Below are positions 1-64,000 of a DNA stretch of 64,000 nt, piece by piece. Both the position numbers and the translations under genes were made by a program. Numbering within the stretch: the stretch's first letter is position 1; each line of letters opens with the position of its first letter. The notes below the pieces were generated by a model that had not been told where the DNA came from, ran no database searches, and saw only the letters and a list, made by a program, of their open reading frames with translations. Origin of the DNA: Urechis unicinctus (Eukaryota > Annelida > Polychaeta > Xenopneusta > Urechidae); assembly GCA_034190875.2 (NCBI GenBank), contig JAXDRA010000660.1:29147-93146 (forward strand), in the 5' to 3' direction.

Positions 1-1250
1 GACTGTAACGACTAATGACGTGCATGTCTTAGTCAACGTGTACACTTACCACGACAAGTAGGGACTGTAACGACTAGAGACTTGCATATCTTTGTCAAAG
101 TGTATACTTACCACGACAAGTAGGGAATGTAACGACAACAGACGTGCATGTCCTAGTCAATGTCTTCACTTACATCGACATGTAGGAACTTAAACGACTA
201 CAACCGTACATCTCGTAGTCAACATCTACACTTACCACGACAAGCAGGGACTGTAACGACTACTGACGTGCATGTCTTAGTCAACGTCTACACTTACCAC
301 GACAGGTAGGGACTAACGACTACTGACGTGCATGTCTCAGTCAACGTCTACACTTACCACGACAGGTAGGGACTAACGACTACTGACGTGCATGTCTCAG
401 TCAACGTCTACACTTACATCGACAAGTAGGGACTGTAGCGTCTATTGACGTGCATGTCTTAGTCAACGTCTACACTTACCACGATAAGTAGGGACTGTAA
501 CGACTACTGACGTGCATGTCTTAGTCAACATCTGCACTTACCCACAACAGGTAGGGACTGTTACGACTACAGACGTGCATGTCTTAGTCAACGTCTACAC
601 TTACATCGACAAGTAGGGACTGTAGCGTCTATTGACGTGCATGTCTTAGTCAATGTCTACACTTACCACGATAAGTAGGGACTGTAACGACTACAGACGC
701 GCATGTCTTAGTTAACGTCTACACTAACCACGACATGTAGGTATTGTAACGACTACACCTGTGCATGTCTTACAACGTCTACTGTTACCACGACAAATTG
801 GAACTGTAACAACTACAGACGTGCATGTCTTAGTCAACGTCTACTCTTACCATGACAAGTAGTGACTGTAACGACTACAGACGTACATGTCTTAGTCAAC
901 GTATACACTTACCATGACAAGTAGGGACTGTAACGACTACAGACGTGCATGTCTAAGTCAACGTCTACACTTACCACGATAAGTAGGGACTGTAACGACT
1001 GAAGACGTGCATGTCTTAGTCAACGTCTACACTTACCACGACAAGTAGGTACTGTAACAACTACAGACGTGCATATCTTAGTCAACGTCTACACTTACAT
1101 CGACAAGTAAGGACTGTAACGACTACTGAATTGTATGTCTTAGTCAACGTCTACACTTTCCACGACAAGTAGGGACTGTAACGACTACAGACGTGCATGT
1201 CTTTGTCAATGTCTGCACTTACCACGACAAGTAGGGACTGTAACGACTAC

Positions 1251-1264
1251 AGACATGCATGTCT
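1251..1264. repeat. Perfect 14-bp palindrome in the ACATGC monomer type
   Basis: AGACATGCATGTCT is its own reverse complement. It arises when base 16 is A and the CpG at 19-20 has become CA. Monomers of this type recur through the array (for example near 4,825, 18,955, 20,130, 29,276, 31,378, 38,360). No function is shown; it is one natural candidate for a protein-binding or cruciform-forming site in the satellite. Confidence 0.7.
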
Positions 1265-2993
1265 TAGTCAACGTCTGCACTTACCACGACAAGTAGGGAC
1301 TGTAACGACTACAGATGTGCATATCTTAGTCAACGTCTACACTTACCACGACAAAAAGGGACTATAACGATTACAGACGTGCATTTCTAAGTCAATGTTT
1401 ACACTTACATCGAAAGGTAGGGGCTGTAACGACTACTGACCCCCATATCTTAGTCAACGTCTACACTTACATCGACAAGCAGGGACTGTAACGACTACTG
1501 ACGTGCATGTCTTAGTTATCATCTACACTTACATCGACAAGTAGGGACTGTAGCGATTACTGACTTGCATGTTTTAGTCAACATCTTCACTTACAACGAT
1601 AAGTAGGGACTGTAACGACTACTGACATGCATGTCTTAGTCAACGTCTTCACTTACCACAACAAGCAGGGACTGTAACGACTACTGACGTGAATGTCTTG
1701 GTCAGCGTCTACACTTACCACGACAAGCAGGGACTGTAACGACAGCTGACGTACATGTCTTAGTCAACGTCTACACCCACCACGACATGTACGGGCTGTA
1801 ACGACTACTGACGTGCATGTCTTTGTCAACGTCTACACTTACATCGACATGTAGGAACTGTAACGACTACAGACGTACATCTCTTAGTCAACCTCTACTC
1901 TTACCACGACAAGTAGGGACTGTAACGAATACAGACGTACAAGTCTTAGTTTAACGTCTACACTTACTATGACAAGTAGGGACTGTAACGACTACTGACG
2001 TGCATGTCTTAGTCAACGTCTAGGCTTACCACCACAGGTAGGGACTGTAACGACTACAAACTAGCCTGTCTTAGTCAAAGTCTACACTTACCACGACATG
2101 TAGGGTCTGTAACGACTACACACGTGCATGTCTCAGTCAACGTCTACACTTTCCACGACAGGTAGGGACTAACGACTAGAGACGTGCATTTCTTACTCAA
2201 CGTCTACACTTATATCGAAAAGTAGGGACTGTAACGACTACAGACAGAATGTCTTAATCAACGTATACACTTGCATCGACATGAAGGGACTGTAAAGACT
2301 ACAGACGTGCATGTCTTCGTCAACGTCTACACTTACATCGACAAGTATGGACTGTAACGACTACTGAATTGCATGTTTTAGACAGTTCTACACTTACCAC
2401 GAAATGTAGGGACTGTAACGACTACTTACGTGCATGTCTTAGTCAACGTCTACACTTACCACGACAAGTAGGGACTGTAACGACTAATGTCGTGCATGTC
2501 TTAGTCAACGTGTACACTTACCACGACAAGTAGGGACTGTAACGACTAGAGACGTGCATGTCTTTGTCAAAGTGTACACTTACCACGACAAGTAGGGTAT
2601 GTAACGACTAATGAGGTGCATGTTTTAGTCAACATCTACACTTACCACGACAAGTAGGGACTGTAACGACTACAGACGTGCATGTCTTTGTCAACGTCTA
2701 CACTTACATCGACATGTAGGAACTGTAACGACTACAGACGTACATCTCTTAGTCAACATCTACTCTTACCACGACAAGTAGGGACTGTAACGAATACAGA
2801 CGTACAAGTCTTAGTTTAACGTCTACACTTACTATGACAAGTAGGGACTGTAACGACTACTGACGTGCATGTCTTAGTCAACGTCTACACCTACCACGAC
2901 AAGTAGGTTCAGTAACGACTACTGACGTGCATGTCGTTGTCAACGTGTACACTTACCACGACAAGTAGGGACTGTAACGACTAATGACGTGCA

Positions 2994-3460
2994 TGTCTTA
3001 GTCAACGTGTACACTTACCACGACAAGTAGGGACTGTAACGACTAGAGACGTGCATGTCTTTGTCAAAGTGTATACTTACCACGACAAATAGGGAATGTA
3101 ACGACAACAGACGTGCATGTCTTAGTCAACGTCTACTCTTACCACGATTAGATGGAACTGTAACGACTACAGACGTGCATGTCTTAGTCAACGTCTACAC
3201 TTACATCGACAAGTAGGGACTGTAACGACTACTGACGTGCTTGTCTTAGTCAACGTCTACACTTACCACGACAAGAAGGGACTATAACGATTACAGACGT
3301 GCATTTCTAAGTCAATGTTTACACTTACATCGAAATGTAGGGGCTGTAACGACTACTGCCGCGCATATCTTAGTCAACGTCTACACTTACATCGACAAAG
3401 TAGGGACTGTAACGACTACTGACGTGCATGTCTTAGTCAACGTCTACACTTACCACAACA
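2994..3460 (+). repeat. 467-bp tandem duplication, first unit (left locus)
   Basis: This is the first of two adjacent 467-bp units, about 7.5 monomers each. The unit begins at TGTCTTAGTCAACGTGTAC and ends in a truncated monomer at CCACAACA, which joins directly to the TGTCTTAG start of the next unit. Thirty bases of the usual monomer are missing at the junction (3,460/3,461). The landmark ACCACGATTA sits at 3,141 here and 3,608 in the next unit. The two units look almost identical; I noticed one base change (GACAAATAGG against GACAAAAAGG). Confidence 0.85.
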
Positions 3461-3927
3461 TGTCTTAGTCAACGTGTACACTTACCACGACAAGTAGGGA
3501 CTGTAACGACTAGAGACGTGCATGTCTTTGTCAAAGTGTATACTTACCACGACAAAAAGGGAATGTAACGACAACAGACGTGCATGTCTTAGTCAACGTC
3601 TACTCTTACCACGATTAGATGGAACTGTAACGACTACAGACGTGCATGTCTTAGTCAACGTCTACACTTACATCGACAAGTAGGGACTGTAACGACTACT
3701 GACGTGCTTGTCTTAGTCAACGTCTACACTTACCACGACAAGAAGGGACTATAACGATTACAGACGTGCATTTCTAAGTCAATGTTTACACTTACATCGA
3801 AATGTAGGGGCTGTAACGACTACTGCCGCGCATATCTTAGTCAACGTCTACACTTACATCGACAAAGTAGGGACTGTAACGACTACTGACGTGCATGTCT
3901 TAGTCAACGTCTACACTTACCACAACA
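3461..3927 (+). repeat. 467-bp tandem duplication, second unit (left locus)
   Basis: Second copy of the preceding 467-bp unit. It ends in the same CCACAACA, but there the sequence continues normally into AGCAGGGACTG. That shows the ancestral, intact monomer and identifies the junction at 3,460/3,461 as the derived one. Confidence 0.85.
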
Positions 3928-4540
3928 AGCAGGGACTGTAACGACTACTGACGTGAATGTCTTGGTCAACGTCTACACTTACCACGACAAGCAGGGACTG
4001 TAACGACTACTGACGTGCATGTCTTAGTCAACGTCTACACTTACCACAACAAGCAGGGACTGTAACGACTACTGACGTGAATGTCTTGGTCAACGTCTAC
4101 ACTTACCACGACAAGCAGGGACTGTAACGACAGCTGACGTACATGTCTTAGTCAACGTCTACACCCACCACGACATGTACGGGATGTAACGACTACTGAC
4201 GTGCATGTCTTAGTCAACGTCTACACTTACCACGACAAGTAGGGACTGTAACGACTACTGACGTGCATGTCTTAGTCAACGTCTACTCTTACAAAGACAA
4301 GTAGGGAATGTAACGATTACTGAGGTTCATGTCTTAGTCAGCGTCTACACTTACCACGATAAGTAGGTACTGTAACGACTACAGACGTGCATGTCTTCGT
4401 CAACGTCTACACTTACATCGACAAGTATGGACTGTAACGACTACTGAATTGCATGACTTAGACAGTTCTACACTTACCACGAAATGTAGGGACTGTAACG
4501 ACTACTGACGTGCATGTCTTAGTCAACGTCTACACTTACA

Positions 4541-5580
4541 TCGACAAGTAGGGTCTGTAACGACTGCTGATGTGCATGTCTTAGTCAATGTCTACACATA
4601 CCACGACAAGTAGGGACTATAACGACTACAGACATGCATGTCTTTGTCAATGTGTGCACATACCACGACAAGTAGGTACTGTAACGACTACAGACGTGCA
4701 TGTCTTAGTCAACGTCTACTCTTTCCACGACAAGTAGGGACTGTAACGACTACAGACGTGCATGTCTTTGTCAATGTCTGCACTTACCACGACAAGTAGG
4801 GACTGTAACGACTACAGACATGCATGTCTTAGTCAACGTCTGCACTTACCACGACAAGTAGGGACTGTAACGACTACAGATGTGCATATCTTAGTCAACG
4901 TCTACACTTACCACGACAAGAAGGGACTATAACGATTACAGACGTGCATTTCTAAGTCAATGTTTACACTTACATCGAAAAGTAGGGGCTGTAACGACTA
5001 CTGACGTCCATATCTTAGTCAACGTCTACACTTACATCGACAAGCAGGGACTGTAACGACTACTGACGCGCATGTCTTAGTTATCATCTACACTTACATC
5101 GACAAGTAGGGACTGTAGCGATTACTGACTTGCATGTTTTAGTCAACATCTTCACTTACAACGATAAGTAGGGACTGTAACGACTACTGACGTGCATGTC
5201 TTAGTCAACGTCTTCACTTACCACAACAAGCAGGGACTGTAACGACTACTGACGTGAATGTCTTGGTCAACGTCTACACTTACCACGACAAGCAGGGACT
5301 GTAACGACAGCTGACGTACATGTCTTAGTCAACGTCTACACCCACCACGACATGTACGGGCTGTAACGACTACTGACGCGCATGTCTTAGTCAACGTCTA
5401 CTCTTACAAAGACAAGTAGGGAATGTAACGATTACTGAGGTTCATGTCTTAGTCAGCGTCTACACTTACCACGATAAGTAGGTACTGTAACGACTACAGA
5501 CGTGCATGTCTTCGTCAACGTCTACACTTACATCGACAAGTATGGACTGTAACGACTACTGAATTGCATGTCTTAGACAG
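4541..5580 (+). repeat. Block of the 19-monomer (1,177-bp) higher-order family, left copy
   Basis: The landmark CCCACCACGACATGTAC at 4,164 recurs at 5,341, 1,177 bp later (19 monomers less one base). The TGCTGATGTG monomer at 4,565 and the 5,341 landmark recur at 19,878 and 20,654, both offset by 15,313. The block is therefore colinear with about 19,854-20,860. Confidence 0.75.
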
Positions 5581-8281
5581 TTCTACACTTACCACGAAAT
5601 GTAGGGACTGTAACGACTACAGACGGTCATCTTTTAGTCAACATCTACACTTACCACGACAAACAGGGACTGTAACGACTACTGACGTGCATGTCTTAGT
5701 CAGCATCTACACTTACCACGACAAGTAGGTTCTGTAACGACTACTGACGTGCATGTCGTTGTCAACGTGTACACTTACCATGACAAGTAGTGACTGTAAC
5801 GACTACAGACGTACATGTCTTAGTCAACGTATACACTTACTATGACAAGTAGGGACTGTAACGACTACAGACGTGCATGCCTAAGTCAACGTCTACACTT
5901 ACCACGATAAGAAGGGTCTGTAACGACTGAAGACGTGCATGTCTTAGTCAACGTCTACACTTACCACGACAAGTAGTGGATGTAACGACTACTGACGTGC
6001 ATGTCTTAATCAACGTCTACACTTACAACGACAAGTAGGGACTGTAATGACTACAGATGGGCATGTCTTAGTCAACATCTACACTTCCATCGACAAGTAG
6101 GGACTGTAGCGACAACAGACGTGCATGTATTAGTCAACGTCTACACTTACCATGACAAGTAGGGACTGTAACGACTAGAGACGTGCATATCTTAGTCAAC
6201 GTATATACTTACATCGACAAGTAGGGACTGTAACGACTACTGAGGTGCATATCTTAGTCAGCGTCTACACTTACCACGACAAGTAGTTGATGTAACGACT
6301 ACTGACGTGCATGTCTTAGTCAACGTCTACACCTACCACGACAAGTAGGGACTGTAACGACTACTGACGTGCATGTCTTAGTTAACGTCTACACTTACAT
6401 CGACAAGCAGGGACTGTAACGAATACTGACGTGCATGTCTTAGTTAACGTCTACACATACATCGACAAGTATGGACTATAGCGACAACTGCCGTGCATGT
6501 CTTAGTCAAAGTTTACACTTACCACAAAGGGTAGGTACTGTAACGACTACAGACGTACATGACTTAGTCAACGTCTGCACTTAAATCGACAAGTAGGGAC
6601 TGTAACGACAACATACGTGCATGTCTTAGTCAACGTCTACACTTACATCGACATGTAGGATCTGTAACGACTACTGACATGCATTTCTTAGTCAACGTAG
6701 ACACTTACCACGAAAAGTAGGGACTGTAACGACTACTGACGTGCATGTCTTAGTCAACCTCTACTCTTATATCGACAAGTAAGGACTGTTACGACTACAG
6801 ACAGGCATGTCTAAGTCAATGTCTACACTTACCACGACAAGTAGGGACTGTAACGACTACTGACATGCATGTCTTAGTCAACGTAGACACTTACCACGAA
6901 ACGTAGGGACTGTAACGACCACAGACGTGCATTTCTTAGTCAACGTCTACACTTGCATCGAAATGTAGGGACTGTAACGTCTAAAGACGTGCATGTCTTG
7001 GTCAACGTCTACTGTTACAAAGACAAGTTGAGAATGTAAAGACTACATACGTGCATGTCTTAGTCAACGTCTACACTTACATCGACATATAGGGACTGTA
7101 ACGACTACAGACGTACATCTCTTAGTCAATATCTACACTTACCACGACAAGCAGGGACTGTAACGACTACAGACGTACATCTCTTAGTCAATATCTACAC
7201 TTACCACGACAAGCAGGGACTGTAACGACTACTGACGTGCATGTCTTAGTCAACGTCTACACTTACCACGACAGGTAGGGACTAACGACTACTGACGTGC
7301 ATGTCTCAGTCAACGTCTACACTAACCACGACATGTAGGTATTGTAACGACTACACCTGTGCATGTCTTACAACGTCTACTCTTACCACGACAAATAGGA
7401 ACTGTAACAACTACAGACGTGCATGTCTTAGTCAACGTCTACTCTTACCATGACAAGTAGTGACTGTAACGACTACAGACGTACATGTCTTAGTCAACGT
7501 ATACACTTACCATGACAAGTAGGGACTGTAACGACTACAGACGTGCATGTCTAAGTCAACGTCTACACTTACCACGATAAGTAGGGACTGTAACGACTGA
7601 AGACGTGCATGTCTTAGTCAACGTCTACACTTACCACGACAAGTAGGTACTGTAACAACTACAGACGTGCATATCTTAGTCAGCGTCTACACTTACATCG
7701 ACAAGTAAGGACAGTAACGACTACTGAATTGTATGTCTTAGTCAACGTCTACACTTATCACGACGAGTAGGGTCTGTTACGACTACAGACGTGCATATCC
7801 TAGTCAATGTCTTCACTTACATCGACATGTAGGTACTGTAAAGCCTACAGACGCGCATGATTTTGTCAACGTCTACACTTAGCACTACAAGTAGGGACTG
7901 TAACGACTACAGACGGTCATCTTTTAGTCAACATCTACACTTACCACGACAAACAGGGACTGTAACGACTACTGACGTGCATGTCTTAGTCAGCATCTAC
8001 ACTTACCACGACAAGTAGGTTCTGTAACGACTACTGACGTGCATGTCGTTGTCAACGTGTACACTTACCATGACAAGTAGTGACTGTAACGACTACAGAC
8101 GTACATGTCTTAGTCAACGTATACACTTACCATGACAAGTAGGGACTGTAACGACTACAGACGTGCATGTCTATGTCAACGTCTACACTTACCACGATAA
8201 GTAGGGACTGTAACGACTGAAGACGTGCATGTCTTAGTCAACGTCTACACTTACCACGACAAGTAGTGGATGTAACGACTA

Positions 8282-10850
8282 CTGACGTGCATGTCTTAGT
8301 CAACGTCTACACTTGCCACGACAAGTAGGTACTGTAACAACTACAGACGTGCATGTCTTAGTCAACGTCTACACTTACATCGACAAGTAAGGACTGTAAC
8401 GACTACTGAATTGTATGTCTTAGTCAACGTCTACACTTATCACGACAAGTAGGGACAGTTACGACTACAGACGTGCATGTCCTAGTCAATGTCTTCACTT
8501 ACATCGACATATAGGGACTGTAACGACTACAGACGTACATCTCTTAGTCAACATCTACACTTACCACGACAAGCAGGGACTGTTACGACTACTGACGTGC
8601 ATGTCTTAGTCAACGTCTACACTTACCACGACAAGTAGGGACTGTAACGACTAATGACGTGCATGTCTTAGTCAACGTGTACACTTACCACGACAAGTAG
8701 GGACTGTAACGACTAGAGACGTGCATGTCTTTGTCAAATTGTACACTTACCACGACAAGTAGGGTATGTAACGACTAATGAGGTGCATGTTTTAGTCAAC
8801 ATCTACACTTACCACGACAAGTAGGGACTGTAACGACTACAGACGTGCATGTCTTTGTCAACGTCTACACTTACCACGACAAGTAGGGACTGTAACGACA
8901 ACAGATGTGCATGTCCTAGTCAATGTCTTCACTTTCATCGACATGTAGGAACTGTAACGACTACAGACGTACATCTCTTAGTCAACATCTACTCTTACCA
9001 CGACAAGTAGGGACTGTAACGAATACAGACGTACAAGTCTTAGTTTAACGTCTACACTTACTATGACAAGTAGGGACTGTAACGACCACTGACGTGCATG
9101 TCTTAGTGAACGTCTAGGCTTACCACCACAGGTAGGGACTGTAACGACTACAAACTAGCCTGTCTTAGTCAAAGTCTACACTTACCACGACATGTAGGGT
9201 CTGTAACGACTACAGACGTGCATGTCTTAGTCAACGTCTACACTTACCACGACAGGTAGGGACTAACGACTACAGACGTGAATGTCTCAGTCAACGTCTA
9301 CACTTACATCGACATGTAGGGACTGTAGCGTCTACTGACGTGCATGTCTTAGTCAACGTCTACACTTACCACGATAAGTAGGGACTGTAACGACTAGAGA
9401 CGTGCATTTCTTACTCAACGTCTACACTTACATCGAAAAGTAGGGACTGTAACGACTACTGACGCGCATATCTTAGTCAACGTCTACACTTACATCGACA
9501 TATAGGGACTGTAACGACTACAGACGGAATGTCTTAATCAACGTATACACTTGCATCGACATGAAGGGACTGTAAAGACTACAGACGTGCATGTTTTTGT
9601 CAACGTCTACACTTAGCACTACAAGTAGGGACTGTAACGACTACAGACGGTCATCTTTTAGTCAACATCTACACTTACCACGACAAACAGGGACTGTAAC
9701 GACTACTGACGTGCATGTCTTAGTCAACATCTACACTTACCACGACAAGTAGGTTCAGTAACGACTACTGACGTGCATGTCGTTGTCAACGTGTACACTT
9801 ACCACGACAAGTAGGGACTGTAACGACTAATGACGTGCATGTCTTAGTCAACGTGTACACTTACCACGACAAGTAGGGACTGTAACGACTAGAGACGTGC
9901 ATGTCTTTGTCAAAGTGTATACTTACCACGACAAGTAGGGAATGTAACGACAACAGACGTGCATGTCCTAGTCAATGTCTTCACTTACATCGACATGTAG
10001 GAACTTAAACGACTACAAACGTACATCTCGTAGTCAACATCTACACTTACCACGACAAGCAGGGACTGTAACGACTACTGACGTGCATGTCTTAGTCAAC
10101 GTCTACACTTACCACGACAGGTAGGGACTAACGACTACTGACGTGCATGTCTCAGTCAACGTCTACACTTACCACGACAGGTAGGGACTAACGACTACTG
10201 ACGTGCATGTCTCAGTCAACGTCTACACTTACATCGACAAGTAGGGACTGTAGCGTCTATTGACGTGCATGTCTTAGTCAACGTCTACACTTACCACGAT
10301 AAGTAGGGACTGTAACGACTACTGACGTGCATGTCTTAGTCAACATCTGCACTTACCACAACAGGTAGGGACTGTTACGACTACAGACGTGCATGTCTTA
10401 GTCAACGTCTTCACTTACATCGACAAGTAGGGACTGTAGCGTCTATTGACGTGCATGTCTTAGTCAATGTCTACACTTACCACGATAAGTAGGGACTGTA
10501 ACGACTACAGACGCGCATGTCTTAGTTAACGTCTACACTAACCACGACATGTAGGTATTGTAACGACTACACCTGTGCATGTCTTACAACGTCTACTGTT
10601 ACCACGACAATTTGGAACTGTAACAACTACAGACGTGCATGTCTTAGTCAACGTCTACTCTTACCATGAAAAGTAGTGACTGTAACGACTACAGACGTAC
10701 ATGTCTTAGTCAACGTATACACTTACCATGACAAGTAGGGACTGTAACGACTACAGACGTGCATGTCTAAGTCAACGTCTACACTTACCACGATAAGTAG
10801 GGACTGTAACGACTGAAGACGTGCATGTCTTAGTCAACGTCTACACTTAC
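8282..10850 (+). repeat. Source or sister of the 21.6-24.2 kb block
   Basis: Seven landmarks between 8,312 and 10,811 (for example GAATTGTATG at 8,408, GCTTACCACC at 9,118, GGTCATC at 9,649, AACTTAAACG at 10,002, CACCTGTG at 10,570) each recur exactly 13,333 bp downstream. About 2.57 kb is thus duplicated at a distance with no net insertion or deletion. A few substitutions are visible. Confidence 0.85.
10126..10245 (+). repeat. Pair of 60-bp deletion monomers
   Basis: Two adjacent monomers (10,126-10,185 and 10,186-10,245) lack GT in GACTGTAACG, reading GGGACTAACG, and carry CTCAGTC in place of CTTAGTC. The same pair occurs near 310-430, 23,455, 24,940, 26,920, 30,440, 34,270, 35,940, 37,410 and 39,520. 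Single copies occur near 2,165, 7,270, 9,253, 13,376, 15,727, 22,590, 28,396 and 32,226. The pair/single difference accounts for 60-bp steps between otherwise constant offsets. Confidence 0.85.
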
Positions 10851-12002
10851 CACGACAAGTAGGTACTGTAACAACTACAGACGTGCATATCTTAGTCAAC
10901 GTCTACACTTACATCGACAAGTAAGGACTGTAACGACTACTGAATTGTATGTCTTAGTCAACGTCTACACTTTCCACGACAAGTAGGGACTGTAACGACT
11001 ACAGACGTGCATGTCTTTGTCAATGTCTGCACTTACTACGACAAGTAGGGACTGTAACGACTACAGACATGCATGTCTTAGTCAACGTCTGCACTTACCA
11101 CGACAAGTAGGGACTGTAACAACTACAGATGTGCATATCTTAGTCAACGTCTACACTTACCACGACAAGAAGGGACTATAACGATTACAGACGTGCATTT
11201 CTAAGTCAATGTTTACACTTACATCGAAAAGTAGGGGCTGTAACGACTACTGACGCGCATATCTTAGTCAACGTCTACACTTACATCGACAAGCAGGGAC
11301 TGTAACGACTACTGACGTGCATGTCTTAGTTATCATCTACACTTACATCGACAAGTAGGGACTGTAGCGATTACTGACTTGCATGTTTTAGTCAACATCT
11401 TCAATTACAACGATAAGTAGGGACTGTAACGACTACTGACGTGCATGTCTTAGTCAACGTCTTCACTTACCACAACAAGCAGGGACTGTAACGACTACTG
11501 ACGTGAATGTCTTGGTCAGCGTCTACACTTACCACGACAAGCAGGGACTGTAACGACAGCTGACGTACATGTCTTAGTCAACGTCTACACCCACCACGAC
11601 ATGTACGGGCTGTAACGACTACTGACGTGCATGTCTTAGTCAACGTCTACACTTACCACGACAAGTAGGGACTGTAACGACTACTGACGTGCATGTCTTA
11701 GTCAACGTCTACTCTTACAAAGACAAGTAGGGAATGTAACGATTACTGAGGTTCATGTCTTAGTCAGCGTCTACACTTACCACGATAAGTAGGTACTGTA
11801 ACGACTACAGACGTGCATGTCTTCGTCAACGTCTACACTTACATCGACAAGTATGGACTGTAACGACTACTGAATTGCATGTCTTAGACAGTTCTACACT
11901 TACCACGAAATGTAGGGACTGTAACGACTACTGACGTGCATGTCTTAGTCAACGTCTACACTTACCACGACAAGTAGGGACTGTAACGACTAATGACGTG
12001 CA

Positions 12003-12936
12003 TGTCTTAGTCAACGTCTACACTTACCACGACAAGTAGGGACTGTAACGACTAGAGACGTGCATGTCTTTGTCAAAGTGTATACTTACCACGACAAATA
12101 GGGAATGTACCGACAACAGACGTGCATGTCTTAGTCAACGTCTACTCTTACCACGATTAGATGGAACTGTAACGACTACAGACGTGCATGTCTTAGTCAA
12201 CGTCTACACTTACATCGACAAGTAGGGACTGTAACGACTACTGACGTGCTTGTCTTAGTCAACGTCTACACTTACCACGACAAGAAGGGACTATAACGAT
12301 TACAGACGTGCATTTCTAAGTCAATGTTTACACTTACATCGAAATGTAGGGGCTGTAACGACTACTACCGCGCATATCTTAGTCAACGTCTACACTTACA
12401 TCGACAAAGTAGGGACTGTAACGACTACTGACGTGCATGTCTTAGTCAACGTCTACACTTACCACAACATGTCTTAGTCAACGTGTACACTTACCACGAC
12501 AAGTAGGGACTGTAACGACTAGAGACGTGCATGTCTTTGTCAAAGTGTATACTTACCACGACAAATAGGGAATGTAACGACAACAGACGTGCATGTCTTA
12601 GTCAACGTCTACTCTTACCACGATTAGATGGAACTGTAACGACTACAGACGTGCATGTCTTAGTCAACGTCTACACTTACATCGACAAGTAGGGACTGTA
12701 ACGACTACTGACGTGCTTGTCTTAGTCAACGTCTACACTTACCACGACAAGAAGGGACTATAACGATTACAGACGTGCATTTCTAAGTCAATGTTTACAC
12801 TTACATCGAAATGTAGGGGCTGTAACGACTACTGCCGCGCATATCTTAGTCAACGTCTACACTTACATCGACAAAGTAGGGACTGTAACGACTACTGACG
12901 TGCATGTCTTAGTCACCGTCTACACTTACCACAACA
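12003..12936 (+). repeat. 467-bp tandem duplication pair, second locus
   Basis: Same two-unit structure as at 2,994-3,927, shifted by exactly 9,009 bp, including the truncated junction monomer (12,469/12,470). The identical junction shows that the pair was copied as a unit after the original duplication, not formed independently. Confidence 0.85.
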
Positions 12937-15243
12937 AGCAGGGACTGTAACGACTACTGACATGCATGTCTTAGTCAACGTAGACACTTACCACGAAACG
13001 TAGGGACTGTAACGACCACAGACGTGCATGTCTTAGTCAACGTCTACACTTGCATCGAAATGTAGGGACTGTAACGTCTAAAGACGTGCATGTCTTGGTC
13101 AACGTCTACTGTTACAAAGACAAGTTGAGAATGTAAAGACTACATACGTGCATGTCTTAGTCAACGTCTACACTTACATCGACATATAGGGACTGTAACG
13201 ACTACAGACGTACATCTCTTAGTCAATATCTACACTTACTACGACAAGCAGGGACTGTAACGACTACAGACGTACATCTCTTAGTCAATATCTACACTTA
13301 CCACGACAAGCAGGGACTGTAACGACTACTGACGTGCATGTCTTAGTCAACGTCTACACTTACCACGACAGGTAGGGACTAACGACTACTGACGTGCATG
13401 TCTCAGTCAACGTCTACACTAACCACGACATGTAGGTATTGTAACGACTACACCTGTGCATGTCTTACAACGTCTACTCTTACCACGACAAATAGGAACT
13501 GTAACAACTACAGACGTGCATGTCTTAGTCAACGTCTACTCTTACCATGACAAGTAGTGACTGTAACGACTACAGACGTACATGTCTTAGTCAACGTATA
13601 CACTTACCATGACAAGTAGGGACTGTAACGACTACAGACGTGCATGTCTAAGTCAACGTCTACACTTACCACGATAAGTAGGGACTGTAACGACTGAAGA
13701 CGTGCATGTCTTAGTCAACGTCTACACTTACCACGACAAGTAGGTACTGTAACAACTACAGACGTGCATATCTTAGTCAACGTCTACACTTACATCGACA
13801 AGTAAGGACTGTAACGACTACTGAATTGTATGTCTTAGTCAACGTCTACACTTATCACGACGAGTAGGGTCTGTTACGACTACAGACGTGCATATCCTAG
13901 TCAATGTCTTCACTTACATCGACATGTAGGTACTGTAAAGCCTACAGACGTGCATGATTTTGTCAACGTCTACACTTAGCACTACAATTAGGGACTGTAA
14001 CGACTACAGACGGTCATCTTTTTAGTCAACATCTACACTTACCACGACAAACAGGGACTGTAACGACTACTGACGTGCATGTCTTAGTCAGCATCTACAC
14101 TTACCACGACAAGTAGGTTCTGTAACGACTACTGACGTGCATGTCGTTGTCAACGTGTACACTTACCATGACAAGTAGTGACTGTAACGACTACAGACGT
14201 ACATGTCTTAGTCAACGTATACACTTACCATGACAAGTAGGGACTGTAACGACTACAGACGTGCATGCCTAAGTCAACGTCTACACTTACCACGATAAGA
14301 AGGGACTGTAACGACTGAAGACGTGCATGTCTTAGTCAACGTCTACACTTACCACGACAAGTAGTGGATGTAACGACTACTGACGTGCATGTCTTAGTAA
14401 ACTTCTACACTTACCACGACAAATAGGAACTGTAACAACTACAGACGTGCATGTCTTAGTCAACGTCTACTCTTACCATGACAAGTAGTGACTGTAACGA
14501 CTACAGACGTACATGTCTTAGTCAACGTATACACTTACCATGACAAGTAGGGACTGTAACGACTACAGACGTGCATGTCTAAGTCAACGTCTACACTTAC
14601 CACGATAAGTAGGGACTGTAACGACTGAAGACGTGCATGTCTTAGTCAACGTCTACACTTACCACGACAAGTAGTGGATGTAACGACTACTGACGTGCAT
14701 GTCTTAGTCAACGTCTACACTTGCCATGACAAGTAGGTACTGTAACAACTACAGACGTGCATGTCTTAGTCAACGTCTACACTTACATCGACAAGTAAGG
14801 ACTGTAACGACTACTGAATTGTATGTCTTAGTCAACGTCTACACTTATCACGACAAGTAGGGACAGTTACGACTACAGACGTGCATGTCCTAGTCAATGT
14901 CTTCACTTACATCGACATATAGGGACTGTAACGACTACAGACGTACATCTCTTAGTCAACATCTACACTTACCACGACAAGCAGGGACTGTAACGACTAC
15001 TGACGTGCATGTCTTAGTCAACGTCTACACTTACCACGACAAGTAGGGACTGTAACGACTAATGACGTGCATGTCTTAGTCAACGTGTACACTTACCACG
15101 ACAAGTAGGGACTGTAACGACTACTGACGTGAATGTCTTGGTCAACGTCTACACTTACCACGACAAGCAGGGACTGTAACGACAGCTGACGTACATGTCT
15201 TAGTCAACGTCTACACCCACCACGACATGTACGGGCTGTAACG
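12891..15243 (+). repeat. 2,353-bp tandem segmental duplication, unit 1
   Basis: About 38 monomers. Landmarks CCACGAAACG (12,991) and CACCTGTGC (13,451) recur at 15,344 and 15,804, both exactly 2,353 bp on. Much of the unit is also colinear with 6.85-8.28 kb (offset 6,097), but it contains extra internal copies: AATAGGAAC at 13,491 recurs at 14,422, 931 bp or about 15 monomers later. Unit boundaries are approximate; the left one is where the flanking variants stop matching. Confidence 0.8.
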
Positions 15244-17598
15244 ACTACTGACGTGCATGTCTTAGTCAACGTCTACACTTACCACAACAAGCAGGGACTG
15301 TAACGACTACTGACATGCATGTCTTAGTCAACGTAGACACTTACCACGAAACGTAGGGACTGTAACGACCACAGACGTGCATGTCTTAGTCAACGTCTAC
15401 ACTTGCATCGAAATGTAGGGACTGTAACGTCTAAAGACGTGCATGTCTTGGTCAACGTCTACTGTTACAAAGACAAGTTGAGAATGTAAAGACTACATAC
15501 GTGCATGTCTTAGTCAACGTCTACACTTACATCGACATATAGGGACTGTAACGACTACAGACGTACATCTCTTAGTCAATATCTACACTTACTACGACAA
15601 GCAGGGACTGTAACGACTACAGACGTACATCTCTTAGTCAATATCTACACTTACCACGACAAGCAGGGACTGTAACGACTACTGACGTGCATGTCTTAGT
15701 CAACGTCTACACTTACCACGACAGGTAGGGACTAACGACTACTGACGTGCATGTCTCAGTCAACGTCTACACTAACCACGACATGTAGGTATTGTAACGA
15801 CTACACCTGTGCATGTCTTACAACGTCTACTCTTACCACGACAAATAGGAACTGTAACAACTACAGACGTGCATGTCTTAGTCAACGTCTACTCTTACCA
15901 TGACAAGTAGTGACTGTAACGACTACAGACGTACATGTCTTAGTCAAAGTATACACTTACCATGACAAGTAGGGACTGTAACGACTACAGACGTGCATGT
16001 CTAAGTCAACGTCTACACTTACCACGATAAGTAGGGACTGTAACGACTGAAGACGTGCATGTCTTAGTCAACGTCTACACTTACCACGACAAGTAGGTAC
16101 TGTAACAACTACAGACGTGCATATCTTAGTCAACGTCTACACTTACATCGACAAGTAAGGACTGTAACGACTACTGAATTGTATGTCTTAGTCAACGTCT
16201 ACACTTATCACGACGAGTAGGGTCTGTTACGACTACAGACGTGCATATCCTAGTCAATGTCTTCACTTACATCGACATGTAGGTACTGTAAAGCCTACAG
16301 ACGTGCATGATTTTGTCAACGTCTACACTTAGCACTACAAGTAGGGACTGTAACGACTACAGACGGTCATCTTTTAGTCAACATCTACACTTACCACGAC
16401 AAACAGGGACTGTAACGACTACTGACGTGCATGTCTTAGTCAGCATCTACACTTACCACGACAAGTAGGTTCTGTAACGACTACTGACGTGCATGTCGTT
16501 GTCAACGTGTACACTTACCATGACAAGTAGTGACTGTAACGACTACAGACGTACATGTCTTAGTCAACGTATACACTTACCATGACAAGTAGGGACTGTA
16601 ACGACTACAGACGTGCATGCCTAAGTCAACGTCTACACTTACCACGATAAGAAGGGACTGTAACGACTGAAGACGTGCATGTCTTAGTCAACGTCTACAC
16701 TTACCCACGACAAGTAGTGGATGTAACGACTACTGACGTGCATGTCTTAGTAAACTTCTACACTTACCACGACAAATAGGAACTGTAACAACTACAGACG
16801 TGCATGTCTTAGTCAACGTCTACTCTTACCATGACAAGTAGTGACTGTAACGACTACAGACGTACATGTCTTAGTCAACGTATACACTTACCATGACAAG
16901 TAGGGACTGTAACGACTACAGACGTGCATGTCTAAGTCAACGTCTACACTTACCACGATAAGTAGGGACTGTAACGACTGAAGACGTGCATGTCTTAGTC
17001 AACGTCTACACTTACCACGACAAGTAGTGGATTTGTAACGACTACTGACGTGCATGTCTTAGTCAACGTCTACACTTGCCACGACAAGTAGGTACTGTAA
17101 CAACTACAGACGTGCATGTCTTAGTCAACGTCTACACTTACATCGACAAGTAAGGACTGTAACGACTACTGAATTGTATGTCTTAGTCAACGTCTACACT
17201 TATCACGACAAGTAGGGACAGTTACGACTACAGACGTGCATGTCCTAGTCAATGTCTTCACTTACATCGACATATAGGGACTGTAACGACTACAGACGTA
17301 CATCTCTTAGTCAACATCTACACTTACCACGACAAGCAGGGACTGTAACGACTACTGACGTGCATGTCTTAGTCAACGTCTACACTTACCACGACAAGTA
17401 GGGACTGTAACGACTAATGACGTGCATGTCTTAGTCAACGTGTACACTTACCACGACAAGTAGGGACTGTAACGACTACTGACGTGAATGTCTTGGTCAA
17501 CGTCTACACTTACCACGACAAGCAGGGACTGTAACGACAGCTGACGTACATGTCTTAGTCAACGTCTACACCCACCACGACATGTACGGGCTGTAACG
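15244..17598 (+). repeat. 2,353-bp tandem segmental duplication, unit 2
   Basis: Second copy of the 12.9-15.2 kb unit, about 2 bp longer because of small indels: an extra C near 16,705, an extra TT near 17,033, and one T fewer in the TCATCTTTT run near 16,370. I noticed about seven differences in all, so the duplication is recent compared with the divergence between neighbouring monomers. To the right the sequence continues into the TACTCTTACAAAGAC monomer, as it does at 4.2 and 11.7 kb, which marks this as the ancestral continuation. Confidence 0.8.
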
Positions 17599-17839
17599 AC
17601 TACTGACGTGCATGTCTTAGTCAACGTCTACACTTACCACGACAAGTAGGGACTGTAACGACTACTGACGTGCATGTCTTAGTCAACGTCTACTCTTACA
17701 AAGACAAGTAGGGAATGTAACGACTACTGAGGTTCTTGTCTTAGTCAACGTCTACACTTACCACGATAAGTAGGTACTGTAACGACTACAGACGTGCATG
17801 TCTTCGTCAACGTCTACACTTACATCGACAAGTAGGGAC

Positions 17840-18600
17840 TGTAACGAACGACTACTGAATTGCAAGTGTCTTAGACAGACGTGCACACAACGTCTACACC
17901 ACGAAAGTAGGGTAACGACTACTGACGTGCATGTCTTAGTCAACGTACACTTACCCACGACAAGTAGGGACTGTAACGACTACTGACGTGCATGTCTTAG
18001 TCAATGTCTACACTTACGACAAGCGTACCACGACAAGTAGGGACTGTAACGACTACTGACGTGCATGTCTTAGTCAATGTCTACACATACCACGACAAGT
18101 AGGGACTGTACGACTACAGACGTGCATGTCTTTGTCAATGTCTGCACTTACCACGACAAGTAGGGACTGTAACGTAACGAGTCTACAGACGTGCATGTAG
18201 GGTCTGCACTTTGTCAGACGTGCATGTCTTAGTGTCTGCACTTACCACGACAAGTAGGGACTGTAACGACTACAGACGTGCGTCTACTTATCGACAAGTA
18301 TGGAACTGTAACGACTACTGACATATGTCTTAGTCAACGTCTACACTTACCACGACAAGTAGGGACTGTAACGACTACAGATGCATGTCTTAGTCAACGT
18401 CTACACTTACCACGACAAGTAGGTACTGTAACGACTACAGACGTGCATGTCTAAGTCAATGTTTACACTACCATCGACAAGTAGGGACTGTAACGACTAC
18501 TGACGCGCATGTCTTAGTAGTCTACACGTCTACACTTACTTCGACAAGCAGGGGACTGTAACGACTACTGTAACGACGTGACGTGCAATGTCTTAGTTAA
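17840..18600 (+). repeat. Phase-broken satellite patch
   Basis: The 62-bp register fails repeatedly here: a duplicated ACGAACGAC near 17,845, shortened monomers near 17,880-17,920, GTAACGTAACGAG near 18,172, a jumbled unit at 18,190-18,235, and a doubled TGTAACGAC near 18,565. All fragments are still recognisable pieces of the monomer, with no foreign DNA. Flanking blocks on both sides are regular. This may be real rearrangement or poor consensus in the assembly. The overlapping open frames at 17,758-17,958 (minus) and 17,798-17,986 (plus) arise from the broken register. Confidence 0.75.
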
Positions 18601-18659
18601 CAACTACACATACATCGACAATTAGAGACTGTAGCGATTACTGACTTGCATGTTTTAGT

Positions 18660-21614
18660 CAACGTCTACACTTACATCGACAAGTAGGGACTGTAACGAC
18701 TGCTGATGTGCATGTCTTAGTCAATGTCTACACTTACCACGACAAGTAGGGACTGTAACGACTACAGACATGCATGTCTTTGTCAATGTCTGCACTTACC
18801 ACGACAAGTAGGTACTGTAACGACTACAGACGTGCATGTCTTAGTCAACGTCTACACTTTCCACGACAAGTAGGGACTGTAACGACTACAGACGTGCATG
18901 TCTTTGTCAATGTCTGCACTTACCACGACAAGTAGGGACTGTAACGACTACAGACATGCATGTCTTAGTCAACGTCTGCACTTACCACGACAAGTAGGGA
19001 CTGTAACGACTACAGATGTGCATATCTTAGTCAACGTCTATACTTACAACGACAAGAAGGGACTATAACGATTACAGACGTGCATTTCTAAGTCAATGTT
19101 TACACTTACATCGAAAAGTAGGGGCTGTAACGACTACTGACGCGCATATCTTAGTCAACGTCTACACTTACATCGACAAGCAGGGACTGTAACGACTACT
19201 GACGTGCATGTCTTAGTTATCATCTACACTTACATCGACAAGTAGGGACTGTAGCGATTACTGACTTGCATGTTTTAGTCAACGTCTTCACTTACAACGA
19301 TAAGTACGGACTGTAACGACTACTGACGTGCATGTCTTAGTCAACGTCTAAACTTACCACAACAAGCAGGGACTGTAACGACTACTGACGTGAATGTCTA
19401 TGTCAACGTCTACACTTACATCGACAAGCAGGGACTGTAACGACAGCTGACGTACATGTCTTAGTCAACGTCTACACTTACCACGACATGTAGGGGCTGT
19501 AACGACTACTGACGTGCATGTCTTAGTCAACGTCTACACTTTCCACGACAAGTAGGGACTGTAACGACTACTGACGTGCATGTCTTAGTCAACGTGTACA
19601 CTTACCACGACAAGTAGGGAATGTAACGACTACTGAGGTTCTTGTCTTAGTCAGCGTCTACACTTACCACGATAAGTAGGTACTGTAACGACTACAGACG
19701 TGCATGTCTTCGTCAACGTCTACACTTACATCGACAAGTATGGACTGTAACGACTACTGAATTGCATGTCTTAGACAGTTCTACACTTACCACGAAATGT
19801 AGGGACTGTAACGACTACTGATGTGCACGTCTTAGTCAACGTCTACACTTACATCGACAAGTAGGGTCTGTAACGACTGCTGATGTGCATGTCTTAGTCA
19901 ATGTCTACACTTACCACGACAAGTAGGGACTGTAACGACTACAGACATGCATGTCTTTGTCAATGTCTGCACTTACCACGACAAGTAGGTACTGTAACGA
20001 CTACAGACGTGCATGTCTTAGTCAACGTCTACACTTTCCACGACAAGTAGGGACTGTAACGACTACAGACGTGCATGTCTTTGTCAATGTCTGCACTTAC
20101 CACGACAAGTAGGGACTGTAACGACTACAGACATGCATGTCTTAGTCAACGTCTGCACTTACCACGACAAGTAGGGACTGTAACGATTACAGATGTGCAT
20201 ATCTTAGTCAACGTCTACACTTACCACGACAAGAAGGGACTATAACGATTACAGACGTGCATTTCTAAGTCAATGTTTACACTTACATCGAAAAGTAGGG
20301 GCTGTAACGACTACTGACGTCCATATCTTAGTCAACGTCTACACTTACATCGACAAGCAGGGACTGTAACGACTACTGACGCGCATGTCTTAGTTATCAT
20401 CTACACTTACATCGACAAGTAGGGACTGTAGCGATTACTGACTTGCATGTTTTAGTCAACATCTTCACTTACAACGATAAGTAGGGACTGTAACGACTAC
20501 TGACGTGCATGTCTTAGTCAACGTCTTCACTTACCACAACAAGCAGGGACTGTAACGACTACTGACGTGAATGTCTTGGTCAACGTCTACACTTACCACG
20601 ACAAGCAGGGACTGTAACGACAGCTGACGTACATGTCTTAGTCAACGTCTACACCCACCACGACATGTACGGGCTGTAACGACTACTGACGCGCATGTCT
20701 TAGTCAACGTCTACTCTTACAAAGACAAGTAGGGAATGTAACGATTACTGTGGTTCATGTCTTAGTCAGCGTCTACACTTACCACGATAAGTAGGTACTG
20801 TAACGACTACAGACGTGCATGTCTTCGTCAACGTCTACACTTACATCGACAAGTAGGGACTGTAACGACTACAGACATGCATGTCTTAGTCAACGTCTGC
20901 ACTTACCACGACAAGTAGGGACTGTAACGACTACAGATGTGCATATGTTAGTCAACGTCTACACTTACCACGACAAGAAGGGACTATAACGATTACAGAC
21001 GTGCATTTCTAAGTCAATGTTTACACTTACATCGAAAAGTAGGGGCTGTAACGACTACTGACGCGCATATCTTAGTCCACGTCTACACTTACATCGACAA
21101 GCAGGGACTGTAACGACTACAGACGTGCATGTCTTAGTTAACATCTACACATACATCGACAATTAGGGACTGTAGCGATTACTGACTTGCATGTTTTAGT
21201 CAACGTCTACACTTACATCGACAAGTAGGGACTGTAACGACTACAGACATGCATGTCTTTGTCAATGTCTGCACTTACCACGACAAGTAGGTACTGTAAC
21301 GACTACAGACGTGCATGTCTTAGTCAACGTCTACACTTTCCACGACAAGTAGGGACTGTAACGACTACAGACGTGCATGTCTTTGTCAATGTCTGCACTT
21401 ACCACGACAAGTAGGGACTGTAACGACTACAGACATGCATGTCTTAGTCAACGTCTGCACTTATCACGACAAGTAGGGACTGTAACGACTACAGATGTGC
21501 ATATCTTAGTCAACGTCTATACTTACAACGACAAGAAGGGACTATAACGATTACAGACGTGCATTTCTAAGTCAATGTTTACACTTACATCGAAAAGTAG
21601 GGGCTGTAACGACT
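18660..21614 (+). repeat. Higher-order satellite with 1,177-bp period
   Basis: Regular 62-bp monomers resume after the broken patch. TGCTGATGTG at 18,701 recurs at 19,878, again 1,177 bp apart as in the 4-5 kb region. From about 19,854 to 20,860 the sequence follows 4,541-5,547 at a constant offset of 15,313, then switches at about 20,860 to the ACATGCATG monomer type and repeats part of the 18.7-19.1 kb content. A two-base deletion (GTGCAGTCTTAG) near 21,625 sits close to the switch into the next block. No gene seen. Confidence 0.75.
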
Positions 21615-24184
21615 ACTGACGTGCAGTCTTAGTCAACGTCTACACTTGCCACGACAAGTAGGTACTGTAACAACTACAGACGTGCATGTCTTAGTCAACG
21701 TCTACACTTACATCGACAAGTAAGGACTGTAACGACTACTGAATTGTATGTCTTAGTCAACGTCTACACTTATCACGACAAGTAGGGACAGTTACGACTA
21801 CAGACGTGCATGTCCTAGTCAATGTCTTCACTTACATCGACATATAGGGACTGTAACGACTACAGACGTACATCTCTTAGTCAACATCTACACTTACCAC
21901 GACAAGCAGGGACTGTAACGACTACTGACGTGCATGTCTTAGTCAACGTCTACACTTACCACGACAAGTAGGGACTGTAACGACTAATGACGTGCATGTC
22001 TTAGTCAACGTGTACACTTACCACGACAAGTAGGGACTGTAACGACTAGAGACGTGCATGTCTTTGTCAAATTGTACACTTACCACGACAAGTAGGGTAT
22101 GTAACGACTAATGAGGTGCATGTTTTAGTCAACATCTACACTTACCACGACAAGTAGGGACTGTAACGACTACAGACGTGCATGTCTTAGTCAACGTCTA
22201 CACTTACCACGACAAGTAGGGACTGTAACAACAACAGATGTGCATGTCCTAGTCAATGTCTTCACTTTCATCGACATGTAGGAACTGTAACGACTACAGA
22301 CGTACATCTCTTAGTCAACATCTACTCTTACCACGACAAGTAGGGACTGTAACGACTACAGACGTACAAGTCTTAGTTTAACGTCTACACTTACTATGAC
22401 AAGTAGGGACTGTAACGACCACTGACGTGCATGTCTTAGTCAACGTCTAGGCTTACCACCACAGGTAGGGACTGTAACGACTACAAACTAGCCTGTCTTA
22501 GTCAAAGTCTACACTTACCACGACATGTAGGGTCTGTAACGACTACAGACGTGCATGTCTTAGTCAACGTCTACACTTACCACGACAGGTAGGGACTAAC
22601 GACTACAGACGTGAATGTCTCAGTCAACGTCTACACTTACATCGACATGTAGGGACTGTAGCGTCTACTGACGTGCATGTCTTAGTCAACGTCTACACTT
22701 ACCACGATAAGTAGGGACTGTAACGACTAGATACGTGCATTTCGTACTCAACGTCTACACTTACATCGAAAAGTAGGGACTGTAACGACTACTGACGCGC
22801 AAATCTTAGTCAACGTCTACACTTACATCGACATATAGGGACTGTAACGACTACAGACGGAATGTCTTAATCAACGTATACACTTGCATCGACATGAAGG
22901 GACTGTAAAGACTACAGACGTGCATGTTTTTGTCAACGTCTACACTTAGCACTACAAGTAGGGACTGTAACGACTACAGACGGTCATCTTTTAGTCAACA
23001 TCTACACTTACCACGACAAACAGGGACTGTAACGACTACTGACGTGCATGTCTTAGTCAACATCTACACTTACCACGACAAGTAGGTTCAGTAACGACTA
23101 CTGACGTGCATGTCGTTGTCAACGTGTACACTTACCACGACAAGTAGGGACTGTAACGACTAATGACGTGCATGTCTTAGTCAACGTGTACACTTACCAC
23201 GACAAGTAGGGACTGTAACGACTAGAGACGTGCATGTCTTTGTCAAAGTGTATACTTACCACGACAAGTAGGGAATGTAACGACAACAGACGTGCATGTC
23301 CTAGTCAATGTCTTCACTTACATCGACATGTAGGAACTTAAACGACTACAAACGTACATCTCGTAGTCAACATCTACACTTACCACGACAAGCGGGGACT
23401 GTAACGACTACTGACGTGCATGTCTTAGTCAACGTCTACACTTACTACGACAGGTAGGGACTAACGACTACTGACGTGCATGTCTCAGTCAACGTCTACA
23501 CTTACCACGACAGGTAGGGACTAACGACTACTGACGTGCATGTCTCAGTCAACGTCTACACTTACATCGACAAGTAGGGACTGTAGCGTCTATTGACGTG
23601 CATGTCTTAGTCAACGTCTACACTTACCACGATAAGTAGGGACTGTAACGACTACTGACGTGCATGTCTTAGTCAACATCTGCACTTACCACAACAGGTA
23701 GGGACTGTTACGACTACAGACGTGCATGTCTTAATCAACGTCTACACTTACATCGACAAGTAGGGACTGTAGCGTCTATTGACGTGCATGTCTTAGTCAA
23801 TGTCTACACTTACCACGATAAGTAGGGACTGTAACGACTACAGACGCGCATGTCTTAGTTAACGTCTACACTAACCACGACATGTAGGTATTGTAACGAC
23901 TACACCTGTGCATGTCTTACAACGTCTACTGTTACCACGACAAATTGGAACTGTAACAACTACAGACGTGCATGTCTTAGTCAACGTCTACTCTTACCAT
24001 GACAAGTAGTGACTGTAACGACTACAGACGTACATGTCTTAGTCAACGTATACACTTACCATGACAAGTAGGGACTGTAACGACTACAGACGTGCATGTC
24101 TAAGTCAACGTCTACACTTACCACGATAAGTAGGGACTGTAACGACTGAAGACGTGCATGTCTTAGTCAACGTCTACACTTACC
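21615..24184 (+). repeat. Distant copy of 8.28-10.85 kb
   Basis: Colinear with 8,282-10,850 at a constant offset of 13,333. The left limit is where 21,600 still has the AGGGGCTG monomer type while the 8.28 kb flank differs. At the right limit, 24,184/24,185, this copy jumps back to a sequence like 22,704, starting the 1,481-bp tandem duplication. At 10,850 the sister block simply continues. Confidence 0.85.
22704..24184 (+). repeat. 1,481-bp (24-monomer) tandem duplication, unit A
   Basis: The length is 24 x 62 less 7. The deficit is explained by two 60-bp monomers, one monomer lacking GT (CTTACAACG) and one lacking a base (ACGGAATG). Diagnostic variants of type A are AAGCGGGGACTG (near 23,391), TTACTACGACAGG (near 23,443) and CTTAATCAACG (near 23,730). 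Confidence 0.85.
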
Positions 24185-25665
24185 ACGATAAGTAGGGACT
24201 GTAACGACTAGAGACGTGCATTTCTTACTCAACGTCTACACTTACATCGAAAAGTAGGGAATGTAACGACTACTGACGCGCATATCTTAGTCAACGTCTA
24301 CACTTACATCGACATATAGGGACTGTAGCGACTACAGACGGAATGTCTTAATCAACGTATACACTTGCATCGACATGAAGGGACTGTAAAGACTACAGAC
24401 GTGCATGTTTTTGTCAACGTCTACACTTAGCACTACAAGTAGGGACTGTAACGACTACAGACGGTCATCTTTTAGTCAACATCTACACTTACCACGACAA
24501 ACAGGGACTGTAACGACTACTGACGTGCATGTCTTAGTCAACATCTACACTTACCACGACAAGTAGGTTCAGTAACGACTACTGACGTGCATGTCGTTGT
24601 CAACGTGTACACTTACCACGACAAGTAGGGACTGTAACGACTAATGACGTGCATGTCTTAGTCAACGTGTACACTTACCACGACAAGTAGGGACTGTAAC
24701 GACTAGAGACGTGCATGTCTTTGTCAAAGTGTATACTTACCACGACAAGTAGGGAATGTAACGACAACAGACGTGCATGTCCTAGTCAATGTCTTCACTT
24801 ACATCGACATGTAGGAACTTAAACGACTACAAACGTACATCTCGTAGTCAACATCTACACTTACCACGACAAGCAGGGACTGTAACAACTACTGACGTGC
24901 ATGTCTTAGTCAACGTCTACACTTACCACGACAGGTAGGGACTAACGACTACTGACGTGCATGTCTCAGTCAACGTCTACACTTACCACGACAGGTAGGG
25001 ACTAACGACTACTGACGTGCATGTCTCAGTCAACGTCTACACTTACATCGACAAGTAGGGACTGTAGCGTCTATTGACGTGCATGTCTTAGTCAACGTCT
25101 ACACTTACCACGATAAGTAGGGACTGTAACGACTACTGACGTGCATGTCTTAGTCAACATCTGCACTTACCACAACAGGTAGGGACTGTTACGACTACAG
25201 ACGTGCATGTCTTAGTCAACGTCTACACTTACATCGACAAGTAGGGACTGTAGCGTCTATTGACGTGCATGTCTTAGTCAATGTCTACACTTACCACGAT
25301 AAGTAGGGACTGTAACGACAACAGACGCGCATGTCTTAGTTAACGTCTACACTAACCACGACATGTAGGTATTGTAACGACTACACCTGTGCATGTGTTA
25401 CAACGTCTACTGTTACCACGACAAATTGGAACTGTAACAACTACAGACGTGCATGTCTTAGTCAACGTCTACTCTTACCATGACAAGTAGTGACTGTAAC
25501 GACTACAGACGTACATGTCTTAGTCAACGTATACACTTACCATGACAAGTAGGGACTGTAACGACTACAGACGTGCATGTCTAAGTCAACGTCTACACTT
25601 ACCACGATAAGTAGGGACTGTAACGACTGAAGACGTGCATGTCTTAGTCAACGTCTACACTTACC
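24185..25665 (+). repeat. 1,481-bp (24-monomer) tandem duplication, unit B
   Basis: Adjacent copy of unit A: AACTTAAACG moves from 23,335 to 24,816. Diagnostic type-B variants are GCAGGGACTGTAACAACTAC (24,872), ACGACAACAGACGCG (near 25,316) and GCATGTGTTAC (25,391). After 25,665 the sequence continues as it does after 10,850; GAATTGTAT at 10,942 lies at 25,756, an offset of 14,814, which equals 13,333 plus 1,481. This confirms a tandem duplication inserted into the longer copied block. Confidence 0.85.
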
Positions 25666-25970
25666 ACGACAAGTAGGTACTGTAACAACTACAGACGTGC
25701 ATATCTTAGTCAACGTCTACACTTACATCGACAAGTAAGGACTGTAACGACTACTGAATTGTATGTCTTAGTCAACGTCTACACTTTCCACGACAAGTAG
25801 GGACTGTAACGACTACAGACGTGCATGTCTTTGTCAATGTCTGCACTTACCACGACAAGTAGGGACTGTAACGACTACAGACATGCATGTCTTAGTCAAC
25901 GTCTGCACTTACCACGACAAGTAGGGACTGTAACGACTACAGATGTGCATATCTTAGTCAACGTCTACAC

Positions 25971-26161
25971 TTATCACGACAAGTAGGGACAGTTACGACT
26001 ACAGACGTGCATGTCCTAGTCAATGTCTTCACTTACATCGACATATAGGGACTGTAACGACTACAGACGTACATCTCTTAGTCAACATCTACACTTACCA
26101 CGATAAGTAGGGACTGTAACGACTGAAGACGTGCATGTCTTAGTCAACGTCTACACTTACC
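25971..26161 (+). repeat. Mosaic joint between duplicated A-B blocks
   Basis: About 190 bp built of short pieces with different relatives. 25,971-26,096 matches the TTATCACGAC / GGGACAGTTACG monomers seen near 8.44 and 21.77 kb. It then switches to a GACTGAAGACG monomer (26,121) leading into the same junction as at 24,185. It separates the first and second A-B blocks. Confidence 0.7.
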
Positions 26162-29100
26162 ACGATAAGTAGGGACTGTAACGACTAGAGACGTGCATTT
26201 CTTACTCAACGTCTACACTTACATCGAAAAGTAGGGACTGTAACGACTACTGACGCGCATATCTTAGTCAACGTCTACACTTACATCGACATATAGGGAC
26301 TGTAACGACTACAGACGGAATGTCTTAATCAACGTATACACTTGCATCGACATGAAGGGACTGTAAAGACTACAGACGTGCATGTTTTTGTCAACGTCTA
26401 CACTTAGCACTACAAGTAGGGACTGTAACGACTACAGACGGTCATCTTTTAGTCAACATCTACACTTACCACGACAAACAGGGACTGTAACGACTACTGA
26501 CGTGCATGTCTTAGTCAACATCTACACTTACCACGACAAGTAGGTTCAGTAACGACTACTGACGTGCATGTCGTTGTCAACGTGTACACTTACCACGACA
26601 AGTAGGGACTGTAACGACTAATGACGTGCATGTCTTAGTCAACGTGTACACTTACCACGACAAGTAGGGACTGTAACGACTAGAGACGTGCATGTCTTTG
26701 TCAAAGTGTATACTTACACGACAAGTAGGGAATGTAACGACAACAGACGTGCATGTCCTAGTCAATGTCTTCACTTACATCGACATGTAGGAACTTAAAC
26801 GACTACAAACGTACATCTCGTAGTCAACATCTACACTTACCACGACAAGCGGGGACTGTAACGACTACTGACGTGCATGTCTTAGTCAACGTCTACACTT
26901 ACTACGACAGGTAGGGACTAACGACTACTGACGTGCATGTCTCAGTCAACGTCTACACTTACCACGACAGGTAGGGACTAACGACTACTGACGTGCATGT
27001 CTCAGTCTACGTCTACACTTACATCGACAAGTAGGGACTGTAGCGTCTATTGACGTGCATGTCTTAGTCAACGTCTACACTTACCACGATAAGTAGGGAC
27101 TGTAACGACTACTGACGTGCATGTCTTAGTCAACATCTGCACTTACCACAACAGGTAGGGACTGTTACGACTACAGACGTGCATGTCTTAATCAACGTCT
27201 ACACTTACATCGACAAGTAGGGACTGTAGCGTCTATTGACGTGCATGTCTTAGTCAATGTCTACACTTACCACGATAAGTAGGGACTGTAACGACTACAG
27301 ACGCGCATGTCTTAGTTAACGTCTACACTAACCACGACATGTAGGTATTGTAACGACTACACCTGTGCATGTCTTACAACGTCTACTGTTACCACGACAA
27401 ATTGGAACTGTAACAACTACAGACGTGCATGTCTTAGTCAACGTCTACTCTTACCATGACAAGTAGTGACTGTAACGACTACAGACGTACATGTCTTAGT
27501 CAACGTATACACTTACCATGACAAGTAGGGACTGTAACGACTACAGACGTGCATGTCTAAGTCAACGTCTACACTTACCACGATAAGTAGGGACTGTAAC
27601 GACTGAAGACGTGCATGTCTTAGTCAACGTCTACACTTACCACGATAAGTAGGGACTGTAACGACTAGAGACGTGCATTTCTTACTCAACGTCTACACTT
27701 ACATCGAAAAGTAGGGACTGTAACGACTACTGACGCGCATATCTTAGTCAACGTCTACACTTACATCGACATATAGGGACTGTAGCGACTACAGACGGAA
27801 TGTCTTAATCAACGTATACACTTGCATCGACATGAAGGGACTGTAAAGACTACAGACGTGCATGTTTTTGTCAACGTCTACACTTAGCACTACAAGTAGG
27901 GACTGTAACGACTACAGACGGTCATCTTTTAGTCAACATCTACACTTACCACGACAAACAGGGACTGTAACGACTACTGACGTGCATGTCTTAGTCAACA
28001 TCTACACTTACCACGACAAGTAGGTTCAGTAACGACTACTGACGTGCATGTCGTTGTCAACGTGTACACTTACCACGACAAGTAGGGACTGTAACGACTA
28101 ATGACGTGCATGTCTTAGTCAACGTGTACACTTACCACGACAAGTAGGGACTGTAACGACTAGAGACGTGCATGTCTTTGTCAAAGTGTATACTTACCAC
28201 GACAAGTAGGGAATGTAACGACAACAGACGTGCATGTCCTAGTCAATGTCTTCACTTACATCGACATGTAGGAACTTAAACGACTACAAACGTACATCTC
28301 GTAGTCAACATCTACACTTACCACGACAAGCAGGGACTGTAACAACTACTGACGTGCATGTCTTAGTCAACGTCTACACTTACCACGACAGGTAGGGACT
28401 AACGACTACTGACGTGCATGTCTCAGTCAACGTCTACACTTACATCGACAAGTAGGGACTGTAGCGTCTATTGACGTGCATGTCTTAGTCAACGTCTACA
28501 CTTACCACGATAAGTAGGGACTGTAACGACTACTGACGTGCATGTCTTAGTCAACATCTGCACTTACCACAACAGGTAGGGACTGTTACGACTACAGACG
28601 TGCATGTCTTAGTCAACGTCTACACTTACATCGACAAGTAGGGACTGTAGCGTCTATTGACGTGCATGTCTTAGTCAATGTCTACACTTACCACGATAAG
28701 TAGGGACTGTAACGACAACAGACGCGCATGTCTTAGTTAACGTCTACACTAACCACGACATGTAGGTATTGTAACGACTACACCTGTGCATGTGTTACAA
28801 CGTCTACTGTTACCACGACAAATTGGAACTGTAACAACTACAGACGTGCATGTCTTAGTCAACGTCTACTCTTACCATGACAAGTAGTGACTGTAACGAC
28901 TACAAACGTACATGTCTTAGTCAACGTATACACTTACCATGACAAGTAGGGACTGTAACGACTACAGACGTGCATGTCTAAGTCAACGTCTACACTTACC
29001 ACGATAAGTAGGGACTGTAACGACTGAAGACGTGCATGTCTTAGTCAACGTCTACACTTACCACGACAAGTAGGTACTGTAACAACTACAGACGTGCATA

Positions 29101-29367
29101 TCTTAGTCAACGTCTACACTTACATCGACAAGTAAGGACTGTAACGACTACTGAATTGTATGTCTTAGTCAACGTCTACACTTTCCACGACAAGTAGGGA
29201 CTGTAACGACTACAGACGTGCATGTCTTTGTCAATGTCTGCACTTACCACGACAAGTAGGGACTGTAACGACTACAGACATGCATGTCTTAGTCAACGTC
29301 TGCACTTACCACGACAAGTAGGGACTGTAACGACTACAGATGTGCATATCTTAGTCAACGTCTACAC
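26162..29367 (+). repeat. Second A-B block (3,457-bp period)
   Basis: Copy of 22,705-25,970. Landmarks at 23,335, 24,144, 24,816 and 24,884 recur at 26,792, 27,601, 28,273 and 28,341, all 3,457 bp on. After one 60-bp monomer is lost in this copy (near 28,390) the offset becomes 3,397 (25,393 to 28,790; 25,941 to 29,338). Type-A variants appear near 26,850 and type-B variants near 28,332. A one-base deletion is present near 26,712 (TACTTACACGACAAG). Confidence 0.85.
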
Positions 29368-32140
29368 TTTCCACGACAAGTAGGGACTGTAACGACTACA
29401 GACGTGCATGTCTTTGTCAATGTCTGCACTTACCACGACAAGTAGGGACTGTAACGACTACAGACATGCATGTCTTAGTCAACGTCTGCACTTACCACGA
29501 CAAGTAGGGACTGTAACGACTACAGATGTGCATATGTTAGTCAACGTCTACACTTACCACGACAAGAAGGGACTATAACGATTACAGACGTGCATTTCTA
29601 AGTCAATGTTTACACTTACATCGAAAAGTAGGGGCTGTAACGACTACTGACGCCCATATCTTAGTCAACGTCTACACTTACATCGACAAGCAGGGACTGT
29701 AACGACTACTGACGTGCATGTCTTAGTTATCATCTACACTTACATCGACAAGTAGGGACTGTAGCGATTACTGACTTGCATGTTTTAGTCAACATCTTCA
29801 CTTACAACGATAAGTAGGGACTGTAACGACTACTGACGTGCATGTCTTAGTCAACGTCTTCACTTACCATGACAAGTAGGGACTGTAACGACTACAGACG
29901 TGCATGTCTAAGTCAACGTCTACACTTACCACGATAAGTAGGGACTGTAACGACTGAAGACGTGCATGTCTTAGTCAACGTCTACACTTACATCGACAAG
30001 TAAGGACTGTAACGACTACTGAATTGTATGTCTTAGTCAACGTCTACACTTTCCACGACAAGTAGGGACTGTAACGACTACAGACGTGCATGTCTTTGTC
30101 AATGTCTGCACTTACCACGACAAGTAGGGACTGTAACGACTACAGACATGAATGTCTTAGTCAACGTCTGCACTTAACACGACAAGTAGGGACTGTAACG
30201 ACTACAGATGTGCATATCTTAGTCAACGTCTACACTTACCACGACAAGAAGGGACTTTAACGATTACAGACGTGCATTTCTAAGTCAATGTTTACACTTA
30301 CATCGAAAAGTAAGGGCTGTAACGACTACTGACGCCCATATCTTAGTCAACGTCTACACTTACATCGACAAGCAGGGACTGTAACGACTACTGACGTGCA
30401 TGTCTTAGGCAACGTCTACACTTACCACGACAGGTAGGGACTAACGACTACTGACGTGCATGTCTCAGTCAACGTCTACACTTACCACGACAGGTAGGGA
30501 CTAACGACTACTGACGTGCATGTCTCAGTCAACGTCTACACTTACATCGACAAGTAGGGACTGTAGCGTCTATTGACGTGCATGTCTTAGTCAACGTCTA
30601 CACTTACCACGATAAGTAGGGACTGTAACGACTACTGACGTGCATGTCTTAGTCAACATCTGCACTTACCACAACAGGTAGGGACTGTTACGACTACAGA
30701 CGTGCATGTCTTAGTCAACGTCTACACTTACATCGACAAGTAGGGACTGTAGCGTCTATTGACGTGCATGTCTTAGTCAATGTCTACACTTACCACGATA
30801 AGTAGGGACTGTAACGACTACAGACGCGCATGTCTTAGTTAACGTCTACACTAACCACGACATGTAGGTATTGTAAAGACTACACCTGTGCATGTCTTAC
30901 AACGTCTACTGTTACCACGACAAATTGGAACTGTAACAACTACAGACGTGCATGTCTTAGTCAACGTCTACTCTTACCATGACAAGTAGTGACTGTAACG
31001 ACTACAGACGTACATGTCTTAGTCAACGTATACACTTACCATGACAAGTAGGGACTGTAACGACTACAGACGTGCATGTCTAAGTCAACGTCTACACTTA
31101 CCACGATAAGTAGGGACTGTAACGACTGAAGACGTGCATGTCTTAGTCAACGTCTACACTTACCACGACAAGTAGGTACTGTAACAACTACAGACGTGCA
31201 TATCTTAGTCAACGTCTACACTTACATCGACAAGTAAGGACTGTAACGACTACTGAATTGTATGTCTTAGTCAACGTCTACACTTTCCACGACAAGTAGG
31301 GACTGTAACGACTACAGACGTGCATGTCTTTGTCAATGTCTGCACTTACCACGACAAGTAGGGACTGTAACGACTACAGACATGCATGTCTTAGTCAACG
31401 TCTGCACTTACCACGACAAGTAGGGACTGTAACGACTACTGACGCGCATATCTTAGTCAACGTCTACACTTACATCGACATATAGGGACTGTAACGACTA
31501 CAGACGGAATGTCTTAATCAACGTATACACTTGCATCGACATGAAGGGACTGTAAAGACTACAGACGTGCATGTTTTTGTCAACGTCTACACTTAGCACT
31601 ACAAGTAGGGACTGTAACGACTACAGACGGTCATCTTTTAGTCAACATCTACACTTACCACGACAAACAGGGACTGTAACGACTACTGACGTGCATGTCT
31701 TAGTCAACATCTACACTTACCACGACAAGTAGGTTCAGTAACGACTACTGACGTGCATGTCGTTGTCAACGTGTACACTTACCACGACAAGTAGGGACTG
31801 TAACGACTAATGACGTGCATGTCTTAGTCAACGTGTACACTTACCACGACAAGTAGGGACTGTAACGACTAGAGACGTGCATGTCTTTGTCAAAGTGTAT
31901 ACTTACCACGACAAGTAGGGAATGTAACGACAACAGACGTGCATGTCCTAGTCAATGTCTTCACTTACATCGACATGTAGGAACTTAAACGACTACAAAC
32001 GTACATCTCGTAGTCAACATCTACACTTACCACGACAAGCGGGGACTGTAACGACTACTGACGTGCATGTCTTAGTCAACGTCTACACTTACTACGACAG
32101 GTAGGGACTAACGACTACTGACGTGCATGTCTCAGTCAAC
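28310..32140 (+). repeat. 3,831-bp tandem duplication, unit 1
   Basis: About 62 monomers. Private variants such as CACTTAACACG (30,171), AAGTAAGGGCTG (near 30,306), CTTAGGCAACG (near 30,404) and TTGTAAAGACTAC (near 30,873) recur 3,831 bp on. The unit starts in a type-B block and ends inside a type-A block (A marker CGGGG at 32,040), which defines the exchange that made the duplication. Confidence 0.88.
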
Positions 32141-35100
32141 ATCTACACTTACCACGACAAGCAGGGACTGTAACAACTACTGACGTGCATGTCTTAGTAA
32201 ACGTCTACACTTACCACGACAGGTAGGGACTAACGACTACTGACGTGCATGTCTCAGTCAACGTCTACACTTACATCGACAAGTAGGGACTGTAGCGTCT
32301 ATTGACGTGCATGTCTTAGTCAACGTCTACACTTACCACGATAAGTAGGGACTGTAACGACTACTGACGTGCATGTCTTAGTCAACATCTGCACTTACCA
32401 CAACAGGTAGGGACTGTTACGACTACAGACGTGCATGTCTTAGTCAACGTCTACACTTACATCGACAAGTAGGGACTGTAGCGTCTATTGACGTGCATGT
32501 CTTAGTCAATGTCTACACTTACCACGATAAGTAGGGACTGTAACGACAACAGACGCGCATGTCTTAGTTAACGTCTACACTAACCACGACATGTAGGTAT
32601 TGTAACGACTACACCTGTGCATGTGTTACAACGTCTACTGTTACCACGACAAATTGGAACTGTAACAACTACAGACGTGCATGTCTTAGTCAACGTCTAC
32701 TCTTACCATGACAAGTAGTGACTGTAACGACTACAAACGTACATGTCTTAGTCAACGTATACACTTACCATGACAAGTAGGGACTGTAACGACTACAGAC
32801 GTGCATGTCTAAGTCAACGTCTACACTTACCACGATAAGTAGGGACTGTAACGACTGAAGACGTGCATGTCTTAGTCAACGTCTACACTTACCACGACAA
32901 GTAGGTACTGTAACAACTACAGACGTGCATATCTTAGTCAACGTCTACACTTACATCGACAAGTAAGGACTGTAACGACTACTGAATTGTATGTCTTAGT
33001 CAACGTCTACACTTTCCACGACAAGTAGGGACTGTAACGACTACAGACGTGCATGTCTTTGTCAATGTCTGCACTTACCACGACAAGTAGGGACTGTAAC
33101 GACTACAGACATGCATGTCTTAGTCAACGTCTGCACTTACCACGACAGGTAGGGACTGTAACGACTACAGATGTGCATATCTTAGTCAACGTCTACACTT
33201 TCCACGACAAGTAGGGACTGTAACGACTACAGACGTGCATGTCTTTGTCAATGTCTGCACTTACCACGACAAGTAGGGACTGTAACGACTACAGACATGC
33301 ATGTCTTAGTCAACGTCTGCACTTACCACGACAAGTAGGGACTGTAACGACTACAGATGTGCATATGTTAGTCAACGTCTACACTTACCACGACAAGAAG
33401 GGACTATAACGATTACAGACGTGCATTTCTAAGTCAATGTTTACACTTACATCGAAAAGTAGGGGCTGTAACGACTACTGACGCCCATATCTTAGTCAAC
33501 GTCTACACTTACATCGACAAGCAGGGACTGTAACGACTACTGACGTGCATGTCTTAGTTATCATCTACACTTACATCGACAAGTAGGGACTGTAGCGATT
33601 ACTGACTTGCATGTTTTAGTCAACATCTTCACTTACAACGATAAGTAGGGACTGTAACGACTACTGACGTGCATGTCTTAGTCAACGTCTTCACTTACCA
33701 TGACAAGTAGGGACTGTAACGACTACAGACGTGCATGTCTAAGTCAACGTCTACACTTACCACGATAAGTAGGGACTGTAACGACTGAAGACGTGCATGT
33801 CTTAGTCAACGTCTACACTTACATCGACAAGTAAGGACTGTAACGACTACTGAATTGTATGTCTTAGTCAACGTCTACACTTTCCACGACAAGTAGGGAC
33901 TGTAACGACTACAGACGTGCATGTCTTTGTCAATGTCTGCACTTACCACGACAAGTAGGGACTGTAACGACTACAGACATGAATGTCTTAGTCAACGTCT
34001 GCACTTAACACGACAAGTAGGGACTGTAACGACTACAGATGTGCATATCTTAGTCAACGTCTACACTTACCACGACAAGAAGGGACTTTAACGATTACAG
34101 ACGTGCATTTCTAAGTCAATGTTTACACTTACATCGAAAAGTAAGGGCTGTAACGACTACTGACGCCCATATCTTAGTCAACGTCTACACTTACATCGAC
34201 AAGCAGGGACTGTAACGACTACTGACGTGCATGTCTTAGGCAACGTCTACACTTACCACGACAGGTAGGGACTAACGACTACTGACGTGCATGTCTCAGT
34301 CAACGTCTACACTTACCACGACAGGTAGGGACTAACGACTACTGACGTGCATGTCTCAGTCAACGTCTACACTTACATCGACAAGTAGGGACTGTAGCGT
34401 CTATTGACGTGCATGTCTTAGTCAACGTCTACACTTACCACGATAAGTAGGGACTGTAACGACTACTGACGTGCATGTCTTAGTCAACATCTGCACTTAC
34501 CACAACAGGTAGGGACTGTTACGACTACAGACGTGCATGTCTTAGTCAACGTCTACACTTACATCGACAAGTAGGGACTGTAGCGTCTATTGACGTGCAT
34601 GTCTTAGTCAATGTCTACACTTACCACGATAAGTAGGGACTGTAACGACTACAGACGCGCATGTCTTAGTTAACGTCTACACTAACCACGACATGTAGGT
34701 ATTGTAAAGACTACACCTGTGCATGTCTTACAACGTCTACTGTTACCACGACAAATTGGAACTGTAACAACTACAGACGTGCATGTCTTAGTCAACGTCT
34801 ACTCTTACCATGACAAGTAGTGACTGTAACGACTACAGACGTACATGTCTTAGTCAACGTATACACTTACCATGACAAGTAGGGACTGTAACGACTACAG
34901 ACGTGCATGTCTAAGTCAACGTCTACACTTACCACGATAAGTAGGGACTGTAACGACTGAAGACGTGCATGTCTTAGTCAACGTCTACACTTACCACGAC
35001 AAGTAGGTACTGTAACAACTACAGACGTGCATATCTTAGTCAACGTCTACACTTACATCGACAAGTAAGGACTGTAACGACTACTGAATTGTATGTCTTA

Positions 35101-35971
35101 GTCAACGTCTACACTTTCCACGACAAGTAGGGACTGTAACGACTACAGACGTGCATGTCTTTGTCAATGTTTGCACTTACCACGACAAGTAGGGACTGTA
35201 ACGACTACAGACATGCATGTCTTAGTCAACGTCTGCACTTACCACGACAAGTAGGGACTGTAACGACTACTGACGCGCATATCTTAGTCAACGTCTACAC
35301 TTACATCGACATATAGGGACTGTAACGACTACAGACGGAATGTCTTAATCAACGTATACACTTGCATCGACATGAAGGGACTGTAAAGACTACAGACGTG
35401 CATGTTTTTGTCAGCGTCTACACTTAGCACTACAAGTAGGGACTGTAACGACTACAGACGGTCATCTTTTAGTCAACATCTACACTTACCACTACAAACA
35501 GGGACTGTAACGACTACTGACGTGCATGTCTTAGTCAACATCTACACTTACCACGACAAGTAGGTTCAGTAACGACTACTGACGTGCATGTCGTTGTCAA
35601 CGTGTACACTTACCACGACAAGTAGGGACTGTAACGACTAATGACGTGCATGTCTTAGTCAACGTGTACACTTACCACGACAAGTAGGGACTGTAACGAC
35701 TAGAGACGTGCATGTCTTTGTCAAAGTGTATACTTACCACGACAAGTAGGGAATGTAACGACAACAGACGTGCATGTCCTAGTCAATGTCTTCACTTACA
35801 TCGACATGTAGGAACTTAAATGACTACAAACGTACATCTCGTAGTCAACATCTACACTTACCACGACAAGCGGGGACTGTAACGACTACTGACGTGCATG
35901 TCTTAGTCAACGTCTACACTTACTACGACAGGTAGGGACTAACGACTACTGACGTGCATGTCTCAGTCAAC
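32141..35971 (+). repeat. 3,831-bp tandem duplication, unit 2
   Basis: Near-identical copy of the previous unit. The few differences I noticed are single substitutions: CTTAGTAAACG near 32,192, GACAGGTAGGG near 33,144, CAATGTTTGC near 35,164, GTCAGCGTC near 35,412, ACTACAAACAG near 35,492 and TTAAATGAC near 35,816. The right end returns to the intact type-A continuation (TCTCAGTCAACGTCTAC at 35,961), the sequence interrupted at 32,140. Confidence 0.88.
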
Positions 35972-38900
35972 GTCTACACTTACCACGACAGGTAGGGACT
36001 AACGACTACTGACGTGCATGTCTCAGTCAACGTCTACACTTACATCGACAAGTAGGGACTGTAGCGTCTATTGACGTGCATGTCTTAGTCAACGTCTACA
36101 CTTACCACGATAAGTAGGGACTGTAACGACTACTGACGTGCATGTCTTAGTCAACATCTGCACTTACCACAACAGGTAGGGACTGTTACGACTACAGACG
36201 TGCATGTCTTAATCAACGTCTACACTTACATCGACAAGTAGGGACTGTAGCGTCTATTGACGTGCATGTCTTAGTCAATGTCTACACTTACCACGATAAG
36301 TAGGGACTGTAACGACTACAGACGCGCATGTCTTAGTTAACGTCTACACTAACCACGACATGTAGGTATTGTAACGACTACACCTGTGCATGTCTTACAA
36401 CGTCTACTGTTACCACGACAAATTGGAACTGTAACAACTACAGACGTGCATGTCTTAGTCAACGTCTACTCTTACCATGACAAGTAGTGACAGTAACGAC
36501 TACAGACGTACATGTCTTAGTCAACGTATACACTTACCATGACAAGTAGGGACTGTAACGACTACAGACGTGCATGTCTAAGTCAACGTCTACACTTACC
36601 ACGATAAGTAGGGACTGTAACGACTGAAGACGTGCATGTCTTAGTCAACGTCTACACTTACCACGATAAGTAGGGACTGTAACGACTAGAGACGTGCATT
36701 TCTTACTCAACGTCTACACTTACATCGAAAAGTAGGGACTGTAACGACTACTGACGCGCATATCTTAGTCAACGTCTACACTTACATCGACATATAGGGA
36801 CTGTAGCGACTACAGACGGAATGTCTTAATCAACGTATACACTTGCATCGACATGAAGGGACTGTAAAGACTACAGACGTGCATGTTTTTGTCAACGTCT
36901 ACACTTAGCACTACAAGTAGGGACTGTAACGACTACAGACGGTCATCTTTTAGTCAACATCTACACTTACCACGACAAACAGGGACTGTAACGACTACTG
37001 ACGTGCATGTCTTAGTCAACATCTACACTTACCACGACAAGTAGGTTCAGTAACGACTACTGACGTGCATGTCGTTGTCAACGTGTACACTTACCACGAC
37101 AAGTAGGGACTGTAACGACTAATGACGTGCATGTCTTAGTCAACGTGTACACTTACCACGACAAGTAGGGACTGTAACGACTAGAGACGTGCATGTCTTT
37201 GTCAAAGTGCATACTTACCACGACAAGTAGGGAATGTAACGACAACAGACGTGCATGTCCTAGTCAATGTCTTCACTTACATCGACATGTAGGAACTTAA
37301 ACGACTACAAACGTACATCTCGTAGTCAACATCTACACTTACCACGACAAGCAGGGACTGTAACAACTACTGACGTGCATGTCTTAGTCAACGTCTACAC
37401 TTACCACGACAGGTAGGGACTAACGACTACTGACGTGCATGTCTCAGTCAACGTCTACACTTACCACGACAGGTAGGGACTAACGACTACTGACGTGCAT
37501 GTCTCAGTCAACGTCTACACTTACATCGACAAGTAGGGACTGTAGCGTCTATTGACGTGCATGTCTTAGTCAACGTCTACACTTACCACGATAAGTAGGG
37601 ACTGTAACGACTACTGACGTGCATGTCTTAGTCAACATCTGCACTTACCACAACAGGTAGGGACTGTTACGACTACAGACGTGCATGTCTTAGTCAACGT
37701 CTACACTTACATCGACAAGTAGGGACTGTAGCGTCTATTGACGTGCATGTCTTAGTCAATGTCTACACTTACCACGATAAGTAGGGACTGTAACGACAAC
37801 AGACGCGCATGTCTTAGTTAACGTCTACACTAACCACGACATGTAGGTATTGTAACGACTACACCTGTGCATGTGTTACAACGTCTACTGTTACCACGAC
37901 AAATTGGAACTGTAACAACTACAGACGTGCATGTCTTAGTCAACGTCTACTCTTACCATGACAAGTAGTGACTGTAACGACTACAGACGTACATGTCTTA
38001 GTCAACGTATACACTTACCATGACAAGTAGGGACTGTAACGACTACAGACGTGCATGTCTAAGTCAACGTCTACACTTACCACGATAAGTAGGGACTGTA
38101 ACGACTGAAGACGTGCATGTCTTAGTCAACGTCTACACTTACCACGACAAGTAGGTACTGTAACAACTACAGACGTGCATATCTTAGTCAACGTCTACAC
38201 TTACATCGACAAGTAAGGACTGTAACGACTACTGAATTGTATGTCTTAGTCAACGTCTACACTTTCCACGACAAGTAGGGACTGTAACGACTACAGACGT
38301 GCATGTCTTTGTCAATGTCTGCACTTACCACGACAAGTAGGGACTGTAACGACTACAGACATGCATGTCTTAGTCAACGTCTGCACTTACCACGACAAGT
38401 AGGGACTGTAACGACTACAGATGTGCATATCTTAGTCAACGTCTACACTTTCCACGACAAGTAGGGACTGTAACGACTACAGACGTGCATGTCTTTGTCA
38501 ATGTCTGCACTTACCACGACAAGTAGGGACTGTAACGACTACAGACATGCATGTCTTAGTCAACGTCTGCACTTACCACGACAAGTAGGGACTGTAACGA
38601 CTACAGATGTGCATATGTTAGTCAACGTCTACACTTACCACGACAAGAAGGGACTATAACGATTACAGACGTGCATTTCTAAATCAATGTTTACACTTAC
38701 ATCGAAAAGTAGGGGCTGTAACGACTACTGACGCCCATATCTTAGTCAACGTCTACACTTACATCGACAAGCAGGGACTGTAACGACTACTGACGTGCAT
38801 GTCTTAGTTATCATCTACACTTACATCGACAAGTAGGGACTGTAGCGATTACTGACTTGCATGTTTTAGTCAACATCTTCACTTACAACGATAAGTAGGG

Positions 38901-40391
38901 ACTGTAACGACTACTGACGTGCATGTCTTAGTCAACGTCTTCACTTACCATGACAAGTAGGGACTGTAACGACTACAGACGTGCATGTCTAAGTCAACGT
39001 CTACACTTACCACGATAAGTAGGGACTGTAACGACTGAAGACGTGCATGTCTTAGTCAACGTCTACACTTACATCGACAAGTAAGGACTGTAACGACTAC
39101 TGAATTGTATGTCTTAGTCAACGTCTACACTTTCCACGACAAGTAGGGACTGTAACGACTACAGACGTGCATGTCTTTGTCAATGTCTGCACTTACTACG
39201 ACAAGTAGGGACTGTAACGACTACAGACATGAATGTCTTAGTCAACGTCTGCACTTAACACGACAAGTAGGGACTGTAACGACTACAGATGTGCATATCT
39301 TAGTCAACGTCTACACTTACCACGACAAGAAGGGACTTTAACGATTACAGACGTGCATTTCTAAGTCAATGTTTACACTTACATCGAAAAGTAGGGGCTG
39401 TAACGACTACTGACGCCCATATCTTAGTCAACGTCTACACTTACATCGACAAGCAGGGACTGTAACGACTACTGACGTGCATGTCTTAGTCAACGTCTAC
39501 ACTTACCACGACAGGTAGGGACTAACGACTACTGACGTGCATGTCTCAGTCAACGTCTACACTTACCCCGACAGGTAGGGACTAACGACTACTGACGTGC
39601 ATGTCTCAGTCAACGTCTACACTTACATCGACAAGTAGGGACTGTAGCGTCTATTGACGTGCATGTCTTAGTCAACGTCTACACTTACCACGATAAGTAG
39701 GGACTGTAACGACTACTGACGTGCATGTCTTAGTCAACATCTGCACTTACCACAACAGGTAGGGACTGTTACGACTACAGACGTGCATGTCTTAGTCAAC
39801 GTCTACACTTACATCGACAAGTAGGGACTGTAGCGTCTATTGACGTGCATGTCTTAGTCAATGTCTACACTTACCACGATAAGTAGGGACTGTAACGACT
39901 ACAGACGCGCATGTCTTAGTTAACGTCTACACTAACCACGACATGTAGGTATTGTAACGACTACACCTGTGCATGTCTTAGTCAACGTATACACTTACCA
40001 TGACAAGTAGGGACTGTAACGACTACAGACGTGCATGTCTAAGTCAACGTCTACACTTACCACGATAAGTAGGGACTGTAACGACTGAAGACGTGCATGT
40101 CTTAGTCAACGTCTACACTTACCACGACAAGTAGGTACTGTAACAACTACAGACGTGCATATCTTAGTCAACGTCTACACTTACATCGACAAGTAAGGAC
40201 TGTAACGACTACTGAATTGTATGTCTTAGTCAACGTCTACACTTTCCACGACAAGTAGGGACTGTAACGACTACAGACGTGCATGTCTTTGTCAATGTCT
40301 GCACTTACCACGACAAGTAGGGACTGTAACGACTACAGACATGCATGTCTTAGTCAACGTCTACACTTACCACGACAAGTAGGGACTGTAA
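35250..40391 (+). repeat. Further A-B block and its continuation
   Basis: Colinear with 26,230-31,430. The offset is 9,021 at first (26,792 to 35,813; 27,601 to 36,622; 28,273 to 37,294). It becomes 9,081 once the 60-bp monomer missing near 28,390 is present here (30,171 to 39,252), and 8,959 after a two-monomer (122-bp) deletion at about 39,980. The internal A-to-B distance is again 1,481 bp. This copy lacks the AAGTAAGGG, CTTAGGC and TTGTAAAG variants of the 3,831-bp units, so it separated before those arose. Confidence 0.82.
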
Positions 40392-42222
40392 CGACTACAG
40401 ATGTGCATATCTTAGTCAACGTCTACACTTACCACGACAAGAAGGGACTATAACGATTACAGACGTGCATTTCTAAGTCAATGTTTACACTTACATCGAA
40501 AAGTAGGGGCTGTAACGACTACTGACGCGCATATCTTAGTCAACGTCTACACTTACATCGACAAGCAGGGACTGTAACGACTACTGACGTGCATGTCTTA
40601 GTTAACGTCTACACTTACATCGACAAGTAGGGACTGTAGCGATTACTGACTTGCATGTTTTAGTCAACGTCTACACTTACAACGATAAGTAGGGACTGTA
40701 ACGACTACTGACGTGCATGTCTTAGTCAACGTCTACACTTACCACAACAAGCAGGGACTGTAACGACTACTGACGTGAATGTCTTGGTCAACGTCTACAC
40801 TTACCACGACAAGCAGGGACTGTAACGACAGCTGACGTACATGTCTTAGTCAACGTCTACACTTACCACGACATGTAGGGGCTGTAACGACTACTGACGT
40901 GCATGTCTTAGTCAACGTTTACACTTACCACGACAAGTAGGGACTGTAACGACTACTGACGTGCATGTCTTAGTCAACGTCTACTCTTACAAAGACAAGT
41001 AGGGAATGTAACGATTACTGAGGTTCATGTCTTAGTCAGCGTCTACACTTACCACGATAAGTAGGTACTGTAACGACTACAGACGTGCATGTCTTCGTCA
41101 ACGTCTACACTTACATCGACAAGTATGGACTGTAACGACTACTGAATTGCATGTCTTAGACAGTTCTACACTTACCACGAAATGTAGGGACTGTAACGAC
41201 TACTGACGTGCATGTCTTAGTCAACGTCTACACTTACCACGACAAGTAGGGACTGTAACGACTAATGACGTGCATGTCTTAGTCAACGTGTACACTTACC
41301 ACGACAAGTAGGGACTGTAACGACTAGAGACGTGCATGTCTTTGTCAAAGTGTATACTTACCACGACAAATAGGGAATGTAACGACAACAGACGTGCATG
41401 TCTTAGTCAACGTCTACACTTACCACGATTAGATAGGAACTGTAACGACTACAGACGTGCATGTCTTAGTCAACGTCTACACTTACATCGACAAGTAGGG
41501 ACTGTAACGACTACTGACGTGCATGTCTTAGTCAACGTCTACACTTACCACGACAAGAAGGGACTGTAACGACTACAGACGTGCATTTCTAAGTCAATGT
41601 TTACACTTACATCGAAATGTAGGGGACTGTAACGACTACAGACGTGCATGTCTTAGTCAACGTCTACACTTACATCGACAAGTAGGGACTGTAACGACTA
41701 CTGACGTGCATGTCTTAGTCAACGTCTACACTTACCACAACATGTCTTAGTCAACGTGTACACTTACCACGACAAGTAGGGACTGTAACGACTAGAGACG
41801 TGCATGTCTTTGTCAAAGTCTACACTTACCACGACAAATAGGGACTGTAACGACTACAGACGTGCATGTCTTAGTCAACGTCTACACTTACCACGATTAG
41901 ATAGGGACTGTAACGACTACAGACGTGCATGTCTTAGTCAACGTCTACACTTACATCGACAAGTAGGGACTGTAACGACTACTGACGTGCATGTCTTAGT
42001 CAACGTCTACACTTACCACGACAAGAAGGGACTGTAACGATTACAGACGTGCATTTCTAAGTCAATGTCTACACTTACATCGAAATGTAGGGACTGTAAC
42101 GACTACTGACGCGCATATCTTAGTCAACGTCTACACTTACATCGACAAAGTAGGGACTGTAACGACTACTGACTTGCATGTCTTAGTCAACGTCTACACT
42201 TACCACAACAAGCAGGGACTGT
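40082..42222 (+). repeat. Consensus-shifted copy of 10.8-12.95 kb
   Basis: Landmarks at 10,811, 10,942, 11,127, 11,711, 12,150 and 12,617 recur at 40,083, 40,214, 40,399, 40,983, 41,422 and 41,890 (offset 29,272, then 29,273). Many sites that are variant in the other copy carry the array consensus here: CACCCACC becomes CACTTACC, GTTATCATC becomes GTTAACGTC, GACGTGCTTG becomes GACGTGCATG, and TCTTCAC becomes TCTACAC. The shift grows stronger toward 42 kb. Confidence 0.82.
41275..42210 (+). repeat. 467/468-bp tandem duplication pair, third locus
   Basis: Third copy of the same pair, 29,272-29,273 bp downstream of the second locus, with the same truncated junction (41,742/41,743). Units here are 468 bp because AGATGG has become AGATAGG. 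Many variant bases of the other two loci are replaced by consensus bases. The two 77-codon open frames at 41,336-41,569 and 41,804-42,037 are the same chance reading frame in the two units. Confidence 0.8.
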
Positions 42223-43531
42223 AACGACTACTGACGTGCATATCTTAGTCAACGTCTACACTTACCACGACAAGCAGGGACTGTAACGACAGCTGACGTA
42301 CATGTCTTAGTCAACGTCTACACTTACCACGACATGTAGGGGCTGTAACGACTACTGACGTGCATGTCTTAGTCAACGTCTACACTTACCACGACAAGTA
42401 GGGACTGTAACGACTACTGACGTGCATGTCTTAGTCAACGTCTACACTTACAAAGACAAGTAGGGAACTGTGTAACGACTACTGAGGTTCATGTCTTAGT
42501 CAACGTCTACACTTACCACGACAAGTAGGGACTGTAACGACTACAGACGTGCATGTCTTAGTCAACGTCTACACTTACATCGACAAGTAGGGACTGTAAC
42601 GACTACTGAATTGCATGTCTTAGACAGTTCTACACTTACCACGAAATGTAGGGACTGTAACGACTACTGACGTGCATGTCTTAGTCAACGTCTACACTTA
42701 CATCGACAAGTAGGGACTGTAACGACTGCTGACGTGCATGTCTTAGTCAATGTCTACACTTACCACGACAAGTAGGGACTGTAACGACTACAGACATGCA
42801 TGTCTTAGTCAACGTCTACACTTACCACGACAAGTAGGGACTGTAACGACTACAGACGTGCATGTCTTAGTCAACGTCTACACTTACCACGACAAGTAGG
42901 GACTGTAACGACTACTGACGTGCATGTCTTAGTCAACGTCTACACTTACCACAACAAGTAGGGACTGTAACGACTACAGACGTGCATGTCTTAGTCAACG
43001 TCTACACTTACCACGACAAGTAGGGACTGTAACGACTACTGACGTGCATGTCTTAGTCAACGTCTACACTTACCACGACAAGTAGGGACTGTAACGACTA
43101 CAGACGTGCATGTCTTAGTCAACGTTCTACACTTACCACGAAAAGTAGGGACTGTAACGACTACTGACGTGCATGTCTTAGTCAACGTCTACACTTACAT
43201 CGACAAGTAGGGACTGTAACGACTACTGACGTGCATGTCTTAGTCAACGTCTACACTTACCACGACAAGTAGGGACTGTAACGACTACTGACGTGCATGT
43301 CTTAGTCAACGTCTACACTTACATCGACAAGTAGGGACTGTAACGACTACTGACGTGCATGTCTTAGTCAACGTCTACACTTACCACGACAAGTAGGGAC
43401 TGTAACGACTACAGACGTGCATGTCTTAGTCAACGTCTGCACTTACCACGACAAGTAGGGACTGTAACGACTACTGACGTGCATGTCTTAGTCAACGTCT
43501 ACACTTACCACGACAAGTAGGGACTGTAACG

Positions 43532-43554
43532 ACTACAGACGTGCATGTCTTAGT
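43532..43554. repeat. Bulged dyad in the A16 consensus monomer
   Basis: ACTA-C-AGAC and GTCTTAGT are reverse complements apart from one unpaired C, flanking the six bases GTGCAT. This gives eight-base arms around a short loop, present in every monomer with A at base 16; T at base 16 breaks one pair. The symmetry is visible in the sequence, but any role (binding site, hairpin) is inference. Confidence 0.6.
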
Positions 43555-46500
43555 CAACGTCTACACTTACCACGACAAGTAGGGACTGTAACGACTACAG
43601 ACGTGCATGTCTTAGTCAACGTCTACACTTACCACGACAAGTAGGGACTGTAACGACTACAGATGTGCATGTCTTAGTCAACGTCTACACTTACAACGAC
43701 ACGACTATAACGAGTACAGACGTGCATTTCTAAGTCAATGTTTACACTTACATCGAAAAGTACTGTAACGACTACTGACGTGCATATCTTAGTCAACGTC
43801 TACACTTACATCGACAAGCAGGGACTGTAACGACTACAGACGTGCATGTCTTAGTTAACGTCTACACTTACATCGACAATTAGGGACTGTAGCGATTACT
43901 GACTTGCATGTTTTAGTCAACGTCTACACTTACATCGACAAGTAGGGACTGTAACGACTGATGATGTGCATGTCTTAGTCAATGTCTACACTTACCACGA
44001 CAAGTAGGGACTGTAACGACTACAGACATGCATGTCTTTGTCAATGTCTGCACTTACCACGACAAGTAGGTACTGTAACGACTACAGACGTGCATGTCTT
44101 AGTCAACGTCTACACTTACCACGACAAGTAGGGACTGTAACGACTACAGACGTGCATGTCTTTGTCAATGTCTGCACTTACCACGACAAGTAGGGACTGT
44201 AACGACTACAGACATGCATGTCTTAGTCAACGTCTGCACTTACCACGACAAGTAGGGACTGTAACAACTACAGATGTGCATATCTTAGTCAACGTCTACA
44301 CTTACCACGACAAGAAGGGACTATAACGATTACAGACGTGCATTTCTAAGTCAATGTTTACACTTACATCGAAAAGTAGGGGCTGTAACGACTACTGACG
44401 CGCATATCTTAGTCAACGTCTACACTTACCACGACAAGCAGGGACTGTAACGACAGCTGACGTACATGTCTTAGTCAACGTCTACACTTACCACGACATG
44501 TAGGGACTGTAACGATTACTGACTTGCATGTTTTAGTCAACGTCTACACTTACAACGACAGTAGGGAACTGTAACGACTACTGACGTGCATGTCTTAGTC
44601 AACGTCTACACTTACCACGACAAGTAGGGACTGTAACGACTACTGACGTGCATGTCTATGTCAACGTCTACACTTACCACGACAAGCAGGGACTGTAACG
44701 ACTAGCTGACGTGCATGTCTTAGTCAACGTCTACACTTACCACGACATGTAGGGACTGTAACGACTACTGACGTGCATGTCTTAGTCAACGTCTACTCTT
44801 ACAAAGACAAGTAGGGAATGTAACGACTACTGAGGTTCTTGTCTTAGTCAACGTCTACACTTACCACGATAAGTAGGTACTGTAACGACTACAGACGTGC
44901 ATGTCTTCGTCAACGTCTACACTTACATCGACAAGTAGGGACTGTAACGACTACTGAATTGCATGTCTTAGACAGTTCTACACTTACCACGAAATGTAGG
45001 GACTGTAACGACTACTGACGTGCATGTCTTAGTCAACGTCTACACTAATCACAACAAGTAGGGACTGTAACGACTACTGAATTGCATGTCTTAGACAGTT
45101 CTACACTTACCACGACAAGTAGGGACTGTAACGACTACAGACATGCATGTCTTTGTCAATGTCTGCACTTACCACGACAAGTAGGTACTGTAACGACTAC
45201 AGACGTGCATGTCTTAGTCAACGTCTACACTTACCACGACAAGTAGGGACTGTAACGACTACAGACGTGCATGTCTTTGTCAATGTCTACACTTACCACG
45301 ACAAGTAGGGACTGTAACGACTACAGACATGCATGTCTTAGTCAACGTCTACACTTACCACGACAAGTAGGGACTGTAACGACTACAGACGTGCATGTCT
45401 TAGTCAACGTCTACACTTACCACGACAAGAAGGGACTATAACGACTACAGACGTGCATTTCTAAGTCAATGTTTACACTTACATCGAAAAGTAGGGACTG
45501 TAACGACTACTGACGTGCATATCTTAGTCAACGTCTACACTTACATCGACAAGCAGGGACTGTAACGACTACTGACGTGCATGTCTTAGTCAACGTCTAC
45601 ACTTACATCGACAAGTAGGGACTGTAACGACTACTGACGTGCATGTCTTAGTCAACGTCTACACTTACCACGACAAGTAGGGACTGTAACGACTACTGAC
45701 GTGCATGTCTTAGTCAACGTCTACACTTACCACGACAAGTAGGGACTGTAACGACTACTGACGTGAATGTCTTAGTCAACGTCTACACTTACCACGACAA
45801 GCAGGGACTGTAACGACAGCTGACGTACATGTCTTAGTCAACGTCTACACTTACCACGACATGTAGGGACTGTAACGACTACTGACGTGCATGTCTTAGT
45901 CAACGTCTACTCTTACAAAGACAAGTAGGGAACTGTAACGACTACTGACGTGCATGTCTTAGTCAACGTCTACACTTACCACGATAAGTAGGTACTGTAA
46001 CGACTACAGACGTGCATGTCTTAGTCAACGTCTACACTTACATCGACAAGTAGGGACTGTAACGACTACTGAATTGCATGTCTTAGACACGTCTACACTT
46101 ACCACGACAAGTAGGGACTGTAACGACTACTGACGTGCATGTCTTAGTCAACGTCTACACTTACCATCGACAAGTAGGGACTGTAACGACTACTGACGTG
46201 CATGTCTTAGTCAACGTCTACACTTACCACGACAAGTAGGGACTGTAACGACTACAGACGTGCATGTCTTTGTCAACGTCTACACTTACCACGACAAGTA
46301 GGTACTGTAACGACTACAGACGTGCATGTCTTAGTCAACGTCTACACTTACCACGACAAGTAGGGACTGTAACGACTACTGACGTGCATGTCTTAGTCAA
46401 TGTCTCTACACTTACCACGACAAGTAGGGACTGTAACGACTACTGACGTGCATGTCTTAGTCAACGTCTACACTTACCACGACAAGTAGGGACTGTAACG

Positions 46501-48611
46501 ACTACAGACGTGCATGTCTTAGTCAACGTCTACACTTACCACGACAGTAGGGACTGTAACGACTACAGACGTGCATGTCTAAGTCAACGTCTACACTTAC
46601 CACGAAAAGTAGGGGCTGTAACGACTACTGACGTGCATGTCTTAGTCAACGTCTACACTTACCACGACAAGTAGGGACTGTAACGACTACAGACGTGCAT
46701 GTCTTAGTCAACGTCTACACTTACATCGACAAGTAGGGACTGTAACGACTACTGACGTGCATGTCTTAGTCAACGTCTACACTTACCACGACAAGTAGGG
46801 ACTGTAACGACTACTGACGTGCATGTCTTAGTCAACGTCTACACTTACCACGACAAGTAGTAGGGACTGTAACGACTACAGACGTGCATGTCTTAGTCAA
46901 CGTCTACACTTACCACGACAAGTAGGGACTGTAACGACTACAGACGTGCATGTCTTAGTCAACGTCTACACTTACCACGACAAGTAGGGACTGTAACGAC
47001 TACTGACGTGCATGTCTTAGTCACGTCTACACTTACCACGACAAGTAGGGACTGTAACGACTACAGACGTGCATGTCTTAGTCAACGTCTACACTTACAT
47101 CGACAAGTAGGGACTGTAACGACTACTGACGTGCATGTCTTAGTCAACGTCTACACTTACATCGACAAGTAGGGACTGTAACGACTACTGACGTGCATGT
47201 CTTAGTCAACGTCTACACTTACCACGACAAGTAGGGACTGTAACGACTACTGACGTGCATGTCTTAGTCAACGTCTACACTTACCACGACAAGTAGGGAC
47301 TGTAACGACTACTGACGTGCATGTCTTTGTCAACGTCTACACTTACCACGACAAGTAGGGACTGTAACGACTACTGACGTGCATGTCTTAGTCAACGTCT
47401 ACACTTACCACGACAAGTAAGGACTGTAACGACTACTGACGTGCATGTCTTAGTCAACGTCTACACTTACCACGACAAGTAGGGACTGTAACGACTACAG
47501 ACGTGCATGTCTTAGTCAACGTCTACACTTACCACGACAAGTAGGGACTGTAACGACTACTGACGTGCATGTCTTAGTCAACGTCTACACTTACACACGA
47601 CAAGTAGGGACTGTAACGACTACTGACGTGCATGTGCATGTCTTAGTCAACGTCTACACTTACCACGACAAGTAGGGACTGTAACGACTACTGACGTGCA
47701 TGTCTTAGTCAACGTCTACACTTACCACAACAAGTAGGGACTGTAACGACTACAGACGTGCATGTCTTAGTCAACGTCTACACTTACATCGACAATGTAG
47801 GGACTGTAACGACTACTGACGTGCATGTCTTAGTCAACGTCTACTCTTACAAAGACAAGTAGGGAATGTAACGACTACTGAGGTTCTTGTCTTAGTCAAC
47901 GTCTACACTTACCACGACAAGTAGGAACTGTAACAACTACAGACGTGCATGTCTTAGTCAACGTCTACACTTACCATCGACAAGTAGGGACTGTAACGAC
48001 TACTGACGTGCATGTCTTAGTCAAACGTCTACACTTACCACGACAAGTAGGGACTGTTACGACTACTGACGTGCATGTCTTAGTCAACGTCTACACTTAA
48101 TCACGACAAGTAGGGACTGTAACGACTACAGACGTGCATGTCTTAGTCAACGTCTACACTTACCACACAACAAGTAGGGACTGTAACGACTACAGACGTG
48201 CATGTCTTAGTCAACGTCTACACTTACACGACAAGTAGGGACTGTAACGACTACTGACGTGCATGTCTTAGTCAACGTCTACACTTACCACGACAAGTAG
48301 GGACTGTAACGACTACTGACGTGCATGTCTTAGTTCAACGTCTACACTTACCACGACAAGTAGGGACTGTAACGACTACTGACGTGCATGTCTTAGTCAA
48401 CGTCTACACTTACCACGACAAGTAGGGACTGTAACGACTACTGACGTGCATGTCTTAGTCAACGTCTACACTTACACGACAAGTAGGGACTGTAACGACT
48501 ACTGACGTGCATGTCTTAGTCAACGTCTACACTTACCACGACAAGTAGGGACTGTAACGACTACTGACGTGCATGTCTTAGTCAACGTCTACACTTACCA
48601 CGACAAGTAGG

Positions 48612-48673
48612 GACTGTAACGACTACTGACGTGCATGTCTTAGTCAACGTCTACACTTACCACGACAAGTAGG
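48612..48673 (+). repeat. Representative consensus monomer, 62 bp
   Basis: This unit matches the majority base at every position and is followed without interruption by further copies. Using it as the numbering reference, CpG dinucleotides lie at positions 9-10, 19-20, 37-38 and 52-53. The T/A dimorphism is at position 16 (T here), and the CA/AT dimorphism is at 50-51 (CA here). Inside the unit, AACGACTAC (7-15) and AACGTCTAC (35-43) are 8/9 identical and 28 bp apart, which may be a trace of an older, shorter ancestral repeat or chance. The 62-bp length was checked by the shift of the repeat phase by 2 bases per 60-base line throughout 48-49 kb. Confidence 0.95.
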
Positions 48674-49712
48674 GACTGTAACGACTACTGACGTGCATGT
48701 CTTAGTCAACGTCTACACTTACCACGACAAGTAGGGACTGTAACGACTACTGACGTGCATGTCTTAGTCAACGTCTACACTTACCACGACAAGTAGGGAC
48801 TGTAACGACTACTGACGTGCATGTCTTAGTCAACGTCTACACTTACACGACAAGTAGGGACTGTAACGACTACTGACGTGCATGTCTTAGTCAACGTCTA
48901 CACTTACCACGACAAGTAGGGACTGTAACGACTACAGACGTGCATGTCTTAGTCAACGTCTACACTTACCATCGACAAGTAGGGACTGTAACGACTACTG
49001 ACGTGCATGTCTTAGTCAACGTCTACACTTACAAAGACAAGTAGGGACTGTAACGACTACTGACGTGCATGTCTTAGTCAACGTCTACACTTACCACGAC
49101 AAGTAGGGACTGTAACGACTACAGACGTGCATGTCTTAGTCAACGTCTACACTTACACGACAAGTAGGGACTGTAACGACTACTGACGTGCATGTCTTAG
49201 TCAACGTCTACACTTACCACGACAAGTAGGGACTGTAACGACTACTGACGTGCATGTCTTAGTCAACGTCTACACTTACCACGACAAGTAGGGACTGTAA
49301 CGACTACAGACGTGCATGTCTCTTAGTCAACGTCTACACTTACTTACAAAACACAAGTAGGGACTGTAACGACTACTGACGTGCATGTCTTAGTCAACGT
49401 CTACACTTACCACGACAAGTAGGGACTGTAACTACTACTGACGTGCATGTCTTAGTCAACGTCTACACTTTACACGACAAGTAGGGACTGTAACGACTAC
49501 TGACGTGCATGTCTTAGTCAACGTCTACACTTACCACGACAAGTAGGGACTGTAACGACTACTGACGTGCATGTCTTAGTCAACGTCTACACTTACCACG
49601 ACAAGTAGGGACTGTAACGACTACTGACGTGCATGTCTTAGTCAACGTCTACACTTACCACGACAAGTAGGGACTGTAACGACTACTGACGTGCATGTCT
49701 TAGTCAACGTCT

Positions 49713-49986
49713 ACTCTTACAAAGACAAGTAGGGAATGTAACGACTACTGAGGTTCTTGTCTTAGTCAACGTCTACACTTACCACGATACGTAGGAACTG
49801 TAACAACTACAGACGTGCATGTCTTAGTCAACGTCTACACTTGCATCGACAAGTATGGACTGTAACGACTACTGAATTGTATGTCTTAGTCAACGTCTAA
49901 ACTTTCCACGACAAGTAGGGACTGTTACGACTACTGACGTGCATGTCTTAGTCAACGTCTACACTAATCACAACAAGTAGGAACTG
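49713..49986 (+). repeat. 274-bp variant cassette, copy 1
   Basis: A run of variant monomers inside consensus sequence, in fixed order: ACTCTTACAAAGAC, GGAATGTAACG, ACTGAGGTTCTTG, GATACGTAGGAACTG, CTTGCATCGACAAGTATGG, GAATTGTATG, TCTAAACTTTCC, ACTGTTACG and ACTAATCACAACAAG. The same order recurs at 53,236 and 60,453, with the right part alone at 56,481. Confidence 0.85.
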
Positions 49987-50602
49987 TAACGACTACAGAC
50001 GTGCATGTCTTAGTCAGTTCTACACTTACCACGACAAGTAGGGACTGTAACGACTACAGACGTGCATGTCTTAGTCAACGTCTACACTTACCACGACAAG
50101 TAGGGACTGTAACGACTACTGACGTGCATGTCTTAGTCAACGTCTACACTTACCACGACAAGTAGGGACTGTAACGACTACAGACGTGCATGTCTTAGTC
50201 AACGTCTACACTTACCACGACAAGTAGGGACTGTAACGACTACTGACGTGCATGTCTTAGTCAACGTCTACACTTACCACGACAAGTAGGGACTGTAACG
50301 ACTACTGACGTGCATGTCTTAGTCAACGTCTACACTTACCACGACAAGTAGGGACTGTAACGACTACAGAGGTGCATGTCATTAGTAGTCAACGTCTACA
50401 CTTACCACGACAAGTAGGGACTGTAACGACTACTGACGTGCATGTCTTAGTCAACGTCTACACTTACCACGACAAGTAGTAGGGACTGTAACGACTACTG
50501 ACGTGCATGTCTTAGTCAACGTCTACACTTACCACGACAAGTAGGGACTGTAACGACTACAGACGTGCATGTCTTAGTCAACGTCTACACTTACCACGAC
50601 AA

Positions 50603-50760
50603 CGACTACTGACGTACATGTCTTAGTCAACTACACTTACACGACAAGTAGGGACTGTACGACTACGACTACACTGACAACGTCTACACTTACATCGACA
50701 AGTAGGGACTGTAACGTACAGACGTCATGTCTTAGTCACGTCTACACTTACACGACAAGT
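50603..50760 (+). repeat. Scrambled satellite patch
   Basis: Shortened and rearranged monomer fragments break the phase: GACAACGACTACTGACG at the left edge, ACTACGACTACACTGACAACG near 50,660, and GTAACGTACAGACGTC near 50,712. Clean consensus monomers lie on both sides. All pieces derive from the monomer. Confidence 0.75.
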
Positions 50761-53235
50761 AGGGACTGTAACGACTACTGACGTGCATGTCTTAGTCAAC
50801 GTCTACACTTACACACTTCCACGACAAGTAGGGACTGTAACGACTACTGACGTGCATGTCTTAGTCAACGTCTACACTTACCACGACAAAGTAGTAGGGA
50901 CTGTAACGACTACTGACGTGCATGTCTTAGTCAACGTCTACACTTACCACGACAAGTAGGGACTGTAACGACTACTGACGTGCATGTCTTAGTCAACGTC
51001 TACACTTACCACGACAAGTAGGGACTGTAACGACTACTGACGTGCATGTCTTAGTCAACGTCTACACTTACCACGACAAAGTAGGGACTGTAACGACTAC
51101 TGACGTGCATGTCTTAGTCAACGTCTACACTTACCACGACAAGTAGGGACTGTAACGACTACAGACGTGCATGTCTTAGTCAACGTCTACACTTACCACG
51201 ACAAGTAGGGACTGTAACGACTACTGAATTGCATGTCTTAGTCAACGTCTACACTTACCACGACAAGTAGGGACTGTAACGACTACTGACGTGCATGTCT
51301 TAGTCAACGTCTACACTTACCACGACAAGTAGGGACTGTAACGACTACTGACGTGCATGTCTTAGTCAACGTCTACACTTACCACGACAAGTAGGGACTG
51401 TAACGACTACAGACGTGCATGTCTTAGTCAACGTCTACACTTACCACAACAAGTAGGGACTGTAACGACTACTGACGTGCATGTCTTAGTCAACGTCTAC
51501 ACTTACCACGACAAGTAGGGACTGTAACGACTACTGACGTGCATGTCTTAGTCAACGTCTACACTTACCACGACAAGTAGGGACTGTAACGACTACTGAC
51601 GTGCATGTCTTAGTCAACGTCTACACTTACACGACAAGTAGGGACTGTAACGACTACTGACGTGCATGTCTTAGTCAACGTCTACACTTACCACGACAAG
51701 TAGGGACTGTAACGACTACTGACGTGCATGTCTTAGTCAACGTCTACACTTACACGACAAGTAGGGACTGTAACGACTACTGACGTGCATGTCTTAGTCA
51801 ACGTCTACACTTACCACGACAAGTAGGGACTGTAACGACTACTGACGTGCATGTCTTAGTCAACGTCTACACTTACCACGACAAGTAGGGACTGTAACGA
51901 CTACTGACGTGCATGTCTTAGTCAACGTCTACACTTACCACGACAAGTAGGGACTGTAACGACTACTGACGTGCATGTCTTAGTCAACGTCTACACTTAC
52001 CACGACAAGTAGGGACTGTAACGACTACTGACGTGCATGTCTTAGTCAACGTCTACACTTACCACGACAAGTAGGGACTGTAACGACGACTGACGTGCAT
52101 GTCTTAGTCAACGTCTACACTTACCACGACAAGTAGGGACTGTAACGACGACTACTGACGTGCATGTCTTAGTCAACGTCTACACTTACCACGACAAGTA
52201 GGGGACTGTAACGACTACTGACGTGCATGTCTTAGTCAACGTCTACACTTACCACGACAAGTAGGGACTGTAACGACTACAGACGTGCATGTCTTAGTCA
52301 ACGTCTACACTTACCACGACAAGTAGGGACTGTAACGACTACTGACGTGCATGTCTTAGTCAACGTCTACACTTACCACGACAAGTAGGGACTGTAACGA
52401 CTACTGACGTGCATGTCTTAGTCAACGTCTACACTTACCACGACAAGTAGGGACTGTAACGACTACAGACGTGCATGTCTAGTCAACGTCTACACACTTA
52501 CACGACAAGTAGGGACTGTAACGACTACAGACGTGCATGTCTTAGTCAACGTCTACACTTACCACGACAAGTAGGGACTGTAACGACTACAGACGTGCAT
52601 GTCTTAGTCAACGTCTACACTTACCACGACAAGTAGGGACTGTAACGACTACTGACGTGCATGTCTTAGTCAACGTCTACACTTACCACGACAAGTAGGG
52701 ACTGTAACGACTACTGACGTGCATGTCTTAGTCAACGTCTACACTTACCACGACAAGTAGGGACTGTACGACTACTGACGTGCATGTCTTAGTCAACGTC
52801 TACACTTACCACGACAAGTAGGGACTGTAACGACTACTGACGTGCATGTCTTAGTCAACGTCTACACTTACATCGACAAGTAGGGACTGTAACGACTACT
52901 GACGTGCATGTCTTAGTCAACGTCTACACTTACCACGACAAGTAGGGACTGTAACGACTACTGACGTGCATGTCTTAGTCAACGTCTACACTTACCACGA
53001 CAAGTAGGGACTGTAACGACTACTGACGTGCATGTCTTAGTCAACGTCTACACTTACCACGACAAGTAGGGACTGTAACGACTACTGACGTGCATGTCTT
53101 AGTCAACGTCTACACTTACCACGACAAGTAGGGACTGTAACGACTACAGACGTGCATGTCTTAGTCAACGTCTACACTTGCATCGAAATGTAGGGACTGT
53201 AACGACTACTGACGTGCATGTCTTAGTCAACGTCT

Positions 53236-53509
53236 ACTCTTACAAAGACAAGTAGGGAATGTAACGACTACTGAGGTTCTTGTCTTAGTCAACGTCTACA
53301 CTTACCACGATACGTAGGAACTGTAACAACTACAGACGTGCATGTCTTAGTCAACGTCTACACTTGCATCGACAAGTAGGGACTGTAACGACTACTGAAT
53401 TGTATGTCTTAGTCAACGTCTAAACTTTCCACGACAAGTAGGGACTGTTACGACTACTGACGTGCATGTCTTAGTCAACGTCTACACTAATCACAACAAG
53501 TAGGAACTG
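53236..53509 (+). repeat. 274-bp variant cassette, copy 2
   Basis: Same order and length as the copy at 49,713, with no net indel; AAGTATGG is AAGTAGGG here. It is preceded by a CTTGCATCGAAATG monomer (53,178), which also precedes the related island at 63,531. Confidence 0.85.
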
Positions 53510-56480
53510 TAACGACTACAGACGTGCATGTCTTAGTCAACGTCTACACTTACCACAACAGGTAGGGACTGTAACGACTACAGACGTGCATGTCTTAGTC
53601 AACGTCTACACTTACCACGACAAGTAGGGACTGTAACGACTACAGACGTGCATGTCTTAGTCAACGTCTACACTTACCACGACAAGTAGGGACTGTAACG
53701 ACTACTGACGTGCATGTCTTAGTCAACGTCTACACTTACACCACGACAAGTAGGGACTGTAACGACTACTGACGTGCATGTCTTAGTCAACGTCTACACT
53801 ACCACGACAAGTAGGGACTGTAACGACTACTGACGTGCATGTCTTAGTCAACGTCTACACTTACCACGACAAGTAGGGACTGTAACGACTACTGAGGTTG
53901 CATGTCTTAGTCAACGTCTACACTTACCGACAAGTAGGGACTGTAACGACTACAGACGTGCATGTCTTAGTCAACGTCTACACTTGCACGACAAGTAGGG
54001 ACTGTAACGACTACTGACGTGCATGTCTTAGTCAACGTCTACACTTACCACGACAAGTAGGGACTGTTACGACTACTGACGTGCATGTCTTAGTCAACGT
54101 CTACACTTACCACAACAAGTAGGAACTGTAACGACTACAGACGTGCATGTCTTAGTCAACGTCTACACTTACCACAACAAGTAGGGACTGTAACGACTAC
54201 AGACGTGCATGTCTTAGTCAACGTCTACACTTACCACGATAAGTAGGTACTGTAACGACTACAGACGTGCATGTCTTAGTCAACGTCTACACTTACATCG
54301 ACAAGTAGGGACTGTAACGACTACTGAATTGCATGTCTTAGACAGTTCTACACTTACCACGACATGTAGGGACTGTAACGACTACTGACGTGCATGTCTT
54401 AGTCAACGTCTACACTTACCACGACAAGTAGGGACTGTAACGACTACTGACGTGCATGTCTTAGTCAACGTCTACACTTACCACAACAAGTAGGGACTGT
54501 AACGACTACAGACGTGCATGTCTTAGTCAACGTCTACACACTACCACACGACAAGTAGGGACTGTAACGACTACTGACGTGCATGTCTTAGTCAACGTCT
54601 ACACTACACGACAAGTAGGGACTGTAACGACTACTGACGTGCATGTCTTAGTCAACGTCTACACATACCACGACAAGTAGGGACTGTAACGACTACTGAC
54701 GTGCATGTCTTAGTCAACGTCTACACTTACCACGACAAGTAGGGACTGTAACGACTACTGACGTGCATGTCTTAGTCAACGTCTACACTTACCACGACAA
54801 GTAGGGACTGTAACGACTACTGACGTGCATGTCTTAGTCAACGTCTACACTTACCACGACAAGTAGGGACTGTAACGACTACAGACGTGCATGTCTTAGT
54901 CAACGTCTACACTTACCACGACAAGTAGGGACTGTAACGACTACAGACGTGCATGTCTTAGTCAACGTCTACACTTACCACGACAAGTAGGGACTGTAAC
55001 GACTACAGACGTGCATGTCTTAGTCAACGTCTACACTTACATCGACAAGTAGGGACTGTAACGACTACTGACGTGCATGTCTTAGTCAACGTCTACACTT
55101 ACCACGACAAGTAGGGACTGTAACGACTACTGACGTGCATGTCTTAGTCAACGTCTACACTTACCACGACAAGTAGGGACTGTAACGACTACTGACGTGC
55201 ATGTCTTAGTCAACGTCTACACTTACCACGACAAGTAGGGGGACTGTAACGACTACAGACGTGCATGTCTTAGTCAACGTCTACACTTACCACGACAAGT
55301 AGGGACTGTAACGACTACAGACGTGCATGTCTTAGTCAACGTCTACACTTACCACGACAAGTAGGGACTGTAACGACTACAGACGTGCATGTCTTAGTCA
55401 ACGTCTACACTTACCACGACAAGTAGGGACTGTAACGACTACAGACGTGCATGTCTAGTCAACGTCTACACTTACCACGACAAGTAGGGACTGTAACGAC
55501 TACTGACGTGCATGTCTTAGTCAACGTCTACACTTACCACGACAAGTAGGGACTGTAACGACTACAGACGTGCATGTCTTAGTCAACGTCTACACTTACC
55601 ACATCGACAAGTAGGGACTGTGTACGACTACTGACGTGCATGTGTCTTAGTCAACGTCTACACTTACACGACAAGTAGGGACTGTAACGACTACTGACGT
55701 GCATGTCTTAGTCAACGTCTACACTTACCACGACAAGTAGGGACTGTAACGACTACTGACGTGCATGTCTTAGTCAACGTCTACACTTACCACGACAAGT
55801 AGGGACTGTAACGACTACTGACGTGCATGTCTTAGTCAACGTCTACACTTACCACGACAAGTAGGGACTGTAACGACTACTGACGTGCATGTCTTAGTCA
55901 ACGTCTACACTTACCACGACAAGTAGGGACTGTAACGACTACTGACGTGCATGTCTTAGTCAACGTCTACACTTACCACGACAAGTAGGGACTGTAACGA
56001 CTACAGACGTGCATGTCTTAGTCAACGTCTACACTTACCACGACAAGTAGGGACTGTAACGACTACTGACGTGCATGTCTTAGTCAACGTCTACACTTAC
56101 AAACGACAAGTAGGGACTGTAACGACTACTGACGTTCATGTCTTAGTCAACGTCTACACTTTACCACGACAAGTAGGGACTGTAACGACTACTGACGTGC
56201 ATGTCTTAGTCAACGTCTACACTTACCATCGACAAGTAGGGACTGTAACGACTACTGAATTGCATGTCTTAGTCAACGTCTACACTTACCACGACAAGTA
56301 GGGACTGTAACGACTACTGACGTGCATGTCTTAGTCAACGTCTACACTTAATCACAACAAGTAGGAACTGTAACGACTACAGACGTGCATGTCTTAGTCA
56401 ACGTCTACACTTACCACAGACAAGTAGGGACTGTAACGACTACTGACGTGCATGTCTTAGTCAACGTCTACACTTACCAC

Positions 56481-56681
56481 GATACGTAGGAACTGTAACA
56501 ACTACAGACGTGCATGTCTTAGTCAACGTCTACACTTACATCGACAAGTAGGGACTGTAACGACTACTGAATTGTATGTCTTAGTCAACGTCTAAACTTT
56601 CCACGACAAGTAGGGACTGTTACGACTACTGACGTGCATGTCTTAGTCAACGTCTACACTAATCACAACAAGTAGGAACTG
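56481..56681 (+). repeat. Variant cassette, partial copy
   Basis: Contains the part of the cassette from GATACGTAGG to ACTAATCACAACAAG; the left third (ACTCTTACAAAGAC to GGTTCTTG) is absent. A related CTTAATCACAACAAG monomer lies just upstream near 56,347. It is followed by GTGTTAGTCAACGTGTAC, shared with the flank of the copy at 60,453. Confidence 0.75.
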
Positions 56682-58019
56682 TAACGACTACAGACGTGCA
56701 TGTGTTAGTCAACGTGTACACTTACCACAACAGGTAGGGACTGTAACGACTACAGACGTGCATGTCTTAGTCAACGTCTACACTTACCACGATAAGTAGG
56801 TACTGTAACGACTACATACGTGCATGTCTTCGTCAACGTCTACACTTACATCGACAAGTAGGGACTGTAACGACTACTGAATTGCATGTCTTAGACAGTT
56901 CTACACTTACCACGACATGTAGGGACTGTAACGACTACTGACGTGCATGTCTTAGTCAACGTCTACACTTACATCGACAAGTAGGGACTGTAACGACTGC
57001 TGATGTGCATGTCTTAGTCAACGTCTACACTTACCACGACAAGTAGGGACTGTAACGACTACAGACGTGCATGTCTTAGTCAATGTCTACACTTACCACG
57101 ACAAGTAGGGACTGTAACGACTACTGACGTGCATGTCTTAGTCAACGTCTACACTTACCACGACAAGTAGGGACTGTAACGACTACAGACGTGCATGTCT
57201 TAGTCAACGTCTACACTTACATCGACAAATAGGGACTGTAACGACTACTGACGTGCATATCTTAGTCAACGTCTACACTTACCACGACAAGTAGGGACTG
57301 TAACGACTACAGACGTGCATGTCTTAGTCAACGTCTACACTTACACAACAAGTAGGGACTGTAACGACGACTACTGACGTGCATGTCTTAGTCAACGTCT
57401 ACACTTACACGACAAGTAGGGACTGTAACGACTACTGACGTGCATGTCTTAGTCAACGTCTACACTTACCACGACAAGTAGGGACTGTAACGACAACTGA
57501 CGTGCATATCTTAGTCAACGTCTACACTTACCATGACAAGTAGGGACTGTAACGACTACAGACGTGCATGTCTTAGTCAAAGTCTACACTTACCACAACA
57601 AGTAGGGATTGTAACGACTACAGACGTGCATGTCTTAGTCAACGTCTACGCTTACCACGACAAGTAGGGACTGTAACGACTACTGACGTGCATGTCTTAG
57701 TCAACGTCTACACTTACCACGACAAGTAGGGACTGTAACGACTACTGACGTGCATGTCTTAGTCAACGTCTACACTTACCACGACAAGTAGGGACTGTAA
57801 CGACTACTGACGTGTGCATGTCTTAGTCAACGTCTACACTTACCACGACAAGTAGGGACTGTAACGACTACTGACGTGCATGTCTTAGTCAACGTCTACA
57901 CTTACACGACAAGTAGGGACTGTAACGACTACTGACGTGCATGTCTTAGTCAACGTCTACACTTACCACGACAAGTAGGGACTGTAACGACTACTGACGT
58001 GCATGTCTTAGTCAACGTC

Positions 58020-58440
58020 TACACACGACAAGTAGGGACTGTAACGACTACTGACGTGCATGTCTAGTCAACTGTAACGACTAGGGACTGTAACGACTAC
58101 TGACGTGTCTTAGTCAACGTCTACACTTACCACGACAAGTACCACTGTACGACTAGACGTGCAGGGACTTGTCAACGTCTACACTTACCACGACATGTAG
58201 GGACTGTAACGACTATACTGACGTGCATGTCTTAGTCAACGTCTACACTTACCACGACAAGTAGGGACTGTAACGACTACTGACGTGCATGTCTTAGTCA
58301 ACGTCTACACTTACCACGACAAGTAGGGACTGTAGGGACTGTAACATGTCTTACTACTGACTTACATGTCTTAGTCAACGTCTACACGTGCATGTCTTAG
58401 TCACGTCTACAAGTAGGACAAGTAGGACTGTAACGACTAC
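58020..58440 (+). repeat. Scrambled satellite patch
   Basis: Several broken monomers: a unit missing its TTACC segment (58,023), GTCAACTGTAACGACTAGGG near 58,067, GTACCACTGTACGACTAGAC near 58,138, and a jumble at 58,330-58,430 containing TGTAGGGACTGTAAC and AAGTAGGACAAGTAGGAC. Fragments are satellite only. Confidence 0.75.
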
Positions 58441-60452
58441 TGACGTGCATGTCTTAGTCAACGTCTACACTTACCACGACAAGTAGGGACTGTAACGACT
58501 ACAGACGTGCATGTCTTAGTCAACGTCTACACTTACCACGACAGTAGGGACTGTAACGACTACAGACGTGCATGTCTTAGTCAAGTCTACGTCTACACTT
58601 ACCACGAAAGTAGGGACTGTAACGACTACTGACGTGCATGTCTTAGTCAACGTCTACACTTACCACGACAAGTAGGGACTGTAACGACTACAGACGTGCA
58701 TGTCTTAGTCAACGTCTACACTTACCACGACAAGTAGGGACTGTAACGACTACTGACGTGCATGTCTTAGTCAACGTCTACACTTACACGACAAGTAGGG
58801 GACTGTAACGACTACTGACGTGCATGTCTTAGTCACGTCTACACTTACATCGACAAGTAGGGACTGTAATGACGTGCATGTCGTAGTCAACACTACACTT
58901 ACCACGACAAGTAGGGACTGTAACGACTACTGACGTGCATGTCTTAGTCAACGTCTACACTTACCACGACAAGTAGGGACTGTAACGACTACTGACGTGC
59001 ATGTCTTAGTCAACGTCTACACTTACCACGACAAGTAGGGACTGTAACGACTACAGACGTGCATGTCTTAGTCAACGTCTACACTTACCACGACAAGTAG
59101 GGACTGTAACGACTACTGACGTGCATGTCTTAGTCAACGTCTACACTTACCACGACAAGTAGGGACTGTAACGACTACTGACGTGCATGTCTTAGTCAAC
59201 GTCTACACTTACCACGACAAGTAGGGACTGTAACGACTACTGACGTGCATGTCTTAGTCAACGTCTACACTTACACGACAAGTAGGGACTGTAACGACTA
59301 CTGACGTGCATGTCTTAGTCAACGTCTACACTTACCACGACAAGTAGGGGACTGTAACGACTACTGACGTGCATGTCTTAGTCAACGTCTACACTTACCA
59401 CGACAAGTAGGGACTGTAACGACTACTGACGTGCATGTCTTAGTCAACGTCTACACTTACCACGACAAGTAGGGACTGTAAACGACTACAGACGTGCATG
59501 TCTTAGTCAACGTCTACACTTACCACGACAAGTAGGGACTGTAACGACTACTGACGTGCATGTCTTAGTCAACGTCTACACTTACCACGACAAGTAGGGA
59601 CTGTAACGACTACTGACGTGCATGTCTTAGTCAACGTCTACACTTACCACGACAAGTAGGGACTGTAACGACTACAGACGTGCATGTCTTAGTCAACGTC
59701 TACACTTACCACGACAAGTAGGGACTGTAACGACTACTGACGTGCATGTCTTAGTCAACGTCTACACTTACACGACAAGTAGGGACTGTAACGACTACTG
59801 ACGTGCATGTCTTAGTCAACGTCTACACTTACCACGACAAGTAGGGACTGTAACGACTACAGACGTGCATGTCTTAGTCAACGTCTACACTTACCACGAA
59901 CAAGTAGGGACTGTAACGACTACTGACGTGCATGTCTTAGTCAACGTCTACACTTACCACGACAAGTAGGACTGTAACGACTACTGACGTGCATGTCTTA
60001 GTCAACGTCTACACTTACATCGACAAGTAGGGACTGTAACGACTACTGACGTGCATGTCTTAGTCAACGTCTACACTTACCACGACAAGTAGGGACTGTA
60101 ACGACTACTGACGTGCATGTCTTAGTCAACGTCTACACTTACACACGACAAGTAGGGACTGTAACGACTACAGACGTGCATGTCTTAGTCAACGTCTACA
60201 CTTACCACGACAAGTAGGGACTGTAACGACTACTGACGTGCATGTCTTAGTCAACGTCTACACTTACCACGACATGTAGGGACTGTAACGACTACTGACG
60301 TGCATGTCTTAGTCAACGTCTACACTTACCACGACAAGTAGGGACTGTAACGACTACAGACGTGCATGTCTTAGTCAACGTCTACACTTACAGGGACGAA
60401 CAAGTAGGGACTGTAACGACTACTGACGTGACGTGCATAGTAGTCAACGTCT

Positions 60453-60726
60453 ACTCTTACAAAGACAAGTAGGGAATGTAACGACTACTGAGGTTCTTGT
60501 CTTAGTCAACGTCTACACTTACCACGATACGTAGGAACTGTAACAACTACAGACGTGCATGTCTTAGTCAACGTCTACACTTGCATCGACAAGTATGGAC
60601 TGTAACGACTACTGAATTGTATGTCTTAGTCAACGTCTAAACTTTCCACGACAAGTAGGGACTGTTACGACTACTGACGTGCATGTCTTAGTCAACGTCT
60701 ACACTAATCACAACAAGTAGGAACTG
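60453..60726 (+). repeat. 274-bp variant cassette, copy 3
   Basis: Appears identical to the copy at 49,713 (constant offset 10,740), including AAGTATGG. Immediately to its left is a scrambled monomer (60,390-60,452). To its right it shares GTGTTAGTCAACGTGTAC and CATACGTGCATG with the 56.7-56.8 kb flank. Confidence 0.85.
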
Positions 60727-62994
60727 TAACGACTACAGACGTGCATGTGTTAGTCAACGTGTACACTTACCACAACAGGTAGGGACTGTAACGACTACAG
60801 ACGTGCATGTCTTAGTCAACGTCTACACTTACCACGATAAGTAGGTACTGTAACTACTACATACGTGCATGTCGTCGTCAACGTCTACACTTACATCGAC
60901 AAGTAGGGACTGTAACGACTACTGAATTGCATGTCTTAGACAGTTCTACACTTACCACGACATGTAGGGACTGTAACGACTACTGACGTGCATGTCTTAG
61001 TCAACGTCTACACTTACATCGACAAGTAGGGACTGTAACGACTGCTGATGTGCATGTCTTAGTCAATGTCTACACTTACCACGACAAGTAGGGACTGTAA
61101 CGACTACAGACATGCATGTCTTTGTCAATGTCTGCACTTACCACGACAAGTAGGTACTGTAACGACTACAGACGTGCATGTCTTAGTCAACGTCTACATT
61201 TACCACGACAAGTAGGGACTGTAACGACTACAGACGTGCATTTCTAAGTCAACGTTTACACTTACATCGAAAAGCAGGGGCTGTAACGACTACTGACGCG
61301 CATATCTTAGTCAACGTCTACACTTACATCGACAAGAAGGGACTGTAACGACTACTGACGTGCATGTCTTAGTTAACGTCTGCACTTACATCGACAAGTA
61401 GGGACTGTAGCGACTACTGACTTGCATGTTTTAGTCAACGTCTACACTTACAACGATAAGTAGGGACTGTAACGACTACTGACGTGCATGTCTTAGTCAA
61501 CGTCTACACTTACATCGACAAGTAGGGACTGTAACGACTACAGACGTGCATGTCTTAGTCAACGTCTACACTTTCCACGACAAGTAGGGACTGTAACGAC
61601 TACTGACGTGCATGTCTTAGTCAACGTCTACACTTACCACGACAAGCAGGGACTGTAACGACTACAGACGTGCATGTCTTAGTCAGCGACTACACTTACC
61701 ACGACAAGCAGGGACTGTAACGACAGCTGACGTACATGTCTTAGTCAACGTCTACACTTACCACAACAGGTAGGGACTGTAACGACTACTGACGTGAATG
61801 TCTTGGTCAACGTCTACACTTACCACGACAAGCAGGGACTGTAACGACAGCTGACGTGCATGTCTTAGTTAACGTCTACACTTACCACGACATGTAGGGA
61901 CTGTAACGACTACTGACGTGCATGTCTTAGTCAACGTCTACACTTACCACAACAGGTAGGGACTGTAACGACTACAGACGTGCATGTCTTAGTCAACGTC
62001 TACACTTGCATCGAAATGTAGGGACTGTAACGACTACAGACGTGCATGTCTTAGTCAACGTCTACTCTTACAAAGACAAGTAGGGACTGTAACGACTACT
62101 GAGGTGCTTGTCTTAGTCAACGTCTACACTTACCACGACACGTAGGAACTGTAACAACTACAGACGTGCATGTCTTAGTTAACGTCTGCACTTACATCGA
62201 CAAGTAGGGACTGTAACGACTACTGACTTGCATGTTTTAGTCAACGTCTACACTTACCACGACAAGTAGGGACTGTAACGACTACTGACGTGCATGTCTT
62301 AGTCAACGTCTACACTTACCACGACAAGTAGGGACTGTAACGACTACAGACGTGCATGTCTTAGTCAACGTCTACACTTACCACGACAAGTAGGGACTGT
62401 AACGACTACTGACGTGCATGTCTTAGTCAACGTCTACACTTACCACGACAAGTAGGGACTGTAACGACTACTGACGTTGCATGTCTTAGTCAACGTCTAC
62501 ACTTACCACGACAAGTAGGGACTGTAACGACTACTGACGTGCATGTCTTAGTCAACGTCTACACTTACCACGACAAGTAGGGACTGTAACGACTACTGAC
62601 GTGCATGTCTTAGTCAACGTCTACACTTACCACGACAAGTAGGGACTGTAACGACTACTGACGTGCATGTCTTAGTCAACGTCTACACTTACCACGACAA
62701 GTAGGGACTGTAACGACTACTGACGTGCATGTCTTAGTCAACGTCTACACTTACACACGACAAGTAGGGACTGTAACGACTACTGACGTGCATGTCTTAG
62801 TCAACGTCTACACTTACACCACGACAAGTAGGGACTGTAACGACTACTGACGTGCATGTCTTAGTCAACGTCTACACTTACCACGACGAAGTAGGGACTG
62901 TAACGACTACTGACGTGCATGTCTTAGTCAACGTCTACACTTACCATCGACAAGTAGGGACTGTAACGACTACAGACGTGCATGTCTTAGTCAA

Positions 62995-63060
62995 CGTCTA
63001 CACTTTCATGTCTTAGTCAATGTCTACACTTCCACGACAAGTAGGGACTGTTGCGACTAC
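62995..63060 (+). repeat. Truncated-monomer joint
   Basis: CTACACTTTCATGTCTTAG joins the end of one monomer to the middle of another, skipping about half a unit. It is followed by TTGCGACTAC, also unusual. It marks the switch from a consensus run to a block with CAGCTGACGTAC and CAGCGACTAC monomers that repeats the 61.6-61.8 kb content. Confidence 0.65.
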
Positions 63061-63899
63061 TGACGTGCATGTCTTAGTCAACGTCTACACTTACCACGAC
63101 AAGCAGGGACTGTAACGACTACAGACGTGCATGTCTTAGTCAGCGACTACACTTACCACGACAAGCAGGGACTGTAACGACAGCTGACGTACATGTCTTA
63201 GTCAACGTCTACACTTACCACAACAGGTAGGGACTGTAACGACTACTGACGTGAATGTCTTAGTCAACGTCTACACTTACCACGACAAGCAGGGACTGTA
63301 ACGACTACTGACGTGCATGTCTTAGTCAACGTCTACACTTACCACGACAAGTAGGGACTGTAACGACTACTGACGTGCATGTCTTAGTCAACGTCTACAC
63401 TTACCACAACAAGTAGGGACTGTAACGACTACAGACGTGCATGTCTTAGTCAACGTCTACACTTGCATCGAAATGTAGGGACTGTAACGACTACTGACGT
63501 GCATGTCTTAGTCAACGTCTACTCTTACAAAGACAAGTAGGGAATGTAACGACTACTGAGGTGCATGTCTTAGTCAACGTCTACACTTACCACGATACGT
63601 AGGAACTGTAACAACTACAGACGTGCATGTCTTAGTTAACGTCTGCACTTACATCGACAAGTAGGGACTGTAGCGACTACTGACTTGCATGTTTTAGTCA
63701 ACGTCTACACTTACCACGACAAGTAGGGACTGTAACGACTACTGACGTGCATGTCTTAGTCAACGTCTACACTTACCACGACAAGTAGGGACTGTAACGA
63801 CTACAGACGTGCATGTCTTAGTCAATGTCTACACTTACCACGACAAGTAGGGACTGTACGACTACTGACGTGCATGTCTTAGTCAACGTCTACACTTAC

Positions 63900-64000
63900 C
63901 ACGACAAGCAGGGTCTACACTTACCACGACATGTAGGGGACTGTAACGACTATACGAGACGTGCATCTTTCTAAGTCAATGTTTACACTTACATCGAAAG
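63900..64000 (+). repeat. Irregular satellite at the right edge
   Basis: AAGCAGGGTCTACAC skips most of a monomer, then CTATACGAGACGTGCATC and TTTCTAAGTCAATG continue in altered phase to the window end. The array has not ended: the last bases (CTTACATCGAAAG) are still satellite. Confidence 0.65.

Follow-up and report, generated by a model that had tools for sequence, protein, structure and literature searches.

A chimeric monomer at the junction of two 3,831-bp head-to-tail copies in a 62-bp satellite array of Urechis unicinctus

Close to position 32,140 of a stretch of Urechis unicinctus DNA (contig JAXDRA010000660.1; the window hereafter, i.e. the whole 64,000 nucleotides analysed), a satellite monomer that begins as one sequence type ends as another, and the question raised by this locus is whether such a seam records an unequal exchange that duplicated a block of the array, as proposed in an earlier note made from the same DNA, or another event leaving the same sequence behind, such as a deletion.

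The 64-kb window is satellite from end to end: among the shifts of 1-7,999 compared, self-identity is highest at shift 62 (0.759), and cyclic alignment of the window resolves 1,034 monomers, 847 of which are 62 bp long and 384 distinct. An exact 34-base pattern of the satellite gave 0 matches in viral contigs and 0 in prokaryote genome contigs, and a literature search with the 62-bp satellite and sequence snippets returned nothing on the present satellite. As a guess, the array may be centromeric. Over the whole window, the CpG observed/expected ratio is 1.15, i.e. without depletion, which may point to little germ-line CpG methylation in the host. The G+C content is 0.450-0.465 past 46 kb and 0.434-0.449 earlier in the window, and few among the best 120 of 10,975 self-matches lie past 42 kb; about 42,000-64,000 is possibly an older part of the array. 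Odd-length monomers (43-74 bp) are clustered at 17,819-18,608. Besides, a 3.5-kb pair (22,771-26,291 and 35,249-38,769, lag 12,478, 40 differences over 3,521) and a 1,481-bp tandem pair (22,670-24,250 and 24,151-25,731, 17 differences over 1,581) together show nested array growth within 21.6-41.4 kb.

Among the 10,975 ungapped self-matches, namely those above a score cut-off, the top score belongs to a head-to-tail pair at lag 3,831:

28,310-32,140, + strand: copy 1 of the 3,831-bp unit (62 monomers), with 6 differences from copy 2 and the ancestral base at all 6.
32,141-35,971, + strand: copy 2 of the 3,831-bp unit, with the derived base at 6 of the 6 differences.

In ungapped self-comparison, 28,303-32,140 matches 32,134-35,971 except at 6 bases (copy 1 positions 28,368, 29,317, 31,340, 31,583, 31,662 and 31,990), the match being lost at 32,141, 32,160 and 32,162 and almost wholly from 32,170 on; upstream, identity at this lag is down to 0.17-0.235 in 200-bp windows of 27,401-28,200. 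Cut at monomer ends (28,317-32,147 and 32,148-35,978), the copies comprise 62 monomers each and are identical in 55 of the 62, the monomers of copy 1 being of 62 bp (n=55), 60 bp (n=6) or 61 bp (n=1). The pair claimed by the earlier note is confirmed, and where an identity above about 99.5% had been expected of a recent exchange, alignment of 28,310-32,140 with 32,141-35,971 gives 99.84%. The term recent nonetheless holds in a relative sense only: because another long pair, at lag 3,457, is similarly diverged (2/1,727), a divergence of 0.16% does not appear to mark out the array event as very recent.

The switch itself lies at the boundary of the two copies, in a monomer of 60 bases:

32,088-32,147, + strand: seam (chimeric) monomer, like D1 in its body but with ATCTACA, the B-type end, occurring once and one base from D1 at 35,919-35,978.
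32,134-32,140, + strand: 7-base tract AGTCAAC, common to both parents and holding the switch, from self-match and monomer comparison.

Of the two parents, D1, of type A, is present in three copies (23,441; 26,898; 35,919), and B, ending in ATCTACA as at 28,255-28,316, has seven exact occurrences. The one base by which the seam monomer departs from D1 is 32,141 (A for G), and it is taken as inherited from B because A stands at that phase in 81 of 1,030 monomers while private changes are rare (6 over both copies). It is on this single base that the mid-monomer position of the switch rests; were it a chance point mutation (a CpG transition), the switch would fall within 32,142-32,159 instead. The change of neighbours across the seam, from C' D1 to C D0, is independent of it. 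The type-A to type-B switch described by the earlier note is thereby confirmed as a switch, its mid-monomer character depending on 32,141. Its placement inside the shared AGTCAAC agrees with the tract common to both parents, and pairing in monomer register, also claimed, is borne out by the shared tract falling in phases 48-54 of 62 in the seam and in both parents alike.

When the seam monomer is examined as a hybrid, that is, as an exact prefix of one recurrent monomer plus an exact suffix of another, in phase, a prefix of 53 and a suffix of 14 with an overlap of 7 account for its 60 bases. The same test is loose, with 104 of 233 singleton monomers passing, 59 of the 104, the seam included, being at most one substitution from another monomer; by this loose measure, candidate chimeric monomers are common in the window. 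A second hybrid monomer, at 39,932-39,993, differs by 7 substitutions from even the nearest monomer of equal length; its head resembles 30,851 and its tail 10,660, with a shared tract of 9 bases. By sequence it is a clearer chimera than the seam monomer at 32,088-32,147, and compared with 30,789-31,096 it seems to mark the local loss of two monomers (122 bp). As for local features of the seam, folding of the seam monomer, of the two parental monomers and of 62 bases from the seam was not clearly stabler than that of shuffles (z of 0.01, 0.43, -0.77 and -0.63, respectively), and a hairpin was dropped as the cause of the seam on this ground. A scan of 31,900-32,400 for promoter and terminator consensus gave 0 and 1 matches, respectively, the latter being taken as meaningless.

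What lies on either side of the seam becomes legible at the level of higher-order organisation, where the monomer types line up as one cassette, B C D D E, at nine places and completely at 7 of the 9. Three of these matter here, together with two flanks:

28,255-28,500, + strand: LP cassette, B C D0 E, one D short, from which the right side of the seam derives (monomer typing).
31,964-32,331, + strand: hybrid cassette Q, B C' D1* then C D0 E (monomer typing).
35,795-36,100, + strand: RP cassette, B C' D1 D0 E, from which the left side of the seam derives (monomer typing).
27,709-28,302, + strand: left paralogous flank of LP, matching 31,418-32,011 at lag 3,709, with 1 of 594 bases differing.
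35,969-36,754, + strand: right paralogous flank of RP, matching 32,200-32,985 at lag 3,769, with 13 of 786 bases differing.

Both parental sequences are present in the window, as the earlier note had it, in LP and RP. The hybrid cassette is made of the left part of a C'D1 cassette, as in RP, and the right part of a C D0 cassette, as in LP with its single D: C' at 32,026-32,087 has RP-type bases (CGGGG, AACGAC), C at 32,148-32,209 has LP-type bases (CAGGG, AACAAC), and the D missing from LP is missing again to the right of the seam (C D0 E). The left flank at lag 3,709 can be stretched out to 27,494, with 27 of 809 bases differing. LP and RP are paralogous copies of one cassette, with both breakpoints inside them. 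From the lags of 3,709 on the left and 3,769 on the right, against 3,831, it follows that the pairing was probably nearly in register, the join being off the left register by two monomers and off the right one by one. On this point the earlier note, in its own wording, finds no support: the partners, which it placed out of higher-order register, have flanks that are paralogous within 122 bp (left) and 62 bp (right) of register.

How unusual such flanks are can be gauged from random in-phase pairs, comparable flanks being found in 15 of 1,500 pairs from the window and in 55 of 1,500 from 21.6-41.4 kb, figures that are more a description than a test, as the flank criterion was picked with the seam already in view and an earlier criterion already applied. 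With that first criterion (windows touching the seam, mark at 0.97), LP and RP give 0.997 on the left and 0.913 on the right, the latter below the mark. When a copying (mosaic) model is run and its evaluable switch points are judged in windows that touch the join, both flanks reach at least 0.97 in 3.9% and one flank in 15.5%, the corresponding values for random pairs being 0.9% and 3.7% in the window and 6.2% and 14.3% in 21-41 kb; at 7 of the model's 166 switch points, the present seam included, both flanks are at least 0.95. Near-register joining was rejected as a general rule of switch points, both flanks being at least 0.97 in only 3.9%. A fixed breakage phase was likewise discarded, the 166 switch points being spread over the monomer, with the present seam at phase 48. 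Phases 0-5 hold 26 of the 166, the most of any six-base bin.

With a probability of roughly 60%, the locus is read here as the product of an unequal exchange between two array copies that duplicated 62 monomers, and one event suffices. Around the observed duplicate, seam and flank paralogy at lags 3,709 and 3,769, the course of this exchange would have been as follows. Two array copies would pair, either on sister chromatids or with a broken fork re-starting on the sister, the similarity of the LP and RP cassettes presumably bringing the partners together; pairing would slip by 1-2 monomers so that D1 meets B; strands would be joined within AGTCAAC, linking the D1 monomer end in RP to the B monomer end in LP, 3,831 bp upstream; and the 62 monomers between the joined ends would be duplicated. 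The right paralogous flank (13/786) is ten times more diverged than the duplicate (6/3,831; Fisher p 9e-7); the near left flank (1/594) is no more diverged than the duplicate (Fisher p 1.0), and divergence therefore gives no mark of the left edge.

A deletion account yields identical sequence, so that the 'one tandem duplication' of the earlier note stands as the simplest account and not as the only one. The deletion, here rated as unlikely although it deserves serious weight, would have removed about 1,360 bp from the middle one of three tandem 5.19-kb units, fusing D1 to B; the unit would comprise a C'D1 cassette, 1,481 bp on a C D0 cassette, and then 3.7 kb, and the loss would amount to one 1,481-bp repeat minus two monomers, between two cassettes, the 3,831-bp pair being the remainder. 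The first such unit starts as follows:

26,229-28,443, + strand: start of the first 5.19-kb unit, whose copy at 35,249-37,464 makes the deletion possible.

Several observations agree with it. Cassettes C'D1 and C D0 stand 1,481 bp apart elsewhere (23,317/24,798; 26,774/28,255; 35,795/37,276), and the make-up of the hybrid cassette, left part of the former and right part of the latter, is that of such a fusion. Copies of the 5.19-kb unit are found within 26.2-40.4 kb, with 0 of 489 bases differing between 26,229-26,717 and 31,418-31,906, 4 of 1,727 between 26,717-28,443 and 35,738-37,464, 7 of 2,535 between 28,365-30,899 and 37,446-39,980 and, beyond the two-monomer loss, 4 of 452 between 31,021-31,472 and 39,980-40,431. 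The other hybrid, at 39,932-39,993, fits a local two-monomer deletion, and deletion is a usual rival because the hybrid monomers of human cenX were read as deletions (PMC8336445, in its available part). The end of copy 1, 31,418-32,159, i.e. the left side of the seam, shows 1 substitution and one shifted single-base gap relative to the first unit, against 4 substitutions relative to copy 2, on the RP side, 3 of them private to copy 2 and the fourth being the seam base; that it resembles the first unit more closely than the third, its supposed sister, would count as a point against duplication. Yet the differences in 31,418-32,159 are private and no shared derived site there settles the grouping; an undeleted middle unit was looked for among the cassettes of the window and none was found; and the deletion needs one extra event, an in-register gain of 5.19 kb. 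At seven sites in 28,365-30,899, copies 1 and 2 go together against the copy at 37,446-39,980, the only polarised one, 28,905, carrying a derived base common to copies 1 and 2, a grouping that duplication and deletion allow alike. Duplication is preferred because deletion needs one event more.

An assembly artefact, in which a 3.8-kb stretch was repeated or mis-joined, for instance two haplotypes placed end to end, is quite improbable: a difference of 0.16% could be allelic in size, but the seam is a 7-base in-phase join of two different monomers and not a long overlap, and long overlaps are what assemblers rely on; in addition, the flanking paralogy and the second, different hybrid monomer fit a real array history and speak against an artefact. 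Least credible is an origin in two steps, an exact in-register exchange followed by a small separate insertion in which gene conversion added the C monomer. Length changes on the monomer scale do exist in this array, as seen in LP without one D and at 39,932-39,993, but the extra C has LP-type bases and so cannot stem from a duplication of the C' next to it, and a separate cause would be required for the B-type base at 32,141.

Under the preferred duplication, the manner of joining can be considered further. At the join the partners share 7 bases, random in-phase joins having a median of 14 and 7 or fewer in 28.5%, and two tracts identical in register, of 327 and 247 bp, lie within 800 bp of it. 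A 7-base join beside such long identical tracts is odd for a plain homologous crossover; a crossover drawn to the longest identity would look different, which leaves room for template switching, although one seam cannot decide. Crossover and break-induced or microhomology-mediated copying have the same product and are not separable by sequence alone. A more general proposal, tentative and rather doubtful, is that the array gains length when copying switches template at microhomologies from one higher-order paralog to another, a process in which long homology would align the partners within 1-2 monomers, the join would use few bases, and the new block would carry all the new mutations.

The mutations bear on this point without settling it. 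Polarised against other copies in the window, every one of the 6 differences has its derived base in copy 2 and its ancestral base in copy 1; were the copies of equal age, about 3 in each would be expected (binomial two-sided p 0.031, post hoc), and 4 of the 6 sit in the last 21% of the unit. A figure of 'up to 1,000x' for errors of break-induced replication (BIR) appears in the available part of PMC11034957. The excess in copy 2 was not accepted as proving that break-induced copying was mutagenic here, six of six with p 0.031 being too few and post hoc. Besides, BIR error rates are too low for 6 changes in 3.8 kb in one event. That all six are derived in copy 2 is predicted by neither duplication nor deletion.

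The value of the locus lies in the fact that a readable seam with both parents on one molecule gives a handle on length change in satellite arrays. On this one it can be measured how far the partners stood from higher-order register, how many bases are identical at the join and how much the copies have diverged. The case further shows how easily a deletion passes for a duplication, and with seams of this kind catalogued from several haplotypes, crossover could be tested against template switching.

The unequal exchange model of satellite evolution is reportedly that of Smith in 1976; chimeric monomers and unequal exchange in satellites are already well known, and the seam is, on the preferred reading, an ordinary trace, of a well-known kind, of the unequal exchanges that lengthen and shorten satellite arrays. 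With the break-induced replication model of centromere array growth, which in the available parts of PMC8997354 and PMC11034957 involves an out-of-register re-start behind the fork and may use microhomology, the present locus shares the head-to-tail duplication, whereas here the event is known from its sequence, which does not tell BIR from crossover. As in the hybrid monomers of human alpha satellite (PMC8336445, PMC9549924, as far as the accessible text goes), prefix and suffix are fused in phase and monomer length is kept; in contrast, the monomer here is of 62 bp without demonstrated sequence kinship, the hybrid occurs once, and the cenX hybrids were, in the part of PMC8336445 available, attributed to deletions. 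There is likeness in outline with the unequal exchange model itself, in which, according to the available portion of PMC8997354, tandem arrays gain or lose blocks of monomers through out-of-register exchange, and higher-order repeats arise in this way; here, by comparison, a block of monomers was duplicated or deleted with the partners only 1-2 monomers off the higher-order register and 7 bases of identity at the join.
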